Shown: piece by piece, positions 1 through 64,000 of the stretch | Layout: the number at the start of each line of letters is the position of its first letter | Numbering within the stretch: the stretch's first letter is position 1 | Source: Oscillospiraceae bacterium | Lineage (GTDB): Bacteria > Bacillota > Clostridia > Oscillospirales > Ruminococcaceae | DNA length: 64,000 nt | Assembly: GCA_031253495.1 (NCBI GenBank) | Contig: JAIRWC010000043.1 | Coordinates: 1-64,000 of the forward strand | Direction of reading: 5' to 3' | Made by a program: the position numbers and the translations under genes | Notes under the pieces: generated by a model | Database searches by the model: none | What the model saw: only the letters and a program-made list of their open reading frames with translations | Told to the model about the DNA's origin: nothing

Positions 1-58
1 CCCGCTGCCTTGGCAGCAAGGGCGCGATTATCGCAAATTGTTCTTTTGTTATTTTCAT
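1..58 (-). CDS. Possible IS5/DUF4096-type transposase, N-terminal fragment
   Basis: Only the first 19 codons are in the window. The peptide begins MKITKEQFAIIAPLLPRQR, which resembles the start of IS5-type (DUF4096) transposases, where a 'T.EQW..I.PLLP' motif is usual. A consensus promoter lies directly upstream, and the -10 box ends only 6 nt before the ATG, so the message would be nearly leaderless with no visible ribosome binding site. The fragment is too short to be sure; it could be another protein that begins alike. Confidence 0.45.
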   Translation of the reverse strand, partial: MKITKEQFAIIAPLLPRQR

Positions 59-64
59 GGGGAA

Positions 65-93
65 AATATATCATATTTTTCCCTGCTTGTCAA
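65..93 (-). promoter_or_regulatory. Sigma-70 promoter of the left-edge transposase-like gene
   Basis: Minus strand reads TTGACA (93-88), 17 bp, TATATT (70-65). The ATG at 58 lies about where transcription should start, which suggests a leaderless transcript. Confidence 0.6.
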
Positions 94-144
94 GCAAATT
101 AGTGTGAACAGCATCTAATTTCCAATTAAAACGGGGAATGATAT

Positions 145-180
145 GAAAAAGCGCCGGAACCTTTTACGGGTTTCCGGCAC
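145..180 (-). terminator. Rho-independent terminator closing the Pyl/methylamine operon
   Basis: On the minus strand GCCGGAA (178-172) pairs with TTCCGGC (159-153) around a 12-nt loop and is followed by a short T run (150-146). The 5' arm lies just after, and partly beside, the stop codon of the C26 hydrolase gene at 164. Confidence 0.8.
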
Positions 181-865
181 TTTTTGAACAAGCCCCGACG
201 AACGCCGCGAACAGCTTTTTTGTTTCCGGCGAGGAAACGGCGAGTTCCGGGTGCCACTGTACCCCCCAGACGAACCGCCTGTCCGGCATATACGCCGCCT
301 CGATTACCCCGTCCCCCGATTCAGCGGCGACGCGAAGCGAGGGGGCAAGTCTGTCAACGCACTGGTGGTGATAACTTATCACCTTTGGTCGAGCTATTCC
401 CAAGATTGTTTTGAGCGGTTCCGAAACGCTCACCGTGTGGAACACCGAGCCCTTTTTTCCCTTCATATGCAAAACGCCGTCGGTTGTAATGTCCTGCCGC
501 AGTGTTCCGCCGAGAAGCGCGTTGAAAAGCTGTATTCCCCTGCATATTCCCAAAGCGGGTTTGTCGGTTTCCAGCGTTTTTTTGAAGATAAAAGCCTCCA
601 TTTTATCCCTTACCTTGCAAATTTCCCCGCATTTTTCGCTTATTTCCTGCCCGTACAGCGCGGGCGAAACGTCCTGCCCGCCGGTGAACAAAAACCCGTC
701 GCAAAGGGAGGAAAGCCGCCGCGTTTCCTCTTCGCCGTCCGTGAGCGGCAAAATAAAGGGAACCGCCCCCGCCGCGCGGACGCAATCCAAGTATTCCGGC
801 AGCATCCATATGCTTTTCTTTTTTTCGTCCCACAGCGGGGTTACCCCGATTAACGGCTTATCCAT
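164..865 (-). CDS. Class-I glutamine amidotransferase-like gamma-glutamyl hydrolase (peptidase C26, PuuD-like)
   Basis: A 233-residue protein of the C26 family, which hydrolyses gamma-glutamyl amide bonds (for example gamma-glutamyl-GABA in PuuD). The nucleophile elbow GICRG puts the catalytic Cys at about residue 108, and VQWHPE supplies His205 and Glu207, so the triad is complete. Length is usual for the family. It is the last gene of the Pyl/methylamine run, 8 bp after a corrinoid protein gene, and is followed by a terminator. The substrate is not known. Given the context, an attractive inference is hydrolysis of gamma-glutamylmethylamide to glutamate and methylamine, feeding MtmB; ordinary polyamine or folate-type gamma-glutamyl substrates are the alternative. 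Confidence 0.85.
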   Translation of the reverse strand: MDKPLIGVTPLWDEKKKSIWMLPEYLDCVRAAGAVPFILPLTDGEEETRRLSSLCDGFLFTGGQDVSPALYGQEISEKCGEICKVRDKMEAFIFKKTLETDKPALGICRGIQLFNALLGGTLRQDITTDGVLHMKGKKGSVFHTVSVSEPLKTILGIARPKVISYHHQCVDRLAPSLRVAAESGDGVIEAAYMPDRRFVWGVQWHPELAVSSPETKKLFAAFVGACSKSAGNP

Positions 866-873
866 CGTTTATT

Positions 874-1512
874 TCACCTCTCCGTCAATTTTCTCGCCAA
901 GCGGAGCGCGCCCGCCGCGTCGGAGGCGTAACCGTCCGCGCCAATTCGGTCGGCGAAAGCCTTTGAAAGCGGTCGCCCGCCCACCATTACCTTGAACCTG
1001 CCGCGAAGCCCCTTTTTCTCCAAAAGCGCGGTAACTCCGCCTATGCGCTCCATTGTCGTGGTCATGAGCGTCGAAACCGCGATTATATCGGCGTTGAACT
1101 CGACCGCGCCTTCCACGAACGCTTTCGGCGGAACGTCCCGCCCCAAGTCGCGCACCTCGAATTCCGCGCTGTCCAAAATAAGCGCGACAATGTTCTTGCC
1201 TATGTCGTGGGTGTCGCCCTCGATTGAACCTATGACGACGCGGTGCTTTTTCAGCCCTTCGCCGCGCGGAATGTGCGGCTTCAGAATTTCCAACGCCGCG
1301 TACATCGCGTCCGCGCTTCCGAGAAGCTCGGGGATAAAGTATTCCTCTTTTTCGTACAACTCGCCCGCCCGCGCCATTCCGTCGGTAAGCGCGATTTCAA
1401 CGGCTTCTTGCGGGTTTAGCCCTGCGGCGAGGATTTCTTCCGCGATTTCAACCGCCAAGTCCTCGTCGGTTTCCAAAACGGCGTCTGACAGCCGCTTAAA
1501 AAGTTCGCGCAT
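874..1512 (-). CDS. Corrinoid (B12-binding) protein, MtmC/MtbC/MttC family
   Basis: Carries the methyl group between a substrate methyltransferase and an acceptor methyltransferase on a bound corrinoid. It has the N-terminal helical cap domain (about 1-85) and the C-terminal Rossmann B12 domain with the DTHDIGKN motif; His102 would be the lower cobalt ligand. The ATG at 1512 has GAGG at proper distance; a GTG at 1518 overlaps the previous stop and is less likely. It is one of three such proteins in the window and, unlike MtmC at 10.5 kb, is not next to a substrate methyltransferase, so its partner is unknown. Confidence 0.9.
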   Translation of the reverse strand: MRELFKRLSDAVLETDEDLAVEIAEEILAAGLNPQEAVEIALTDGMARAGELYEKEEYFIPELLGSADAMYAALEILKPHIPRGEGLKKHRVVIGSIEGDTHDIGKNIVALILDSAEFEVRDLGRDVPPKAFVEGAVEFNADIIAVSTLMTTTMERIGGVTALLEKKGLRGRFKVMVGGRPLSKAFADRIGADGYASDAAGALRLARKLTER

Positions 1513-1514
1513 AA

Positions 1515-2021
1515 TCACCTCGTTTTATGTTTGTTTAATGTAAACTCGTAAACGAACACGTCTTTCCATTTGCCGTTCAGCGTCCCCGCTTCAATAAACA
1601 TTCCCGCCTCGCGGAACCCCGCCCGCTCGTGCAACCGAACGCTTGCGAGGTTTTCGGTGAAAATATACGAGTGTAGCGTCCACAGCCCGTGTTCCCCGGC
1701 GGAATCAATCAGCGTGTTGAGCAGGGCAAGCCCCGCCCCAAGACGCCGACGGCTTTTTTCAACGTAGACGCTTACGGCGGCTATGCCCGAAAAGTATTCC
1801 GCTCTGTAAATCGGCGAAAGCGCGGCGAACCCGATAACTTTCCCGTTTTCCTTGGCGACGGCGCGGTTGTTCGGAAGGAACCCCGCGTACCACTTTTCAA
1901 AATCAGCCGTTTCCGCCGCGAAGGCGTATTCGCCGCTTCTTATGCAGTCGTTGTAAATTTTGTGAGCCGCCGCGCCGCTCGCCTTGTCCATTTCGCAAAT
2001 ATTGAATATCTTTCGCCCCAC
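1515..2021 (-). CDS. GNAT-family N-acetyltransferase (phosphinothricin acetyltransferase-like)
   Basis: About 168 residues with the GNAT fold: a VSVYVEKSRRRLGAG strand-loop (acetyl-CoA pyrophosphate loop, consensus Q/RxxGxG/A) in the middle and the conserved NLASVRLHERAGF segment near the C-terminus. The best start is the GTG at 2021, because AGGAG lies 8 nt upstream and the ORF otherwise extends backwards through pylSn in another frame. It lies 4 bp after pylSn and overlaps the next gene's alternative start, so it is co-transcribed with the pyl genes. A GNAT is not part of the established Pyl pathway; possible roles are acetylation of a lysine- or amine-like compound. Function is unknown. 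Confidence 0.8.
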   Translation of the reverse strand: MGRKIFNICEMDKASGAAAHKIYNDCIRSGEYAFAAETADFEKWYAGFLPNNRAVAKENGKVIGFAALSPIYRAEYFSGIAAVSVYVEKSRRRLGAGLALLNTLIDSAGEHGLWTLHSYIFTENLASVRLHERAGFREAGMFIEAGTLNGKWKDVFVYEFTLNKHKTR

Positions 2022-2025
2022 AGTT

Positions 2026-2331
2026 TCATCTCCTGTCCGAAAATACCGTCGCCGCGTATTTTGAAAGTTTCCAGCCGGGAATGGCGCAAGCCTTGCAACT
2101 CTCCGAATATCGGCGGCTGCGGAGCCACCTCGCCGCGCGGCTGTTGCGGGAATCACGCACCGTGAACTTTTCGCCGCAATGGGTCGTCACGACGGCAAGG
2201 CACCCGCGGCGGTCGATTTCGCGTATTCCGTGCAGAACCCCCGAACGCGAGGGCCACAGCTTGATTTTTTCAAGCGTACTCAAAAGCGGTTGGTGCTTGC
2301 TGACGTAACGGGTCAGTTCTTTCTTTTCCAT
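2026..2331 (-). CDS. pylSn: Pyrrolysyl-tRNA synthetase N-terminal domain protein PylSn
   Basis: A 101-residue basic protein matching the tRNA-Pyl binding domain that is fused to PylS in Methanosarcina but is separate in bacteria. Visible family features are the HGIREID segment, the strand ending in DSRNSRAARWLR, and the pair of Cys/His-rich motifs around YSESCKAC. It grips the T-arm and variable loop of tRNA-Pyl, which is present at 8.9 kb. It starts 7 bp after pylD with the RBS inside the pylD stop region. As in other bacteria, it is separated from pylSc by pylB, pylC and pylD. Confidence 0.9.
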   Translation of the reverse strand: MEKKELTRYVSKHQPLLSTLEKIKLWPSRSGVLHGIREIDRRGCLAVVTTHCGEKFTVRDSRNSRAARWLRSRRYSESCKACAIPGWKLSKYAATVFSDRR

Positions 2332-2338
2332 ATAAAAT

Positions 2339-3142
2339 TCACCTTTCGGTTAGATATAAAACACACGCCAGCATGGCGATTGTGCCGAGTTCAAGCGGAT
2401 TGGCGATTGCCGCGCCGCATTTTTCGATAACCCGCGCGTTCGCGCCCAAGGGGATTCCCGGTAAGGACAAGACCGCGCCTTTTGCTATGTCGCGCTCCGT
2501 CAGAATGTCGGGTTTGGGCGTCGCGTCGAGAATGTACATCAACCCGCGTTCCCGCCAATCGGGAAAAGCCCGCAGCTTCGGTTCAGCCGCGATTGCCGCC
2601 GACAGAACCGACGGGTTATTGTCGAAAACATTAACCCTTGCGCCAAGCGATAACAAGTGTCTTGCCGCCGAAAGTCCGACGGGACCCAACCCCAAAACCA
2701 AAACTTCCCCGCCGCAAACGCCGCCCGCCGCAAGATTGAGCGCGCGCGCGAACGCGATTCCCGTAACGTCGGAGTTATAGCTCGCGGCTCGGCTGTTCAG
2801 GGAAATCGCCGCGTATTCGCGGTCGTCCGCCATAAAAACAACATCCGCGCCCTTTCGGTGAGCAATGCCCAACCCCGCGACGTCCGACTTTTCCGCGACA
2901 AACGCGTTACAGCCGACGTGGTTCAGTATCGCCCGAACGCTTTCGGCGAAACCGGCAATAATTCCCAGCCCGCTTGTCACGGGGATAACGGCGGCGGTTA
3001 CGCCTTTTAAGTCAGCCGAAAAAGGGAAGTCGATTTTCGCGGCGTTCAGCATTGTTTCACCGGTTAATGACGCGAATTTCGCGTCGTAAGCCGCTATGTT
3101 GCTTCCTATATCGGCGATTTCCTCGGGTTTGAGCCTTGACAT
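2339..3142 (-). CDS. pylD: Pyrrolysine biosynthesis protein PylD
   Basis: Catalyses the last step of pyrrolysine synthesis: oxidation of the terminal amine of L-lysine-N6-(3R)-3-methyl-D-ornithine and ring closure, using NAD. The protein (267 residues) has an N-terminal helical domain and a Rossmann fold with VLVLGLGPVG at residues 147-156. It overlaps the end of pylC by 37 bp and is followed closely by pylSn, so translation is likely coupled. Length matches known PylD proteins (about 260-270). Family assignment rests on fold, context and gene order. Confidence 0.93.
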   Translation of the reverse strand: MSRLKPEEIADIGSNIAAYDAKFASLTGETMLNAAKIDFPFSADLKGVTAAVIPVTSGLGIIAGFAESVRAILNHVGCNAFVAEKSDVAGLGIAHRKGADVVFMADDREYAAISLNSRAASYNSDVTGIAFARALNLAAGGVCGGEVLVLGLGPVGLSAARHLLSLGARVNVFDNNPSVLSAAIAAEPKLRAFPDWRERGLMYILDATPKPDILTERDIAKGAVLSLPGIPLGANARVIEKCGAAIANPLELGTIAMLACVLYLTER

Positions 3143-4245
3143 GAAAACGCCCTTTCCGTAAAATTGCCGCGAATGTTATCAACGCAAACGCGGAACTTCT
3201 CTTCGGCGTCGCTTTGGCTCTTTCCCGTAACTATAACCGCCGCGACCCATTCCTTTTTGTCGGGCGCGTAGTCGGTAATCATACTTTCAGCCCCGAACAG
3301 CCCGTCCTTTATAAGCAGGGGACCGCGCCCCGTTAAAATACGCTCGCCTTTTGAAACTATCCCCTTTTCCGAAACATGAATCTGCCTGTATATCGCGGTT
3401 TTTTTCCTTTGGATTTTTGCCGCGAAATCGCGGTAATTCAGCATAAGCTCCAATATGTTTACGCCGCTTGAATGATACACACTTATCGGCGTTTGGCTCG
3501 GAAGCCGCGCGTCTATTTCGATTACCCGAAGCCCGCCCCCCGAAGCGATTACCTCTATGTCAAACACCCCATTAACCCGTATAAGTTCCCCAAGCCTTGC
3601 CCCTATCGCGTAAAATTCCCTTTCAACACAGGCGGGAATGTCGCCGCCCGCTATCACACATTCGCAGTCGTAGTCCTTGTCGGTGATAATCTCGGTAACC
3701 TGCAGTAAATTGAAGCTTTTGCCGTCGCCGACCACTTCCAAAGAATAAGAGCGACCCGACAGGTATTCCTGTATTACCCACCCCGAATCAACTTTGTTAA
3801 GCTCTTCTTGATTGAGAATGAGCCTGACCCCGACGCTTCCGCTTTGACCGTCGGGCTTCGCGATAAGCGGGAACCCCGCTTTCGGGTAATGCAAAGGCGC
3901 GGGAATGTCGTTCTCGCGGAAGAAGTCGTCGGACTTCAGCTTTGACGAGGATAAAAGATAGGCGTTCAGGTCGAATAAGAACGGCTTTCCGCTTTTTCGG
4001 CAGTATTCCTCAAGCCGCGAAACAGCCGACAGGTTTTCGAGCGCGGGAAGAACCGCGTCCGCTTTCTCGACAAGCGGGAGCGTCGCCGCCTCGTTTTCAA
4101 TTTCAACGCAGTGGAATTCGTCGCACATGAGCGACGCTTCGGCGTTTTCGCGGCGGTCGGCGACAATCGTCGTCCACCCCGCCTTTTTAGCCAAGTAAAC
4201 CGCTTCCGCGGCTTGAAGCCGCCCCCCAGCAATAAGCAACCTCAT
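3106..4245 (-). CDS. pylC: Pyrrolysine biosynthesis protein PylC (ATP-grasp ligase)
   Basis: Joins 3-methyl-D-ornithine to the epsilon-amine of lysine with ATP. The 379-residue protein has the ATP-grasp layout: N-terminal Rossmann-like domain (RLLIAGGRLQAAEAV), central ATP-binding strand (PLIAKPDGQSGSVGVRL) and the metal-binding region with EIDARLPSQTP. The start ATG overlaps the pylB stop (ATGA). The gene ends in TAG at 3106-3108, itself an amber codon; suppression by Pyl would add only three residues before another in-frame TAG. The C-terminal tail overlaps pylD. Confidence 0.95.
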   Translation of the reverse strand: MRLLIAGGRLQAAEAVYLAKKAGWTTIVADRRENAEASLMCDEFHCVEIENEAATLPLVEKADAVLPALENLSAVSRLEEYCRKSGKPFLFDLNAYLLSSSKLKSDDFFRENDIPAPLHYPKAGFPLIAKPDGQSGSVGVRLILNQEELNKVDSGWVIQEYLSGRSYSLEVVGDGKSFNLLQVTEIITDKDYDCECVIAGGDIPACVEREFYAIGARLGELIRVNGVFDIEVIASGGGLRVIEIDARLPSQTPISVYHSSGVNILELMLNYRDFAAKIQRKKTAIYRQIHVSEKGIVSKGERILTGRGPLLIKDGLFGAESMITDYAPDKKEWVAAVIVTGKSQSDAEEKFRVCVDNIRGNFTERAFSCQGSNPRKSPI

Positions 4246-5315
4246 ATCGCCGCAACCCTTGAATTATATTTCACGCCGGCTTTCGCCGCCGCCAAAAACG
4301 CCGAATATTCCGCGTTTGCGGCGGCGCGAAGCCCCAACTCTTCCAATATCGGAGTCGCCGCCCTCAATGTTCGGCAACCGCTCCGTATGTCCTTTTCGCG
4401 CTGCGAAACCCCCATAAGCCCCGCGTCGGGCGGAATGAGCGAAGTTATCACGTTTGCGCCCGCGTTCAGCCGCGCTTTAAGCCCCTCCAACCCCTCGACG
4501 TCGAGCGACGCGGGAATCAGCCTGTCGGGGAACAGCAGCCGCATTACGGCAATGTCGAGAAGCTCGGTTTCCGTGTTCCCCAAAGAAAACTCCGAAGAAA
4601 ACTCAGCCATTGGAGTGCCTTCCTGCGGAACAAAGCGCATACTGCGTATCTGAAAGGCGTTGAGCCGTCGCATTTCCCCAAAAGAAACGGCGTGGTCGGC
4701 GGGGCTTTCGCCTATCCCCGCCATAATTCCCTCCTCCACAAGAATTCCGAGTGAAGCGGCATGCCTTTTCAGGTTCATTCTTTCGTCGAAATTCTGCCTC
4801 ACACGCCGCTTTTTAAACAATTCGCGGTTGTGGGTTTCCTGATAAAGCGCGAGCCAGTCCGCTCCGCTTTCCGCCGCCATTTCAAGGGCGCGGCGGCTTA
4901 TAACTCCGGGGGAAACCATCACCGAAAGTCCCGTGGTGTTCTTGACCTCGCGGATAATAGCGGCAAGCCGCGCGGGTTGTTCGGTGTAAAACTCGTCCTC
5001 TCCCATTGTCAAGTCAATCAGATTAACCCCGGATTTCTCAAGATTGACCGCGTGTTCGACAATCTCCGAATCGCTTTTGCGGTAGCGTTCGAGGGCGCGG
5101 TTGGAGCGGCGGCAGCAGCAAAACGCACAATCGTTGCGGCAGTGCGTGGAAAAGTAGACGAAACCGTATGAGAACACCTTGTTCCCGAAATGCTTTTGGC
5201 GGGTTTCGCGGGCGGCGGCGAAAATGAGTTCTCGGTCGCCGCTTGTCAGAAGGTATACGATTTCCTCATTTGACGGTGCGCCGTTTCGCAGTTTCTCCAA
5301 AATTTTCCGCGTCAT
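4242..5315 (-). CDS. pylB: Methylornithine synthase PylB (radical SAM)
   Basis: A radical SAM lysine mutase that rearranges L-lysine to (3R)-3-methyl-D-ornithine, the first committed step of Pyl synthesis. The CxxxCxxC iron-sulfur motif is seen as CRNDCAFC near residue 59-66, followed by a TIM-barrel BioB/HydE-like sequence. Length (357 residues from the ATG at 5315) is typical. A GTG two codons earlier (5321) is an alternative start. It lies 19 bp after pylSc and overlaps pylC. Confidence 0.95.
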   Translation of the reverse strand: MTRKILEKLRNGAPSNEEIVYLLTSGDRELIFAAARETRQKHFGNKVFSYGFVYFSTHCRNDCAFCCCRRSNRALERYRKSDSEIVEHAVNLEKSGVNLIDLTMGEDEFYTEQPARLAAIIREVKNTTGLSVMVSPGVISRRALEMAAESGADWLALYQETHNRELFKKRRVRQNFDERMNLKRHAASLGILVEEGIMAGIGESPADHAVSFGEMRRLNAFQIRSMRFVPQEGTPMAEFSSEFSLGNTETELLDIAVMRLLFPDRLIPASLDVEGLEGLKARLNAGANVITSLIPPDAGLMGVSQREKDIRSGCRTLRAATPILEELGLRAAANAEYSAFLAAAKAGVKYNSRVAAI

Positions 5316-5334
5316 TTTCACGCGACCCCCGATT

Positions 5335-6168
5335 TTATTTAACGTTCAGCGCCGAGCCGTCCAAATACGTTATGCTCCTGCCGTAAGCGCGGATTGTCCC
5401 GTTTTTTTCACGCGCGGCGAGCAACCGTTCCAGCCCGAACCCTATACCTACCCAGCTGTCGGTTATTCCCCACGCCGCGTCCAACGGGTGCGGTCCCATT
5501 GACGACGAGCCAAGCTCCAAGCCGCCGCACATTACGTCAAGGGTTTCGCCGTAGACCGTCGATTCTTCCGTTTCAAACGCGTAATCCGCAATACCCGAGG
5601 CTTTCATAACCAACGCCGCAAGTTCCCTTATTCGGGATTGCCGGGCTTCAAGCTCGGTTCCCCACTCCGCCAAATTCAGCATGGTAAACTCTTCCATGTG
5701 CGCCGCCCCGCTTGAATCCTTTCGGAAACAGGAGCCGATTTCAAACACCCGCAACGGCTTTTCGCAGACGTTGAGCAGGCTTTTTGAGATATAATACAGG
5801 TTCGGGGCGAGCATGGGGCGCAGACAGCGGTTGGCGTCTATCCAAAACACTTGGTTGTTCAGCGGGTGTTCCGAGTCAAGCGACATTCGCCGCAGAAATT
5901 CCTTTGAAATCACCGTGGGCGTTTCCACCCTTGTGAAGCCGTTTTTTATCAGCTCGGCGGAAAGGCGTTCCCGCAGGACGGACAGCGACGGCTGCCGCTC
6001 CCCCGAAAAAAGGCTTCGGATACGCTCCTTGGTTTCACGAGCGAATTGCTTTTCCAAAAGGGCGAAGGTTTTGTTCCTTGTCCCCGCGTCCAAAAAATTC
6101 CTGTCGGTTTCCGCCTTGGGACAGCCCAATTCCAAAAGCCGCTCCCTTTGCGTCGCGGTGAAGTTCAT
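5335..6168 (-). CDS. pylS: Pyrrolysyl-tRNA synthetase catalytic subunit PylSc
   Basis: Class II aminoacyl-tRNA synthetase that charges tRNA-Pyl with pyrrolysine. At 277 residues it is only the catalytic part; the tRNA-binding part is the separate PylSn. Class II motif 2 (VFEIGSCFRKDSSG) and motif 3 (GIGFGLERLL) are present. In the pocket, EFTMLNLAEWG keeps the Asn that in Methanosarcina (N346) gates the amide, while the C348 position is Ala, and VYGETLDVM keeps the mobile-loop Tyr (Y384). It begins 16 bp after the RamA/URO-D fusion gene and heads the pylScBCDSn string. Confidence 0.97.
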   Translation of the reverse strand: MNFTATQRERLLELGCPKAETDRNFLDAGTRNKTFALLEKQFARETKERIRSLFSGERQPSLSVLRERLSAELIKNGFTRVETPTVISKEFLRRMSLDSEHPLNNQVFWIDANRCLRPMLAPNLYYISKSLLNVCEKPLRVFEIGSCFRKDSSGAAHMEEFTMLNLAEWGTELEARQSRIRELAALVMKASGIADYAFETEESTVYGETLDVMCGGLELGSSSMGPHPLDAAWGITDSWVGIGFGLERLLAAREKNGTIRAYGRSITYLDGSALNVK

Positions 6169-6184
6169 GCGTTTTCTCCTTCGG

Positions 6185-8902
6185 TCATTGTTTTATGAGC
6201 GCGCCGACCCAAACGATGGGAATCGGCATATCGCCTTGATTTGCGCAGCCGCCCCCGATAAACCGCGTTTTCGGTTCGTCCGCGAGTTTGAACAGCAATT
6301 CGCGGTAATCCGTACCGACGGGAACGCGGCGCGGCGAAAGGCGCAAACACCCGCATTTTTGCAGGGAAGAAGACGTCTTTCCGCATAAATGCACCACGCT
6401 CTTTTCAAGATAAGGTTCCGTATCGCAAAGGATTTTCAAAATAGCGGGCGCCACTAACGCCCCGTACAGCCTTTCACCCAAAAGCGCGGCGGTTCCGGCG
6501 GTATCCGCGAACGAAACCACCTGAACGCCCCTTTCGAGCGCCTGCTTTATATAAATCGTCAAAAATTCGGAAACCGTTTCCAAAGCCTCCTTAACCGTCG
6601 CTTCGTCGGCAATCATTCCGCGCACTAAGCGCGTCGGCTCAACGGCGGAAGCCAACACGGAAAAAGGACCCGAAACGTCGAATATAACGCGTTTCCCTTT
6701 GGCGAACCGCAATGCCGCCAGCGCGGTCTGGACAGGGCGGCTTAACACAAGCCCGTTCGCGTCGGGGAGCCTTTTTAGGGCGCTTACCCTCTGATATGGA
6801 TAATCCGCCGCCGCGAGAGCGCCGTTTTTCCAGCTGAACTCGACGCCGACGGCCTGCGCTTCCGCCGTTTGCGTTACCGGCAGACGCAGATAAGAAACGC
6901 CCTCGGTCTCCGAAATGGTTTTCGCGGCGTAAAACACAGATTGCGGCATCGCGCCGTCGCAGTTCGCGAAAGGCGTCAACTCCTCCGGGACAAACCGCGT
7001 ATCCAACCCGCCGCACTGAAAATTTCCGGTAAGGTTGGCGGTGAACAAGTCCTTGGCGTGGGGGATGGCTATCGCGGCGGCAAAGTATTTGCCGAAGTCG
7101 TCGCGCGTCGCGTTTTCGACGAAGGTAATCTCTTTGGCTATCCGGCTCGCTTCGAGACGTTTGTCCGTGTTCAAGAGCGCGAGGCGCGCCCCGCCGCCCG
7201 CCGCGTTCCCCGCGACGCTTACGTCGGACAGCGGGCAATCGGGGAACAGACCCAATTTTAAGGCGTTTTCCTTATCTATATAATTCCCGAACCCGCCGGT
7301 CAGCACCACGTCGTCGGCTTTTGAAAGCCCCGCCGCGGCGAGCAGAGCCTGCGCTCCGCTGTACAGCGCCGCTTTTGCCAACTGTACGGCGCGGACGTCT
7401 TTCTGGGTGAAAACAATGTCCCGCCCGTTCGGGCTTTCCGCGAAGTGCAGGACATACTCAAGCCTTTTCCCGTCGGCGCCGACGCGAACGCGTTTTGAAC
7501 CCAAGCCTGAAACGAATTTCCCGTCGGCGTCGATTACGCCCGTAACCGCAAGCTGCGCCGTTATGTCCAAAACGGCGGAACCGCACAAGCCGCGCGGCGT
7601 TGTTTCCCCTATCACGGATAAGGCGGGTTCCAGCGTTACGGGGTCGATTTTCACGTACTGAACCGCTCCCGCTTCCGCCCTCATTCCGCAGGTTATCTGC
7701 GCCCCTTCGAGCGCGGGGCCGGTGGCGCAGGATGTCGCGTACAACCTGCCCTTTGAGGAAAGAACAATTTCACTGTTGGTACCGATGTCGATAATCAAGC
7801 GGTTTTTATCCTGATTGTACGGTTCTTCCGAAATGAGCGCGCCCACGCAGTCGGCACCGATGAACCCCGCTACGGACGGCAGGCAGTGAACGTTCCCGCC
7901 GGGCAGGATGGAAAAGCCCAAATCCCGCGCCTTTATATCCGTGCTTTCCAAGAACGTGGATATAAACGGCGACACGCTGATGAAATCGGGCGGTATATTC
8001 AGGGCGATGTGGTGCATCACGGTGTTGAAAACCAGCGTCAGTTCGCATATGTCGTCCGCGCTTATACCCTCCGCCGAAGCCATTTCGGAGATAAGACCGT
8101 TCACGGTGTCTTTCAGCGCGTTGTTCAGCGTTTCAAGCCCGTTTTCGTTGTACATACAGTAAGCCGCCCTTGTAACCACGTCCTCGCCATAGGTTATCTG
8201 CGCATTTAAAGCGGATGAAGTCCCAAGCAGCCTCCCGGTTTTCAAATCGCAAAGATAAGCGGCGACGGTCGTCGTTCCTATATCCGCCGCGACACCGTAG
8301 ACGCCGGGGGCGTCGCCGGGGCGAACCGCGATAATTTCGTCGCCGTACAGGACAAGCGCGGTAACGTCCCATTTCGACTTGCGCAAAATCCGAGAAATCC
8401 GTCTCGCCGCGCGGTAGTCCACGCGCAAATCCGAAAGGTAGGGCGCGACGGAGTAAAGCGCGTCTTTAATGCGGGTAAAATCGTCGCGGTTGTCGTTCAG
8501 CGACGGCGGCTCTAATTTCAGCCGATAGGCGGCGACGGCGGGTTTAAGCGCGTTGCTCTTAGCGCGGTCGCTTGAAAGTATTCGGGGTAAATCCACGCGG
8601 CTCTCCGGCGCGACGAAAACGGAAATGTCGCCGTATATCCTCGCGCAGCAGGCCAACCTTACGCCTTCAATCCGTTCGGAAAGGGTTAAAAGCCGAGTTT
8701 CCTCCCCGCTTAACTTTGAAGTCGCGCCCGCGTCTTTCGTAATCACGCGAACCTTGCATTTCCCGCAGGTTTTGGCGTAACCGCCGCAGGACGACCTCAC
8801 CGAAACCTTAGCCTCTATGGCGGCGTTCAGTATGGTTGTTCCGCGGGCGACCTCGTGTTTTATCCCGGTGGGATAAAACGTAACCGCGCACAGATTGACC
8901 AT
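6185..8902 (-). CDS. Fusion of RamA-like corrinoid activase with a URO-D/MtbA-type methyltransferase domain
   Basis: About 905 residues. N-terminus: a [2Fe-2S] ferredoxin-like domain with C39, C46 and C49 (CGGYAKTCGKC). Middle: DUF4445/ASKHA activase core with VAADIGTTTVAAY and IDIGTNSEIVLSS phosphate loops, as in enzymes that reduce Co(II) corrinoid protein using ATP. C-terminus (from about 630): a URO-D-like domain with the zinc-site motif VVHLCGK at about residue 836 and a later FIGGGC that could give the third ligand, as in MtbA/MtaA methylcobamide methyltransferases. The start at 8902 has GGGGG upstream; the longer ORF runs into the tRNA. It is the first protein gene after tRNA-Pyl. A separate activase lies at 11.2 kb, so this copy may serve another corrinoid protein. 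Confidence 0.88.
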   Translation of the reverse strand: MVNLCAVTFYPTGIKHEVARGTTILNAAIEAKVSVRSSCGGYAKTCGKCKVRVITKDAGATSKLSGEETRLLTLSERIEGVRLACCARIYGDISVFVAPESRVDLPRILSSDRAKSNALKPAVAAYRLKLEPPSLNDNRDDFTRIKDALYSVAPYLSDLRVDYRAARRISRILRKSKWDVTALVLYGDEIIAVRPGDAPGVYGVAADIGTTTVAAYLCDLKTGRLLGTSSALNAQITYGEDVVTRAAYCMYNENGLETLNNALKDTVNGLISEMASAEGISADDICELTLVFNTVMHHIALNIPPDFISVSPFISTFLESTDIKARDLGFSILPGGNVHCLPSVAGFIGADCVGALISEEPYNQDKNRLIIDIGTNSEIVLSSKGRLYATSCATGPALEGAQITCGMRAEAGAVQYVKIDPVTLEPALSVIGETTPRGLCGSAVLDITAQLAVTGVIDADGKFVSGLGSKRVRVGADGKRLEYVLHFAESPNGRDIVFTQKDVRAVQLAKAALYSGAQALLAAAGLSKADDVVLTGGFGNYIDKENALKLGLFPDCPLSDVSVAGNAAGGGARLALLNTDKRLEASRIAKEITFVENATRDDFGKYFAAAIAIPHAKDLFTANLTGNFQCGGLDTRFVPEELTPFANCDGAMPQSVFYAAKTISETEGVSYLRLPVTQTAEAQAVGVEFSWKNGALAAADYPYQRVSALKRLPDANGLVLSRPVQTALAALRFAKGKRVIFDVSGPFSVLASAVEPTRLVRGMIADEATVKEALETVSEFLTIYIKQALERGVQVVSFADTAGTAALLGERLYGALVAPAILKILCDTEPYLEKSVVHLCGKTSSSLQKCGCLRLSPRRVPVGTDYRELLFKLADEPKTRFIGGGCANQGDMPIPIVWVGALIKQ

Positions 8903-8926
8903 ACGAACGCCCCCTTCCCGAAAATG

Positions 8927-8995
8927 CGGAGAATCCGGGAGTCGCACCCGGCTGCGCGGAGTTAGAGTCCGCGTAATCGCTCCGATTCATCCTCC
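8927..8995 (-). tRNA. pylT: tRNA-Pyl, anticodon CUA (amber suppressor)
   Basis: The minus strand folds into a tRNA with all hallmarks of tRNA-Pyl: 7-bp acceptor stem (one G-U), a single base (G8) before the D arm, a 4-bp D stem with a 5-nt loop lacking the usual GG, a 6-bp anticodon stem (CGCGGA/TCCGCG), a CTCTAAC loop with anticodon CTA, a 3-nt variable loop (CAG) and a 5-bp T stem with a TGCGACT loop. The discriminator is G and CCA is not encoded. It lies between mtmB and the RamA fusion gene, upstream of pylSc. Confidence 0.97.
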
Positions 8996-8996
8996 G

Positions 8997-9046
8997 AAAA
9001 ATGGGGAAACGCGCGCAAGGATACCAAACCAAGCACGCGTCTCCCC
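8997..9046 (-). terminator. Terminator-like hairpin between mtmB and tRNA-Pyl
   Basis: Minus strand: GGGGAGACGCGTGC (9046-9033) pairs, with one bulge/mismatch region, with GCGCGCGTTTCCCC (9016-9003) around a 16-nt loop, followed by ATTTTT. It would separate the mtm operon from the pylT-pyl run, or give only partial read-through. Confidence 0.65.
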
Positions 9047-9067
9047 GTCTTTATCACAAGGAAAAAA

Positions 9068-10459
9068 TTATTTGTCCCAGTATTTAAGGCCCAATCCGCG
9101 AAGTACCCCGACCGCTTCCTCATAAACCGACACATATTCGTCCGTCGGCGTCAGCGTTTTCACGTCGTAGCACTCGGAGAACGTCTTGCCTTTCGGCGCG
9201 GTCTTATAATCCTTCTCGTAACCCGCCACCAGCTTGTCTAAAAGAACGTTGACCTCCGAAACGGGCATCCCCGCGACCGCGTAAGCCGCTTCCGCCATCA
9301 TCCGCGCTTCCATCGGCGTGAACATATCGGTAAGGACGCCCTTCGCCGACGCTACGCCGGACAGAATTTCCCTCCCGCTCGCGGTGTCGGTTATAGCCTG
9401 CGCCGCCGTTTCCAAAAGGCACATCACGGTACACGGCCCCGCTAAGGTGTAATACTGGTTTCCAAGTATAAAACGCGTGTGTTTCTCAACAGCCATCGCC
9501 GCGTGCCCGGCAACGGCGAGAGCCTCTCTCGCGGTCGTAATGCCCCAGCGCACATGAATGGGCCCGTCAAGGTGCCACGTCGCGCCAAGCATGACAAACG
9601 AGTTGATAGTCGTCGCGACGTCAATAATCGCGGTTTCCTCAAGCCCGCCCGCATAGCCGCCGAAAATCGGCATCTGCTCCACCATAACGACGTTCCCCGC
9701 CAAAGCATAGTGAGCGCCAACGACCAACGCGCCTACGTCAATCTTGAGCTCGTTCAGCTGAGACACCTCATGGCTGTCAGACTGCCTCATACCGCCCGGA
9801 AAATCCGCTGAAATAACACCGGCCGGCGATAAAGAAGTTTCGTTCCCCTAAAGCCCCATGCCGCTTCGTCCCGCTCTGCACTGCGCGTCGCGCACAAACA
9901 GGGCTTCGGAGCGAACCGCCATAATTTCCCACGGGCTGTTCGGGACGGGGTCTTTCCCCATAACCGTTTGCAAAACGCCGTCTACAATCGTATCCACAAG
10001 CGGTTCTTGCGCGTATGCTTGGTGAATAGGCAGGAACAGTTCCTCGGAGCAGGGGGAACCCGTCGGGCCGCCTTGGATAATCGGAGCCTTCGAGTCCGAG
10101 TGCGCCCTCGGAACGACGTTAATCGCCTCTTTCCCTTCGCCGTATATAAACGAGTCCGGCGCACCCGCGATTGCCTGAAGAATTTCGTCCCGCGTGTACT
10201 TGACCACCCTGCCCGTGTCGATACAGTAAATTCCCGTCGTTTCGAGCATTTCAAGCCCCGCCTGCCAAAGACTGTCTATCAGCTTCGGGTCTTCGGGAAT
10301 CATCTTGGTCTTGTCGATTTTGACGTCGTATTTCTTTTTTAATGCCGTGGCGGCTTGGGGAACGATTTTATAGTCCCAGTCGTTTTCCGCAACCTTTTGA
10401 CCTGTTTTGGCGCGGTCGTACACGTCGTAAACGGTTACCCGCTTGCCTATTGTTTTCAA
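9068..10459 (-). CDS. mtmB: Monomethylamine:corrinoid methyltransferase MtmB, with in-frame amber (pyrrolysine) codon
   Basis: Moves the methyl group of monomethylamine to Co(I) corrinoid on MtmC, releasing ammonium. Two ORFs in the same frame are separated only by TAG at 9848-9850; together they give 463 residues, the usual MtmB length (about 458). The codon is residue 204, in the context RSGMGL-(Pyl)-GNETSLS, matching the Methanosarcina MtmB site RPGMGV-Pyl-GPETSLS at residue 202. Downstream, DSHEVSQLNELKID, EQMPIFGGYAGG and TDTASGREILSGVASAKG are strongly conserved. The start is a TTG with AAGGGA upstream. It follows mtmC by 25 bp. The true stop is TAA. Confidence 0.97.
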
Positions 10460-10484
10460 TTTAATCCCTTCTTTCTTAAAAAAT

Positions 10485-11144
10485 TTATCCCCTTTTCGCG
10501 GCGAGCAGCTTCTTCGCGATTTCGACCGATTCGGGGGCGGTGTCGCCGTAACCGTCCGCGCCGATTTCGTCGCACCATTCTTTTGAAACGGGCGCGCCGC
10601 CGTAAATAACGATGAACTTGTCGCGTATGCCCTCTTCCTCGAGCAGACGCAAAATATCCTTTTGGGCGGGCATGGTGGTGGTCATAAGCGCGGAACCGGC
10701 GATAATATCCACCTTGTACTCCTTCGCTTTCGCCACGACCTCTTCCACGGGAACGTCGCGCCCCAAGTCAAACACCTCAAAATTGCTCGCCGAAAACATT
10801 GTTTTCACGATGTTCTTGCCGATGTCGTGAATGTCGCCCTGCACCGTATGAACGAGAACCCGCCCGTTTGACGACGCCGCTTTTTCTTCGTCGGACATCC
10901 CCTCGGTGAGGATAGCCACCGCTTTCTCAAACGCTTCCGCCGATACCAGAAGATGCGGCACGAAAACCTCGCCCTCGTCGAATAAATCGCTCATCTCGGC
11001 CATTCCGAGGGAAAGACCCTGCGTGATTGCCGTGTTCGCGTCTATCCCCGCTTCGGCGGCGGCGCGGGCCGCCTCTTCGGCGAGGTCGACGTCCATTTCG
11101 GTGATGGAATCCTTGAGTTTTGCCAAAATCTCTTCCTTTGTCAT
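10485..11144 (-). CDS. mtmC: Monomethylamine corrinoid protein MtmC
   Basis: A 219-residue corrinoid carrier with helical cap (1-85) and B12 domain; GDIHDIGKN gives His106 as cobalt ligand, and ADGYGDTAPESVEIAKKL closes the Rossmann fold. Its place directly before mtmB makes it the likely cognate MtmC, shuttling methyl groups from MtmB to an MtbA-like acceptor enzyme. It has a good RBS (AAGGAGG) before the ATG at 11144. It is the most diverged of the three corrinoid proteins here, with a GDIH rather than GDTH motif. Confidence 0.93.
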   Translation of the reverse strand: MTKEEILAKLKDSITEMDVDLAEEAARAAAEAGIDANTAITQGLSLGMAEMSDLFDEGEVFVPHLLVSAEAFEKAVAILTEGMSDEEKAASSNGRVLVHTVQGDIHDIGKNIVKTMFSASNFEVFDLGRDVPVEEVVAKAKEYKVDIIAGSALMTTTMPAQKDILRLLEEEGIRDKFIVIYGGAPVSKEWCDEIGADGYGDTAPESVEIAKKLLAAKRG

Positions 11145-11169
11145 TAAAAATGCCTCCTTATTTTAAAAT

Positions 11170-12843
11170 TTACGAAAAACTCATTGATTTTACGAACAGC
11201 CTGTCAAAGCCCTCTTGGTTGGCAAGTTCCACGCAGTTGACGTTTTTCACCAACTTTTCCATTTCCGCGCGGCAGGGCATATTGAGTAAAAACGCCTTGC
11301 CGCCCGATTTCGACGTGTTGCCCACAAATTCAATCCTGTCCTCGAAGTCCCTCGGTAAAATCGCGATGTTTATAAGGCTTTTCGCTTGCAGATGATATCC
11401 GAAAGAACCCGCGATTTGCACCGCCGTTACGTCGTCGTAACCGACCTTCTCGCTTATAAGCAGGGCTTCCACCCCCGAACGCACCGCGCCTTTGGCAAGC
11501 TGAACCTGCCGGACGTCGCTTTGCGTCAGATATACGCCGTCCGCGACCAAAAACGCGGGCTTCCCCCCGAAAGACACGACGCGTTCGCCCAAAGCGGCGG
11601 GGTAGCCGCCTTTTTCGGGAGGAACAAACTTGCCGTTCGCGCCGATTACGCCGACCCGCACAAGCTCGCCCACAATGTCGAACAGACCGCTCCCGCATAT
11701 TCCGACGGGAGCCGCGCCGCCGATGGTGCGTATTTCAATTTCGCCGTTTTCGCCGATGCTGAAGTATTCAATCGCGCCGACTCCCGCCCTCATTCCGTTG
11801 GTGATGTTCATTCCCTCAAAAGCGGGACCCGCCGCCGTCGAAGTCGCCGAAAGGCTTCCGTCGCGGGCGATTACCATTTCGCCGTTGGTGCCTATGTCGA
11901 TAAACAGCGTCGTGCCTTTTCTCTCGTGCAGACGCGCCGCAAGCACCCCCGAAGTTATGTCGGGTCCGACGTAAGCGGAAATCACGGGAGGCAGGTAAAT
12001 CAGCCCGAACGGCGAAATATCCAGCCCGTATTCCGGCGCGCCTATGTGGTTGCCGCCGAGGAGCTTCGGTATGTAGGGGTACTTGCCCAAAGAAGCGGGG
12101 TCGGCGTTCGCCGCCAACGTAATCATCGTGGTGTTGCCGCTGTATACCGCCTCATATATAAATTTGCGTTTAACGCCCGTTTTTTCGCAAAGCTCGCTTA
12201 TCATACCGCGGAACTGCTTCGTGATGATTTCGTACATCTCTTTCAAGCCGTCGGGGTTGGACGCGAACTTAATACGGGTTAAAACGTCCTGCGCGTGAAG
12301 GCTCTGCGGGTTCAGCGCGGAGATTGAATCAAGCTCCTCGCCCGTCAGCGCGTCGATTAAGGCGCACACCAAGGTCGTGGTTCCTATGTCGATTGCAAGA
12401 CCGTAGTTTTTATCGGTTGTGTCGCCGTCTTCCGTTCCGATAACGGCGCCGTCCGCGAGGACGGATGTTTTCCCGCCGTCGAAAACTTTGGTGATATAAT
12501 TTACCGTATCATACGAGAAACTGTGCCCGTCGCTTAATATTTTGAGCGTTTTGTTGTGTTTTTCCGTGGAAACGGTTTCAACGGTTACGTCGCCGTGAAC
12601 CGCCGCTTGGCAGGCGAGCGCGAACCCGTCCGCCGACTCCTCGCCCGACACCTTATGCCGGTCGTCGGTAATAACCAGCGCGTCAAGCCCTTCGATTACC
12701 CGAACCTTGCACTTGCCGCAGGTACCCATGCCGTCGCAGGGCGCCTCTATGACCACGCCCGCGCTTCTCGCCGCCGTCAGAAGCGACGCGCCTTGTTCCG
12801 CCGAAACAGAGACATTATCGGGTAAAAAGGTAATTCGGGGCAT
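11170..12843 (-). CDS. RamA-like ATP-dependent corrinoid protein reductive activase
   Basis: Re-reduces inactive Co(II) corrinoid protein to Co(I). About 557 residues: an N-terminal [2Fe-2S] ferredoxin domain with C36, C42 and C45 (CDGMGTCGKC), then the DUF4445/ASKHA core with LAIDIGTTTLVCAL and FIDIGTNGEMVIA nucleotide loops and the VAGSFGYHLQ-type C-terminal segment (here IAGSFGYHL). The ATG at 12843 is preferred over a GTG at 12855 because AAGGAG sits just upstream of it and touches the GTG. Between mtbA and mtmC in the operon. It lacks the C-terminal URO-D domain of the paralogue at 6.2 kb. Confidence 0.93.
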   Translation of the reverse strand: MPRITFLPDNVSVSAEQGASLLTAARSAGVVIEAPCDGMGTCGKCKVRVIEGLDALVITDDRHKVSGEESADGFALACQAAVHGDVTVETVSTEKHNKTLKILSDGHSFSYDTVNYITKVFDGGKTSVLADGAVIGTEDGDTTDKNYGLAIDIGTTTLVCALIDALTGEELDSISALNPQSLHAQDVLTRIKFASNPDGLKEMYEIITKQFRGMISELCEKTGVKRKFIYEAVYSGNTTMITLAANADPASLGKYPYIPKLLGGNHIGAPEYGLDISPFGLIYLPPVISAYVGPDITSGVLAARLHERKGTTLFIDIGTNGEMVIARDGSLSATSTAAGPAFEGMNITNGMRAGVGAIEYFSIGENGEIEIRTIGGAAPVGICGSGLFDIVGELVRVGVIGANGKFVPPEKGGYPAALGERVVSFGGKPAFLVADGVYLTQSDVRQVQLAKGAVRSGVEALLISEKVGYDDVTAVQIAGSFGYHLQAKSLINIAILPRDFEDRIEFVGNTSKSGGKAFLLNMPCRAEMEKLVKNVNCVELANQEGFDRLFVKSMSFS

Positions 12844-12869
12844 GGAAAAAACCACTCCTTAGCTTAAAC

Positions 12870-13898
12870 TTATTGCGGACTTTTCACCGTTTCGGTGAAG
12901 GCGTTGATGTTCGCGATGGGGGTGGAGGTTGACAACCCGCAGGCGGGCGCGATAATGTCGATGTTGTTTTTCAACAGAACCCGCGTGCCTTTTTTGACTT
13001 TTTCGGCGTCTTCAAACTCAAGCATGATTGTACTTAAATTCCCCATGGTGTTAATATGCGGGAAAAGGTTCTTGATATCCCTCAAGCTCACGAAAGCGTC
13101 CACGCTTAACGCGTCGGAGCGCAGCTGCGCCACCGAAAGCTTTACCGCTTCCATTTTGCCGCAGATGTGAACAATCGCGGGCTTGCCCATTTTGTGAATC
13201 GCGTCAACCAGCTTGTTCAGGTAGAACACCGCGTACTCGTCGAACATCTTCGGACCGAGAATCTCCCCCGTCGCCGTCGGGTCGGCGATTGATATAACGT
13301 CAACCCCCGATTCCGCCATTAGCCCCGCGTAGTGAATAAGGCAGTCGGTTACATAGTCGATAACCTTGTGGGAGTTCTCCTTGTCCTTGCGAAGCTGCTT
13401 CAAAAACGTCATGGGGTCGATTATCGAACCCGCCGTGCTTATCGGTCCCGTAAGACTTCCGATAACCGGCGTGTCGGGGTGCTTTTTCGACAGGGCGTGT
13501 ATGGTGTCCGCAATCGCTTGAATACGCTTGTTGTCGTCGAACGCCTTCATTTCCGGGAAAACGACGTCCGCGGCGGTCGCGAATTTTTCCTTTTGGATTT
13601 TCGGCTCACACTCAAGCGTTCCGTAGTTGATTTCGCTGCCGAGAACCTCCGCTTCAACCGTCATGCAAAACGGAATCCCGAAGTTCTCAAACCCCGTCAT
13701 GCGGCTCACGTCCTCGGCAAGCTCGGTCATAAGCTCTTTGGAATGGTGCGCGTCCGGCAACGTATGCCCCGTCGCGTTCATAACGTCCACAATGGCGGCG
13801 TTCATCATGCCGCCGGGACAGATTACCGGCGGTCTGTCGGAAGTCTTTCCGCCGAGCTTTCGCGCGAGCCGTTCTTTTGGTGAAATAGTGTCTGACAT
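12870..13898 (-). CDS. URO-D-family methylcobamide methyltransferase (MtbA/MtaA-like)
   Basis: A 342-residue URO-D-fold zinc methyltransferase that takes methyl from a methylated corrinoid protein. VHICGKMEAV and the later IAPACGLS supply the His and Cys zinc ligands typical of MtaA/MtbA. The start segment SPKERLARKLGG is typical of the family. In methanogens the acceptor is coenzyme M; a Clostridia-type host should lack CoM, so tetrahydrofolate or another acceptor is more probable, but the sequence does not decide this. It lies between a corrinoid protein gene and the activase gene, in one operon. Confidence 0.9.
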   Translation of the reverse strand: MSDTISPKERLARKLGGKTSDRPPVICPGGMMNAAIVDVMNATGHTLPDAHHSKELMTELAEDVSRMTGFENFGIPFCMTVEAEVLGSEINYGTLECEPKIQKEKFATAADVVFPEMKAFDDNKRIQAIADTIHALSKKHPDTPVIGSLTGPISTAGSIIDPMTFLKQLRKDKENSHKVIDYVTDCLIHYAGLMAESGVDVISIADPTATGEILGPKMFDEYAVFYLNKLVDAIHKMGKPAIVHICGKMEAVKLSVAQLRSDALSVDAFVSLRDIKNLFPHINTMGNLSTIMLEFEDAEKVKKGTRVLLKNNIDIIAPACGLSTSTPIANINAFTETVKSPQ

Positions 13899-13931
13899 AC
13901 TTTTATTACCGTGCCGCCTTTCTTGATTTCT

Positions 13932-14582
13932 TTATTCCTCGAACAGCTTATGCGCCAAGCGAACCGCTTCGGCGGCGTTCCGAGAATACCCGTCAGCGCC
14001 GATTTTGGTCGCGAACCCCTGCGAAATCGGTCCGCCGCCCACCACAACCTTGAACTTGTCGCGAATTCCCTGTTCCTCCAAAATTGTGATAACGTCAGCC
14101 ATCGCGTCCATTGTGGTCGTCATGAGCGTGGAAATGCAAATCAGCTCCGCGCCCTCGCTTTTCGCCTTTTCGACGAACTCGGCGGCGGGAATGTCGCGCC
14201 CCACGTCGATTACGTCGAACCCGCCCGTTTCGAGCATGAGCTTGACCAAGTTCTTTCCTATGTCGTGGGTGTCGCCCTCGATTACGCCGATGATTGCCTT
14301 GCGCTTAACCTTGGTGTCGTCGGACTTGATGTGCGGTTTCAGAATGTCGATTCCGACGTTCATGGCGTCGGCGCACATGAGAAGCTCGGGGACGAAGTAT
14401 TCCTCCTCCTCGAAAAGCTGCCCCGCCCGCTCCATTCCGGGGGTCAAACCCTTGTCAATCGCCTCGAACGCGTCCAATCCTTGAGCTACCGCCTCGTTCG
14501 ACAACTCCGCCACCAAATCCTCGTCCATGTCGACAATCGCGTCGGACATCTTTTGGTATAATTCTTCTTTTGATACGGCCAT
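13932..14582 (-). CDS. Corrinoid protein, MtbC/MttC family
   Basis: A 216-residue corrinoid carrier: cap domain, then EGDTHDIGKN with His106 as cobalt ligand, DVGRDIPAAEFVEKA and the closing GADGYSRNAAEAV. Its closest paralogue in the window is the corrinoid protein at 0.9 kb. The ATG has an AAGGAGG upstream. It lies between the two URO-D-type methyltransferase genes, so it may be the methyl donor to one of them rather than to MtmB's partner. Confidence 0.9.
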   Translation of the reverse strand: MAVSKEELYQKMSDAIVDMDEDLVAELSNEAVAQGLDAFEAIDKGLTPGMERAGQLFEEEEYFVPELLMCADAMNVGIDILKPHIKSDDTKVKRKAIIGVIEGDTHDIGKNLVKLMLETGGFDVIDVGRDIPAAEFVEKAKSEGAELICISTLMTTTMDAMADVITILEEQGIRDKFKVVVGGGPISQGFATKIGADGYSRNAAEAVRLAHKLFEE

Positions 14583-14675
14583 TTTTATTCCTCCTTAACA
14601 GATATGTTAAGTATATGTTAGCATACATTAAGCGATTTGGCAATAGCTTTCCCGCATATTCGGCAAAAAATTCAC

Positions 14676-15710
14676 CTATCCCGAGTATGCGTATGCCGTA
14701 TCGACCATAGCCTTGATGTTCTCAATGGGGACGGCGGGCGGAATGTCGCAGCCGGGCATCATCAGATAACCGCCTTTTTCGCCCTCGGCGTCCTTGATAC
14801 AGCGGATACAGTCCTCGCGAACCTGTTCGGGGGTGCCGAGCTGCATGATTCCGACGGGGTCCATGTGTCCGAGGAAGGCGATTTTGCCGCCGAGAGCCGC
14901 GCGGGCGTCGGCAAGCGAAACCTTGTAGTCAAACGACATCGCGCTTGTCCCCGTTTCGGGAATTATGTCGAGGAATTTGGTTGTATCGCCGCAAATGTGC
15001 AGTTGTTTGGCGAAGGGCTTATCCCCGATTAGGTCGTTGGTTTTTTTCAAGTTGGGCAACGCGAACTCGATAAACTGCTTTTTGGAAATCATGTCGCCCG
15101 AAGCGCAGGGTTCGGCTTGCGCGACGTACTCGGCCCCCGCGTCCAAGAACAAGTCCCAGTACCGCGCCACCATTTGCGTCGTAACCTCCATCATGGCGTG
15201 AACGGCGGGCTTGTCTTTGATAAGCATCTTCATGAACCGCTCGGTTCCGAACATCAGCCCCGCAAGCGTCAAGGGTCCCCACTGGCTTATTCCGAGCATG
15301 ACCTCGCCGCCGATTTTTTCCTTTAAAATGCGGGTGTTCTCAAGCATTGCCTGTATGCCGGGGTCTTTGGGAATGTCGTCAAGGTTGATTTTGTCAATGT
15401 CGGCGGGGTTGTCGAAGAGCGGTTCGGCTACGTCCGAAGCCACGCCGGGGTTGTGGAAGTTGATTTTGGTCCCGACCGCCCGCATGACCAAATTGTTACA
15501 GCCCGCCGCGCACCAAACCAAGTCGGAACGTATTTCCTTCTGCGCCTCGATTGTGTAAGCCGCCGATTCTTCGGGGGGCATATCAAACGAGTCCTGCAAC
15601 GACTTTCCTTGCCGCGCGTAAACCCACACGCCGCCCGAAAGCAAAGTTACGGGAATTCGCGGGGTGGGTTCGAGCTTAATCGCCTTTTTGAAGATTTCTT
15701 TCGGCTTCAT
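14676..15710 (-). CDS. URO-D-family methyltransferase (MtbA-related)
   Basis: First gene of the methylamine operon, about 344 residues. It has the URO-D barrel with LHICGDTTKF and the second-ligand motif MMPGCDIPP, pointing to a zinc methyltransferase and not a true uroporphyrinogen decarboxylase. It is only distantly like the second enzyme at 12.9 kb, so the two probably serve different donors or acceptors. Start: the ATG at 15710 has GGGAGG upstream; the ATG at 15728 would place that RBS inside the gene. It ends in TAG (14676-14678); amber suppression would add 15 residues before TAA/TAG-type stop. Confidence 0.85.
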   Translation of the reverse strand: MKPKEIFKKAIKLEPTPRIPVTLLSGGVWVYARQGKSLQDSFDMPPEESAAYTIEAQKEIRSDLVWCAAGCNNLVMRAVGTKINFHNPGVASDVAEPLFDNPADIDKINLDDIPKDPGIQAMLENTRILKEKIGGEVMLGISQWGPLTLAGLMFGTERFMKMLIKDKPAVHAMMEVTTQMVARYWDLFLDAGAEYVAQAEPCASGDMISKKQFIEFALPNLKKTNDLIGDKPFAKQLHICGDTTKFLDIIPETGTSAMSFDYKVSLADARAALGGKIAFLGHMDPVGIMQLGTPEQVREDCIRCIKDAEGEKGGYLMMPGCDIPPAVPIENIKAMVDTAYAYSG

Positions 15711-15739
15711 GGTCGTGTCGCCTCCCATTGATTAACTTG

Positions 15740-15766
15740 GTGATAATTATAATGTGATAATGACAT
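15740..15766 (-). promoter_or_regulatory. Putative promoter/operator of the methylamine operon
   Basis: A TATAAT-type -10 (minus strand, 15751-15746) is embedded between two exact direct repeats GTGATAAT (plus strand, 15740-15747 and 15754-15761). The -35 at 17 bp is poor (TTTAAT), as expected for an activated promoter. MocR-type regulators bind direct repeats, and the mocR gene is the next gene upstream. The neighbouring TGTCATT (minus, about 15766-15760) also occurs at 17336 and 17476. Confidence 0.45.
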
Positions 15767-15804
15767 TTATTAAAGATACAGTTGATGTGTTTTTTAGGTG
15801 ACAG

Positions 15805-17217
15805 TCAAAAACCTTCCTCGCGCAGCACCTTAGCCATTTTTTGGCATCCGCAACGGATATCCTCTTCCGACATTGAGTTAAACCCCATTAAAAACGTGTT
15901 TTCATAAGCCTTTTCAGTTTCGTGGCAGTGCGGCTTGATGCTGTATATGCGTACGCCCGCCTGTTCCAACCTGCCGATAAGGCGGTTTTGGTCTTTGCAG
16001 CCTATAACCTTTATCAGCGTGTGAACGCCGGCGGGGTAGCGCACAATCCGCACGCTGTTCGGGAGGTGCGTTTTAATCGCGTCCGCCAGTATGTTGTATT
16101 TTTTTTCGTTCAGCGCCGCGATTTTCCTCAGGTGGCGCTCTAACGTCCCGTTTTCGACGATGCGCGCGAGCGCGTTTTGGTGATAACTCGGCAGCGCCGA
16201 GTTAAAATACCGATATTTTTTCTCGTACCTTTCCACCAGCTTTTTCGGCAAAACCAAAAAAGCGCAGCGAATGGACGGCGACAGTATTTTTGAAAGCGTG
16301 TTCATATAGATTACCCGCCCGTGCTTATCCAAAGACTGGAGCGACGGAATGGGAATCATGCCGTAACGAAACTCGCTGTCATAGTCGTTTTCAATAATAT
16401 AGGCGTCTTTGCCGTCCGCCCATTTTAACAGCTTGTTCCGCGTCGATATCGAAGTTACGGTTCCCGTCGGGAACTGGTGCGACGGCGTGATGTACAGTAA
16501 ATTGCATCTGCTTTTTTTCAGTATTTCACAGGACACGCCGCTTTCCACTACGGGAACGGACGTTATGGCGTATGATTTGCTTTCGATATAATGGCGCATG
16601 GCGACGTATCCGGGTTCCTCATAGGCGAACCGGTTCTTCCCCGGGGGGAGCAGCGACGTCAGGATTTCCATGGCGTACTGCGTTCCGGCGCAGATAATCA
16701 TCTGTTCCGGAACGCAATTCACCCCCCTGTGCCGGAACAAAAAGCCGCACAGCGCCTTTCGCAAGGCTAAACTGCCTTTATTGCTCTCGTATGATATTTC
16801 GTGCCCGCACGCCTCCGTCAGCAACGCCTCGTCCACGCACTTTTTCCATTTTGTCCAAGGGAAAAGCCCCGATTCTATACTGTCGTACTCGAAATCATAT
16901 TTAACCTTGGGCTTTCGGGGCGAAACCGCGGCAAAAACGGGTTCGGACCGAACGGTTTCGGCTTCTTCAAAAAAATCGCGGGAAATATCCTCGACAAAAT
17001 ACCCCGTTCCGTGAACGGCGGTAACGTACCCTTCCGCAAGGAGTTGGGAATACGCCCTGTCGACCGTGTTGCGGCTGACGTTCAGTTCCTTCTCCATAAC
17101 GCGCAACGACTTCATCTTCGTTCCTTTGGGAATCCGACCCGTCGCTATGTCCTCCTTCAGTATCCTGTACAACTGCTCGTACATGGGTTCCCTGCTTTCA
17201 GAATCGAGGTATACCAT
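15805..17217 (-). CDS. MocR/PdxR-type transcriptional regulator (GntR winged helix fused to aminotransferase fold)
   Basis: A 470-residue MocR-subfamily GntR regulator. Residues 1-75 form the winged helix (EPMYEQLYRILKEDIATGRI, then NVSRNTVDRAYSQL). The rest is a class-I aminotransferase domain; the TLSKILSPSIR segment carries the Lys that would bind PLP. Such proteins sense PLP-linked or amino compounds. It lies directly upstream of, and on the same strand as, the methylamine operon, with about 95 bp between them, and on the other side faces amt. It is the prime candidate for local control. It has its own promoter and an attenuator-like leader. Confidence 0.88.
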   Translation of the reverse strand: MVYLDSESREPMYEQLYRILKEDIATGRIPKGTKMKSLRVMEKELNVSRNTVDRAYSQLLAEGYVTAVHGTGYFVEDISRDFFEEAETVRSEPVFAAVSPRKPKVKYDFEYDSIESGLFPWTKWKKCVDEALLTEACGHEISYESNKGSLALRKALCGFLFRHRGVNCVPEQMIICAGTQYAMEILTSLLPPGKNRFAYEEPGYVAMRHYIESKSYAITSVPVVESGVSCEILKKSRCNLLYITPSHQFPTGTVTSISTRNKLLKWADGKDAYIIENDYDSEFRYGMIPIPSLQSLDKHGRVIYMNTLSKILSPSIRCAFLVLPKKLVERYEKKYRYFNSALPSYHQNALARIVENGTLERHLRKIAALNEKKYNILADAIKTHLPNSVRIVRYPAGVHTLIKVIGCKDQNRLIGRLEQAGVRIYSIKPHCHETEKAYENTFLMGFNSMSEEDIRCGCQKMAKVLREEGF

Positions 17218-17257
17218 ACAGCGCGACGCCTCCGTAAAATTCGTTTAATCGGTCTTG

Positions 17258-17294
17258 AAAAAAGGGAGACACCCTTGTTCAGAGTATCTCCCTT
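17258..17294 (-). terminator. Attenuator-like terminator in the mocR leader
   Basis: Minus strand: AAGGGAGATAC (17294-17284) pairs over 11 bp (one T-G) with GTGTCTCCCTT (17272-17262), followed by a TTTTTT run. It lies between the mocR promoter (17321-17349) and its ATG (17217). An overlapping hairpin, GTATC (17299-17295) with GATAC (17288-17284), uses part of the 5' arm and could act as an antiterminator. What would switch them is not visible. Confidence 0.6.
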
Positions 17295-17320
17295 GATACG
17301 GTTATCCGACTTTTTCAAAA

Positions 17321-17349
17321 AGTATATCACAAACGACTGTCATTTGCAA
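17321..17349 (-). promoter_or_regulatory. Promoter of the mocR gene
   Basis: Minus strand TTGCAA (17349-17344), 17 bp, TATACT (17326-17321). The -35 box touches an ACTGTCATT motif (plus strand, 17336-17344) that recurs at 17476-17484 in the same mocR-amt gap. Confidence 0.65.
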
Positions 17350-17484
17350 GAAAAAGATTTTATGCCCCCGTTTTTTTGTGAAGATAAACAGTTTCCATCG
17401 CGAACGCATTGCGGTTTTTGTGATATTTTCGATAAAAACGATTCCCGCGTCGCGGCTGTCACGGGGAAAAGGCGTACTGTCATT
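17336..17484. promoter_or_regulatory. Repeated ACTGTCATT motif between mocR and amt
   Basis: ACTGTCATT occurs at 17336-17344 and 17476-17484 within the 345-bp divergent gap. One copy overlaps the mocR promoter and the other lies about 80 bp before amt. TGTCATT also occurs beside the methylamine promoter at about 15760-15766. Candidate regulator sites. Apart from these, the mocR leader and the mocR promoter, no gene is seen in this gap, and no clear sigma-70 promoter for amt. Confidence 0.35.
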
Positions 17485-17562
17485 AAAGAAATGCGCTAAC
17501 TGTGTCTTTATAACGCAACAGTTTTGAGGTAGACTGAACTGTATTGAAAGGGGGTCAGACAG

Positions 17563-18828
17563 ATGGAACCAGAAATATTGATTAACTCGCTTTGGGTGCT
17601 TATGGCGGCGATTGTCGTGTTCTTCATGCAGGCGGGGTTCGCCCTGCTTGAGGCGGGTCTTTGCCGCAGCAAGAACACCGTCAACATTTTGATGAAAAAC
17701 TCTTTGGATTTCGGGATAGGCGCCATATCCTACACGCTTATCGGTTTCGGGATAATGTACGGCGCTTCCGCTTCCGGTCTGTTCGGGACATCGAATTTCG
17801 GCAACCCGGTCAAGAATTTTGAGATTGAGGGGCTGATGCCCGGTTCGTTCTTCTTCTTCCAGCTCGTGTTCGCGGCGGCGACGGCGACAATTGTAACCGG
17901 TGCCATGGCGGAACGCACCAATTTCAAGGCGTATTTGATTTACAGCTCGGTGATGTGCCTTGTCATTTACCCGGTTTCGGGGCACTGGATTTGGGGCGGC
18001 GGCTGGTTGTCGGAAATCGGGTTCATGGACTATGCCGGTTCGACGGCGGTCCACTCCGTAGGCGGTTGGGCGGCGTTGGTGGGCGCGGCGATTGTCGGTC
18101 CGCGCATAGGGAAGTATGTGAAAGACCCCAAAACGGGCAAGACCAAGGTAAACAGCTTTCCCGCGCATAACATATTCCTGTCATGCCTCGGAATGTTCGT
18201 GCTGTGGCTCGGCTGGTACGGGTTCAACCCCGGGAGCGAGCTGGCTTTCAACGAAAACGTGCTGCATACGGTCATAACGACGACGGCGGCCGTGGCCTGC
18301 GGTTCCGTAACGTCGATGATAACCTCGTGGGCGCGCTACGGAAAGCCGGATTTATCCTTGGTTATCAACGGCGTCCTCGGTTCGCTCGTCGGGATAACGG
18401 CGGGGTGCAGGTTCGTGGATTTGTGGGGCGCGATGATAATCGGCGCGCTTGCCGGCATATTCGTGATATTCTCGATTGAGTTTATCGACAGGATTTTGAA
18501 AATCGACGACCCCGTGGGCGCGTCGACCGTTCACGGAACCTGCGGCGTGTTCGGCACGCTGATGATAGGGCTGTTCTCCAGCGGCGGGGAGAACGGCGTT
18601 CACGACGGGGCGTCGGGGCTGTTTTACGGCGGCGGTTTAAAACTGCTCGGCATCCAAATACTCGGGGCGTTCGCGGTGTTCGTTTGGGTCGTGGCAATGG
18701 CGTTCATACTCTTCACGCTGCTGAAGAAATTCGCTCATTTGCGCGTGTCGCCGGCGGAGGAGCTGAAAGGTCTCGACATAGAGGAACACGGAGCCGTTTC
18801 TTATCCCGAATTTGTTTTGCATGACTAA
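17563..18828 (+). CDS. amt: Ammonium/methylammonium transporter (Amt/MEP family)
   Basis: A 421-residue, eleven-helix Amt channel. Family landmarks are the N-terminal FFMQAGFALLEAG, the central WLGWYGFNPGSE and, near the C-terminus, DPVGASTVHGTCGVFGTL, which carries one of the pore histidines. GGGGG lies before the ATG. It is followed by two PII genes, as amtB usually is by glnK. Amt proteins also carry methylammonium, so in this setting it may bring in the MtmB substrate or recapture the ammonium that MtmB releases. Upstream gap shares a motif with the mocR and mtm promoters. Confidence 0.95.
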   Translation: MEPEILINSLWVLMAAIVVFFMQAGFALLEAGLCRSKNTVNILMKNSLDFGIGAISYTLIGFGIMYGASASGLFGTSNFGNPVKNFEIEGLMPGSFFFFQLVFAAATATIVTGAMAERTNFKAYLIYSSVMCLVIYPVSGHWIWGGGWLSEIGFMDYAGSTAVHSVGGWAALVGAAIVGPRIGKYVKDPKTGKTKVNSFPAHNIFLSCLGMFVLWLGWYGFNPGSELAFNENVLHTVITTTAAVACGSVTSMITSWARYGKPDLSLVINGVLGSLVGITAGCRFVDLWGAMIIGALAGIFVIFSIEFIDRILKIDDPVGASTVHGTCGVFGTLMIGLFSSGGENGVHDGASGLFYGGGLKLLGIQILGAFAVFVWVVAMAFILFTLLKKFAHLRVSPAEELKGLDIEEHGAVSYPEFVLHD

Positions 18829-18848
18829 TATTAGGGAGGTATGACGCA

Positions 18849-19214
18849 ATGGCGGACATTATCAGCAAAGTAACAATAATTACCCGTCGCGAAAAGTTTG
18901 ACGAGCTTCGCGATGCCCTAAACGCAATCGGGATTACCGGGATGACGGTAACGATGGTCGAGGGCAGCGGGATTCAAAAAGGCACGATACGGATATACCG
19001 CGGCGTGAAAGAGGAAATCAGGCTTATGCCGAAAGTTAAGGTGGAAATGATAGTCTGCGAGGTTCCCGTGCAGTCGGTAATCGACGCGGCGGTTAAGGCG
19101 TTGCGAACCGGCGGGATAGGCGACGGCAAGATTTTCGTTTCGGAGCAGTTGCGCGTCGTTAAAATCCGAACGGGGGAGGAAGGGCGCGCCGCCCTCGTGG
19201 ACGCGGAGGAATAG
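18849..19214 (+). CDS. PII nitrogen regulatory protein (GlnB/GlnK family)
   Basis: A 121-residue PII trimer subunit that senses ATP/ADP and 2-oxoglutarate and gates the adjacent Amt. The T-loop reads GIQKGTIRIYRGVKEEIRLM; the position of the usual uridylylated Tyr51 is Glu, so control by uridylylation is unlikely, as in many Gram-positives. The C-terminal VKIRTGEEGRAAL is the PII signature. It lies 20 bp after amt with RBS AGGGAGG. It ends in TAG with an in-frame TAA three codons on. Confidence 0.9.
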   Translation: MADIISKVTIITRREKFDELRDALNAIGITGMTVTMVEGSGIQKGTIRIYRGVKEEIRLMPKVKVEMIVCEVPVQSVIDAAVKALRTGGIGDGKIFVSEQLRVVKIRTGEEGRAALVDAEE

Positions 19215-19240
19215 CGCCGTTAAGGGGGACGTTTATAATT

Positions 19241-19612
19241 ATGAAAGACGAAATGTACCTTGTCAGCATAACGGCGCGGCATGACAAAGTCGCCGAGTTG
19301 CGCGACGCCCTGTACGCAATCGGGGTGCTGGGGATAACGGTTTCGTCGGCGGAGGGGCACGGTGCGCAGATGGGTTACGAAATGCAGTATCGCGGGGTGC
19401 GGCGTGTTTCGCACTCATACGCCAAAACGCTTGTCGAAACCGTGGTGTGCGAGATTCCCGTCGACGACGTGATTAAGGCGGCCGTCGGCGCGCTGAAGAC
19501 GGAAGAGGCGGGGGACGGAAAAATTTCCGTGGAGCGCGTTTCCCGCGTTATACGCGTCCGCACCGGGGAAGAGGATTTGGCCGCGCTGACAAATTACGAA
19601 CCGGCGGGTTGA
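19241..19612 (+). CDS. Second, diverged PII-family protein
   Basis: A 123-residue PII paralogue 26 bp after the first. The T-loop region (MGYEMQYRGVRRVSHSYA) keeps YRG but lacks Tyr51 and the usual LPK, while the C-terminal VIRVRTGEEDLAAL signature is kept. Two unlike PII proteins behind one amt suggest heterotrimers or two targets (Amt plus glutamine synthetase or another enzyme). NifI-type roles are not supported, because no nif genes are visible. Confidence 0.85.
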   Translation: MKDEMYLVSITARHDKVAELRDALYAIGVLGITVSSAEGHGAQMGYEMQYRGVRRVSHSYAKTLVETVVCEIPVDDVIKAAVGALKTEEAGDGKISVERVSRVIRVRTGEEDLAALTNYEPAG

Positions 19613-19627
19613 AAACAAAAAAGTACC

Positions 19628-19660
19628 GCCCGCCCTTTCCCTAAACGGGAAAGGGCGGGC
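19628..19660 (+). terminator. Strong hairpin after the amt-PII operon
   Basis: GCCCGCCCTTTCCC (19628-19641) pairs perfectly over 14 bp with GGGAAAGGGCGGGC (19647-19660) around a 5-nt loop. No T run follows on the plus strand, but A-rich sequence precedes it, so the minus strand has a canonical T tract. Confidence 0.7.
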
Positions 19661-19681
19661 GTCGCCGTGTTCGCGGGGCGG

Positions 19682-19710
19682 TTGACAGACGGGCGGGTCA
19701 ATGGTATAAT
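19682..19710 (+). promoter_or_regulatory. Consensus sigma-70 promoter of the ddl-murF-alr operon
   Basis: TTGACA (19682-19687), exactly 17 bp, TATAAT (19705-19710): a perfect match to consensus, 36 bp before the ddl ATG. Confidence 0.9.
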
Positions 19711-19745
19711 GGTGATTATAAAACCGTTCGGAAGGCGAAACATAA

Positions 19746-22043
19746 ATGCTGAAAATTTTACTGCTCTGCGGCGGCAAAGGAAAAGAGCGCGATATTTCCC
19801 TTAATTCGGCGCGTTCGGTCTACGACCACATAAAAGGGTTGAGGGCGGTTTCGCCGACCGTCGTTTTCCTTGACGCGAACGGGCGGAGATACTTGATTGA
19901 CGAGGGATACCTGTATTCCAACACATCCGACGATTTTCGGTTTCTGTTGAAGTCCGTCCCCCCCATGAGCGGCGCGGATTTCGGCGAACGGCTGTCCGAT
20001 TGCGATTTTGTCTTCCCGTTAATCCACGGCGTCGGCGGGGAAGACGGGGAGATTCAGCGCGCGCTGGAGAGTTCCGGCGTTAAGTTTATCGGTTCGCCGT
20101 CGAACGCCTGCCTGAAGATGTATAACAAGCGCAACGCCAGCGAGAAAATCCTCGACGCCCGCGGGATGCGCAATATTCCCAAGATATTTGTTTCCGGCGA
20201 AACGGATAATTTTGAAAACGCCGTGGCGGAATTTGCCGCCTCGCACGGGAAGGTGTGCGTCAAACCCGTTGAGGGCGGCTCGTCTTTCGGCGTCCGTCTG
20301 CCCGATACGGAGCGCGGCGCGGTCGACGCCGCTAAGGAACTTACGGAAGAATACGGTGAAATCGTGGTCGAAAAAAGGTGCGCCGGCAAAGAATTTACCG
20401 TTATCGTTTTGGAAAACCGGGGCCGCCCCGTCGCGCTTATACCCACCGAGATTGAAATAGCGGACGGCGGCGCGTTCAGCAGAAGGCGCAAGTATATGCC
20501 GACGACGGAGGTTCGTTATCACTGCCCCGCGCGTTTTTCCGGCGGCGTTATCGGCGCGATACGCTCAAAAGCCGAAGAGCTTTTTGAATTTGCGGGGGCG
20601 AGGGATTTTTTGCGCATAGACGGATGGGTTCTTGAAGGCGGCGACATATATTTTTCCGATTTTAACCCAATCAGCGGAATGGAGCAAAACAGCTTCGTCT
20701 TCCAGCAGGCCGCCGAAGTCGGCTTTACCCACGGCGCGCTTTTGGAATACATACTCCGCAACGCCTGCGAAAGACATAACGCGGCATACGGCGAAGCAAA
20801 ACCGCCCGCAACCGTTAAGCGCGCGGTAAACGTGTTATTGGGGGGTACGACGTCCGAACGGCAGGTGTCCTTGCTCAGCGGCGTCAACGTTTGGATGAAG
20901 CTGGCGCGTTCCGAAAAATATTCGCCCGTGCCGTACATACTGACCGAAGACGGCGCAAACAACAAGAAAGTGTGCGAGATACCCTATTCGCTCGCGTTAT
21001 TGCACACCACCGAAGAAATTGTCGACCGGATAGACAACGGCTCGCGCGACGCCGGTTTAATCGCCGAAATCCGCGACCGTCTCGGATTGCCGCGCACGGA
21101 GTTAAAGGACAAAGCAAGGTGGGTTCCTTTGGAAAGATTTATCGAAGACGCCAAAGACGGCGGCGCTTATGTTTTTATCGGTCTTCACGGCGGTTTCGGC
21201 GAAAACGGCGGAATACAGGCGTTGCTTGATGAAAAAGGCGTCGACTATAACGGTTCGGGGGCGGGCGCTTCCGCTTTGTGCATGGACAAATACGAAACGG
21301 GGATTAAAGTAACGGAACTGGGATTGCCCCTGTTACGCGCCTGTAAAAAAGCGTTGGGCGGGCTTGACGTTACCTGGGAGCGGCTGGCGGAGGAACTTGG
21401 GGAGCCGATAATAGCGAAACCCAACGGGGACGGCTGTTCGACGGGCGTGGTGAAACTGCGCGGCGGCGGCGAATTATCCGAATATTTAAAATTTTGCGGC
21501 AAAGGGGAGGATATTCCCAAGCGGTTGTTCGGGAACAGGCAGATTATAGCAATGCCCCAAAATTGCGAAAAGATTTTATTTGAGGAGTACATACGGACGG
21601 ACCCGATATTTGCCAGAAACGGGGAAGTGGTTTATAACCGCGAAACCGGGTGGGTCGAGATAACCGTCGGCGTGCTGGAAAAGCGCGGGCGTTTTCACGC
21701 GTTTAACCCGAGCGTCTCGATTGCCGAAAACGACATACTTTCCGTCGAGGAAAAGTTTCAGGGCGGGGTCGGGATAAATTTAACGCCCCCGCCGCAAAAC
21801 GTCATACCCGACGCGCTTAAAGACCGCATAAGGTATTTCGCGGAGCGCGTCGCCGAAAAATGCGAGGTCGGGGATTATTGCCGCGTGGATATGTTCGCCA
21901 ACAACCAAACGGGCGAAGTTATCGTGATTGAAGTCAACACGCTGCCGGGTCTCTCCCCGTCCACCGTTTTATTTCAGCAGGCGGCGAAGGAAGACCCGCC
22001 CCTTTCCCCGCTTGAACTGCTTGAACGCATTATAGACCGCTGA
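19746..22043 (+). CDS. Tandem D-alanine-D-alanine ligase-like protein (two ATP-grasp ligases in one chain)
   Basis: A 765-residue protein made of two Ddl-like halves. Half 1 (about 1-350) starts KILLLCGGKGKERDISLNSA and has FPLIHGVGGEDGEIQ and VCVKPVEGGSSFGV. Half 2 (about 355-765) starts VLLGGTTSERQVSLLSG and has IGLHGGFGENGGIQ, IIAKPNGDGCSTGV and the metal-binding end VIEVNTLPGLSPST. Half 2 keeps the better Ddl active-site end; half 1 ends DFNPISGMEQNSFVFQQA and may be altered in substrate. A normal Ddl is about 350 residues. It has a perfect promoter and is followed 18 bp later by murF-alr, so both act in making the D-Ala-D-Ala end of peptidoglycan. Confidence 0.9.
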   Translation: MLKILLLCGGKGKERDISLNSARSVYDHIKGLRAVSPTVVFLDANGRRYLIDEGYLYSNTSDDFRFLLKSVPPMSGADFGERLSDCDFVFPLIHGVGGEDGEIQRALESSGVKFIGSPSNACLKMYNKRNASEKILDARGMRNIPKIFVSGETDNFENAVAEFAASHGKVCVKPVEGGSSFGVRLPDTERGAVDAAKELTEEYGEIVVEKRCAGKEFTVIVLENRGRPVALIPTEIEIADGGAFSRRRKYMPTTEVRYHCPARFSGGVIGAIRSKAEELFEFAGARDFLRIDGWVLEGGDIYFSDFNPISGMEQNSFVFQQAAEVGFTHGALLEYILRNACERHNAAYGEAKPPATVKRAVNVLLGGTTSERQVSLLSGVNVWMKLARSEKYSPVPYILTEDGANNKKVCEIPYSLALLHTTEEIVDRIDNGSRDAGLIAEIRDRLGLPRTELKDKARWVPLERFIEDAKDGGAYVFIGLHGGFGENGGIQALLDEKGVDYNGSGAGASALCMDKYETGIKVTELGLPLLRACKKALGGLDVTWERLAEELGEPIIAKPNGDGCSTGVVKLRGGGELSEYLKFCGKGEDIPKRLFGNRQIIAMPQNCEKILFEEYIRTDPIFARNGEVVYNRETGWVEITVGVLEKRGRFHAFNPSVSIAENDILSVEEKFQGGVGINLTPPPQNVIPDALKDRIRYFAERVAEKCEVGDYCRVDMFANNQTGEVIVIEVNTLPGLSPSTVLFQQAAKEDPPLSPLELLERIIDR

Positions 22044-22061
22044 TTTTAAGGGGACGGCGAT

Positions 22062-24566
22062 ATGGATTTAACGTTCTTTGAATTGGTCGCCTGCACGGGC
22101 GGGGCGACTTCCTACGAAGGCGACGATTTCGCGCTGACGGGGATAAGGTTCGACTCGCGCCTCGATATGAAAGGCGCGGCGTTCGCGGCGTTCGTAACCG
22201 ACAAGGGCGACGGGCATGAATATGTTTCCGTGGCGGTCGGCAAAGGCGCGCTTGCCTTGATTGTGTCGAAAGACGTCGGGGCGGCCGTCCCGACGGTAAC
22301 GGTAAGCGACACCCTGAAAGCCTATCAAGACATCGCCGCCTTTTACCGCGGCAAGTTTTCCACCGTCGTGGTGGCGCTGACGGGGAGCAACGGGAAAACG
22401 ACCGTCAAAGACATGTTATCCGCCGTTTTGTCGGTTAAATACAAAACGATGGTTACGGAAAAAAACCTCAATAACGAAATCGGCGTCGCGCAAACGCTGT
22501 TAAATCTTGACGAAACGCATGATGTGGCGGTCGTTGAAATGGGCATGAACCACAAAGGAGAAATTCGGACGTTGACCAATATGGCGAAGCCGGATATAGC
22601 GGTTATAACCAAAATCGGCTCCGCGCACGCGGGCAATTTGGGCGGAACCCGCCGGGACGTTTACGACGCGAAAATGGAAATTGCCGAAGGGTTGAAAGAA
22701 AACGGGACGCTCGTGCTGTGCGGCGACGACGATATGCTTTCCGAAACCCGGTCGGACAGGCATAATATCGTGTTCAGCGGGCTGAACGACGACGGGCGTA
22801 ATTTAATCCGCGCTTCCGATATAAGGCAATTTTGGGACGACGGCGGTTTCGGTCTCGGTTTTACCGCCCATTATCAAGGAAAAGAGCGTAACTGCGTATT
22901 GCCGGTTATCGGCAGGCACAACGTCCAAAACGCGTTGCTGGCGTTGACGGTCGGCGTCAAACTCGGCGTCGATTTTACGAAAGCGGCGGACGCGCTGCGC
23001 GCCTACCCGCGCAGTTCGATGCGTTTGGAAACCGCGGTTATCGGCGGTATAAGGTTCATAAAAGATTATTACAACGCAAGCCCCGAATCGACCGAAGCCG
23101 CGATTGACACGCTCGCGGAATTGGGAGCCGGCGGCTCCCGCGTGGCGATTATCGGAGATATGCTGGAGCTTGGGGGGCAAAGCGCCGTTTTTCACCGGCA
23201 AATCGCCGAATATACCAAGGGCAAAGCCGATAAGGTTTATTACGTCGGGGAATATCGCGACGCGTTTCTCGCGGGCAGGGGCGATTCAAACTGTTTCGCG
23301 GCGAAAGCCGAGTTAAATTCCGCGTTGTCGTCGGCCGTTCTTAACGGCGGCGTAAAACCCGGCGACGCCGTCCTTATCAAAGGCTCGAACGGCGTGAAAC
23401 TGTGGGAGCAGTATGAATTTATCCGCAAACTTTTGGAACGCGGCAGCGCGATAACCGCGCAAACGCAACTCCTTGTCGATATTGACGCCCTCAAGCACAA
23501 TTATGCGGCTGTCAGGAACTATGTTGGCGACGGCGTTCGGGTCATGCCCGTGATAAAGGCGGACGCCTACGGCAGCGGCGTCGGTTTGTTGGCGAATATC
23601 TACGGCGGATGCGACTTTTTCGCCGTCGCGGATTTGAGGGAATCCGAAGAGTTTCACCGGATTATGCCCAACGCGAGGTTCCTTGTGCTGTACCAGCCGT
23701 TTATCGAAGAGGTTGATTGGGTCGCGGAACGCGATTACGTCGTGGCGTCCGTCGGCGACGCCGACTTTGCCCGCAAACTGAACGAAGCCGCCGCGAGAGC
23801 CGGCGGGCGTTCGGCGGTACATATCGAGGTGGACACGGGTATGAGCAGGCTTGGAGCGCCCGTCGAACGTTGCGGGGAGCTTGCTCGCGTTTTGTCGGAA
23901 TGTAAAAACCTGACCGTCGAGGGGATTTACACGCATTATTCAAGCGCGGATATGTATTCCGACGAAGATTTGGATTTTACCGAAACGCAAACGCGAAAAT
24001 TCAAAGACGCGATAAAAATCGCGGAAAGCGCGATAGGGGATATCCGGTATAAACACGCCTGCGCGGGCGCGGCAATCTTTAACCCCAAAGCCGAATTGTT
24101 CAACATGGTTCGCCCGGGGTATATCCTTCGCGGTTATTACCCGTGCGAAGAAATTAAAGGTAAAATCGAGCTGCGCCCCGCTTTGAAATACGTTACCAAG
24201 ATAACCCAAATCAAAGAATACGGGGCGGGGACAAGCGTAAGCTACGGCAGGAGCTTCGTAACCGCGAGGAAAACCCGCCTCGCGGAAATTCCGGCGGGGT
24301 ATTCCGACGGCTTGATGCGCGGCTTGTCAAATAAAGGCGCGTTTGTCGTCAACGGGCAGTTAGCCCCCATCGCGGGGAATATAACCATGGACTACACAAT
24401 GATTGACGTAACCGATATCAGCCCCGCGGCGCGTGTCGGCGACGAGGTCGCCATATTCGACAACGTGAATATGACGATAGAGCGTATGGCCGAACTGTGC
24501 GGCACAATCGGGTACGAGGTTATCACAAACATCAGGGGCAAAGCCGACCGCGTCGAGCGTTTCTGA
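22062..24566 (+). CDS. murF-alr: MurF-alanine racemase fusion
   Basis: An 834-residue bifunctional protein. Residues 1-455 are MurF (UDP-MurNAc-tripeptide:D-Ala-D-Ala ligase) with Walker motif TGSNGKTTVKDM at about 105 and the FIKDYYNASPESTEAA segment. Residues 463-834 are a PLP alanine racemase, beginning LLVDIDALKHNYAAVR, with the PLP lysine in VIKADAYGSG (about 498), TGMSRLG, and the second-half SYGRSF and AGYSDGL motifs. It thus makes D-Ala and adds D-Ala-D-Ala in one chain, next to the double Ddl. MurF/Alr fusions are known, chiefly from Bacteroidetes, where Alr can be fused to MurF in the same order. Confidence 0.95.
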   Translation: MDLTFFELVACTGGATSYEGDDFALTGIRFDSRLDMKGAAFAAFVTDKGDGHEYVSVAVGKGALALIVSKDVGAAVPTVTVSDTLKAYQDIAAFYRGKFSTVVVALTGSNGKTTVKDMLSAVLSVKYKTMVTEKNLNNEIGVAQTLLNLDETHDVAVVEMGMNHKGEIRTLTNMAKPDIAVITKIGSAHAGNLGGTRRDVYDAKMEIAEGLKENGTLVLCGDDDMLSETRSDRHNIVFSGLNDDGRNLIRASDIRQFWDDGGFGLGFTAHYQGKERNCVLPVIGRHNVQNALLALTVGVKLGVDFTKAADALRAYPRSSMRLETAVIGGIRFIKDYYNASPESTEAAIDTLAELGAGGSRVAIIGDMLELGGQSAVFHRQIAEYTKGKADKVYYVGEYRDAFLAGRGDSNCFAAKAELNSALSSAVLNGGVKPGDAVLIKGSNGVKLWEQYEFIRKLLERGSAITAQTQLLVDIDALKHNYAAVRNYVGDGVRVMPVIKADAYGSGVGLLANIYGGCDFFAVADLRESEEFHRIMPNARFLVLYQPFIEEVDWVAERDYVVASVGDADFARKLNEAAARAGGRSAVHIEVDTGMSRLGAPVERCGELARVLSECKNLTVEGIYTHYSSADMYSDEDLDFTETQTRKFKDAIKIAESAIGDIRYKHACAGAAIFNPKAELFNMVRPGYILRGYYPCEEIKGKIELRPALKYVTKITQIKEYGAGTSVSYGRSFVTARKTRLAEIPAGYSDGLMRGLSNKGAFVVNGQLAPIAGNITMDYTMIDVTDISPAARVGDEVAIFDNVNMTIERMAELCGTIGYEVITNIRGKADRVERF

Positions 24567-24568
24567 TA

Positions 24569-24603
24569 CCGCTCCTCGTTTAATCGCGTTAAATGAGGAG
24601 CGG
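24569..24603 (+). terminator. Hairpin after murF-alr
   Basis: CCGCTCCTC (24569-24577) pairs with GAGGAGCGG (24595-24603) over 9 bp around a 17-nt loop, three bases after the stop. No T tract, so termination is probable, not certain. Confidence 0.45.
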
Positions 24604-24609
24604 GGATTC

Positions 24610-24625
24610 CGCGCCCGTGGGCGCG
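24610..24625. repeat. GC-rich palindrome shared with 33326-33341
   Basis: The 16-mer CGCGCCCGTGGGCGCG occurs here and at 33326-33341, both in intergenic DNA, pointing to a dispersed short repeat. Confidence 0.6.
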
Positions 24626-24676
24626 TCCGACCTTTATTCGGGTCCGGCGCGTTTGCGGCGCGTAATTTTTTTGTGG

Positions 24677-24698
24677 AATATAGTTAAAATATAGTTAA
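24677..24698 (+). promoter_or_regulatory. Tandem 11-bp repeat upstream of the kinase promoter
   Basis: AATATAGTTAA is repeated exactly twice head to tail (24677-24687, 24688-24698), ending 7 bp before the -35 box. One helical turn apart on the same face, it looks like a regulator or response-regulator binding site. Confidence 0.5.
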
Positions 24699-24705
24699 TA
24701 TTCGC

Positions 24706-24734
24706 TTGACATTCATGTAAATTTCCGCTATAAT
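24706..24734 (+). promoter_or_regulatory. Consensus sigma-70 promoter of the sensor kinase operon
   Basis: TTGACA (24706-24711), 17 bp, TATAAT (24729-24734), 19 bp before the kinase ATG. Confidence 0.9.
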
Positions 24735-24753
24735 CAAGAAATGGAGCAATCAC

Positions 24754-27700
24754 ATGAGAATCATTGATATTATAAAGAAAAACCTAACATCGGTAATCAT
24801 CGTGCTGGCGGTGTTCGCGTTAATGGTGTCGGTAAGTTTTATGATGCTTCAAGGGATGTTGCAACGCCAGCTTCTGAAATGCACCGAAAGCGAAATACAA
24901 AACGTTGACGCGAATATCCGTTTAAAACTTGCGGAATCCGAGGTTACGCTGGTAAACGCCTCCGCGATTGTGAAGAATATACTTGAAAACGGCGGCGCGA
25001 ACGGCGATGTGTTGGTTTATTTCGTCGCCGTTACCGAGTGGCTGACGGAAAACGGGGAAAAGGTTTCGGGGTTCAACGGCTTATACGGTTATGTAAACGG
25101 CGAGTATCTGGACGGGACGATGTGGAACCCGTACGGGGAACATCCCGATTTTGTCCCGACGGAGCGCCCTTGGTACAAAGCCGCCGTCGAGGCAAAGGAC
25201 GGTGAAATCGGCTTTTCGCCGCCTTATGTTGACCCGCAGACGGGGAAAACGGTGATATCCGCTTCAATGGAAGTCGGCGGCGGCGGCGGCGCGGCTTACG
25301 GCGTTATCGCCGTTGACATAAACATAACCTCGCTTTCCGAATACGTTCGCGGGCTTGAGTTCGCGGACGGCGGGTACGGTATATTGCTTGACGGGGATTT
25401 AAACGTCATAGCGCACCGCGACAGGGGGTTGGTCGGCGGAAGTTTGGAAAGCGCGGGCGGTTCGTACCCTTCAATCGCCAAAGCCGTAAGGGAGCGGGGG
25501 GACGTTTCAAATCTGCGGGTAACCGATGTTGACGGCGTCGAGGTCATAGTGTTCGTCCGCAAACTGTTTAACGGCTGTTATCTGGGGATTTTCACCCCGC
25601 GTGAATCATACAACCGCGACTTGAATTATACGGGGGCGACCTTAGCCGCGCTCGGTCTGGTCTTCGCGGCGGCGATGATACTGTTGCTGATGAGGTTCAG
25701 CGTGGCGAAGATGGTTTCCGACAAGGAAAGCCAAAGCAAAACGACGTTTTTGGCGCGTATGTCCCATGAAATCCGCACACCCATGAACGCAATCATCGGA
25801 ATGAGCGAGCTTATGCTGCGCAGCGACTTGCCGCCGAACGTTTACGAAAACGCGGTGAACATCAAGAACGCCGGCGCCAACTTGCTGTCAATCGTAAACG
25901 ATATTTTGGATTTTTCCAAAATAGAATCGGGAACGCTTGAAATAGCCGAGGACGAATATTCTCTCGCGTCGGTCATAAACGACGTTATGGGCATTATTCG
26001 TATGCGGATGACGGGCAGGGCGGTGCGCTTGATGATTGACATAGACCCGAAAATCCCCGGAAAGTTAATCGGCGACGAAGTGAAGATAAGGCAGATTATG
26101 CTCAATTTGCTGTCAAACGCGGTTAAGTACACGAAAGAGGGTCTTATCACCTTTAATCTGACCGGCGAAACGAACGGCGGCTCGGTAACGATGTATGTAA
26201 AGGTTACGGACAGCGGCATAGGGATACGCGACGAGGACTTGAAAAAGCTGTTCGGCGATTTTGTTCAGGTTGACACGGCGAAGCACAGGGGAGCGGAAGG
26301 CACGGGGCTGGGTCTCGCCATAACGAGGAGCTTCTGCCGGGCGATGGGCGGCGACATCGACGTCGAGAGCGAATACGGGAAGGGTTCGACGTTTACGGCG
26401 AGGCTGCCGCAGAAGTTCGTCGAATACGTTCCTTTCGCGGAGGTGAAAAACCCCGAAAAAAAGTTGGTGCTGTTCTACGGGGAACGGCGTTTCACCGCCG
26501 GCTCGATTATCCGTTCGCTCGATAACTTAGGCGTAAAATATGTACGCACGGACAGCATTTCCGAAGTGCGCGGAAAGCTGTCGGGATTTACGCACATTTT
26601 TCTGCCGTCGTTTCGTTACGGAAATATCACGGCGGAGCTGAAAAACCTTAAGAACCCGCCCGCAGTCGTGCTTTTCACCGATATATCCGAAAACGTGGTG
26701 TTCCGCGGGGCGAACACGCTCACCATACCCGCGCACGTGCTTTCCGTCGCGAACGCGTTGGACGGCGTTCAAGAATCGCACGGGGCGTTTAACGAAAGCG
26801 GGGAAGCGTTTGTCGCGCCGGAAGCGAGGGCGCTGATTGTGGACGACATCACCGCGAATTTATTGGTCGCCGACGGGCTGCTCGCGCATCGCGGGGTTAA
26901 GTCCGACAGCGCGAAACGCGGCGTGGAGGCGATTGACCTGATAAAAAACAACGTCTACGATATTGTTTTCATGGACCATATGATGCCCGAAATGGACGGT
27001 ATCGAGGCGACGTCCGGCATAAGGAAGTTAGACGGCGATTATTTCAAGAACCTGCCTATTATCGCTTTGACCGCGAACGCCGTTTCGGGAATGAGGGAAA
27101 TGTTTCTGGAAAACGGCATGAACGATTTCCTCGCGAAGCCTATTGAGCCGTCTAAGTTGGACGATATTCTGAAAAAATGGCTTCCCCCCGAAAAGATTTT
27201 GGAGGGCGCGGCGGCGGAAGAGATTTCAAACGAGAGCGCGGGCGAGTTTTTGAACATGATGGGGAAAATCTCCGGGGTTTCGGCGGAACGCGCGCTCGCT
27301 TACGCGGGCGGCTCGGAAGCCATGTGCGAAAGCAACGTCCGGATGATTGCGGGGATGCTGCCGGAGCAGGCGGAAAAACTGCCGGGTCTTATCGACACCG
27401 ATTTGCCGCTTTACGCGATACAGGTTCACGGATTGAAGAATATGCTCGGCAACATCGGCGCTTATCAGCTTGCGGAAAGGGCGCAGGAGCTTGAAAATTT
27501 CGCCAAGGCGGGCGAGCATGAAGCCTGCCGGGAAATGGCGGCGGATTTCTTGAACGATATTTCCCGCCTTATAACCGAGCTGGAGGCTTTGACCGCCGCC
27601 CCCGAGGAAAAGAAAATCGGCGACGCGGACGAGTTTTACGGTGCGCTCCCGAAAATCAAAGAGGCGGCGGAAATGTTTGACAGCGCGCTTTCTCTTGAAA

Positions 27701-27840
27701 TACTTTCCGAGTTGAGGAACTGCTCTTTCGGGGAGGAAAACGACAAAATCATCGAAAGCCTAAACAGGGCGTTCGAGCATTTTGATTTTGACGAGGCGGC
27801 GGACATCTTAAACGAAATAAATGCAAAACGGGAGAAATGA
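24754..27840 (+). CDS. Hybrid sensor histidine kinase (dCACHE-HisKA-HATPase-REC-HPt)
   Basis: A 1028-residue membrane kinase. A membrane helix (about 12-34), a large extracellular dCACHE-like domain (about 40-285) with a RPWYKAAVEAKDGEIGFSPP motif, a second helix (about 290-312), then HisKA with MSHEIRTPMNAI (His about 337) and HATPase with GTGLGLAITRSF. A degenerate receiver-like stretch follows, then an intact receiver (ALIVDD; FMDHMMPEMDG, Asp about 740) and an HPt domain with VHGLKNMLGNIGA (His about 891). The phosphorelay probably ends on the HD-GYP regulator encoded 3 bp downstream. No HAMP domain is evident. Confidence 0.92.
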   Translation: MRIIDIIKKNLTSVIIVLAVFALMVSVSFMMLQGMLQRQLLKCTESEIQNVDANIRLKLAESEVTLVNASAIVKNILENGGANGDVLVYFVAVTEWLTENGEKVSGFNGLYGYVNGEYLDGTMWNPYGEHPDFVPTERPWYKAAVEAKDGEIGFSPPYVDPQTGKTVISASMEVGGGGGAAYGVIAVDINITSLSEYVRGLEFADGGYGILLDGDLNVIAHRDRGLVGGSLESAGGSYPSIAKAVRERGDVSNLRVTDVDGVEVIVFVRKLFNGCYLGIFTPRESYNRDLNYTGATLAALGLVFAAAMILLLMRFSVAKMVSDKESQSKTTFLARMSHEIRTPMNAIIGMSELMLRSDLPPNVYENAVNIKNAGANLLSIVNDILDFSKIESGTLEIAEDEYSLASVINDVMGIIRMRMTGRAVRLMIDIDPKIPGKLIGDEVKIRQIMLNLLSNAVKYTKEGLITFNLTGETNGGSVTMYVKVTDSGIGIRDEDLKKLFGDFVQVDTAKHRGAEGTGLGLAITRSFCRAMGGDIDVESEYGKGSTFTARLPQKFVEYVPFAEVKNPEKKLVLFYGERRFTAGSIIRSLDNLGVKYVRTDSISEVRGKLSGFTHIFLPSFRYGNITAELKNLKNPPAVVLFTDISENVVFRGANTLTIPAHVLSVANALDGVQESHGAFNESGEAFVAPEARALIVDDITANLLVADGLLAHRGVKSDSAKRGVEAIDLIKNNVYDIVFMDHMMPEMDGIEATSGIRKLDGDYFKNLPIIALTANAVSGMREMFLENGMNDFLAKPIEPSKLDDILKKWLPPEKILEGAAAEEISNESAGEFLNMMGKISGVSAERALAYAGGSEAMCESNVRMIAGMLPEQAEKLPGLIDTDLPLYAIQVHGLKNMLGNIGAYQLAERAQELENFAKAGEHEACREMAADFLNDISRLITELEALTAAPEEKKIGDADEFYGALPKIKEAAEMFDSALSLEILSELRNCSFGEENDKIIESLNRAFEHFDFDEAADILNEINAKREK

Positions 27841-27843
27841 ACC

Positions 27844-28968
27844 ATGAGTGAACGGAAAAAGATAATATTTGTCGACGACCAGATTTCCAATCTTATGATA
27901 GGCAGGAACGTCCTTTCGACGGCGTACGACGTTTTTACCGTGCCGTCGGCGGACAAGCTGTTTAAACTGCTTGAAAAGGTGGAACCCGACCTTATTCTGC
28001 TGGATGTGGAAATGCCGGATATGAACGGGTATGAAACGATAAAGAAGCTGAAGTCGGAAACCGACACCGCGCGGATTCCCGTCGTGTTCCTGACCGCGAG
28101 GAACGATACGGGCAGCGAGCTTGAAGGCTTGTCGTTAGGCGCGATAGATTATATATCGAAGCCGTTTTCCCCGCCCTTACTTTTAAAGCGCATCGAGGTT
28201 CATATGCTGGTGGAAGAGCAAAAGAGGCAGCTTGAGTACCAGAAGAAAGAGCTTCAGAATTTAAACGACAACCTTGAGGAAATGGTCGAGGAAAAAACCA
28301 AAACGATAGTGGAGCTGCAAAACGCGGTTCTTGAAACGGTGGCGGAACTGGTGGAATGTCGCGACGACATTACGGGCGGGCATATAGAGCGCACCCAGAG
28401 CTATCTGAAAATTTTGCTGGAGGGATTAAGGGAGAGGAACATATATTCCGACGAGACGAAAGACTGGGATATAGACCTGCTTATCCAGTCGGCGCAGCTA
28501 CACGACGTCGGTAAAATTTCAATCAGCGACAATATTTTGTGCAAGCCCGGCAAACTGACGCCGGAAGAGTTCGAGGAGATGAAAAACCATACCCTGTTCG
28601 GCGGGAAGGTTATTGAGCGTATTCAAGAACGAACCACGTCGCAGGCGTTTTTGAACTATACGAAAACGATGGCTATAAGCCATCATGAAAAGTGGGACGG
28701 GACGGGTTATCCCCACGGGCTGAGGGGTTCCGACATTCCGCTTGAAGGGCGGCTGATGGCGATTGTGGACGTTTATGACGCGTTGGTGTCCGAGCGCCCG
28801 TACAAGAAGCCTTTTTCACACGAAGAGGCCGTAAGGATAATCAAAGAAGGCAGCGGAACGCAGTTCGAGCCGACGCTGGTCGACCTGTTCCTTGACGAGG
28901 AGGAAAAATTCAGAAAAACCGCCGAGAGCAAGAACATGGCTTTGACGGGAACGGGGGTCGCGGGATAA
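27844..28968 (+). CDS. Response regulator with HD-GYP domain (cyclic-di-GMP phosphodiesterase type)
   Basis: A 374-residue protein. Receiver at 1-120 (IIFVDDQ; LILLDVEMPDMNG, Asp phosphorylation site), a coiled-coil linker (about 120-155, KKELQNLNDNLEEMVEEK), then an HD-GYP domain with LHDVGKISISD, HTLFGGKVIE and HHEKWDGTGYPHGL. All metal-binding HD-GYP motifs are present, so hydrolysis of a cyclic dinucleotide is likely. It is translationally close to the hybrid kinase, its probable phospho-donor. Confidence 0.93.
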   Translation: MSERKKIIFVDDQISNLMIGRNVLSTAYDVFTVPSADKLFKLLEKVEPDLILLDVEMPDMNGYETIKKLKSETDTARIPVVFLTARNDTGSELEGLSLGAIDYISKPFSPPLLLKRIEVHMLVEEQKRQLEYQKKELQNLNDNLEEMVEEKTKTIVELQNAVLETVAELVECRDDITGGHIERTQSYLKILLEGLRERNIYSDETKDWDIDLLIQSAQLHDVGKISISDNILCKPGKLTPEEFEEMKNHTLFGGKVIERIQERTTSQAFLNYTKTMAISHHEKWDGTGYPHGLRGSDIPLEGRLMAIVDVYDALVSERPYKKPFSHEEAVRIIKEGSGTQFEPTLVDLFLDEEEKFRKTAESKNMALTGTGVAG

Positions 28969-28985
28969 ACCGTAAGCTTTATGAC

Positions 28986-29024
28986 CGTTTAAATTCAAAA
29001 TGCCTTGCGTTTTGAATTTAAACG
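28986..29024. terminator. Bidirectional hairpin between convergent genes
   Basis: A perfect 15-bp inverted repeat, CGTTTAAATTCAAAA (28986-29000) and TTTTGAATTTAAACG (29010-29024), around a 9-nt loop. It sits between the HD-GYP gene (plus) and the MFS gene (minus), whose stop codon lies in the right arm. The AT-rich arms supply T runs in both directions. Confidence 0.75.
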
Positions 29025-30238
29025 GAGTTTTGCGGGGGGACGTCCAAATGCTTGTTTTTGAAAATCATCAGGGCGTTGACCAAAAGAATTGCCATAGTGG
29101 CGAAGAAAACGCTTCTGAACCCGGCGGCGGCGGCCACCCCGCTCCCAATCAAAGGACCTATAAAATTACCTAAGAATATCGCCGACGAATTGAAGCCGAA
29201 AGCCGTCGCCTGTATCTTTTTCGGCGCCAAATGCCTTACGAGCGCGTTCAGCGAAGGCAGCATACCCCCTATGAACAGTCCGAGCAGGAACCGCCCCGCC
29301 AGCAGCACGTATATATTCGGGGCGAACGCCTGCGGTATGTACATACACGACGCGGCGGCAAGCGAAAAATAAAGAATCTTTCGCTGACCCGCGCGGTCGG
29401 CCATCCTGCCCAAAACCGGCGCCCCGATTAAGTTCGCTATTCCGGTGGCGGCGACGACAAATCCGGCGACCGCCGTCAAGTTTGCGCCGGTGTATATCGT
29501 TTCCGCGTAAATTGTTACAATCGGCTCGATGGACATCATGCCTATCTGCGTGATAATCGCCGCGACATAAACCGGAACCAGCGGAACGAGCAGCTTTAAA
29601 TCGGCGGCGCCCCCTTTTCGCGGCGTTTCCGCCCGTTTATGGGCGCGCGGTTCGCGGATAAAGAGAACGACGACTATAAACGCCGCGAAATGCAGCGCGC
29701 CCGTCAGATAGAATATATGGGTGTAATCCATGATTTCAGCTAAGTAGCCGCCGAGCAACGGTCCTATCAAACCGCCGGCTATGGCTCCCGTTTGCATTGT
29801 CCCTAAGGCTTCCCCCGCGTTCTTATCCGGGGTAACGGACGCCTGCAGCGATATGGCCATCGAAACAAAACCGGAGAAAACGCCGTTTATCAGCCGCAGA
29901 ATAAGCAACTGCCAAACGGAGCCGGCCAAACCCATAAGCACGGTAACGGTTCCCATTCCCAAAGCGGCGCGGATGAGCATGGGCTTCCGCCCGTGCCTGT
30001 CCGCGAACCTGCCCCAAATCGGCTGGAAAACGACGGACGTTACAAACTGCGCCGAGAAAATCCACCCCGACCACCGCTCGACCTCGTCGGTGGCGGTAAC
30101 GCCGAGCGTTTCGATATAAAACGGCAAAAAAGGGACGACGAGGTTCATTCCGCTTGTGATAACGAAATTCGCCGCCCATAAAATCCACATCGTCCGCTTC
30201 CAGTTTAATCGCGTTTCCGGTGTCCGGGCGCCCGTCAA
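29018..30238 (-). CDS. MFS drug-type efflux transporter
   Basis: A 406-residue, 12-helix major facilitator of the multidrug (TetA/Bmr-like) type. LNWKRTMWILWAANF opens helix 1; WGRFADRHGRKPML is the MFS motif A loop between helices 2 and 3, echoed in the second half by LGRMADRAGQRKIL. The start is a TTG at 30238, which overlaps the stop of a 34-codon upstream ORF; homologues keep about eight residues before NWKR, which fits. The substrate is unknown. Confidence 0.9.
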   Translation of the reverse strand: MTGARTPETRLNWKRTMWILWAANFVITSGMNLVVPFLPFYIETLGVTATDEVERWSGWIFSAQFVTSVVFQPIWGRFADRHGRKPMLIRAALGMGTVTVLMGLAGSVWQLLILRLINGVFSGFVSMAISLQASVTPDKNAGEALGTMQTGAIAGGLIGPLLGGYLAEIMDYTHIFYLTGALHFAAFIVVVLFIREPRAHKRAETPRKGGAADLKLLVPLVPVYVAAIITQIGMMSIEPIVTIYAETIYTGANLTAVAGFVVAATGIANLIGAPVLGRMADRAGQRKILYFSLAAASCMYIPQAFAPNIYVLLAGRFLLGLFIGGMLPSLNALVRHLAPKKIQATAFGFNSSAIFLGNFIGPLIGSGVAAAAGFRSVFFATMAILLVNALMIFKNKHLDVPPQNSV

Positions 30239-30339
30239 AACCGCGAAACCGTCGGCTTTCCGCCGAAAGTATAAAACGTTGCGACGGCGGCGATGTAATA
30301 CGTGCCCGTCTTTTTCAAAAAATCGTGAACGGTTTGCAT
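30235..30339 (-). pseudogene. 34-codon leader ORF, remnant of a PNPOx-like flavoprotein gene
   Basis: Starts with ATG at 30339 behind a strong AGGAGG and encodes MQTVHDFLKKTGTYYIA followed by an unrelated short tail, stopping at 30235. The first 18 residues match the N-terminus of small pyridoxamine-5'-phosphate-oxidase-like proteins (typically FLKKAGTYYLATVEGDQP...). The rest of such a gene is missing, consistent with an internal deletion. Its TGA overlaps the TTG start of the MFS gene, so it may now serve as a translational coupler. Too short for confident family assignment. Confidence 0.5.
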
Positions 30340-30374
30340 GGTTATTCCTCCTGTCGCGTCAATGCTTATCCATA

Positions 30375-30403
30375 AATCTATCATTTTTTTTGTTTTTTGT
30401 CAA
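30375..30403 (-). promoter_or_regulatory. Promoter of the leader ORF-MFS unit
   Basis: Minus strand TTGACA (30403-30398), 17 bp, TAGATT (30380-30375). Confidence 0.7.
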
Positions 30404-30453
30404 CGTTTTTCAAAAAAATCACGGAAATTCTCAAACATTAAGGAGAAATAAAT

Positions 30454-31974
30454 ATGAGTATAATCGCCATTACCGTTTTGTATATCCTTTTTGTAATCGG
30501 CGTGGGGGTTTATTTCACACGGAAATCGAAAACGGTTACGGACTTTGTCCTCGGCGGGATGACGCTCGGGCCGTGGATTACGGCGTTCGCCTACGGAAAC
30601 AGTTACTTTTCGGCGGTGGTGTTCGTCGGGTTCGCGGGGCGTTTCGGCTGGGCTTACGGGCTTTCCGCCGTGTGGATTGGGCTTGCGAACGCTTTTATCG
30701 GTTCTTTGGCGGCGTGGGCGGTTATGGGGCGGCGAACCCGCGCTATGACAAGACACTTTAAAAGCGCCACCATGCCCGATTTTTTTGAGAAGCGCTATTT
30801 AAGCAAAACCGTGAAAATTATTTCGGCGGCAATCGTTTTCGTGTTTTTGATTCCTTACACGGCTTCCATCTATAACGGGCTTTCGCGGCTGTTCGCCATG
30901 GCTTTCGGAACGGGCGAGGGGAGTTATTATTATTTCGTAATCGGTATGGCGATTGTAACGGCCGTCTACGTTATCCTCGGCGGATATAAGGCGACGGCGT
31001 ACAACGACTTTTTCCAGGGAATAATAATGATTGTGAGCGTTATCGCGATTGTTTTCGCTATTTTGAACTTAAACGGCGGCTTTGCCGGCTCGATTATAAA
31101 ATTATCCGAAATCGAAAATGAAAAAGGCGGCTTCGCGGGGATGAACGGCGCGTTCGTCTCGCTGTTCGGGCCGGATCCGATTAACCTTGTCGCCGTCGCC
31201 GTCCTCACCTCGCTCGGAACGTGGGGACTCCCCCAGATGGTGCATAAGTTCTACACCATTAAAGACGAGCGTTCAATCAAGCCGGGCATGGTGATTTCCA
31301 CCGCGTTCGCGGTCATTATAGCGGGCGGGTGCTATTTCCTCGGCTCTTTCGGCAGGATTTTCGCGCAAAAGAACGAGGCGGGCGCCCCCGTGAACGGCTT
31401 TGACGATATTGTCCCCTCCATGCTTGAGCGGCTCCCCGAATTGCTGTTGGGCGTCGTCGTCGTGCTGGTTTTGAGCGCGTCGATGTCGTCGCTGGCGGGG
31501 CTGGTTTTGACTTCAAGCTCGACGCTCACCCTCGATATGATTAGACCGTTCGCGAAAAAGCCGCTTGACGAGAAAAAAATTCTGTTGATTATGCGGTTTT
31601 TTATAGGCGTTTTCATCTTGGCGTCGGTAATTATCGCGCTGAACAAAAACAACTTGATTACCGATTTAATGGGATATTCGTGGGGGGCTTTGGCGGGCGC
31701 GTTCCTCGCGCCGTTCCTGTACGGGCTGTTTTTTAAGTGGATGACGAGGGCGGCGGTTTATTTCAGCTTTATGTTCGCGGTGGGGTTAACGGCTCTGCAC
31801 TTGGTTTTTAAGCCGACTTTCTCCGTTTTCGGGTTCGGCTTCGCCTCGTCGGTTAATCTCGGTGCTTTCATAATGGTCGCGAATTTAATCCTCGTCCCGC
31901 TTATCTGCCTTATCACGCCGAAGCTGAAAAAAGACGACGTTGAAAGTATGTTCTTGTGCCATAAAGGAGAATAG
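30454..31974 (+). CDS. Sodium:solute symporter (SSS family)
   Basis: A 506-residue protein with about 13 membrane helices and SSS hallmarks: FVLGGMTLGPWITAFAYGNSYFSA near the start and the family signature region KSATMPDFFEKRYLSK, with GTWGLPQMVHKFYTIKDERS in the middle. Related members carry proline, acetate, pantothenate or aromatic acids. The next gene, 2 bp on, encodes a phenylacetate-CoA-ligase-like enzyme, so an aryl or short-chain acid substrate is inferred. It ends in TAG. Confidence 0.92.
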   Translation: MSIIAITVLYILFVIGVGVYFTRKSKTVTDFVLGGMTLGPWITAFAYGNSYFSAVVFVGFAGRFGWAYGLSAVWIGLANAFIGSLAAWAVMGRRTRAMTRHFKSATMPDFFEKRYLSKTVKIISAAIVFVFLIPYTASIYNGLSRLFAMAFGTGEGSYYYFVIGMAIVTAVYVILGGYKATAYNDFFQGIIMIVSVIAIVFAILNLNGGFAGSIIKLSEIENEKGGFAGMNGAFVSLFGPDPINLVAVAVLTSLGTWGLPQMVHKFYTIKDERSIKPGMVISTAFAVIIAGGCYFLGSFGRIFAQKNEAGAPVNGFDDIVPSMLERLPELLLGVVVVLVLSASMSSLAGLVLTSSSTLTLDMIRPFAKKPLDEKKILLIMRFFIGVFILASVIIALNKNNLITDLMGYSWGALAGAFLAPFLYGLFFKWMTRAAVYFSFMFAVGLTALHLVFKPTFSVFGFGFASSVNLGAFIMVANLILVPLICLITPKLKKDDVESMFLCHKGE

Positions 31975-31976
31975 CG

Positions 31977-33272
31977 ATGTTTTTCGATAAAAAAGCCGAA
32001 ACCATGCCCCGCGGCGAGCTTGAGGAACTGCAGCTGCGGCGCCTGCGCGAGAACGCGGCGGCGTGTTATGAAAAATCGCGGTTATACAGGAAGAAATTCG
32101 ACGATGCCGGGATTACCCCCGATAAAATAACTTCCCTGTCCGATTTAAGGCATATTCCTTTTACGGTAAAGGACGACTTCCGCGATAATTACCCGTTTGA
32201 TATGTTCGTCGCGCCCATGGGCAAAATTTGCCGGCTCCACGCTTCATCGGGGACGACGGGCAAGCCCACGGTCGTGGGCTACACGAAAAAAGACCTCGAC
32301 GTATGGAGCGACTGCGTCGCCCGCCTAATCGTCGCGGTCGGCGCCCGCGAAGAGGATATAGCGCAGGTGGCTTTCGGGTACGGGCTGTTTACCGGGGCTT
32401 TGGGGCTGCATTACGCGCTGGAAAAAATCGGCGCGGCGGTAATTCCCATGTCTTCCGGCAACACCGAAAAACAGGTGATGCTGATGAGGGACTTCGGCAC
32501 GACGGTGCTGGTTTCCACCCCCTCTTACGCGCTCCACATCGGCGAAGTGGCGGGCGAGACCGGCGTTTCAAAGGATTTGAAGCTGAGGCTGGGTCTGTTC
32601 GGTTCGGAAAGTTGCACCGTCGAAATGCGCGAACAGATTGAAAAATCGCTCGACTTGTTTGCCACCGACAATTACGGGATGAGCGAGGTTATGGGGCCCG
32701 GCGTTTCCGGCGAGTGCGAATTCCGTTGCGGTCTGCATTTTAACGAGGACCACTTCATTCCCGAAATCATAGACCCCGCCACGGGCGAAATCCTTCCGGA
32801 GGGAAAAACGGGCGAGCTTGTCATAACCACGCTTTCCAAAGAGGCGCAGCCCGTTTTGCGTTACAGAACCCGCGATATTACGTCGCTGACTTATGAAAAA
32901 TGCGAGTGCGGCAGAACCCACGCCCGCATGGAGAAAACGGCGGGGCGTACCGACGATATGCTGAAAATCCGCGGGGTGAACGTGTTTCCGACGCAGGTTG
33001 AAAGCGTCATTATGGCGATTAACGAGGTGGCGCCGTATTACGTCATCATAGCCGAACGCGAGAATAACCGCGACACGCTCGAGGTAAAGGTCGAGCTTAC
33101 GGACGGTTCGCTGTTGGACAGTTACGCGCGGTTGGAGGGGCTGCGCGATAAAATCAGGCATGAGTTGCGCGTAACGCTGGGGCTGGATATTAAGGTGTCG
33201 CTTGTCGAGCCGAAATCGCTTGAGCGTTCCTTGGGAAAAGCGAAAAGGGTGTTCGACAACAGGAAAAAATAG
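31977..33272 (+). CDS. paaK: Phenylacetate-CoA ligase family enzyme (PaaK-like)
   Basis: A 431-residue adenylate-forming CoA ligase. The P-loop-like motif ASSGTTGKPTVVGYTKKD, the DNYGMSEVMGPGVSGEC stretch, the hinge YRTRDIT and the C-terminal KIRGVNVFPTQVE are all typical of PaaK. It activates phenylacetate or indoleacetate-type acids to CoA thioesters. It is paired with the SSS symporter, and in anaerobes such enzymes often work with indolepyruvate ferredoxin oxidoreductase, which is not in this window. Ends in TAG. Confidence 0.9.
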   Translation: MFFDKKAETMPRGELEELQLRRLRENAAACYEKSRLYRKKFDDAGITPDKITSLSDLRHIPFTVKDDFRDNYPFDMFVAPMGKICRLHASSGTTGKPTVVGYTKKDLDVWSDCVARLIVAVGAREEDIAQVAFGYGLFTGALGLHYALEKIGAAVIPMSSGNTEKQVMLMRDFGTTVLVSTPSYALHIGEVAGETGVSKDLKLRLGLFGSESCTVEMREQIEKSLDLFATDNYGMSEVMGPGVSGECEFRCGLHFNEDHFIPEIIDPATGEILPEGKTGELVITTLSKEAQPVLRYRTRDITSLTYEKCECGRTHARMEKTAGRTDDMLKIRGVNVFPTQVESVIMAINEVAPYYVIIAERENNRDTLEVKVELTDGSLLDSYARLEGLRDKIRHELRVTLGLDIKVSLVEPKSLERSLGKAKRVFDNRKK

Positions 33273-33325
33273 AAAAAAAGAAAAACGCGCGAACGCGGTT
33301 CGCCCGTTTGTCGAAACAGGGATTT

Positions 33326-33393
33326 CGCGCCCGTGGGCGCGGTGCGCCGCCGCAACGGCGCAAACCCGATTCACCGTTTAAAAACGGTGAATC
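33326..33393. repeat. Composite intergenic repeat with three hairpins, also acting as terminator
   Basis: Three palindromes in a row: CGCGCCCGTGGGCGCG (33326-33341), GCGCCG/CGGCGC (33344-33349, 33356-33361) and GATTCACCGTTT/AAACGGTGAATC (33368-33379, 33382-33393). Parts recur at 24610 and, inverted, at 47585-47640. Between convergent genes; it probably ends transcription on both strands. Confidence 0.65.
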
Positions 33394-33396
33394 GTA

Positions 33397-33930
33397 TTAC
33401 GTCGTCGGGCGGTCGAAAAAGATGTTCTTCCCCGTCGTGGCAAGCCCTATCCCGAAACATATATTTACGTCGCCGGGCAGCAGCTTCAACCTTAACGCCG
33501 CCATGCCCGCCGTGAACAAAACGCGGTTGTCCATCCGATTATCCATCGCTACCGATGCCGCCGAACCGACCGCTATTCCGAGGTCGTTGACGGATAAGGC
33601 GCAGGCTATGCCGCCGTTTTCCGCAGTTTTGCAATCCGACGCGCCGCACAAGCCGCAGTTAAGTCCGCGCGCCTTGACCCCCGTGCCGATTAAAACCGCG
33701 CAATGACAGGCGTCCACGTTCCCCGCGTCGCGGATAAATAAAGGGCGGTCGTCGTCTTTTCCTATTTCCCTCATGGCGGCGGTAAGCCTGTCTTTGTCCC
33801 CGCCGTCAACGACGGCGGTTCGGATTAAATCGACCCCGCAGGCTTTGGGCGCGGTTCTCGCTGCCGCCGACATCAGTTCGGCGCAGCGCATGGCCGCGTT
33901 TTTCTCAGTCGTTTCGCTCGCGTAAATCAT
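33397..33930 (-). CDS. DUF2148 ferredoxin-like domain protein
   Basis: A 177-residue protein of the DUF2148 family found in anaerobes. It has CGLCGASDCKTAENGGIACAL with a cluster-type Cys pattern (C..C....C), plus KACGVDLI near the N-terminus and the glycine-rich VNICFGIGLATTGKNIFFDR end. It may bind an iron-sulfur cluster; no reaction is established. It appears to be single-gene, convergent with paaK. Confidence 0.85.
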   Translation of the reverse strand: MIYASETTEKNAAMRCAELMSAAARTAPKACGVDLIRTAVVDGGDKDRLTAAMREIGKDDDRPLFIRDAGNVDACHCAVLIGTGVKARGLNCGLCGASDCKTAENGGIACALSVNDLGIAVGSAASVAMDNRMDNRVLFTAGMAALRLKLLPGDVNICFGIGLATTGKNIFFDRPTT

Positions 33931-33979
33931 CTGTAACCATCCTTATTGTTTTATAATCGGCTTATCCTGCGCGCATAAT

Positions 33980-34675
33980 CTACGCGGGGATAAAACTTGC
34001 CGTTACCCCGGAAATCATCGCCGTTTCGGGCGAATCGCCGATAAGCGCGGCTTGACCGTCCGACTTTTCATAAACAAACCGCGCGTCGGCTTGCGCGGTT
34101 ATAGGAACGTCCCCAAGCGTTATAACTCCCGAGAACAGAACATAGTTTTTCCATCGCAGCGTCCCCTCCACGAAAAACCTGTACTCGCCGGGTAAAACAA
34201 CTTCGCCCCTGCCGTCGGTTAAGTCCCACGTATACGAAAGGCTTCCCGTTTTGGGCGTCGCGCCGCTTACGGCGTCAACCGCGTCTTCGGCCATAAACGC
34301 GAGTCCGGATTTTTCGACCCACAGGGCGACCGAATCGGGGCGGGTTTTATATCCGCCGCCGGCAGTCCAGCGCGTAACGTAAAGCGCGGTAATATACCCG
34401 CCGTCCATATCCTCAATCCACACCGCGAACTGGTTGCTTGCATGACCCGGCACTTTTTTATAGTCAAACGCGATAACCACCTCGCCCGAAGCGGTTTTAC
34501 CCCCGGAAGGTTCGCCGATATTATCCCGCGCCCCGGAAGTTGACCGTACCTGCGGCGTTTCAGACGCGGAAACGTTCGGGGCCGTCTCCGTGTTCCGCCC
34601 GCCGCCTGAGCAGGCGCAAACGACCGACAGCAAAAACGCCGCGATAATTGCCTTTGCGTATTCGCGCTTTTTCAT
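33980..34675 (-). CDS. DUF2271-type lipoprotein
   Basis: A 231-residue secreted lipoprotein: signal peptide with lipobox VVCACSGGG (Cys about 22), a low-complexity linker, then a DUF2271 domain beginning VVIAFDYKKVPGHASNQFAV and including DAVSGATPKTGSLSYTWDL and GEYRFFVEGTLRWKN. The function is unknown; DUF2271 proteins often occur with flavin or heme periplasmic systems. Its ATG overlaps the stop of the metallo-hydrolase gene (ATGA). A truncated paralogue with the same arrangement is at 63.3-64 kb. Ends in TAG. Confidence 0.85.
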   Translation of the reverse strand: MKKREYAKAIIAAFLLSVVCACSGGGRNTETAPNVSASETPQVRSTSGARDNIGEPSGGKTASGEVVIAFDYKKVPGHASNQFAVWIEDMDGGYITALYVTRWTAGGGYKTRPDSVALWVEKSGLAFMAEDAVDAVSGATPKTGSLSYTWDLTDGRGEVVLPGEYRFFVEGTLRWKNYVLFSGVITLGDVPITAQADARFVYEKSDGQAALIGDSPETAMISGVTASFIPA

Positions 34676-35262
34676 AAGTCTATTTCTTCCTCGGGTTCGA
34701 TTATGACTTTATTCGGCGCGTCCCATTTTTCGGCTTTCTCGCGGCTGAACAGCGCGCCGGGCTCTAAGTGGATTATGATGTTGCGCTTGGCTCCCGTGAG
34801 CTTGGCGCATTCGGCGGCTTCTTCCGGTCCCATGTTGAATATCCCGTCGCCCGGGAATATGGCGTAATCCAGTTCAAGCGCGGCGAAAGTTTTCATCTGC
34901 GCCGTTTTGGAGGTGTCGCCCGCCGCGTAAATTTTAACGCCGTCAACAGTGATAATATATCCTACGCACTGTTTCGGGTTATGGTTGGCGTTTTTCGCCT
35001 CGACCGCCCGAACCGAAACGCCGCCGACTTCAAAACTGTTGTGCTTGTTACGGGCGAGGGCTTTCTTTTCGTCGATAATTTCGCAGCCCGGTTTCTTGGC
35101 GCACAGGGAAGTTTTGTTGTGGTCGCCGTGTTGGTGGGTAACGAGTATCAAATCGGCGGGAACGTCATACCCCCGCCCCGCGTACGGGTCGAAGTAAATC
35201 ACAAACCCGTTGTCGGAAGTAAGCCGAAAACTCCCGTGTCCTTGATAAAGCAGTTTAGGCAT
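34672..35262 (-). CDS. Metallo-beta-lactamase-fold hydrolase (UlaG-like)
   Basis: About 196 residues. LLYQGHGSFRL and VTHQHGDHNKTS (HxHxDH metal site), then IYAAGDTSK and the closing IIIHLEPGAL His. The start at 35262 has an AAGGGGGG RBS; an upstream ATG at 35301 lies too near the promoter. It is the first gene of a two-gene operon with the DUF2271 lipoprotein. Substrate unknown. Confidence 0.88.
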   Translation of the reverse strand: MPKLLYQGHGSFRLTSDNGFVIYFDPYAGRGYDVPADLILVTHQHGDHNKTSLCAKKPGCEIIDEKKALARNKHNSFEVGGVSVRAVEAKNANHNPKQCVGYIITVDGVKIYAAGDTSKTAQMKTFAALELDYAIFPGDGIFNMGPEEAAECAKLTGAKRNIIIHLEPGALFSREKAEKWDAPNKVIIEPEEEIDL

Positions 35263-35289
35263 CCGCGCGCCCCCCCTTATGTTTTTTTC

Positions 35290-35318
35290 AGTATAGCACA
35301 TCTTCGGCGTAAAATCAA
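35290..35318 (-). promoter_or_regulatory. Promoter of the hydrolase-lipoprotein operon
   Basis: Minus strand TTGATT (35318-35313), 17 bp, TATACT (35295-35290), 28 bp before the ATG at 35262. Confidence 0.7.
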
Positions 35319-35353
35319 GCGCAATAATTCGCGAAACGTCAAACCGCGACGTT

Positions 35354-36355
35354 CTATCTTCTTCTCGCGCTTACGAGAACGGTGGTGATAAGCCCGGCTA
35401 CTATCGGCAGATAGAACGTCAAAACCCTCCACAGAAACACCGAAAAAGTTATCGATTCCCCGAAAATCGGAGCGAAAAACAGCCCGTAGCTCCCTTCCGC
35501 CGCGCCGATTGCCCCGGGCAGCGGAACAAACGACGAAATCATCAGCACGAACGCTTGGTTGGATATTATGATAAACGGGGAAACGCCGCTTAACCCCAAT
35601 CCCCTGTATATTACAAAAGAAACGGAGAAAAAAACCGTCAGCTGAAACGCGGATAAAATCATCAGCTTAAGAACCAAAAGCGGGTTTTTCCTTATCAGTT
35701 CAAAGTTCTTGTGATACTGTTCCAGTTCCCCGTCGATATAGGCGATTTTCTTTTTGACTTCTTTTATCAGTCTCAATTTCGCGGCGATTTTAATGGCTCC
35801 GTGCGAAATTTTTTCGGCTGTTTTCTTAAAAAACGCCAGCGTAATCAGCGCGAACAGCACGCAGAAATTAACCGAAAAACCGATAATCGTCAAAAACATC
35901 AATCCGCCTAATTCTTTTGTGTAATACGAAAAATTCGCGAACAGCACCGCCGCCGTATAAACCGTCAGCACGAACTGATACACGATGAACCTTGAAAGCA
36001 AGGCGACGACGCTCCCCCCGAGGGAAACCCCGTAACGCGTCATATAATAGATTTGCATGGGCTGCCCGCCGGTGGCGAACGGCGTTATGCAGTTAAAATA
36101 ATGCCCGATTAACGTAATAACCACGGTACGGCGCAGTTTATGGGGGGGGTGGACGGTTTTCGTAACGGCGTGAACCGCCAAAGACTCCAAAAACAAGTAT
36201 GCCGCGATAAAAAGCACGGCGATAAAGATATACGATACCTTTACGCTCCTCAAAGCGTTATAAACCTGTTTCCCGTCGAAGAAAACAAGGTAAAAAACCA
36301 TAAAAAGGAACGCGAAAGCGCAAAAAGCCAAACTGATTTTAGTCGATTTTCTCAT
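35354..36355 (-). CDS. Lysylphosphatidylglycerol synthase-type flippase domain protein (UPF0104)
   Basis: A 333-residue membrane protein with about eight helices and the UPF0104 pattern: TPFATGGQPMQIYYMTRYGVS, and the late FVPLPGAIGAAEGSYG segment. It corresponds to the membrane part of MprF without the aminoacyl transferase domain. It overlaps the glycosyltransferase gene upstream by 17 bp, suggesting a joint role in glycolipid or envelope lipid handling. Ends in TAG. Confidence 0.88.
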   Translation of the reverse strand: MRKSTKISLAFCAFAFLFMVFYLVFFDGKQVYNALRSVKVSYIFIAVLFIAAYLFLESLAVHAVTKTVHPPHKLRRTVVITLIGHYFNCITPFATGGQPMQIYYMTRYGVSLGGSVVALLSRFIVYQFVLTVYTAAVLFANFSYYTKELGGLMFLTIIGFSVNFCVLFALITLAFFKKTAEKISHGAIKIAAKLRLIKEVKKKIAYIDGELEQYHKNFELIRKNPLLVLKLMILSAFQLTVFFSVSFVIYRGLGLSGVSPFIIISNQAFVLMISSFVPLPGAIGAAEGSYGLFFAPIFGESITFSVFLWRVLTFYLPIVAGLITTVLVSARRR

Positions 36356-37376
36356 TTTTATAAATTTTTACGTATAATTCCTCCCACATATCAGCCACGC
36401 TTTCCTTTGAATAGAAAGCGTTTCCTTTTTTCGCCATTTCAACGCCTTGTCCGTAATAATCCCTATCGTTCGCCAACCGCCTCACCGCTTCGACAAATCC
36501 GGCGGTATCCTTTTCCTTAAAATAAAAATCGAACAATATATCCTCGTATATCTCCAAATCCCGTAAAAGTATGGGGGTATTCGTACACATTGCCTCAAGG
36601 ACGGTCATCGGAAACAGCTCTTCAAAAGAAGCCAGCAGCATTATATCGGCGAGGTTATAAACGCCGTTCATCAGTTCTCTGTCGATAATTCCCAAGAATT
36701 TCACGTTAGGGGGCGGATTTTCCGTAACTTTCTTGATTTTGGCGTAACCGTCGCTTATTCTCCCGAAAGAGAACCCCCCCGCCCATACAAACTGAACCTC
36801 GGGAAGCCGCTCGGCCATTTCCAAAAACGTGAAGACGCCCTTACGCGTTTGAAGCTGCCCCGCCGATAATACGACGAACTTATCTTCGGGGATGTCGTAC
36901 TCGCCGCGTAAGACTTTTTTTTTCTCCTTGGGAAGCGGGTAAAACGCGTCCGACGAAACGTAATTCGGAATATACGAGACTTTTTCGCGCAAGACGCCGT
37001 AACGCTCCAATTCCCCGATAAAATAAGGATTGACGGTAACCAAGTAATCCATGCTTTTATAAAAAGCAATCATGTATTTGTAAAATATTTTTCTGGCGAA
37101 TTTAGGCAGACTGAGACTTTGGTCGACGGTTTCGGGGAGCATGTGAACGTAACCCAACGATTTTCCGCGCTTCGTTCTGCTTTTACGGGTAAGCGAGAAT
37201 TTGGGGTCAATCGTGTGATAATGCGTAATATCCGCCTTTACCCGCGCGTTTTCCAAAATCTTGAACTTGCCGCCGAGCTTTTCTTTCACCAAATTGACCT
37301 GCTCTATATACGCGGAACCCACCCCTTGCCCTTTTACCTTTGTCGCGCTCGACATCATGTTAATAATCGGTTCCAT
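36339..37376 (-). CDS. Glycosyltransferase, group 1 (GT4-like)
   Basis: A 345-residue GT-B enzyme. The N-terminal half has INMMSSATKVKGQGVG and the YIPNYVSSDAFYPL hinge; the C-terminal half has VVLSAGQLQTRKGVFTFLEM and the nucleotide-sugar motif LLASFEELFPMTVLEAMC with the E-x7-E pattern. It is likely to add sugar to a diacylglycerol or similar lipid, as this family is often next to UPF0104 genes. Acceptor unknown. Confidence 0.9.
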   Translation of the reverse strand: MEPIINMMSSATKVKGQGVGSAYIEQVNLVKEKLGGKFKILENARVKADITHYHTIDPKFSLTRKSRTKRGKSLGYVHMLPETVDQSLSLPKFARKIFYKYMIAFYKSMDYLVTVNPYFIGELERYGVLREKVSYIPNYVSSDAFYPLPKEKKKVLRGEYDIPEDKFVVLSAGQLQTRKGVFTFLEMAERLPEVQFVWAGGFSFGRISDGYAKIKKVTENPPPNVKFLGIIDRELMNGVYNLADIMLLASFEELFPMTVLEAMCTNTPILLRDLEIYEDILFDFYFKEKDTAGFVEAVRRLANDRDYYGQGVEMAKKGNAFYSKESVADMWEELYVKIYKNEKID

Positions 37377-37380
37377 TAAA

Positions 37381-37593
37381 CTATAACCCCATTTTACGAA
37401 GTCTTTCGACTATCTGCCGGCGTCTTTTCGCCGTAGCCTCGGAATTGACGGTATAAACCCCGCCCCTTTCCTCAACGACGTCGCCCTCCCTCGCGTTCTC
37501 GGGGAACACGGCGCGGTCCACCCGCGAGAACTTTTCCATATCCGCGTCCTCTAAAACAACGAAATCACCTTCAAATCTGTCAATGATAATCAT
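37381..37593 (-). CDS. DUF3006 small protein
   Basis: A 70-residue protein matching DUF3006: IIIDRFEGDFVVLED, a DRAVFPENAREGDVV turn and the C-terminal RRRQIVERLRKMGL helix. In Clostridia and Bacilli it is typically encoded beside a ComEC-like hydrolase, as here (stop and start overlap as ATGA). Function unknown. Ends in TAG. Confidence 0.85.
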   Translation of the reverse strand: MIIIDRFEGDFVVLEDADMEKFSRVDRAVFPENAREGDVVEERGGVYTVNSEATAKRRRQIVERLRKMGL

Positions 37594-38591
37594 GCCGCCG
37601 CCCGCCTTTCCGCGAAGACTTTTATCCCTTTTGCGCCGCTTTCAAATACGATATTACCCGAAGTATCGGTACGGTAAACCTCATAACCCAAACCCGCAAG
37701 CCTGCCGAGCGTTTTCTCGCTCGGGTGGTTATAGCCGTTCGGCGACCCCACCCCGATTACCGCGTAAGAACCCCCCACCGCGTTCAAAAACTTCTTCTTG
37801 CTTGAAGTGGCGCTGCCGTGGTGCGCGACCTTAAGCACGTCCGCCTTCAAAACCACTCCGCTGTCAAGAATATCGTCCTCCGCCTCGCCCTCGATATCCC
37901 CCGTGAACAAAAACGCGTTATCCCCGTGAACCAGCCTGACCGCGACGGAATAATTGTTCAAATCGTCATAATCGCTTACCGGCGAGAGAATTTCCAGCAC
38001 ACACACGTCCAATTCGACGACCCGCCCCGCTTCGGCGTAGGACGCGCCCACGGAATTACGCTCAATCGCGTCCAGCATCCGCACGAACGACGCGGTGGTG
38101 GGAACAAGCTCGTCCTTTATCCTCGGCATAATCAGCGCGTCGGGTTTGAATTCGTCTATTATCAGGCTCATCGCGCCCATGTGGTCGGCGTGCGGATGGG
38201 AAACTATGATATAATCAAGTTTTTTTACGCCCAGTTGCTTTAAATAATCCGCCACCTTTTCCGCTTCGGTTTTTTCCCCGCAATCTATCATTACGGAATA
38301 TTCGGGGGTGACGATAAGCTGGCAATCCCCCTGTCCCACGTCGATAAAATGGACATAAACGCTTTCGTCGTTTTTTTCGTCAAAAACATATACGTTTTTT
38401 TTCAATCCCAAAGAAACGTAAATATCGTCCCAATCGACAAAAACCGAAACCGCGACCGCCGCCGAAACAACGATTAAACCCAATATTACCGCTAACGCAA
38501 CCTTGTTACCGTTTTTTCTTTTTCTTGCCGCTTTTTTTATCGACTTCGCGTTTCGCTTTCTGTGTTCGCTCAGGTAATATTTTCTTGACAT
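37590..38591 (-). CDS. Membrane-anchored ComEC/Rec2-like metallo-beta-lactamase hydrolase
   Basis: About 333 residues: a basic N-terminal tail, one membrane helix (VALAVILGLIVVSAAVAVSV), then a ComEC-type MBL domain with VHFIDVGQGDCQLI, SHPHADHMGAM (metal site) and LFTGDIEGEAE, LKVAHHGS. It lacks the ComEC channel, so a nuclease or phosphodiesterase outside the membrane is likely; many such proteins are not tied to DNA uptake. Start at 38591 has AAAGGA; it overlaps the ygiQ gene by about 85 bp. Confidence 0.85.
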   Translation of the reverse strand: MSRKYYLSEHRKRNAKSIKKAARKRKNGNKVALAVILGLIVVSAAVAVSVFVDWDDIYVSLGLKKNVYVFDEKNDESVYVHFIDVGQGDCQLIVTPEYSVMIDCGEKTEAEKVADYLKQLGVKKLDYIIVSHPHADHMGAMSLIIDEFKPDALIMPRIKDELVPTTASFVRMLDAIERNSVGASYAEAGRVVELDVCVLEILSPVSDYDDLNNYSVAVRLVHGDNAFLFTGDIEGEAEDDILDSGVVLKADVLKVAHHGSATSSKKKFLNAVGGSYAVIGVGSPNGYNHPSEKTLGRLAGLGYEVYRTDTSGNIVFESGAKGIKVFAERRAAA

Positions 38592-40365
38592 CGCTGTTAT
38601 CCTTTGAAACGAGGCAGTTTTTCCTCTTGGTAACCGCCAAAGCCTTCGCGACAAGCCCGCGGTTCTCCGGCTTGTAATATTGCAGTAACGCCCGCTGCAT
38701 AGCCCTTTCGCCGTCGTTTTTCGGAACGTATACCTTTTTCAGCGTAAACGGGTCTAATCCGGAATAATACATCGCCGTCGAAACCGTTCCGGGCGTGGGG
38801 TAAAAGTCTTGAACCTGTTCGGGGCGAATATTGCGCTTTTTCAGCCAGACCGCCAAATCCACCGCGTCGTTAAGCGTCGTGCCCGGATGCGACGACATAA
38901 AATAAGGGACAAGGTACTGTTCTTTTCCCGCTTTTTTCGTTTCGGCGAAAAACGCCTTCTCGAACTCCAAATAGGCTTCTATCGGCGGTTTGCCCATACA
39001 GGCGAGCGCGCCGGCTTTAATATGCTCGGGCGCCACTTTGAGCTGTCCGCTTACATGATTTTCGACAAGCTCTTTTAAAAAAATCCCGTCTTTATCCGGC
39101 ATTACATAATCAAAGCGTATTCCCGACCGCACAAAAACCTTCTTAACGCCCTTTAACCCCCTCAACCGCCGAAGAACGCGCAGATATTTTTCGTGCGATG
39201 TCTCAAGATTTTTACAGGCGGCGGGCGCGAGGCATTTCTTGGATTTGCACAGACCGTCTTTTAACTGTTTTCGGCAACTCGGCTGCCCGAAATTCGCGGT
39301 GGGACCGCCGACGTCGTGTATATATCCTTTGAAGCCCCGATTTTTTATTAACAATTCCGCTTCTCTTACGACCGACTCTTCGCTCCTCGACTGTACCCTG
39401 CGCCCTTGGTGAAGCGCGATTGAGCAGAAATTACAGCTCCCGAAACAGCCCCGCGTCCAGGTTATGGAAAATTCCACCTCGTTCAAAGCGGGAACGCCGC
39501 CGTCTTTTTCATAAACGGGATGACACGCCCTCATAAACGGCAAGGCATAGATTTTATCCGTTTCCGATTCGGTAAGGCATCGTTGCGGCGGATTTTGAAC
39601 CAACATTTTATTTCCGTGCCGTTGAACCACCGTTTTGCCGTAAACCTCATCCTGTTCTTCATACTGAACGGCGCAGGCTTTTGCGTAGCATTTTTTGTTT
39701 TCGGAAACCAACTCGAAGCCGTCGCACTGGGCCGCGTTGAGCGGCGTGTTTTTCGGTTCGGCGACGCGGCAGATTCCGCGAAGGTCGGTTACTTCCGATA
39801 ACGCTTCGCCCGCCCTTAGCCGCTCCGCCAACTGTATAAGCGTTAATTCCGCCATCCCGTAAACCAACAAATCCGCGCCGCTCGAAACCAACACCGACGG
39901 CAAAACCTTGTCCGCCCAAAAGTCGTAATGCGCGAACCGCCTCAGCGAAGCCTCAAGACCGCCTATTACTATCCCCGCGCCGGGAAACAGCCGTTTAAGC
40001 GTTTTGCAGTAGACGTTTACGGCGTAATCGGGGCGTTTCCCGCCCTTGCCTCCCGCGCTGTAATCGTCTTTATGCCGCTTTTTGCCCGAAACCGTGTAAT
40101 TCGCCACCATGCTGTCTATATTCCCGCCGCTTACCATAAAGCAATAACGCGGTGCGCCCAATTCGGCAAAATCCGCGTCGGAAACGGGCTGCGCGATTAT
40201 TCCGACGGTAAAGCCCACACTTTCAAGCAGGCGCGAAACCATCGCTATGCCGAACGACGGATGGTCGACGTAGGCGTCGCCGGTTACGCAGATGAAATCA
40301 AGGACTTCGATACCGCGAAGTTTCAAATCCTGTTTCGATACGGGGAGGAACGCGTTATTTCCCAA
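38506..40365 (-). CDS. YgiQ-family radical SAM protein (UPF0313)
   Basis: A 619-residue radical SAM protein. FLPVSKQDL and FICVTGDAYVDHPSFG at the N-terminus, the cluster motif RGCFGSCNFCSI (CxxxCxxC) in the middle, and a C-terminal QVQDFYPTPGTVSTAMYYSG, all diagnostic of YgiQ. The substrate is unknown. The start is a TTG overlapping the ftsK end, with GAGAGGAAG upstream. The C-terminus is lysine-rich. Confidence 0.92.
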   Translation of the reverse strand: MGNNAFLPVSKQDLKLRGIEVLDFICVTGDAYVDHPSFGIAMVSRLLESVGFTVGIIAQPVSDADFAELGAPRYCFMVSGGNIDSMVANYTVSGKKRHKDDYSAGGKGGKRPDYAVNVYCKTLKRLFPGAGIVIGGLEASLRRFAHYDFWADKVLPSVLVSSGADLLVYGMAELTLIQLAERLRAGEALSEVTDLRGICRVAEPKNTPLNAAQCDGFELVSENKKCYAKACAVQYEEQDEVYGKTVVQRHGNKMLVQNPPQRCLTESETDKIYALPFMRACHPVYEKDGGVPALNEVEFSITWTRGCFGSCNFCSIALHQGRRVQSRSEESVVREAELLIKNRGFKGYIHDVGGPTANFGQPSCRKQLKDGLCKSKKCLAPAACKNLETSHEKYLRVLRRLRGLKGVKKVFVRSGIRFDYVMPDKDGIFLKELVENHVSGQLKVAPEHIKAGALACMGKPPIEAYLEFEKAFFAETKKAGKEQYLVPYFMSSHPGTTLNDAVDLAVWLKKRNIRPEQVQDFYPTPGTVSTAMYYSGLDPFTLKKVYVPKNDGERAMQRALLQYYKPENRGLVAKALAVTKRKNCLVSKDNSDVKKILPERTQKAKREVDKKSGKKKKKR

Positions 40366-42997
40366 TATTCATCTTCCTCTCCAACCAATCCTGCCTCGTC
40401 ATCAGCACCTCGCGCGGCTTACTGCCCTCAAACTTGCCCACAACCCCCATCTTTTCCATAATATCAATCAATCTCGCCGCCCTGCCGTAACCTAACTTTA
40501 ATTTTAACTGCAGATACGACGTCGAAGCCTTCCCCGCGTCAATCACCGCCTCGACAGCGTCCTCCAGCTTATCGTCGTCCATGTCGATATCGTCTTCGTC
40601 CCTGCCCTTATCTCCGGCTGAAACGGCTTCCGCCTGCCTATCGATTTCTTTGATAACGTCCTCATCGTAGGTTGAGTCGAATTTATCCTTGATGAATCCG
40701 ACTACCCGCTCCACTTCTTTGTCCGAAACCCAGCACCCTTGAACCCGGACAGGTTTCGGCATACCTACGGGGGCGTAAAGCATATCGCCCTTCCCGAGGA
40801 GTTTGTCCGCCCCCGCGGTGTCGATTATCGTCCGGCTGTCCACCTGCGAAGCGACTTTAAGGGCTATCCGCGAGGGAATATTCGCTTTAATTAGCCCCGT
40901 TACCACGTTCACCGTGGGGCGCTGCGTGGCTATGACAAGGTGGATTCCCGCCGCCCGCGCCATTTGCGCGAGACGGCAGATGCTTTCCTCCACCTCGCGC
41001 GCCGCCGTCATCATTAAATCGGCAAGCTCGTCTATGAATATCACGATTTTTGTCATGGGCATAAGCTCTTCGTTAATCTTCGCGGCTTCGTTATACCCGC
41101 TGATGTCCCGAACGTTATTTTCCGCGAAAAGCGCGTAACGTTGCGTCATTTCGTTGACCGCCCACTTGAGCGCGCCCGCCGCCTTTTTCGGGTCGGAGAC
41201 GACGGGGGTAAGCAAATGCGGGATTCCGCTGTATATCATAAATTCCACCGATTTGGGGTCTATCATAATCAACCGCACATCGTCGGGCGTCGAACGGAAA
41301 AGTATGCTCATAATTATCGAGTTGACACAAACGGACTTTCCGGAACCGGTTGTTCCCGCTATCAGCAAATGCGGCATTTTCGCTATGTCGGAAATGATAA
41401 TATCCCCCGAAATGGATTTTCCTATAACCGCGCCCAAATTGGAATCGGTGTCTCGGAAATCCGCGCTGTCAATTAACTCGCGTATTGACACGGTATCGAC
41501 GGCGCTGTTCGGAACCTCGACGCCCACCGCCGATTTTCCGGGAATGGGCGCTTCCATGCGGACGCCCGCCGCCGCCAAGTTAAGCGCGATGTCGTCGGTT
41601 AAACTCGTAATCTTGGATATCTTCACGCCGGGCGCGGGTTGAATCTCGTACCGCGTAACCGACGGACCCCTCACGACGCCCACGATTTTGGTCATAACGC
41701 CGAAACTTTTCAGCGTCTCAACCAATTTATTTGAATTCATCTCCAGTTCGGCGGCAATGTCGTTTTCCGAGCGCCTTTTCTTGAACTCGTCAAGCAGTTT
41801 TACGGAAGGCAGGCGATATTCCCCAATCGCGCTTATATCGGAAATTTCAAGCTCCGCCTCGATTTTGCCGCGTTTGGGCAGTTCGCCGTCAAGCCCGTCG
41901 GCGTAAAACGGGTTCCCGCTTAATTTGCTCTCGTCGCCGCCGTATTTCACGGCGGTTTCTCCGGCGTCGCCCGCCGCGCGGTTAAACGCGTCTTCGACGG
42001 AATCGTTCTCCTCGTTAAATTCGGTCAATTTTTCCGCAAGCGGGAAAGGCGGCGGTATTTCCGGAAAAGGCATTTCCGGGGCTGTTTCCGGCAAGGGCGA
42101 ATCAAGGACGTAGATAGGTTTTTGCGCGGTTCGCGGCGTTTTTTCCGTGTCGGAAATATCGAAAGGCGCGTCGTATTCGCCCCTGTTAGCCGCCGAATCG
42201 GTTACGGACATGATGCCGGCGAAATACGTGTCCTTTTCAATTTCTTTTTCAATATCGCGCTCCGCCGCGCTCATACGCGCGAGCGCCTCCTCTTCGGCGC
42301 GCCGCCTGTCGGCCGTCTCCGCCGATTCCGCGTCCAATCTGTGCCGTTCGCGCTGCGACTTGGCGTAGTCGCCCGCCTTTTTAAACGGTTTGGCCGTAAA
42401 TTTCAAGAAAGCGTCAAGCGTGATGTTCGCCATCAGCATTATAAAAACAAACGCTATTAACAGCACGATTATACTCGCGCCCACCCTTCCGAAAAACATG
42501 AGCGGATAAGCCAAAACCATCCCGATAACGCCGCCGCCGCCGAGCCTTGTCCCCGACTCGAACATATCGTTGATACCGCCGACGTTCCCCGCGAACAGAA
42601 TCTGTACCGCCCCGCTTATCAAAAGAATTATCGCCGCAAGTTGAATTAGTTTTACGACGACGGCGGATTTTCGTTTGTCCTTCGCTATCATAACCGCCGC
42701 GTAAATCATGGCGGGACCTATGAAAAATACCGAAAAACCGAAAATTCCGCGTAAGAATATATGTATCCAGTCCCACGCCGACTTGGTTTCGGCGTTTGCG
42801 TCGCCGATTGCCGAAAACGCCATCAGCAACAAACCCGCCGCGAACAGGACGACGGAATAGATTTGCCGCTTACGCCCGCCGCCGCCGGCGGCTTCGCCGC
42901 GGCGTTTTTCCGAGGTTTCCGGTTCGCGTTTCTTCCCGTTTTCCCGGCGGGAGCCGCCGTTTGCCGGACGCGCGGTTTTACGGTTGATTTGAGCCAT
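40355..42997 (-). CDS. ftsK: FtsK/SpoIIIE DNA translocase
   Basis: About 880 residues. Four N-terminal membrane helices (about 40-190), an acidic linker, then the RecA-like motor: Walker A GTTGSGKSVCVN, Walker B VIFIDELADLMM, RPTVNVVTGLIKANIP, and the C-terminal gamma winged helix (TSYLQLKLKLGYGRAARLID) that reads KOPS-type sequences. It pumps chromosome DNA at division or sporulation. The ATG at 42997 with GGGGA upstream is preferred; the upstream extension overlaps uppP. Confidence 0.94.
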   Translation of the reverse strand: MAQINRKTARPANGGSRRENGKKREPETSEKRRGEAAGGGGRKRQIYSVVLFAAGLLLMAFSAIGDANAETKSAWDWIHIFLRGIFGFSVFFIGPAMIYAAVMIAKDKRKSAVVVKLIQLAAIILLISGAVQILFAGNVGGINDMFESGTRLGGGGVIGMVLAYPLMFFGRVGASIIVLLIAFVFIMLMANITLDAFLKFTAKPFKKAGDYAKSQRERHRLDAESAETADRRRAEEEALARMSAAERDIEKEIEKDTYFAGIMSVTDSAANRGEYDAPFDISDTEKTPRTAQKPIYVLDSPLPETAPEMPFPEIPPPFPLAEKLTEFNEENDSVEDAFNRAAGDAGETAVKYGGDESKLSGNPFYADGLDGELPKRGKIEAELEISDISAIGEYRLPSVKLLDEFKKRRSENDIAAELEMNSNKLVETLKSFGVMTKIVGVVRGPSVTRYEIQPAPGVKISKITSLTDDIALNLAAAGVRMEAPIPGKSAVGVEVPNSAVDTVSIRELIDSADFRDTDSNLGAVIGKSISGDIIISDIAKMPHLLIAGTTGSGKSVCVNSIIMSILFRSTPDDVRLIMIDPKSVEFMIYSGIPHLLTPVVSDPKKAAGALKWAVNEMTQRYALFAENNVRDISGYNEAAKINEELMPMTKIVIFIDELADLMMTAAREVEESICRLAQMARAAGIHLVIATQRPTVNVVTGLIKANIPSRIALKVASQVDSRTIIDTAGADKLLGKGDMLYAPVGMPKPVRVQGCWVSDKEVERVVGFIKDKFDSTYDEDVIKEIDRQAEAVSAGDKGRDEDDIDMDDDKLEDAVEAVIDAGKASTSYLQLKLKLGYGRAARLIDIMEKMGVVGKFEGSKPREVLMTRQDWLERKMNIGK

Positions 42998-43032
42998 TTT
43001 TATAAATTCCCCGTTTGATTGCAATTTTTCAG

Positions 43033-43902
43033 CTATAACTTTACGCTTATGCCCGTAACCGTTTCGAATACGCCCCAACCTACGCAGGCTATCCCCAGCG
43101 TAAGCGTATATACCGCGAAAATCTTGAATTTCTCTTTCTTTATAAGCATCTTTACGAACTTAATCGCGAATATGCCGACAATCGCGGCGATTACGAAACC
43201 GATTCCCATTGAAACGGGGTTATACCCTTCCGCCGCCGATTCTCCGCCCGCAATTTCTTTCATTTCAAGCAGGCTTGCCCCCAAAATCGCGGGAATCCCA
43301 AGCATGAACGAAAACGTTACGGCGGTCTTTCTCGACAGCCCGCAAAATAACCCCGAACTTATTGTCGAGCCGGAACGCGAAACCCCCGGAAACAGCGCGA
43401 TACACTGAAAAACCCCTACCGTAACCGCGTCCTTGATTTTCATGTTTTCCGGCTTTTTCACGCCTTTCACGCAGGAATCCGCCATAAACAAAACCATCGC
43501 CGTGAATATAAACGCGCACCCCTCAAAAATAATATCCCCGTCGGCGGCGGGAGCCGTCAGGTAATCCTTGAAGAACACCGCCGGAAAAAGCGGGAGCGTT
43601 CCTATGATTACCATGAACATCATTCGCCTGTCGCCGTTCATCTCCCTCCACGAAAATTTTCCGGTAAACGCGTCCGCGACTGTCAGGAAAAACTCCCGTA
43701 TTATGCCGAATACGGCTTCGCGAAACGAGACGAGCACCGCGAGGAGCGTTCCCATATGCAAGAACACGGACATCGAAAGGCTTTCCCCGCCGGCGCCCAT
43801 GAAATGCTGCGCCACCGACAAATGCCCCGAACTTGAAACCGGTAGAAATTCGGTCAATCCTTGTATAATCGCCTGGATAACGGTTTTTATATAATCATTC
43901 AT
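43033..43902 (-). CDS. uppP: Undecaprenyl-diphosphatase UppP (BacA)
   Basis: A 289-residue membrane phosphatase recycling undecaprenyl pyrophosphate for wall synthesis. Motif 1 is QGLTEFLPVSSSGHL and motif 2 is ALFPGVSRSGSTI, both complete. It gives bacitracin resistance when abundant. Ends in TAG, 35 bp before ftsK. Confidence 0.95.
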   Translation of the reverse strand: MNDYIKTVIQAIIQGLTEFLPVSSSGHLSVAQHFMGAGGESLSMSVFLHMGTLLAVLVSFREAVFGIIREFFLTVADAFTGKFSWREMNGDRRMMFMVIIGTLPLFPAVFFKDYLTAPAADGDIIFEGCAFIFTAMVLFMADSCVKGVKKPENMKIKDAVTVGVFQCIALFPGVSRSGSTISSGLFCGLSRKTAVTFSFMLGIPAILGASLLEMKEIAGGESAAEGYNPVSMGIGFVIAAIVGIFAIKFVKMLIKKEKFKIFAVYTLTLGIACVGWGVFETVTGISVKL

Positions 43903-43924
43903 GTCTGACTGTTCGCTTTTGTCC

Positions 43925-45292
43925 TCATCTGTCGGTTAAAGGCGCGTATTCCCTGTGTTTGCCAATCGTTTTATAAGCCGGGCGTATAATTTTCCCGCCG
44001 CCGATGAGTTCCTCAATTCTGTGGGCGCACCAACCCGAAATCCTCGCAATCGCGAAAATCGGCGTAAAGATTTCTTCGGGCAAGTCCAGCATTTTATAGA
44101 CCAAACCGCTGTAAAAATCGACGTTCGCGCTTACGCCCTTATACATCTTTTTCTTCTCGCCTATTACTTGCGGGGCAAGGCGCTCCACCATTGAATACAA
44201 TTCAAACTCTTCTTCCATGCCTTTATCTTTTGACAGCCTTTCGACATATTGTTTGAAAATCGTGGCGCGCGGGTCGGAGAGCGAGTATACGGCGTGCCCC
44301 ATTCCGTAAATCAGACCGGACCTGTCGAACGCTTTTTTATCCAACAAGTCAACAAGATACTGTTCCACCGCCGTTTCGTCGCCCCGGTTTTTAACGCTCT
44401 TCTTCAAATCGTCAAACATCATGGAAACCTTGATGTTCGCCCCGCCGTGCTTGGGTCCTTTAAGCGAGCCTATGGCCGCCGCCACGGTGGAATAGGTATC
44501 GGTCCCCGACGACGTTACCACGCGGGTGGTGAAAGTCGAGTTATTGCCGCCGCCGTGGTCGGCGTGCAAAACGAGCGCGATGTCAAGCACTTTCGCCTCA
44601 AATTCGGAATATTTGTTATCATGGCGAAGCATATAGAGGATATTTTCGGCGGTTGACAGTTCGGGCAGCGGCGCGTGTATAAACAGGCTTTGGTCCTCGT
44701 GATAATGCTTGTAGGCCTGATAACCGTACACGCAAAGCCTCGGAAACCGCGCTATAAGCTGAAGCGACTGCCTCATTACGTTTTCAACGGAAACATCCTC
44801 CGCGAGTTCATCGTAAGAATAGAGCGTCAAAACGCTCCTCGCGAGCGAATTCATCATGTCCTTGCTCGGAGCTTTCAATATGACGTCGCGTGTGAAGCTG
44901 GATGGGAGGTCGCGATATTTCACGAGCTGTTCGCCGAACGCCCGCAGCTGCCCCTCGGAAGGGAGTTCCCCGAAAAGCAAAAGATAGGTTATCTCTTCGA
45001 ACCCGTGGCGTTTCTCGTTAACGAAGCCGTTTACGATTTCCTCAATGTCATATCCGTGATAATACAGCTTCCCCTCGCAGGGAATCATTTCGCCGTCGTC
45101 AATCGTATACGCCTTAACTTCGGCGATTTTCGTCAAACCCGCCAACACGCCTTTGCCGCTGATGTCCCGCAACCCGCGCTTTACCCCGTATTTTCCGTAA
45201 AGTTCGGGGTCGATTTGCATATTATGCCTGCATTTTTCCGTAAATTTTCCGATTTCTTCCGTAATTTCACAATAGTTTACAGCGTTTGACAT
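43925..45292 (-). CDS. Citrate synthase (clostridial type)
   Basis: A 455-residue citrate/2-methylcitrate synthase of the longer clostridial type. The active-site segments are VLHADHGGGNNSTFTTRVV (His of the first site), GPKHGGANIKV and the GMGHAVYSLSDPRATIFK region that holds the substrate His. A promoter lies upstream. It probably supplies citrate for 2-oxoglutarate and glutamate synthesis, matching the arginine operon later in the window. Re- versus Si-type: the sequence is the usual Si-type fold. Confidence 0.92.
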   Translation of the reverse strand: MSNAVNYCEITEEIGKFTEKCRHNMQIDPELYGKYGVKRGLRDISGKGVLAGLTKIAEVKAYTIDDGEMIPCEGKLYYHGYDIEEIVNGFVNEKRHGFEEITYLLLFGELPSEGQLRAFGEQLVKYRDLPSSFTRDVILKAPSKDMMNSLARSVLTLYSYDELAEDVSVENVMRQSLQLIARFPRLCVYGYQAYKHYHEDQSLFIHAPLPELSTAENILYMLRHDNKYSEFEAKVLDIALVLHADHGGGNNSTFTTRVVTSSGTDTYSTVAAAIGSLKGPKHGGANIKVSMMFDDLKKSVKNRGDETAVEQYLVDLLDKKAFDRSGLIYGMGHAVYSLSDPRATIFKQYVERLSKDKGMEEEFELYSMVERLAPQVIGEKKKMYKGVSANVDFYSGLVYKMLDLPEEIFTPIFAIARISGWCAHRIEELIGGGKIIRPAYKTIGKHREYAPLTDR

Positions 45293-45326
45293 TTGTGCGT
45301 ATTCCTTTCTTGTTATGATTATGTTA

Positions 45327-45355
45327 ATTTTACCATATTTTCATAAGTATTGCAA
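45327..45355 (-). promoter_or_regulatory. Promoter of the citrate synthase gene
   Basis: Minus strand TTGCAA (45355-45350), 17 bp, TAAAAT (45332-45327). Confidence 0.6.
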
Positions 45356-45454
45356 ATCCAATTTGTATTTTTGACAAATCCCACAAAAAAGTAATGCGTT
45401 TAGCAATATTTTATATCAATATTGTTTAAAAACGACAATAAGGTTTTCATTGTA

Positions 45455-45483
45455 TTGAAATGTTCAAATTATTGTGCTATAAT
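45455..45483 (+). promoter_or_regulatory. Promoter of the 45.5 kb hypothetical gene
   Basis: TTGAAA (45455-45460), 17 bp, TATAAT (45478-45483), 33 bp before the ATG. Confidence 0.75.
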
Positions 45484-45516
45484 ATCTTAAACGCACTGTA
45501 TTTAAGGAGCGCGGCT

Positions 45517-46326
45517 ATGAAAGTAATCAAATCCCACACTTATAACGTAGTGAACACCGACCCGTTTGATATGCCTGCGCCGCTCGAGTTTGAGATGTTC
45601 TGCGGCAACTCGCTCCTCGCCGCGTATAAAATCAACGAGGACGGCAGGGTCGACTACAGCTATAATCCCGCCAGCAACGACAAGGTTCTTACCAGCACCC
45701 ACCGTCCCCTTGACATGCGCGACATTTATTTTTTGTTTTCAAGCAGGGTTTTTCCGGATAAAACGCCGTTCACGCGAAACGAGCTCGACCGTTTCGGCAT
45801 CGAGGAATATAACCCTTACGAGATTATGCGGAAGACTCACGGAATACTTCCCGCCGACCGCTATTGGTTTAAATTCTCGGACGAAACGCTTTCATACAAA
45901 AAGGCGTCCGAGGATTTCAATTCTTATTTCGTTAATCCGGTATCGCCGTCTCATGCGGATTCGGGCGCTTATTCCCGGCAAAACGGGAGCGCCGGCGAAC
46001 ATTTAGACCCCATTCACACTATCGACAGCATTTTAAATCAAAAATCCAACGAATTCACAAGTTTAAACGACGTGAGCAGCATTTTGAAGCAAAACACGCT
46101 TGACATAGCGGCCCTTTCCGCCGGTATCTGCGAACCGGGCGCCGAATCGGCGAACGCGCCGTCGGGCGGCGAAAGTTCCGGCGGGGGGAACATGACGCCG
46201 GAGCAAATCGCCGAACTGCTTGGCGGCGGCGCGGCTTCCAAGCCCGAGCCGCCGGAGGAAAGCGGGGGGAACCTGACGCCGGAACAAATCGCCGAGTTAT
46301 TGGAGGGTACCCATCAGAACGACTAA
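45517..46326 (+). CDS. Hypothetical protein with repeated TPEQIAELL motif
   Basis: About 269 residues, not recognised. The ATG at 45517 has AAGGAG upstream. The first 140 residues look folded (VIKSHTYNVVNTDPFDMPAP, then a DRYWFKFSDETLSYKKA stretch). A helical middle has two similar segments (HTIDSILNQKSNEF and NDVSSILKQNTLDI). The tail is glycine- and glutamate-rich with two near-identical copies of GGN(M/L)TPEQIAELL (about residues 225-238 and 252-265). It has no signal peptide or membrane segment. The short helical repeats suggest a partner-docking tail. Confidence 0.7.
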   Translation: MKVIKSHTYNVVNTDPFDMPAPLEFEMFCGNSLLAAYKINEDGRVDYSYNPASNDKVLTSTHRPLDMRDIYFLFSSRVFPDKTPFTRNELDRFGIEEYNPYEIMRKTHGILPADRYWFKFSDETLSYKKASEDFNSYFVNPVSPSHADSGAYSRQNGSAGEHLDPIHTIDSILNQKSNEFTSLNDVSSILKQNTLDIAALSAGICEPGAESANAPSGGESSGGGNMTPEQIAELLGGGAASKPEPPEESGGNLTPEQIAELLEGTHQND

Positions 46327-46327
46327 C

Positions 46328-46343
46328 AAACCCTTTCGGGTTT
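46328..46343. terminator. Small hairpin between convergent genes
   Basis: AAACCC (46328-46333) and GGGTTT (46338-46343) with a TTTC loop, one base after the stop of the 45.5 kb gene and followed by TTTT on the plus strand. Confidence 0.55.
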
Positions 46344-46365
46344 TGAGAAGGTCTGATAAAAGCGA

Positions 46366-47019
46366 TTATCGCGCAATTTGCTTCTTGCCGGATTCGCAAA
46401 TACCGTTAAGCGCGCAATTCCCGCAGTCGGGTTTGCGCGCTTTGCATACGCTTCTCCCGTGTAAAACGAGGCGGTGGCAAAAAGCCGTGCTTTCCGCGCT
46501 CGGTATCGCCTTTAACAACGCTTTTTCCGTCTTGAGCGCGTCCTTGCTTGAGTTCGCGGTTAATCCGAGTTTGTCCGACAGCCGCATAACGTGGGTATCC
46601 GCCACTATGGCGGGTTTTCCGTAAAGCTCCCCGCGTATTAAATTCGCGGTTTTGCGCCCCACGCCCGGAAGGGCGGTAAGCTCGCTTATTTCTTCCGGAA
46701 CGGTTCCGCCGAAATTATCCGCCAAAACGACGCACATATTTTTTATGTCGGCGGCTTTTGTCTTGTATAACCCGCACGGTTTGATTATCCGCTCGATATC
46801 GCCCGTTTCGGCGGCGGCGAACGCTTTGATGTCCGGAAACTCCGCGAACAGCGCGGGGGTTACCGCGTTGACGCGTTTGTCCGCGCATTGCGCGGAAAGC
46901 CGCGCCGCGATTAACAGCTCGTGCGGTTTTTCGCGGTCGTAGACAAGCCCGCACTTCGGCTCGGGATACTCTCGCTTTAGTATTTCGATGATTTTGTCGG
47001 CTTTTTCTCTTTTTGCCAT
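46366..47019 (-). CDS. nth: Endonuclease III
   Basis: A 217-residue base-excision glycosylase/AP lyase for oxidised pyrimidines. Helix-hairpin-helix with LPGVGRKTANLI (catalytic Lys), the catalytic Asp in VADTHVMRLSDKLGL, and the C-terminal iron-sulfur loop CKARKPDCGNCALNGIC. All key residues are present and the length is normal. Confidence 0.95.
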   Translation of the reverse strand: MAKREKADKIIEILKREYPEPKCGLVYDREKPHELLIAARLSAQCADKRVNAVTPALFAEFPDIKAFAAAETGDIERIIKPCGLYKTKAADIKNMCVVLADNFGGTVPEEISELTALPGVGRKTANLIRGELYGKPAIVADTHVMRLSDKLGLTANSSKDALKTEKALLKAIPSAESTAFCHRLVLHGRSVCKARKPDCGNCALNGICESGKKQIAR

Positions 47020-47023
47020 AATG

Positions 47024-47557
47024 TCATAACCCGCATCCGCAATATTTTTGACGGTATAAGCCGTATTCCCGCGAAAGCTCCGCCGACCGTTTATATCCGT
47101 CCTTTTTCTTGAAATCGGCGTAAAGGCTTTTAATCCCCAGTTCTCCCGCCAACGCCGCGGAAATCTCGTTTATTTTCCCCGCGTTCTTGCGCGGGCTCAC
47201 CGAAAGCGTGGTGGTAAAATACTCAAAATCCCGCGCTTTCGCCGTTTTCGCCGTTTCCCTGAGCCTAAACTCATAGCACTTGAAACACCGTTCGCTTCCT
47301 TCCGGAAGCGATTCAAGCCCCTTAACCGCGCTTTTAAACCGTTCGGGGGCGTATTCCCCCTCCGTCAGGGCAATTTCGTAACGCGCTTCGTTCAAAAAGC
47401 GCTTTTGTTCGGATAAACGTCTTCGATATTCCTCTTCGGGAAAAATGTTCGGATTATAGTAAAAAACCGTTATGCCGTAATTCGCCGCGAGCCGTTCCAG
47501 CACGGCGGAACAGCACGGAGCGCAACAGCTGTGCAGCAAAAGCGAGGGCTTGTCCAC
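47024..47557 (-). CDS. queH: Epoxyqueuosine reductase QueH
   Basis: A 177-residue QueH (DUF208) protein that reduces epoxyqueuosine in tRNA to queuosine. N-terminal LLHSCCAPCCSAV gives the adjacent cysteines, and ERCFKCYEFRL with the KYCGCGL end gives the rest of the cluster ligands. It is five bases upstream of nth. Other queuosine genes are not in the window. Confidence 0.93.
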   Translation of the reverse strand: MDKPSLLLHSCCAPCCSAVLERLAANYGITVFYYNPNIFPEEEYRRRLSEQKRFLNEARYEIALTEGEYAPERFKSAVKGLESLPEGSERCFKCYEFRLRETAKTAKARDFEYFTTTLSVSPRKNAGKINEISAALAGELGIKSLYADFKKKDGYKRSAELSREYGLYRQKYCGCGL

Positions 47558-47584
47558 GGTTTCGGTTTCCTTTCATATCAAACT

Positions 47585-47640
47585 TTCACCGTTTAAAAAC
47601 GGTGAATCGGGTTTGCGACGGCGCACCGCGCCCGCGGATT
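47585..47640. repeat. Inverted copy of the 33.3 kb intergenic repeat
   Basis: TTCACCGTTT (47585-47594) pairs with AAACGGTGAA (47597-47606), followed by CGGGTTTGCG and GGCGCACCGCGCCCGCGG, which is the reverse complement of the flank of the copy at 33326-33393. Lies between the histidine phosphatase and queH genes and may end the phosphatase transcript. Confidence 0.65.
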
Positions 47641-47644
47641 ATAA

Positions 47645-48268
47645 TCAGGCGGGATTTTGCGCCGTCAATTTGCCTATTATTTCAAACACGTTCCCTTTTT
47701 GCCATAAATACGCCGATACGCCGATTAACCATCCCTCACCCTGCTCCGGCGCGAAATCGGCGGGTCTGCCTTTGGGAAATCCGCACCCCGTCAAGAGATT
47801 TACGATAACGCCGGCATGGGTAATAACAGCCGCCGTTCCCGTACCGGAACGCGTCATATCGGTGAAAACCTCGTTCAATCCGTCTAAGCACCGCAACGTA
47901 AATTCGCCGTGGCTTTCGCCGCCGGGGGCGCGGGCGTCCATCCCGCCTTTTATCCATTCGGTATACTCGGGCAATCCCGCCAGCTGCTTAATCGTCTTAC
48001 ATTCAAACTCGCCTATGCCGCACTCGCGCAGATTGTCTATCCGACGCGGCTCATAATCGGGATAAATCAGTCGAGCCGTTTGGACGCAGCGTTTCAGCGG
48101 AGAGGTATAGACTTTGTCGACGCTCGGGTACATTCCGGCTTTGACGTAACCGTTTATCGTTTCGCGGCCCTGTTCGCAAAGCGGAAGGTCGGTTAAGCCT
48201 ATATACTCCCCCTTAAGATTCCCTTCGGTTATTCCGTGCCGTATAAAAAAAATATTGTAATTTTTCAT
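47645..48268 (-). CDS. Histidine phosphatase family protein (phosphoglycerate mutase-like)
   Basis: A 207-residue protein with the RHG motif FFIRHGITEGNLKGEYIG near the N-terminus, the YTSPLKRCVQTA segment, and the second catalytic His in VITHAGVIVNLL. GGESHGEFTLRCL is the usual central motif. Similar proteins include alpha-ribazole phosphatase CobC, which would suit a corrinoid user, but the sequence does not settle this against general phosphatases. Confidence 0.85.
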   Translation of the reverse strand: MKNYNIFFIRHGITEGNLKGEYIGLTDLPLCEQGRETINGYVKAGMYPSVDKVYTSPLKRCVQTARLIYPDYEPRRIDNLRECGIGEFECKTIKQLAGLPEYTEWIKGGMDARAPGGESHGEFTLRCLDGLNEVFTDMTRSGTGTAAVITHAGVIVNLLTGCGFPKGRPADFAPEQGEGWLIGVSAYLWQKGNVFEIIGKLTAQNPA

Positions 48269-48396
48269 TCGTTTTCTCCCCGTATAACGTAATAGTTCAT
48301 AAATAAATCGTTTAAATTTGTTGAATTTGCCGATTTACTTTCCGCGATAAATATTATATAATTTACATTACCAGTATAAAACAGGAGCTTTCCCCG

Positions 48397-49065
48397 ATGA
48401 ATAACGATTTTCCCCGCATCATGTCCCTGCTGAGAAAAGAACGCCGCCTAAGCCAGAAACAAGCCGCGCAGGACCTCGGAATAGCGCAGGCTCTGCTCTC
48501 TCATTATGAAAAAGGCAAAAGGGAGTGCGGACTGGACTTTCTTGTAAAAGCGGCTGATTATTACGGCGTTTCAACCGATTATCTGCTGGGGCGTTCGGCG
48601 TTAAGCGACGGCACGTTTATCACGGAAAGCGATATTCCCGAAGCGGAAGCGGTCGAAAGAGCCGGCGTTGGTTTGAACAGCGTTTCCGCGACGCTTTCAA
48701 AGAAAATGATTATAAGCAGTATTGAAACCGTTTTCTCGCTTTTGGCGAAGATAAAAAACCAAAAGCTCACCGCGGCGGTGTCCGATTTCCTCACCCTTTC
48801 CGCTTACAGTTGTTTCCGCCTTACCTACCGCTTCAACCCCAAGAACGACGGCAACATCTTCGGTATAAAGGAAGAATTGGCGTTAAGGGGGGCGGAAGCG
48901 GGGCGCTCCGTTTCGGAAGGGCTTGCCGTTGCGGCGTCAAACGAAAACGCCGCCGATTCTCCGCTGATAACCACCGCGAGCCTGGAAAACGAGTATAAAC
49001 GGCAGGCGGCGGCGCTTTTAAGCCTCGTTAAAAACAGCGAACACAGTTTAAAAAAAATCTTGTAG
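48397..49065 (+). CDS. XRE-family transcriptional regulator
   Basis: A 222-residue protein with an N-terminal XRE helix-turn-helix (KERRLSQKQAAQDLGIAQAL, about 14-33; YYGVSTDYLLGRS at about 68-80) and a long helical C-terminal part of unknown ligand. Divergent from the histidine phosphatase gene. Target genes not visible. Ends in TAG. Confidence 0.85.
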   Translation: MNNDFPRIMSLLRKERRLSQKQAAQDLGIAQALLSHYEKGKRECGLDFLVKAADYYGVSTDYLLGRSALSDGTFITESDIPEAEAVERAGVGLNSVSATLSKKMIISSIETVFSLLAKIKNQKLTAAVSDFLTLSAYSCFRLTYRFNPKNDGNIFGIKEELALRGAEAGRSVSEGLAVAASNENAADSPLITTASLENEYKRQAAALLSLVKNSEHSLKKIL

Positions 49066-49083
49066 GGACGGTATAAAGCGTTC

Positions 49084-50484
49084 CTATTCTTTTTTGCGCT
49101 TCAGCATATAAATCGCCGCCACCCCCGCCCTGAAATTAAAGACTGTCGTAAGCAAAAAACCCGCGGAAAGGCTTATGTAGAAAAACGTAATATTCTCCGC
49201 GAAAATCACAACCATCCCCATTGCCGCTATTATGACCATATTTAACGTTATTTTCGGGAGTTTTAAGTCCATTAACACGATTTTGCGGGTGTCGACGGCG
49301 CGGGCGGCGAAAATTATAAGATAGCTTATAACCGTGGCGAGGGCCGCCCCTTGAATACCCATAACGGGAATAAGCAAAAAGTTCAGGATTATGTTTGAAA
49401 CGGCGCCGCCGAAAGCCGTCAGCATAGAGCGGACGGTCTTTTTTGACGCCACATAAACGCTCCCCATAAACGTGGAAAAACAGGCGAACACCACGGCGAC
49501 GACCAAAAGCGGCGAATACCTGTACACCCCCGCGAAGTCCTCGGAAGTCATTACGTCGAGCGCGGGTTTGATTAAGAGCAGTATCCCCGCCGCCATAATG
49601 TATATGGCCGATTGAAAAATATTAAAAACGTTCGTGTAAAACTGCGATATAGTGCGCGAATTTTTCTCCGTTATGGCGGACATATTCCACGCTTGGGAGA
49701 ATATAAGCGAGATTAAAACGATTATGTTGGGAATACGGTAAGCCACTTTGTAAAGCCCCGTGTAATGTTCGCCGAGTATTTCGGCTATGATGAACCCGTC
49801 GGAAGCGTTTGTTACCCACCACATAACCGTAGTGGGGATGAGGGGCAGGCTGAACCTGTACATGGAACGCCTTAAATGCTTGTTTAACCCCCAAAGGCGG
49901 AAATACCTCTTTAAGTCCGCCATATAAAAAACAAAGACAATCGAAGCCGCGTCGGCGACCACCACCGAAAGCACGTAGCCCGTTACCCCCATATTGAATC
50001 CGAGCATGAATATGAAGTTAAAGATAATGTTTACCACCGTGGTGAATATCCCGTCCAGCGCGTACAGCCTCACATACCCCGCCGAACGCGCGAACAGCGC
50101 GCAACAACTTTTTATACTGCCGGTGAACACATATAAATATATCAGCAGCGCGTAATCCTTAAGCAAATCAATCAGGGTGAGGGCGGGCGCGACCGCCGCG
50201 AACATCAGCACGCCTATTACCGTGGTGAGGAGCCCTATCGAAAAAACCTGCGACTTGTCGTATTTTTTATCCAGCCCGAACCGTATGACGGAATCGTTTA
50301 CGGAAAGGGTAACAACAGCCATGATAATGACGCTCGCGTCAACGATAATACCCATGGCGCCGTAACCGGACGTACCCAATTCGCCCGTGTAAAACCTCAT
50401 CATGACGTATACGAGGAATTTCGAACTGAACTGCCCCGCCGCGAGTATCATTGTATTTGAAGCGAGTCTTTTATACCTGTCCAT
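49084..50484 (-). CDS. Polysaccharide/oligosaccharide flippase (Wzx/MOP superfamily)
   Basis: About 466 residues with roughly 12-14 membrane helices and the MOP-superfamily layout (ILAAGQFSSKFLVYVMMRFYTG at the start). It is a lipid-linked glycan exporter by inference. The ATG at 50484 has TTGAGGAAACAA upstream; the GTG at 50508 would lie further inside tadA. It overlaps the tadA end by 14 bp and stands alone from any glycan cluster. Ends in TAG. Confidence 0.85.
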   Translation of the reverse strand: MDRYKRLASNTMILAAGQFSSKFLVYVMMRFYTGELGTSGYGAMGIIVDASVIIMAVVTLSVNDSVIRFGLDKKYDKSQVFSIGLLTTVIGVLMFAAVAPALTLIDLLKDYALLIYLYVFTGSIKSCCALFARSAGYVRLYALDGIFTTVVNIIFNFIFMLGFNMGVTGYVLSVVVADAASIVFVFYMADLKRYFRLWGLNKHLRRSMYRFSLPLIPTTVMWWVTNASDGFIIAEILGEHYTGLYKVAYRIPNIIVLISLIFSQAWNMSAITEKNSRTISQFYTNVFNIFQSAIYIMAAGILLLIKPALDVMTSEDFAGVYRYSPLLVVAVVFACFSTFMGSVYVASKKTVRSMLTAFGGAVSNIILNFLLIPVMGIQGAALATVISYLIIFAARAVDTRKIVLMDLKLPKITLNMVIIAAMGMVVIFAENITFFYISLSAGFLLTTVFNFRAGVAAIYMLKRKKE

Positions 50485-50965
50485 TTGTTTCCTCAAGGGG
50501 ATTTTCACGGATGTCCGAACGCAAATCCTCTCCGAATTTGCTTAAAAGCGCGGAGCAGTCAGTTTCAAGAACCCCTCCCCTGACCATGGGCTTATATCCG
50601 AAAGGGAAGTCGTAAACGCCGACGACCGACGTTACTGCGCCCGTTTTCGGGGCGTACGCGCCGTAAACAAGCCGTTTAAGCCGCGCCTGCATAATCGCGC
50701 CCGCGCACATCAGGCAAGGTTCAAGCGTTACATAAATCGTGCATAAATCAAGCCGCCGATTTTTTAAAAGTCCGGCGGCTTTTTCTATCGCCGTAATTTC
50801 CGCGTGACCCAACGGGGAAGCGTTGGCTTCCCTAAGATTATACCCCTCCCCTATTATCGCGCCTTCATCGTCTGCTATAACCGCGCCCACGGGGAACTCC
50901 CCGAGCGCGTACGCCTTTTCGGCGAGCGCCAGCGCCTTTGCCATGTATTCCTCGTCAAGTAACAT
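50471..50965 (-). CDS. tadA: tRNA-specific adenosine deaminase TadA
   Basis: A 164-residue zinc deaminase converting A34 to inosine in tRNA-Arg. GHAEITAIEKA gives His and the catalytic Glu; LEPCLMCAGAIMQARLKRLVYGA gives the two Cys zinc ligands and the family loop. The start sits three bases before the stop of the XRE gene, so it is co-transcribed with it. Confidence 0.93.
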   Translation of the reverse strand: MLLDEEYMAKALALAEKAYALGEFPVGAVIADDEGAIIGEGYNLREANASPLGHAEITAIEKAAGLLKNRRLDLCTIYVTLEPCLMCAGAIMQARLKRLVYGAYAPKTGAVTSVVGVYDFPFGYKPMVRGGVLETDCSALLSKFGEDLRSDIRENPLEETNGQV

Positions 50966-50967
50966 CC

Positions 50968-51366
50968 TTAACTACCGTTGCCTTTCGCCTTCGCGTCGAA
51001 ATACAGTTCCGTAACGCAAGCGTAAAGCGCCTGTTTGTCTTTTTCCGATAACGCGGCGCCGCCGAAAACCGCGCGGACTTTTTCAAGTAACGCGGCGGCT
51101 TCGGTCAAACCGCGCCCTTCCGATTCGGCGTAATAAAAAAACCTTTCCTCGCTGCCAAGGATAAGATTTTGCTTGTCGTTAAGCAAAAATTCCGGCTCAA
51201 CCGATAAGAAGCCCGCCATTTTTTTCAGAATGTTTGCCCGCGGGGTTCTCGCGCCGGAAATGTAATTCGCGAGGGCGCGGTAGGTAATGCCCGTTTCCCC
51301 CGCGAAATCGGTTTTGCTCATGCCTTTCCTGCGTATGAGAATCTCAAGTTTTTCAGATAAAGTCAT
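50968..51366 (-). CDS. XRE-family transcriptional regulator
   Basis: About 132 residues from the ATG at 51366: TLSEKLEILIRRKGMSKTDF, then the helix-turn-helix TGITYRALANYISGART. The rest is helical and unrecognised. The upstream extension of the ORF overlaps the promoter and is not translated. Its promoter faces the argG promoter across about 110 bp, so it could act on argG, but no operator is proven. Confidence 0.85.
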   Translation of the reverse strand: MTLSEKLEILIRRKGMSKTDFAGETGITYRALANYISGARTPRANILKKMAGFLSVEPEFLLNDKQNLILGSEERFFYYAESEGRGLTEAAALLEKVRAVFGGAALSEKDKQALYACVTELYFDAKAKGNGS

Positions 51367-51393
51367 AATAATATACCCCGTCATTCTTGTTAT

Positions 51394-51422
51394 ATTATAC
51401 GCGTGAACAGCCATTCTGTCAA
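51394..51422 (-). promoter_or_regulatory. Consensus promoter of the XRE-tadA unit
   Basis: Minus strand TTGACA (51422-51417), 17 bp, TATAAT (51399-51394), just before the ATG at 51366. Confidence 0.88.
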
Positions 51423-51511
51423 TGTTTCCCGAAAAATTCGGCACAATATACATATATACGTTTTATATGCATTATATAGCGCATATTATACAGGGCGACG
51501 AATATTTTTTC

Positions 51512-51539
51512 TTGACAAACGCGAAATTCCGCGTATAAT
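51512..51539 (+). promoter_or_regulatory. Promoter of the arginine operon
   Basis: TTGACA (51512-51517), 16 bp, TATAAT (51534-51539). The AT-rich stretch just upstream (51450-51490) has several TATATGCATTATA-like short palindromes that could be operator sites; no canonical ArgR box was recognised. Confidence 0.85.
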
Positions 51540-51572
51540 AAAACAAATAGACTGCTATAAGGGAGATTGACA

Positions 51573-52793
51573 ATGTTAAAGAAAATCGTGCTGGCTTATT
51601 CGGGGGGGCTTGACACCTCGATAATCATTCCGTGGCTTAAGGAAACCTACGGCGGGTGCGAAGTTATCTGCATGGCGGCTAACGTCGGGCAGGACGCCGA
51701 GCTTGACGGCTTGGAGGAGCGGGCGTTGAAAACGGGCGCGTCGAAGTTGTATATAGAGGATATTCAAGACGAGTTTGTGGGCGATTTTATCTTTCCGACG
51801 CTTAAAATGGGGGCGAAGTACGAGGGTTATCTTCTCGGAACGTCGTTCGCCCGCCCGGTTATCGCCAAAAGGCTTGTGGAAATCGCCAAAAAGGAGAACG
51901 CCGACGCGGTTTGCCACGGTTGCACGGGAAAGGGCAACGACCAAGTGCGGTTCGAGCTGACGGTCAAGGCGTTGGCGCCCGAGCTTAAAATAATCGCGCC
52001 GTGGCGGCTGTGGGATATAAGAAGCCGCGAACAGGAAATCGACTACGCCGAAAAGCGCGGCGTTCCTTTGAAGATTAACCGCGAGACCAACTATTCCAAG
52101 GACATGAACCTTTGGCACTTATCGCACGAGGGGTTGGACTTGGAAAAACCCGAGAACGAGCCGAATTACAACAAGGAGGGGTTCCTTGAGTTAAGCGTTT
52201 CCCCCGAAAACGCGCCCGACAAGGCGGTTTACGTCACAATCGGGTTTGAGAAGGGGGTTCCCGTATCGCTGAACGGCGAAAAGATGAACGGCGTCAAGCT
52301 TATTCGCGCGCTCAACAAAATCGGCGGCGAAAACGGTATAGGGTTATTCGACGTGGTGGAGAACCGCCTTGTCGGAATGAAGTCGCGCGGAGTTTACGAA
52401 ACTCCCGGCGGAACGGTTTTGTACCACGCGCACGAGGTTTTGGAAACGATTTGCTTAGACAAGGAAACCGCGCATTACAAGTCGCTGATGGCTTTGAAGT
52501 ACGCCGAACTCGTCTACAACGGGCAATGGTACACCCCGCTAAGGGCGGCAATGGACGCTTTCGCCGACAAAACGCAGGAAACCGTCACGGGCGAGGTTAA
52601 GCTAAAGCTATACAAGGGCAACATTATCAACGCGGGGGTAACTTCGCCGCATACGCTCTACAGCGAAGATTTTGCGAGCTTCGGCGAAGACGACGTTTAC
52701 AACCACAAAGACGCGGAGGGGTTCATTAACCTATTCGGGTTACCGCTAAAGGTTAAGGCGTTGTTGGACAAAGAGAGGGGCAATAATGTCTGA
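51573..52793 (+). CDS. argG: Argininosuccinate synthase
   Basis: A 406-residue ArgG that joins citrulline and aspartate with ATP. The P-loop is [19 protein letters not shown], with [15 protein letters not shown] (citrulline/aspartate site) and the [14 protein letters not shown] segment. The ATG at 51573 has GGGAG upstream. First gene of the argGHCJBDF run. The stop overlaps the argH start. Confidence 0.96.
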
Positions 52794-54180
52794 TAAACTT
52801 TGGGCGGGGCGATTTTCCAAGGAAACCGACAAAGAAGTAGACGCGTTTAATTCGTCTATATCTTTTGACAAGAAAATGGTTTACGAAGATATTGCAGGCA
52901 GTATCGCCCACGCGAGAATGCTCGGCAAGCAGTCGATTATTTCCGAAACCGACAGCAAAGAGATTATAGACGGTCTTGAAATAATTTGGCAGGCTCTAAA
53001 AAATAAAGAATTAAAAATCGACGACGAAGCCGAAGATATTCATATGTTTATCGAGGCTGAACTTACAAGGCGGATTGGCGACGCGGGGAAAAAACTGCAC
53101 ACGGCGCGTTCGCGAAACGACCAAGTAGCCACGGATTTGCGGCTTCATTTGAATTCTTGTTGCTTGTTTATAAACCTTTTGCTTTCCGAACTTATAAAAG
53201 CGCTTTGCGATATTTCCGAAAATCACACCGAAACAATTATGCCGGGTTATACCCATTTGCAAAGGGCGCAGCCGATTACCTTCGCGCACCACCTAATGGC
53301 TTACGCCCAAATGTTTGTGCGCGACAAGGAACGGCTCGGCGACGCGGTTAAGCGAATGATGTCCGAATGTCCGCTCGGAAGCGGCGCGTTGGCGGGGACG
53401 ACTTTCCCAATCGACCGCGAAGCGACGGCCAAAGAACTGGGGTTCTTAAAGCCGTGCGCCAATTCCCTCGACGGCGTTTCCGACCGGGATTTTTGCGTGG
53501 AAATCGCGGGTGCGCTGTCGCTTATAATGGTTCACCTGTCGCGGTTTTCGGAAGAGATTATTCTGTGGTGTTCGTGGGAGTTTAAGTTTATAGAACTTGA
53601 CGACGCCTACGCGACGGGTTCAAGCATTATGCCGCAGAAGAAAAACCCCGATGTCGCCGAGCTTGTACGCGGGAAGTCGGCGCGGGTGTTCGGGGATTTG
53701 CAGACGCTTTTGACGGTCATGAAGGGGTTGCCGCTTGCCTACAACAAGGATATGCAGGAGGACAAAGAGGCGATTTTCGACGCGGTTGATACGGTGTGTT
53801 TGTGTCTTAGAACATTTACTCTGATGCTGAAAACAATGACGGTTAATAAGGAAAATATGCGGGTTGCGGCGGCTAAGGGCTTTATCAACGCCACCGACTG
53901 CGCCGATTATCTTGTCGGAAAGGGCATGGCGTTCCGCGACGCTTATAAAATCACAGGGGAGCTTGTGGCTCGTTGCGTTAAATACAACACCGATTTGGAA
54001 AATCTGCCGATTGAAAAGTATAAACAGGAATCGGAACTGTTCGGCGGCGACATTTACGAAGCCTTGAATCTTGAAACCTGCGTGGCGAAGCGTTCAAGCT
54101 ACGGCGGGTCCGCCCCCGAACAAGTGAGGAAGCAAACGGAAATGGTGCGGGAAAGATTGGAGCAATGGAAAAAACAATAG
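52786..54180 (+). CDS. argH: Argininosuccinate lyase
   Basis: A 464-residue lyase of the fumarase superfamily, splitting argininosuccinate to arginine and fumarate. The signature [19 protein letters not shown] and the catalytic [16 protein letters not shown] and [13 protein letters not shown] segments are complete. It overlaps argG by 8 bp and argC by 16 bp. Ends in TAG, but the downstream argC overlaps so no Pyl reading is implied. Confidence 0.96.
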
Positions 54181-55079
54181 TTTATATCGACGGCGAAGCG
54201 GGAACCACGGGCTTGAAAATCCGCGAACGTCTCGAACGGCGCGGCGACGTCGAACTTCTCACAATCCCGCCCGAACTGCATAAGGACGTTGACGAGCGAA
54301 AACGCCTGCTCAACGCCGCGGAATTTGTGTTCCTGTGCCTGCCCGACGACGCGGCGCGGGAAGCGGTTTCGCTTATCGACAACCCCGAAACCCGCGTCAT
54401 TGACGCTTCCACCGCCCACAGAACCTGCAAGGGCTGGGTTTACGGCTTGCCGGAACTTTCGGCTGAGCAGGAAAAAGAAATCCGCGTTTCCAAACGGGTG
54501 GCCGTCCCCGGATGTTACGCGACGGGATTTATCGCGTTGGTTCAACCATTGGTTAAAGCCGGAATTATTCCGCCCGATTACCCCGTGAGCGCGTATGCCG
54601 TTTCGGGTTACAGCGGCGGCGGGAAAGCGGCGATTTTTGAGTACGAAAACCCCGACCGTCCTCCCGAATTAAGCGGAGCGAGGCTGTACGCGCTTTCGCA
54701 GGAGCATAAGCACCTCCCCGAAATGCAGAAAATCTGCGGATTAAAACATACCCCGATGTTCAACCCGATAATTGACGATTTTTACAGCGGGATGGTCGTG
54801 TGCGTACCCTTGCAAATCCGAACGCTGCCGAAAGAATACTCGGTTTCGGATATACTGCGCGCGTACAAGTCCCGTTATCCCGAAAACGGACGGGTGAGGG
54901 TAATTGAGGATTACGACGGCGCGTTCCTCGCGTCTAACGCGTTAAGCGGTTCCGACGATATTGAGCTTTTCGCGTTCGGCAACGGTGAGAAAATTCTGTC
55001 GGTCGCGCGGCTTGACAACCTCGGCAAAGGCGCTTCCGGCGCGGCGGTTCAATGCTTTGAACTGATGAGAAAAAATTAG
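54165..55079 (+). CDS. argC: N-acetyl-gamma-glutamyl-phosphate reductase, type 2
   Basis: A 304-residue ArgC of the short type 2 class. Start [19 protein letters not shown] is the NADP-binding loop, VAVPGCYATGF holds the catalytic Cys and SGYSGGGKAAI follows. It reduces N-acetylglutamyl phosphate to the semialdehyde. Overlaps argH. Ends in TAG. Confidence 0.95.
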   Translation: MEKTIVYIDGEAGTTGLKIRERLERRGDVELLTIPPELHKDVDERKRLLNAAEFVFLCLPDDAAREAVSLIDNPETRVIDASTAHRTCKGWVYGLPELSAEQEKEIRVSKRVAVPGCYATGFIALVQPLVKAGIIPPDYPVSAYAVSGYSGGGKAAIFEYENPDRPPELSGARLYALSQEHKHLPEMQKICGLKHTPMFNPIIDDFYSGMVVCVPLQIRTLPKEYSVSDILRAYKSRYPENGRVRVIEDYDGAFLASNALSGSDDIELFAFGNGEKILSVARLDNLGKGASGAAVQCFELMRKN

Positions 55080-55088
55080 GAGAAAACA

Positions 55089-56327
55089 ATGGTTACATTC
55101 GACGGATTTATTCCCGCCGACGGCGGCGTCTGCGCCGCGAAGGGCTTTACCGCGGGCGGCGTTAATATAGGCGTGAAAAAAGGTTCCGAGAAAAAGGACC
55201 TCGCGCTCGTTTACTGCGTGAAGAAATGCGCCGCCGCCGCCGTTTACACCACTAACAAGGTTCAGGGCGCGCCGATTACGGTTACAAAAAGGAATTTGGA
55301 ATCGACAAAGGGGTACGCGCGGGCGATTGTCGCCAATTCGGGCAACGCCAACACCTGCAACCCCAACGGCGTTGAAATCGCCGAGAAGATATGCAAGTTG
55401 ACGGCGGAAACGCTCCGCATTGAGAAAGAAGACGTGATTATCGCTTCCACGGGGGTAATCGGGCAACCGCTGTCTTTCGAGCCTTTTGAAACGGGGCTTC
55501 CCGTCCTTGCCGCCGAAATCAGCGAATTGGGCGGCGACAGCGCCTGCGACGCGATTATGACGACCGATACGTTCAGAAAACAGTTCGCGGTGGAGTTTGA
55601 GCTTGGCGGCGTAAAATGTTCTTTGGGCGGCATAAGCAAGGGGAGCGGCATGATTAACCCCAATATGGCGACGCTACTCGCTTTTATAACAACCGACGCA
55701 AATATAAGCGTTGAAATGCTTAAAACGGCGTTAAACGTGGTAAATTCGGTAACGTATAACATGGTGTGCGTGGACGGGGACACCTCGACCAACGACATGG
55801 TCTGCGTGATGGCGTCGGGGCTGGCGGGAAACAAAGAGATTGTTTCGGAGGACGCGGATTATGAAATTTTTGTCAACGCCTTATACGCCGTAATGGTGAA
55901 CCTCGCGCGTGAAACGGCTCGCGACGGCGAGGGCGCGACCAAGTTGCTTGAATGTATTGTGCGCGGCGCGCCCGACGAGGAAGTTGCGAAATCCGTCGCG
56001 AAATCGGTAATATCGAGCAATCTTTTTAAGGCGGCAATGAGCGCGGCTGACGCGAACTGGGGCAGAATATTATGCGCGATTGGCTACGCCGAGGGCGGGT
56101 TTGACATAAGCAAGACCGAAGTCGAGCTTGCCTCGTCTTACGGGAGAATAACGGTCTGCAAAAACGGGGCGGGGGTTTCCTTTTCCGAGGAAGAGGCGTT
56201 TAAACTGCTTTCCGAGGACGAAATACGCATATACGTCGATTTGCGTTCCGGCGAGGGCGAAGCGGTGGCGTGGGGATGCGACCTAACCGGGGAATATGTG
56301 AAAATTAACGCCAATTATCGGTCTTAA
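55089..56327 (+). CDS. argJ: Bifunctional ornithine acetyltransferase/N-acetylglutamate synthase
   Basis: A 412-residue ArgJ. The autoproteolysis site is in KGSGMINPNMATLLAF, cleaved before the Thr nucleophile. FVANSGNANTC-type segment (here IVANSGNANTC) and DGDTSTNDM are also present. It recycles the acetyl group from N-acetylornithine to glutamate and starts the cycle. 10 bp after argC. Confidence 0.95.
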   Translation: MVTFDGFIPADGGVCAAKGFTAGGVNIGVKKGSEKKDLALVYCVKKCAAAAVYTTNKVQGAPITVTKRNLESTKGYARAIVANSGNANTCNPNGVEIAEKICKLTAETLRIEKEDVIIASTGVIGQPLSFEPFETGLPVLAAEISELGGDSACDAIMTTDTFRKQFAVEFELGGVKCSLGGISKGSGMINPNMATLLAFITTDANISVEMLKTALNVVNSVTYNMVCVDGDTSTNDMVCVMASGLAGNKEIVSEDADYEIFVNALYAVMVNLARETARDGEGATKLLECIVRGAPDEEVAKSVAKSVISSNLFKAAMSAADANWGRILCAIGYAEGGFDISKTEVELASSYGRITVCKNGAGVSFSEEEAFKLLSEDEIRIYVDLRSGEGEAVAWGCDLTGEYVKINANYRS

Positions 56328-56342
56328 TTTATGGGGAGCGGT

Positions 56343-57200
56343 ATGACTGACAATATTACAAGGGCTAACGTCCTCATCGAGGCTTTGCCTTATATTCAGC
56401 AGTATTACGGAAAAGTCGTCGTGGTTAAATACGGCGGGAACGCCATGACCGACGAAACGCTTAAGCAGGCGGTTATGTCCGACATTGTGCTTTTATCCCT
56501 TTTGGGAATAAAAATCGTGCTGGTTCACGGCGGCGGTCCCGAAATAAACGCGATGCTTAAAAAAATCGGAAAAGAAACGAAATTCATCAACGGCTTGAGA
56601 CACACCGATAAAGAAACCGCCGACATAGTCCAAATGGCGCTTTGCGGTAAGGTCAACAAGGATTTGGTGGAGCTCTTGCGTTCACACAAGGGAAAAGCCA
56701 TAGGATTATGCGGTCTTGACAACGGGTTGCTGGAAGCGAAGCAGTTAAGCGAGGAGTTAGGGTATGTGGGGGAAATAACGAAGGTAAACCCGGAAATTAT
56801 CATCACCACCCTAAAAAACGGCTACATCCCCGTAATCGCGACGGTCGCCGCTCCCAATGACAAAAACGGCGCGGTCTATAACGTGAACGCCGACACGGCG
56901 GCTTCACGCATTGCCGCCGACACGGGCGCGGACAACCTTATACTGATGACCGACGTTAAGGGGATACTGCATGACAGGGGCGACGATTCAACGCTTATAC
57001 GCAATATCAAGCTGAACGAAGTGCCGCTTTTAAAGAAATGCGGGGTTATCTCCGGCGGTATGCTCCCGAAAATAGACTGTTGCGTGGAAGCCGTGCGCCG
57101 CGGGGTGAAAAAAGCCAACATTATCGACGGGAGAATCCCACATTCGATTTTGCTTGAACTGCTTACCGACAAAGGCGCGGGCACTATGATTGTAAAATAA
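56343..57200 (+). CDS. argB: Acetylglutamate kinase
   Basis: About 285 residues of the amino acid kinase fold. VVVKYGGNAM and IVLVHGGGPEIN near the N-terminus, then GYIPVIATVA and the closing SGGMLPKIDCCVEAVRRGV. Phosphorylates N-acetylglutamate; enzymes of this cyclic pathway are usually arginine-inhibited. The ATG at 56343 with GGGGAG upstream is preferred over 56331. Confidence 0.94.
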   Translation: MTDNITRANVLIEALPYIQQYYGKVVVVKYGGNAMTDETLKQAVMSDIVLLSLLGIKIVLVHGGGPEINAMLKKIGKETKFINGLRHTDKETADIVQMALCGKVNKDLVELLRSHKGKAIGLCGLDNGLLEAKQLSEELGYVGEITKVNPEIIITTLKNGYIPVIATVAAPNDKNGAVYNVNADTAASRIAADTGADNLILMTDVKGILHDRGDDSTLIRNIKLNEVPLLKKCGVISGGMLPKIDCCVEAVRRGVKKANIIDGRIPHSILLELLTDKGAGTMIVK

Positions 57201-57220
57201 CGCGCGGAAAGGGTTACGCC

Positions 57221-58384
57221 ATGAACACAACCGAAAAATACGATAAATACGTCATGCGCTCCTACGGGCGGCTGCCGCTCGCGATTGAAAGCGGCAGCGG
57301 CGTTCTCGCCTTGAACGGGGACAGGGAATACGTCGACTTCGGGTCGGGAATAGGCACAAACTCGCTCGGCTACTGCGACAAGGACTGGGTTGACGCGGTG
57401 TGCGCGCAGGTTCAAGCCCTACAGCACACCTCCAACTATTACTACAACGAGGCGGGCGCGGAATTCGCCGAAAAGCTCTGCGAAGTTACCGGCTACACCA
57501 ACCTGTTCCTCGGCAATTCGGGGGCTGAGGCAAACGAGTGCGCCATTAAGATAGCCAGAAAGTACAGCTTTGATAAATACGGCAAAAACCGGCACAATAT
57601 TATCACCCTCAAAAACTCGTTCCACGGCAGAACCATTGCAACGCTTTCGGCGACGGGGCAGGAGGAATTCCACAACTACTTTTTCCCGTTCTTGGACGGG
57701 TTCGCCAACGCCGAACCCAACGACTTGGTCGACATCGCCGGAAAGCTCGGCTCGACGGTTTGCGCCGTTATGCTCGAATACATTCAGGGCGAGGGCGGGG
57801 TCTGCCCGCTCGACAAGGAGTTTGTGGATTTGGTCTACGTTCTTTGCGCCGAGAAGGATATTCTCGTAATCGCCGACGAGGTTCAGACGGGCGCGGGGCG
57901 GACGGGGAAATTCCTCTGCGGCGAACATTACGGGCACAAAGCCGACATTACCACGATGGCAAAGGGGTTATTCGGGGGGCTTCCGGGCGGGGTCTGCCTT
58001 TCGGGGGAAAAATGCGCGGGGGTTCTCACGGCGGGAACCCACGGCTCGACTTTCGGGGGGAACCCCGTAGTCATGAGCGGCGGAAAGGTTGTTCTCGACA
58101 AGGCAGCCAATCCCGAATTTTTAGCCGAAGTCGCGGCAAAGGGCGATTATATCAGGGAAAAGCTGTCGGCGTTACCCGAAGTTGTTTCCATAGACGGAAT
58201 GGGCTTAATGCTCGGCGTCACGCTCAAAACCATGAACGCCAAGGACGTTATGAAAGCGGCTCTCGACAAGGGGTTGCTCACGCTTACCGCGAAGGAAAAG
58301 CTGCGGCTTTTGCCGCCGCTTACGATTGATTACCAAAGCATAGACAAGGGGTCGTCTATCTTAACCGACATTCTGAAAGGCTGA
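57221..58384 (+). CDS. argD: Acetylornithine aminotransferase
   Basis: A 387-residue class III PLP aminotransferase. FGSGIGTNSLGY, LFLGNSGAEANECAIK and VIADEVQTGAGRTGKF are the family motifs; the PLP lysine is in TTMAKGLFGGLPGG. Converts N-acetylglutamate semialdehyde to N-acetylornithine. 20 bp after argB. Confidence 0.95.
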   Translation: MNTTEKYDKYVMRSYGRLPLAIESGSGVLALNGDREYVDFGSGIGTNSLGYCDKDWVDAVCAQVQALQHTSNYYYNEAGAEFAEKLCEVTGYTNLFLGNSGAEANECAIKIARKYSFDKYGKNRHNIITLKNSFHGRTIATLSATGQEEFHNYFFPFLDGFANAEPNDLVDIAGKLGSTVCAVMLEYIQGEGGVCPLDKEFVDLVYVLCAEKDILVIADEVQTGAGRTGKFLCGEHYGHKADITTMAKGLFGGLPGGVCLSGEKCAGVLTAGTHGSTFGGNPVVMSGGKVVLDKAANPEFLAEVAAKGDYIREKLSALPEVVSIDGMGLMLGVTLKTMNAKDVMKAALDKGLLTLTAKEKLRLLPPLTIDYQSIDKGSSILTDILKG

Positions 58385-58394
58385 AACGCGTACA

Positions 58395-59300
58395 ATGAAA
58401 AATTTATTGAAAATGCTGGATTTGACGGCGGATGAGATTATTGATATTCTCAACCTTGCCGACCAGCTTAAATACGAGCTTAAACACGGGATTCCGCACA
58501 CGCTTTTAAAGGGGAAAACCTTAGGCATGATTTTTGAAAAGGCTTCGACGAGGACGCGGGTGTCGTTCGAGGCGGGAATATACCAACTCGGCGGGCAGGG
58601 GCTGTTCCTGTCGTCGCAGGAACTGCAAATGGGCAGGGGCGAGCCTATTCAGGACACGGCAAGGGTTCTGTCGCGGTACCTTGACGGGATTATGATAAGG
58701 ACGTATGAGCAGGACGACGTGGAAAAATTAGCGGAATACGGCGATATACCCATAATAAACGGACTGACGGACTTCGCGCACCCGTGTCAAGTGCTTGCCG
58801 ACTTGATGACAATCCGGGAGTACAAGAACAGGCTTGAAGGTTTGAAAATGTGCTATATCGGCGACGGGAACAATATGGCGAACTCGATTACCGTAGGATG
58901 CCTTAAAGTCGGAATGGACGTTTCTTTAGCCTGCCCCGCCGGTTATCACCCCGCCGAAGAGGTGCTTGACTTCGCGAAAACATACGAAAATTTTGAACTG
59001 CTCGCGGAACCCGCCAAAGCCGCCGAGGGCGCGGACGTTCTCGTAACCGACGTGTGGGCGTCAATGGGAAAAGAGTCCGAAGCGGAAAAAAGGCGAGTGG
59101 CGTTTAAAGGCTATCAAATCAACGACGGGATATTAAAACTCGCAAAGCCGGACGCCATGGTAATGCACTGCCTCCCCGCGCATAGGGAAGAAGAAATAAC
59201 CACAGCCGTTTTCGAGGAGCATGCCGCCGAGATTTTTGAAGAGGCTGAAAACAGGCTTCACGCGCAGAAAGCGGTCATGGTAATGCTTATGGGGGAATGA
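58395..59300 (+). CDS. argF: Ornithine carbamoyltransferase
   Basis: A 301-residue OTCase. Carbamoyl-phosphate motif EKASTRTRVSFEAGI, HPCQVLADLMTI, and the ornithine loop VMHCLPAHREEEI are complete. It makes citrulline for ArgG. Its stop overlaps the start of the next gene (ATGA). Confidence 0.96.
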   Translation: MKNLLKMLDLTADEIIDILNLADQLKYELKHGIPHTLLKGKTLGMIFEKASTRTRVSFEAGIYQLGGQGLFLSSQELQMGRGEPIQDTARVLSRYLDGIMIRTYEQDDVEKLAEYGDIPIINGLTDFAHPCQVLADLMTIREYKNRLEGLKMCYIGDGNNMANSITVGCLKVGMDVSLACPAGYHPAEEVLDFAKTYENFELLAEPAKAAEGADVLVTDVWASMGKESEAEKRRVAFKGYQINDGILKLAKPDAMVMHCLPAHREEEITTAVFEEHAAEIFEEAENRLHAQKAVMVMLMGE

Positions 59301-59905
59301 GCGGGCCGTTTGGCCGTCTGCGCGCCCGCTTAAGAGAACGGAGCGACAAAGCCGCGTCGGGAATATTAGCCCCGCGGGAAAACCTTTTATGGAGCGGGCG
59401 ACCCGGCTACGTCGCCACGTTTAATGTTCGCGAAGCCGCCGCCGCCGTTCCCGTAATCGCGATTGTCGCGGCTGTTTCGGTAATCGTGCTGGGCGTTGAC
59501 GAATTTCCCGCCGAGTTTACGGCGATTGCCGCCGCCTCGGTTTCCGCCATAGCGATGCTGTTCGCCGCTTGGGTAAGGCAGGTTATCAGGTACATAAAAA
59601 CGATTAACCTATATTACGCCGTTACCGACGAACGCGTCGTCATAGCGAGGATAAGCGGTTCAAAAGTCAAAATCGCCGCGCAACAACCCTTGTACGGGGT
59701 CAAAAGCGCGGCGGTTTCCCGGCGGTTCTTCGGTAACGGGAGCTTTGTGTTTAACATGGGTGAGGATTATTTTGAAAAGGGCGGGGTTCTCGAATCGCCC
59801 GAACGCGGGGTTCTCGCCTTTTTCAACATAGCCGACGTCGACGGGGCGGCAAAGGCGCTGAAACGGGCGGGGGTCGCCTTTTCTTACGAGGATGGAGGCG
59901 ATTAA
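59297..59905 (+). CDS. Small membrane protein with bacterial PH (bPH2-like) domain
   Basis: A 202-residue protein: basic N-terminal tail, two adjacent membrane helices (about 46-68, 75-95), then a soluble bPH-type domain (YYAVTDERVVIARI ... VFNMGEDYFEKGG ... GVLAFFNIADVD). It is coupled to argF by an ATGA overlap but has no known part in arginine synthesis. The function is unknown. Confidence 0.75.
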   Translation: MSGPFGRLRARLRERSDKAASGILAPRENLLWSGRPGYVATFNVREAAAAVPVIAIVAAVSVIVLGVDEFPAEFTAIAAASVSAIAMLFAAWVRQVIRYIKTINLYYAVTDERVVIARISGSKVKIAAQQPLYGVKSAAVSRRFFGNGSFVFNMGEDYFEKGGVLESPERGVLAFFNIADVDGAAKALKRAGVAFSYEDGGD

Positions 59906-60047
59906 TTTGCCTGGCGGCGCGAAAACTGACGGTTACGTTTATATACTAATCTCCCCCAACTCGAAATCGGGTTAGTCAAGATAGACCTTGATGTGCGAAA
60001 ATCCCTGTGTTTAAGCGGGTTCGCCGCGTTCTTTGAGAGTTAAATAT

Positions 60048-60076
60048 TTGCTTGTTCTATCCTGTTGTTCTATCTT
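60048..60076 (+). promoter_or_regulatory. Probable promoter of tRNA-Ser
   Basis: TTGCTT (60048-60053), 17 bp, TATCTT (60071-60076), 32 bp before the tRNA. The rest of the 59906-60108 gap shows no gene. Confidence 0.45.
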
Positions 60077-60108
60077 TTTTCCGAATTTGACAGAACCGGG
60101 ATTTTTGC

Positions 60109-60197
60109 GGAGAGGTATCGAAGTGGTCATAACGGGGCTGACTCGAAATCAGTTTGGGAGAAATCCCACGCGGGTTCGAATCCCGCCCTCTCCGCCA
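60109..60197 (+). tRNA. tRNA-Ser, anticodon CGA
   Basis: 89 nt including encoded CCA. Acceptor GGAGAGG/CCTCTCC, anticodon stem CTGA/TCAG around CTCGAAA (anticodon CGA, reads UCG), a long class II variable arm (GGGA..TCCC) and the T arm GCGGGTTCGAATCCCGC. Discriminator G. Class II tRNA genes are frequent integration targets, and mobile DNA lies directly downstream. Confidence 0.96.
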
Positions 60198-60282
60198 GAT
60201 TATTCGCTATCCGAACCCCGCTATATCTTTGTAAACGGGCTGTTCGGGGTAGTTGTTCATAGATAATTACGGCGAACGAAAA

Positions 60283-60317
60283 AACGCCCGACGCTATATG
60301 AAATAGCGGCGGGCGTT
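60283..60317 (-). terminator. Terminator for the leftward phage-like genes
   Basis: AACGCCCGACGCTAT (60283-60297) pairs with ATAGCGGCGGGCGTT (60303-60317), one mismatch, 5-nt loop. On the minus strand it runs into TTTTTT (60284-60279). Confidence 0.75.
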
Positions 60318-60338
60318 ATCGTTGGCAGGAAAGGCGGG

Positions 60339-60557
60339 TTGATTATGGATTTACTTAAACTTATTAAGTCAATCCCAGCGGAAAATTTTGCCGATTTCGG
60401 CGTTGCGGTTGCATATACCGATATTTTTACAATATCGGGACTAAACAGGGACGATTTAAGCCGCGAACTCCGCAAATTGGAATCAAGCGGAAAAATTAAG
60501 CTGTGCGTCAACGAATCCCACGACGCAAATTTAATTATTGCCGTTAAGCTCGTTTAA
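60339..60557 (+). CDS. Hypothetical small protein
   Basis: 72 residues from a TTG at 60339, or 70 from the ATG at 60345; AGGAAAGG lies upstream. LKLIKSIPAENFADFGVAV and a LNRDDLSRELRKLESSGKIK helix-turn-helix-like pattern suggest a small winged-helix fold. Overlaps the convergent gene by 27 bp. Not recognised. Confidence 0.55.
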   Translation: MIMDLLKLIKSIPAENFADFGVAVAYTDIFTISGLNRDDLSRELRKLESSGKIKLCVNESHDANLIIAVKLV

Positions 60558-60917
60558 GCGCGGGCGCGTATTTGCGGCATAGATTGAAGCGTATGTCAAA
60601 TAACTTATTGCCGTATCTGTGTTTATTCCGTCCGGCTTTTTTTCATTTACGAGCTCAACGATTTTTATAAACCGTTCAAGCTCGTTGTAAATTGTATCAA
60701 AATTCGCGTTGCTGTATAATTTTTCAACAATTTCTTTTGATACGGGTATAGCTTCTCTGGCTGTTAGCGTAATATTTCGCGGTTTGCGTTCAATAGCGTA
60801 ATTTTCGATAATATCTTCATAATCGGGTGCGTTTACCCGTTCGCGGCATTTTTCGCAAATATCCAAACCCGCTTCTTTCTCGCAACTGCAAAACCAACGC
60901 TTTTTATTGTTTTCCAT
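60531..60917 (-). CDS. Hypothetical protein with Cys-rich N-terminus
   Basis: About 128 residues from the ATG at 60917 (GGAGGGG just upstream; the ATG at 60932 would contain it). WFCSCEKEAGLDICEKCRERV looks like a small zinc ribbon; the rest is helical. Read leftwards between a hairpin (60939-60969) and the terminator at 60283-60317, it may belong with the tail-tube gene. Function unknown. Confidence 0.6.
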   Translation of the reverse strand: MENNKKRWFCSCEKEAGLDICEKCRERVNAPDYEDIIENYAIERKPRNITLTAREAIPVSKEIVEKLYSNANFDTIYNELERFIKIVELVNEKKPDGINTDTAISYLTYASIYAANTRPRLNELNGNN

Positions 60918-60938
60918 ACTGAACCCCTCCATAAAATA

Positions 60939-61002
60939 CGCCCGCCGAAGCCTGTAACCCCGGCGGGCGCTTCGTGTGCTATTGTGTGTCCGAATCGGAC
61001 AC
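60939..61002. terminator. Two hairpins between the tail-tube gene and the next leftward gene
   Basis: GTGTCCGA/TCGGACAC (60986-61002, 1-nt centre; likely a protein site or snapback) and CGCCCGCCG/CGGCGGGCG (60939-60947, 60961-60969), the latter followed on the minus strand by TATTTTAT. The second may be an intrinsic terminator for the tail-tube transcript. Confidence 0.5.
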
Positions 61003-61016
61003 GGGCGGCTTGCCGC

Positions 61017-61421
61017 TTAGGTTACGGCATATTCGCCGCTTGCGTCCGCGGGGGTTGCCGGGGCAACTTTGCCGGGGTTTAGTTTTTTGGGCTTGCATAC
61101 AAAGACGTGTTTCAAGGCAACCACCTTTGTTTGCCCCGTTACCGTGTTTTTGTCCTGTTGCGCCACGCGCAAGTCAATTTGATGGTCGCGGGGTTCGTGT
61201 AAAGCCACCGCGTCCCTTACAAGCGTTCGGAAATTAAGCGTAAGGGTCATTGCTTCAAGGTGTCCCAAAACAACGCTTTCAAACGTCCCGCTTATGCCCG
61301 CGCCCTTAACCTCGTTCGTGATGTTTGAGATTTCGGGCAAGCCCACTTCCGCCATCCCGTAATATTCGGTGGCGTTTTCATAAACTTGAAAGTTTATGAC
61401 GGTTTCGTTAATCTTAGCCAT
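61017..61421 (-). CDS. Phage major tail tube-like protein
   Basis: A 134-residue protein resembling the tail tube protein of contractile-tailed phages (P2 FII type): it begins MAKINETVINFQVYENA, then GMAEVGLPEISNITNEVKGA, and has the TLTLNFRTL and DQIDLRVAQQD-type strands. GGGGGG RBS precedes the ATG. No sheath, baseplate or other tail gene is nearby, so it is an orphan remnant or a part of a phage mostly outside or lost. Confidence 0.75.
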   Translation of the reverse strand: MAKINETVINFQVYENATEYYGMAEVGLPEISNITNEVKGAGISGTFESVVLGHLEAMTLTLNFRTLVRDAVALHEPRDHQIDLRVAQQDKNTVTGQTKVVALKHVFVCKPKKLNPGKVAPATPADASGEYAVT

Positions 61422-61458
61422 TTCTTATCCCCCCTTTACGCTGCCAGTGCCGCGGTAA

Positions 61459-62322
61459 CATATCCTCTCCCACGAACCGCAGAACTTCAAGCGCGTAGGC
61501 CGCGCCATGTACCTCAAAGACCACGATTCGTTTGAAATATCAAACGGCTTGTGGAACTGGCACAGTCAAGGCTTCGGCGGTAAAAACGTGGTGGACTACC
61601 TTATAAAAGTGCGCGGCTTCGGCTTCGTGGACGCGGTGCGGCATTTGGTGGGCGAAGAAATAACTCCAGTCAGAACCGCTATGCCAAAGGCAAAGCCGCC
61701 TACAGTAGAGCGCCCCGCCGCCAAACGCCAGCTGCTCAAACTTCCGCGCAGGTTTGAAAACAATATGCGCGTCATCGCCTACCTGCGAAGCCGGGGGATA
61801 GACCGAAATCTGATACAGGAGTGCATAAAGCAAAATATCCTGTATGAAAGCGCGGACTACCACAACGCGGTATTCGTAGGGCGCGACGAAAACGGCAAAG
61901 CGCGGTTCGCTGCCATGCGCGGGACGCTTGGCAGCTTCAAGCGCGACGCGGACGGGAGCGACAAACGCTTCGGTTTCGTCCTGCCGCCTGAAAACGGCGG
62001 GAGCGTCCAAGTCGCGGTATTTGAGTCGCCCATTGACGCGCTCAGCCACAAAATGGTCGAGCCGGAATACGGCGGCTACCGCCTGTCGCTCGGCGGCACG
62101 GCAGTTGTAGCATTGACCCGTTTCATCGAACTCCACCCGGAGATAGAGAGAATCACGGTCTGCACCGACAACGACGAAGCGGGGCGGCGCAGCGCGGCAG
62201 ACATCGAAGCGAAATTCGGCGGCAAGGTAACGCGCTCTTTGCCGCCCTCCGGCAAGGACTGGAACGACGCTTTGTTGTCGCGCCAGAGAACTGCGGGAAT
62301 CCATAGCGAAAATACTTTATAG
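61459..62322 (+). pseudogene. 5'-truncated Toprim/DUF3991-type protein of a conjugative element
   Basis: An open frame that follows a TAA (61456-61458) with no good start; the first ATG is at 61507. Conserved sequence begins before that ATG, at FKRVGRAMYLKDHDSFEI, so the original N-terminus is missing. It has a CHC2-like core (GGKNVVDYLIKVRGFGFVDA), DUF3991-like YLRSRGIDRNLIQECI and a Toprim core (VAVFESPIDALS ... ITVCTDNDEAGRRSA). Such primase-like proteins are common on conjugative elements. Loss of 20-30 residues is estimated. Confidence 0.75.
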
Positions 62323-62337
62323 ATTGGAGGACAGAAA

Positions 62338-63264
62338 ATGCAAAACGCAGCGGAAATAAGCGACGGGCGCTACAAACTTGAAATCGCCCACGACTATGAC
62401 CCGATAAGCCCGCGCGAATGGGAAAGGTTCGGCACAATGGTCTGTTGGCATAAGAGATACAGCCTCGGCGACGAACACGATTATAAAGCCCCCGAAGATT
62501 TGTACCGCAGCCTGATTCGGGGCGGCGGCATAGATGACGGGAAAATCATCGACTACGTTAAAAACGGGAACGCGGAAAACATAAAACTCGCGTACAACCG
62601 AAGCGAGCGCGAGTGGGAACTGCAAGTTCACGGCGATTATACCGACCGCTGGTACGTCGAGCGCGTCTACGACCCGCCCCTTGACGCGGAAAGCGGCATA
62701 GTCGCGGACGACATACTGGAGTATATGGGCGAAGAAGATTTAAGGCATTTCGCTGAAACCGCGTACATGATTGAACCGCTGTACCTGTACGACCACAGCG
62801 TTCAAAGCATTTCAACACGGTCGTTTTATGGGCGCGCCCAACACGCCGAATGGGATTCCGGGCAAGTGGGCTTTGTGTTTGTAAGCTACGCCGACATCAA
62901 AGAGCGGTACGGCGACGTTTCCCCAAAAAGCATAGAAAAGGCGTACAAAACTATAAAAGACGAGGTTGAAAACTACGACTATTATATGCGCGGCGAGTGC
63001 TACGGCTTCAAGTTTTACGAAAACGGCGAAGAAAAGGATAGCTGCTGGGGCTTCTTGGGGGATTTCAGCGCGGCAATCAAAGCCATAGCGGAACATCTGC
63101 CGAAGGACGCCAAGCATCTTGCCGAAAACGCCGAATACGGCGCTTGCAAGGCGGCCAAACCGCAAAAGGATTTGTTGGGGCGTATCGTAAAAGCGAAAGA
63201 AAAAGTACAGAAAGCTCCGGCAACGAATAAAACACGCGCCAAATTGCGCGAAAACTTGGAATAG
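62338..63264 (+). CDS. Conjugative-element hypothetical protein
   Basis: A 308-residue soluble acidic protein of a type found with the Toprim gene on Clostridia conjugative elements. Visible features: ISPREWERFGTMVCWHKRYSLGD at the N-terminus, a middle ADIKERYGDVS and a KAIAEHLPKDAKHL stretch, and a lysine-rich tail. No catalytic motif was recognised. It starts 15 bp after the Toprim gene with a GGAGG RBS, so the two are one unit. Function unknown. Confidence 0.7.
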   Translation: MQNAAEISDGRYKLEIAHDYDPISPREWERFGTMVCWHKRYSLGDEHDYKAPEDLYRSLIRGGGIDDGKIIDYVKNGNAENIKLAYNRSEREWELQVHGDYTDRWYVERVYDPPLDAESGIVADDILEYMGEEDLRHFAETAYMIEPLYLYDHSVQSISTRSFYGRAQHAEWDSGQVGFVFVSYADIKERYGDVSPKSIEKAYKTIKDEVENYDYYMRGECYGFKFYENGEEKDSCWGFLGDFSAAIKAIAEHLPKDAKHLAENAEYGACKAAKPQKDLLGRIVKAKEKVQKAPATNKTRAKLRENLE

Positions 63265-63267
63265 GAG

Positions 63268-63297
63268 GTGTACGAATTGGAAGATGTACGCAAAGAC
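63268..63297 (+). pseudogene. First codons of a third conjugative-element gene, cut at the junction
   Basis: GTG at 63268 follows TAGGAGGTG closely and encodes VYELEDVRKDI before the sequence becomes antisense to the lipoprotein gene. The open frame continues to 63492, but as DNA of the interrupted gene. It marks the right-hand junction. Confidence 0.5.
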
Positions 63298-63558
63298 ATA
63301 CTGGTTGCTTGCCGAGCCGGATATTCTTTCGTAGTCGAAAGAGATTACGAGTTCTCCCGATACAATATCCGGTTTGACGGTTTCGGAATCGCCGCTTGTT
63401 TGTTGCGGCGGGTCTGGCGAAATAACGGGCGCTTCGTTTTGCGGCTGTGTGGCAGGCGGCGGAGACGACGAATTGCTTTGCCCGTTGTTTGAGCAGGCGC
63501 ATACAAATAAAAACAAAAGAATTATGGCCGGTGCAAAAACTATTTTTCGTACTTTCAT
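63298..63558 (-). pseudogene. DUF2271 lipoprotein gene, 3' end replaced by mobile DNA
   Basis: The first 87 codons match the plan of the intact gene at 33980-34675: signal peptide and lipobox (FVCACSNNG), a Pro/Ser linker, then LVISFDYERISGSASNQY, aligned with VIAFDYKKVPGHASNQF of the paralogue. After NQY the similarity stops and the frame reads through mobile DNA to 62812. The ATG overlaps the hydrolase stop, as in the intact pair. Confidence 0.8.
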
Positions 63559-64000
63559 AAGGCAATTTCCTCCCCCGGTTCAACGATGATTTTGTTCGGA
63601 GCGTTCCAGCTTTCCGCTTTTTTGCGATTGAACAACGCTCCGGGTTGCAGATGAATAATGATATTATGTTTCGCTCCGATGAGCCTCGCGCACTCGGCGG
63701 CTTCTTTGAGACCCATGCTTATTATTCCGGTTCCGGGAAATATGGCATAGTCAAGTTTAAGCGCGGCGAAAGTTTCCATCTGTTTTGTCCTGTTCGTATC
63801 TCCGCTTGCGTAGATTTTAACTTCGTCGATGGCGATGATATACCCGACGCACTTTTGGGGGCTGTGAAAAAGACTTTTCGCTTCTACGGCTTGGATGGAT
63901 ATACCGCCTATTTCAAAAGTATTGTGCTTGCCGCCCGCGAGCGCCTCTGCGTTTGTGATTATCCGGCAGTCCGATTTTTTGGCGCACAACTGAATCTGAT
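63555..64000 (-). CDS. Metallo-beta-lactamase-fold hydrolase, 5' part outside window
   Basis: C-terminal 148 residues, open to the right edge. LCAKKSDCRIITNAEALAGG, VKIYASGDTNRTKQMETFAA and NIIIHLQPGALFNRKKAESW match the hydrolase at 34672-35262 closely. The metal-site HxHxDH lies at or beyond the edge. It is the upstream partner of the truncated DUF2271 gene. Confidence 0.85.
   Translation of the reverse strand, partial: QIQLCAKKSDCRIITNAEALAGGKHNTFEIGGISIQAVEAKSLFHSPQKCVGYIIAIDEVKIYASGDTNRTKQMETFAALKLDYAIFPGTGIISMGLKEAAECARLIGAKHNIIIHLQPGALFNRKKAESWNAPNKIIVEPGEEIAL

Follow-up and report, generated by a model that had tools for sequence, protein, structure and literature searches.

The mtmB gene of the window, by which the whole analyzed stretch of 64,000 nucleotides is meant, carries an in-frame amber codon (TAG, 9848..9850, minus strand) that is very probably translated as pyrrolysine. 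An earlier note on the same DNA had read the codon in this way, and the reading is now supported by a full set of pyl genes, by the same TAG in 42/42 bacterial loci and by substitutions that speak for selection at the protein level after the codon. That the gene encodes a further bacterial pyrrolysine-containing MtmB, of a kind already known, is well supported; incorporation of pyrrolysine (Pyl) at codon 204 itself is what we infer from the sequence.

The mtmB gene and its amber codon

The gene for monomethylamine methyltransferase (mtmB, 9068..10459, minus strand) starts with TTG at 10459, stops with TAA at 9068-9070 and specifies 463 residues including codon 204, the frame being open throughout save for the single TAG. 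Pfam matches, alignment to PDB proteins and codon constraint all speak for one frame across this codon. The Pfam profile for MtmB (PF05369) matched the read-through frame over model positions 1-450 of 450 with 1 TAG inside (E 3.2e-217), and the frame aligned with MtmB1 from the PDB (1tv2, 1l2q) over MtmB1 residues 4-459 (E about 1e-173). Full-length MtmB homology spans the amber codon, and codon 204 aligns with Pyl202 of the crystallized Methanosarcina MtmB. These matches bear out the 463-codon MtmB frame split by TAG that the earlier note had described, together with the likeness to the Pyl202 site; the flanks it had given, RSGMGL and GNETSLS, were both found around the TAG. Window MtmB is the only Pyl methyltransferase found in the genome (one MtmB match in the draft), and profiles for MttB and MtbB gave no match there.

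The protein shares full-length homology and the UAG/Pyl column with MtmB1 of Methanosarcina barkeri, in which Pyl202 is seen (1l2q, 1nth, 1tv2-1tv4). The residues aligned with Glu259, Gln333 and Tyr335 of MtmB1, which we take to be active-site residues, are kept. The two systems differ in that the window has a bacterial host, a split synthetase and RACo-type activases, whereas M. barkeri is archaeal and has the RamA type. Bacterial Pyl-MtmB loci (Desulfosporosinus, Acetobacterium fimetarium, Parasporobacterium) have the same TAG column with pyl genes nearby; compared with these, the window cassette adds a second module of corrinoid protein, MtbA-like protein and RACo, in an order common to locus L039. 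In the available text of the respective papers, bacterial members appear in a tree of 1,061 MtmBs with and without Pyl (PMC13044021), and bacterial Pyl-MttB proteins are reported in a metaproteome (PMC9768040).

Pyrrolysine genes

The window holds a complete pyrrolysine coding set, made up of tRNA-Pyl(CUA), PylSc plus PylSn, PylB, PylC and PylD. The earlier note had placed these genes within 8 kb, and all were located within 7.9 kb on the same (minus) strand. The tRNA gene (8926..8995) lies between mtmB and a RACo-URO-D gene and was detected by ARAGORN; the Rfam search at the gathering threshold did not detect it. Its fold has a CUA anticodon, a 6-bp anticodon stem, 1 base between the acceptor and D stems, and a variable loop of 3 bases, a short variable loop being one of the hallmarks of tRNA-Pyl. 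The other three features are the hallmarks named in the available text of PMC8318568. All five protein genes scored over the NCBIfam cut-offs: pylSc, the catalytic part of pyrrolysyl-tRNA synthetase (5335..6168), pylSn, its N-terminal part (2026..2331), pylB for methylornithine synthase (4242..5321), pylC for 3-methylornithine--lysine ligase (3106..4245) and pylD for 3-methylornithyl-lysine dehydrogenase (2339..3142). Among solved structures PylSc is matched best by 3dsq and 2zni, presumably Desulfitobacterium PylSc proteins; the split synthetase of the Desulfitobacterium type is likewise encoded as separate PylSc and PylSn genes.

Conservation and codon constraint

The TAG at the Pyl202 position is kept in relatives: all 42 bacterial mtmB loci have TAG in the Pyl column and show no further stop in the aligned frame, which rules out chance. 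These loci represent 41 distinct places, L003 and L020 being identical in place, and near-copies (L003, those of L016 and others) were retained in the comparison. Forty loci were obtained by a scan of named genomes and two from other genomes of the class, while L058 gave no match. The peptide patterns of the scan favour close relatives, since they were taken from three Pyl-MtmB sequences (the Pyl site being avoided). The record of L020 is titled UNVERIFIED_CONTAM (Acetivibrio alkalicellulosi), so that its host label is uncertain. Among the archaeal mtmB copies the column holds TAG in 6/7 and AAG in 1/7. The exception, at 11690-13051 (minus strand) of L056 from a Methanomassiliicoccaceae MAG, is a second MtmB-like copy that has lysine in the Pyl column and accompanies a copy with TAG, and is perhaps a non-Pyl MtmB like those in the available text of PMC13044021. 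Another second archaeal copy (L052, 4252-5616) has one more in-frame stop besides that in the TAG column. The earlier note had named another residue in close relatives as evidence that would count against pyrrolysine; none was found, the sole sense codon being the AAG of the archaeal L056 copy.

The 19 codons that follow the TAG were compared with those of the nearest relative, L039, and 18/19 residues are kept, with 7 synonymous changes and 1 nonsynonymous change. The dN/dS values against L039 were 0.061/1.24 after and 0.095/1.74 before the TAG, dS being saturated in several of the codon comparisons. In three further comparisons 16-18/19 residues are kept with 2-9 synonymous changes, the lower figure (just 2) coming from L014. 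The mean synonymous entropy over the 20 codons after the TAG, from 29 sequences, was 1.47 bits and thus lies inside the range of 1.10-1.57 for the gene. Judged by these substitutions, the codons directly after the TAG are selected as protein.

If the TAG were a true stop, mtmB would be broken and would yield a 203-residue product, perhaps with a second protein from the internal ATG at 9790. Under the standard code the two pieces are indeed separate ORFs, and TAG does end other genes of the host genome. This reading is nevertheless very improbable, because the TAG is present in 42/42 bacterial loci with no second stop, a full pyl set adjoins mtmB, and protein-level conservation extends over the codons from the TAG to the internal ATG; with selection acting right after the TAG, termination and restart at that ATG fails as an explanation. 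Still less credible is read-through of UAG204 with a residue other than pyrrolysine or through leaky termination, given that the AAG-bearing copy is only 49% identical to window MtmB and that tRNA-Pyl(CUA), the two parts of the synthetase and pylBCD are all encoded by the host, in an order common to L039. Translation of the codon as pyrrolysine is the explanation retained.

A PYLIS-type RNA structure after UAG has been proposed for some genes and is not a defining requirement; the Rfam search gave no PYLIS match. Consensus folding of 38 sequences (L003, L042 and the partial L045, L048 and L049 being excluded) gave an unusually low consensus energy for the UAG windows, yet no covariation. With 29 sequences the UAG windows departed most from a synonymous shuffle (0/300 as low), a departure that holds in this test but is small, at a consensus energy of only -2.1 kcal/mol and with relatedness uncontrolled.

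Use of TAG in the host genome

The draft genome comprises 1.67 Mb in 45 contigs and is 98% complete. TAG terminates 20/178 sampled ORFs (150 aa or longer) on other contigs, as well as 13/50 window ORFs, mtmB aside, the ORFs being chosen by length rather than by a gene finder. By these counts TAG is still an ordinary stop codon in the host, and Pyl decoding would therefore compete with termination in ordinary genes. In-frame extensions of at least 200 codons occur after 8/34 TAG codons and after 14/194 other stops (p 0.007), or after 7/33 TAG codons when mtmB is left out (p 0.019); the window and a further 241,476 sampled bases were covered, some 18% of the genome. Ten TAG junctions other than mtmB were inspected, argC/argJ with Pfam and the remaining ones by eye. 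Their extensions measured 63-1041 codons and looked like adjacent genes in frame. In two with long extensions, argC of the window and L083 5376-7196, the TAG lies inside a TAGGAG string that resembles a ribosome site before the next gene. The TAG of argC (55077-55079) is followed in the same frame by argJ, and amber suppression there would yield an ArgC-ArgJ fusion. The excess of long extensions after TAG probably reflects, for the most part, neighbouring genes in frame, and on the appearance of the junctions the idea of further Pyl genes behind these extensions was set aside.

Methylamine cassette

All genes of the cassette are on the minus strand. Its first gene (14676..15728) encodes the second of two separately encoded URO-D-superfamily proteins and is followed by genes for a second corrinoid protein (13932..14582), an MtbA-like methylcobamide methyltransferase of the URO-D superfamily with a zinc-type HICG...C motif (12870..13898; nearest solved structure 4ay7), a second RACo-type corrinoid activase (11170..12855) and a corrinoid protein, likely MtmC (10485..11144), which has a DIHDIG motif and scores over the TIGR02370 cut-off. 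Beyond mtmB and the tRNA gene follows a RACo-type corrinoid activase fused to a URO-D domain (6185..8902, the start being taken at the ATG near 8902). The C-terminal URO-D domain of this fusion carries an HLCG...C motif. In 9 other mtmB loci RACo-URO-D is likewise one frame, 864-1004 aa long from stop to stop; elsewhere, for example in L033 and L041, RACo and URO-D have a frame each. A third corrinoid protein, below the TIGR02370 cut-off, is encoded at the far end (874..1518). The stretch 11170-15728 matches the type 1 mlp clusters, as given in the available text of PMC10418091, in its gene types, with a pair of URO-D proteins, one corrinoid protein and one activase of the RACo type, such clusters being defined by at least one Mlp2 and one Mlp3 clade member; unlike those clusters it is linked to MtmB and Pyl. 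On the plus strand, an AmtB-family transporter for ammonium, perhaps methylammonium, is encoded at 17563..18828 and followed by P-II genes at 18849 and 19241, the three genes lying within 17563-19612. AmtB may import methylammonium. Of 46 mtmB loci searched, 12 have a homologue of AmtB and 9 have one of P-II.

The genes permit a scheme for methyl transfer whose steps are drawn from the known biochemistry of these families. Pyl would be made from two lysines, PylSc with PylSn would charge tRNA-Pyl, and the charged tRNA would decode UAG204. In the resulting protein Pyl would bind and activate monomethylamine, and MtmB would move the methyl group to the Co(I) of the corrinoid protein (MtmC) with release of ammonium; the RACo-type activases would reduce the corrinoid back to Co(I). 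The MtbA-like enzyme (12870-13898) is the likely second methyltransferase and would pass the methyl group to an acceptor. Since the acceptors best known for URO-D-type methyltransferases are thiols, a thiol and THF are equally likely here. Wood-Ljungdahl acetogenesis was considered and rejected: the genome search gave no match to CdhC/AcsB (acetyl-CoA synthase), although MetF and formate-THF ligase are present.

Origin of the cassette

PylS scored over the cut-off in 1/71 genomes of the genus label and MtmB was found in 1/197 genomes of the family, in both cases the host genome itself, and in 3/391 of the class. The cassette most like that of the window is L039 from a Gracilibacteraceae MAG, with 62-88% identity and the same gene order, namely MocR, URO-D, corrinoid, MtbA-like, RACo, MtmC, MtmB, tRNA-Pyl, RACo-URO-D, PylSc, PylB, PylC, PylD and PylSn. 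In quick trees L039 is the sister of the window for MtmB, PylSc and PylB (SH-aLRT 99, 100 and 98). Outside the cassette, at 22062-24566, the window encodes MurF fused to alanine racemase (Alr). The same-genus genome G620 has the full-length fusion as well (47% identity). In the L039 genome MurF and Alr are encoded apart, with 34 and 33% identity respectively, and in most other genomes carrying the genus label the two parts find their matches at separate positions. This one gene is the whole flank control, a modest one. A search of PLSDB plasmids gave no MtmB match.

On the rarity of the system in the genus and family, the L039-like cassette and the genus-like MurF-Alr flank, the cassette looks horizontally acquired and the contig not misbinned. 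Vertical inheritance with loss in relatives, or wrong binning of the contig, is improbable though not negligible. It would agree with a genus and family broad enough that Alr-part identities are about 30-41% (except G620 and G621), with the incompleteness of many compared genomes and the 45-contig state of the bin, and with a composition that is only mildly odd: the value is 0.118 for the cassette, 0.065 for the rest of the window and 0.069-0.162 for sampled stretches. It agrees poorly with the single PylS and MtmB occurrences in genus and family, and with a cassette nearest to L039 next to a flanking gene whose fused form is shared with G620. Horizontal acquisition is the reading kept here.

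MocR regulator and candidate operator

Adjoining the cassette is a gene for a MocR-family regulator (15805..17217, minus strand). The protein combines a GntR-type DNA-binding domain with a fold-type-I aminotransferase-like domain, the domain make-up of the family (GabR, TauR, PdxR), and has a lysine in the SK motif of the latter domain. It scored 445 bits with the NCBIfam PdxR model NF052282 (cut-off 320), a label that would suggest vitamin B6 control unless it is too wide. Homologues were sought in 20 other MtmB genomes, the host genome and three genus mates. Among the other MtmB genomes 14/20 gave a match with 38% identity or more, and by coordinates the best match lies inside the mtmB locus in 12/20; it lies about 22 kb from the locus in the L020 genome and on another contig in the L026 genome. 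The three genus mates gave matches of 23-24% only. One mtmB-linked MocR gene (L022, 4788-6169, from a MAG) is broken by an in-frame TAA.

Two candidate operators were identified in the window, each with an ACTGT direct repeat at 23 bp. One lies upstream of the cassette (15767..15805, minus strand) and is followed by a 6-of-6 TATAAT, and the other lies upstream of amtB (17476..17514, plus strand); the two promoters have 26/39 bases in common, including the repeat. This exact repeat of ACTGT at 23 bp was not found in 241,476 other bases of the genome. Across 44 sources (the window plus 43 loci, with near-copies, including the near-identical L016, L042 and L055, left out), A[CT]TGT with a following AA[CT]TGT was counted at spacings of 23 bp (7 times) and 24 bp (20 times), while 27 other spacings taken together gave 8. 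Two forms of the repeat can be told apart, ACTGT at 23 bp and ATTGT at 24 bp. When the repeat was combined with YCTT and a -10 element and one mismatch was allowed, 9 sites were counted at 23 bp and 24 at 24 bp, while 18 other spacings together yielded 22, with 0-4 apiece. An operator is present in 13/14 other MtmB genomes with MocR and in 0/6 without it (one-sided Fisher p 1.8e-4, a generous value because the window was the source of the motif and the same loci served to refine it). Four of the 14 are Desulfosporosinus, and counting these once gives 10/11 versus 0/6. L017 has MocR and no site, L018 has a weak site, and 350,792 bases of control sequence gave one weak match. In two loci the site lies directly before tRNA-Pyl (L028, site 5820, tRNA 5941; L032, site 626, tRNA 714). 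From the second half-site to the start of the -10 the distance is 29-33 nt (32 in most cases), and the -10 follows a poor -35, an apparently activator-like layout.

From this arrangement the neighbouring MocR is predicted to bind the direct repeat and would thereby activate the cassette and amtB/glnB, which would make Pyl decoding conditional. We give about an even chance to the fuller proposal that a PLP-binding MocR senses an amine and switches on the cassette, amtB/glnB and, in some species, tRNA-Pyl through the A[CT]TGT repeat at 23-24 bp. The effector can only be guessed at, perhaps an amine that reacts with PLP, such as monomethylamine or a Pyl-pathway amino acid, as an aldimine. In the available text of PMC5320631, direct repeats are a usual MocR target, reported for many MocR-TFs, and TauR, an activator of the family, binds CTGGACYTAA direct repeats. 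The predicted targets of the window MocR, methylamine/Pyl genes and amtB/glnB, set it apart from GabR, TauR and PdxR. The words 'methylamine' and 'pyrrolysine' are absent from the available main text of this regulon survey, and a full-text search of open-licence papers gave no link of MocR to either.

The repeat might instead be bound by another regulator, with MocR an ordinary PdxR of vitamin B6 metabolism. The PdxR score, the MocR-bearing L017 with no site and the two forms of the repeat point that way, and we consider this unlikely but worth keeping in mind; it accords less well with the frequent position of the best MocR match inside the mtmB locus, with the distribution of operators among genomes with and without MocR, and with direct repeats being a usual target of the family.

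Significance

The window adds a well-supported further bacterial Pyl-MtmB; the relatives examined do not have the system, and the host genome continues to use TAG as a stop. The predicted MocR operator is a concrete, testable answer to how bacteria could switch pyrrolysine decoding on and off, and it may supply an inducible element for code expansion based on Pyl. If control by MocR holds, UAG would act as a sense codon chiefly in the presence of methylamine, the host could keep its ordinary TAG stops after acquiring the cassette, and bacterial genetic-code expansion would have a dedicated switch.
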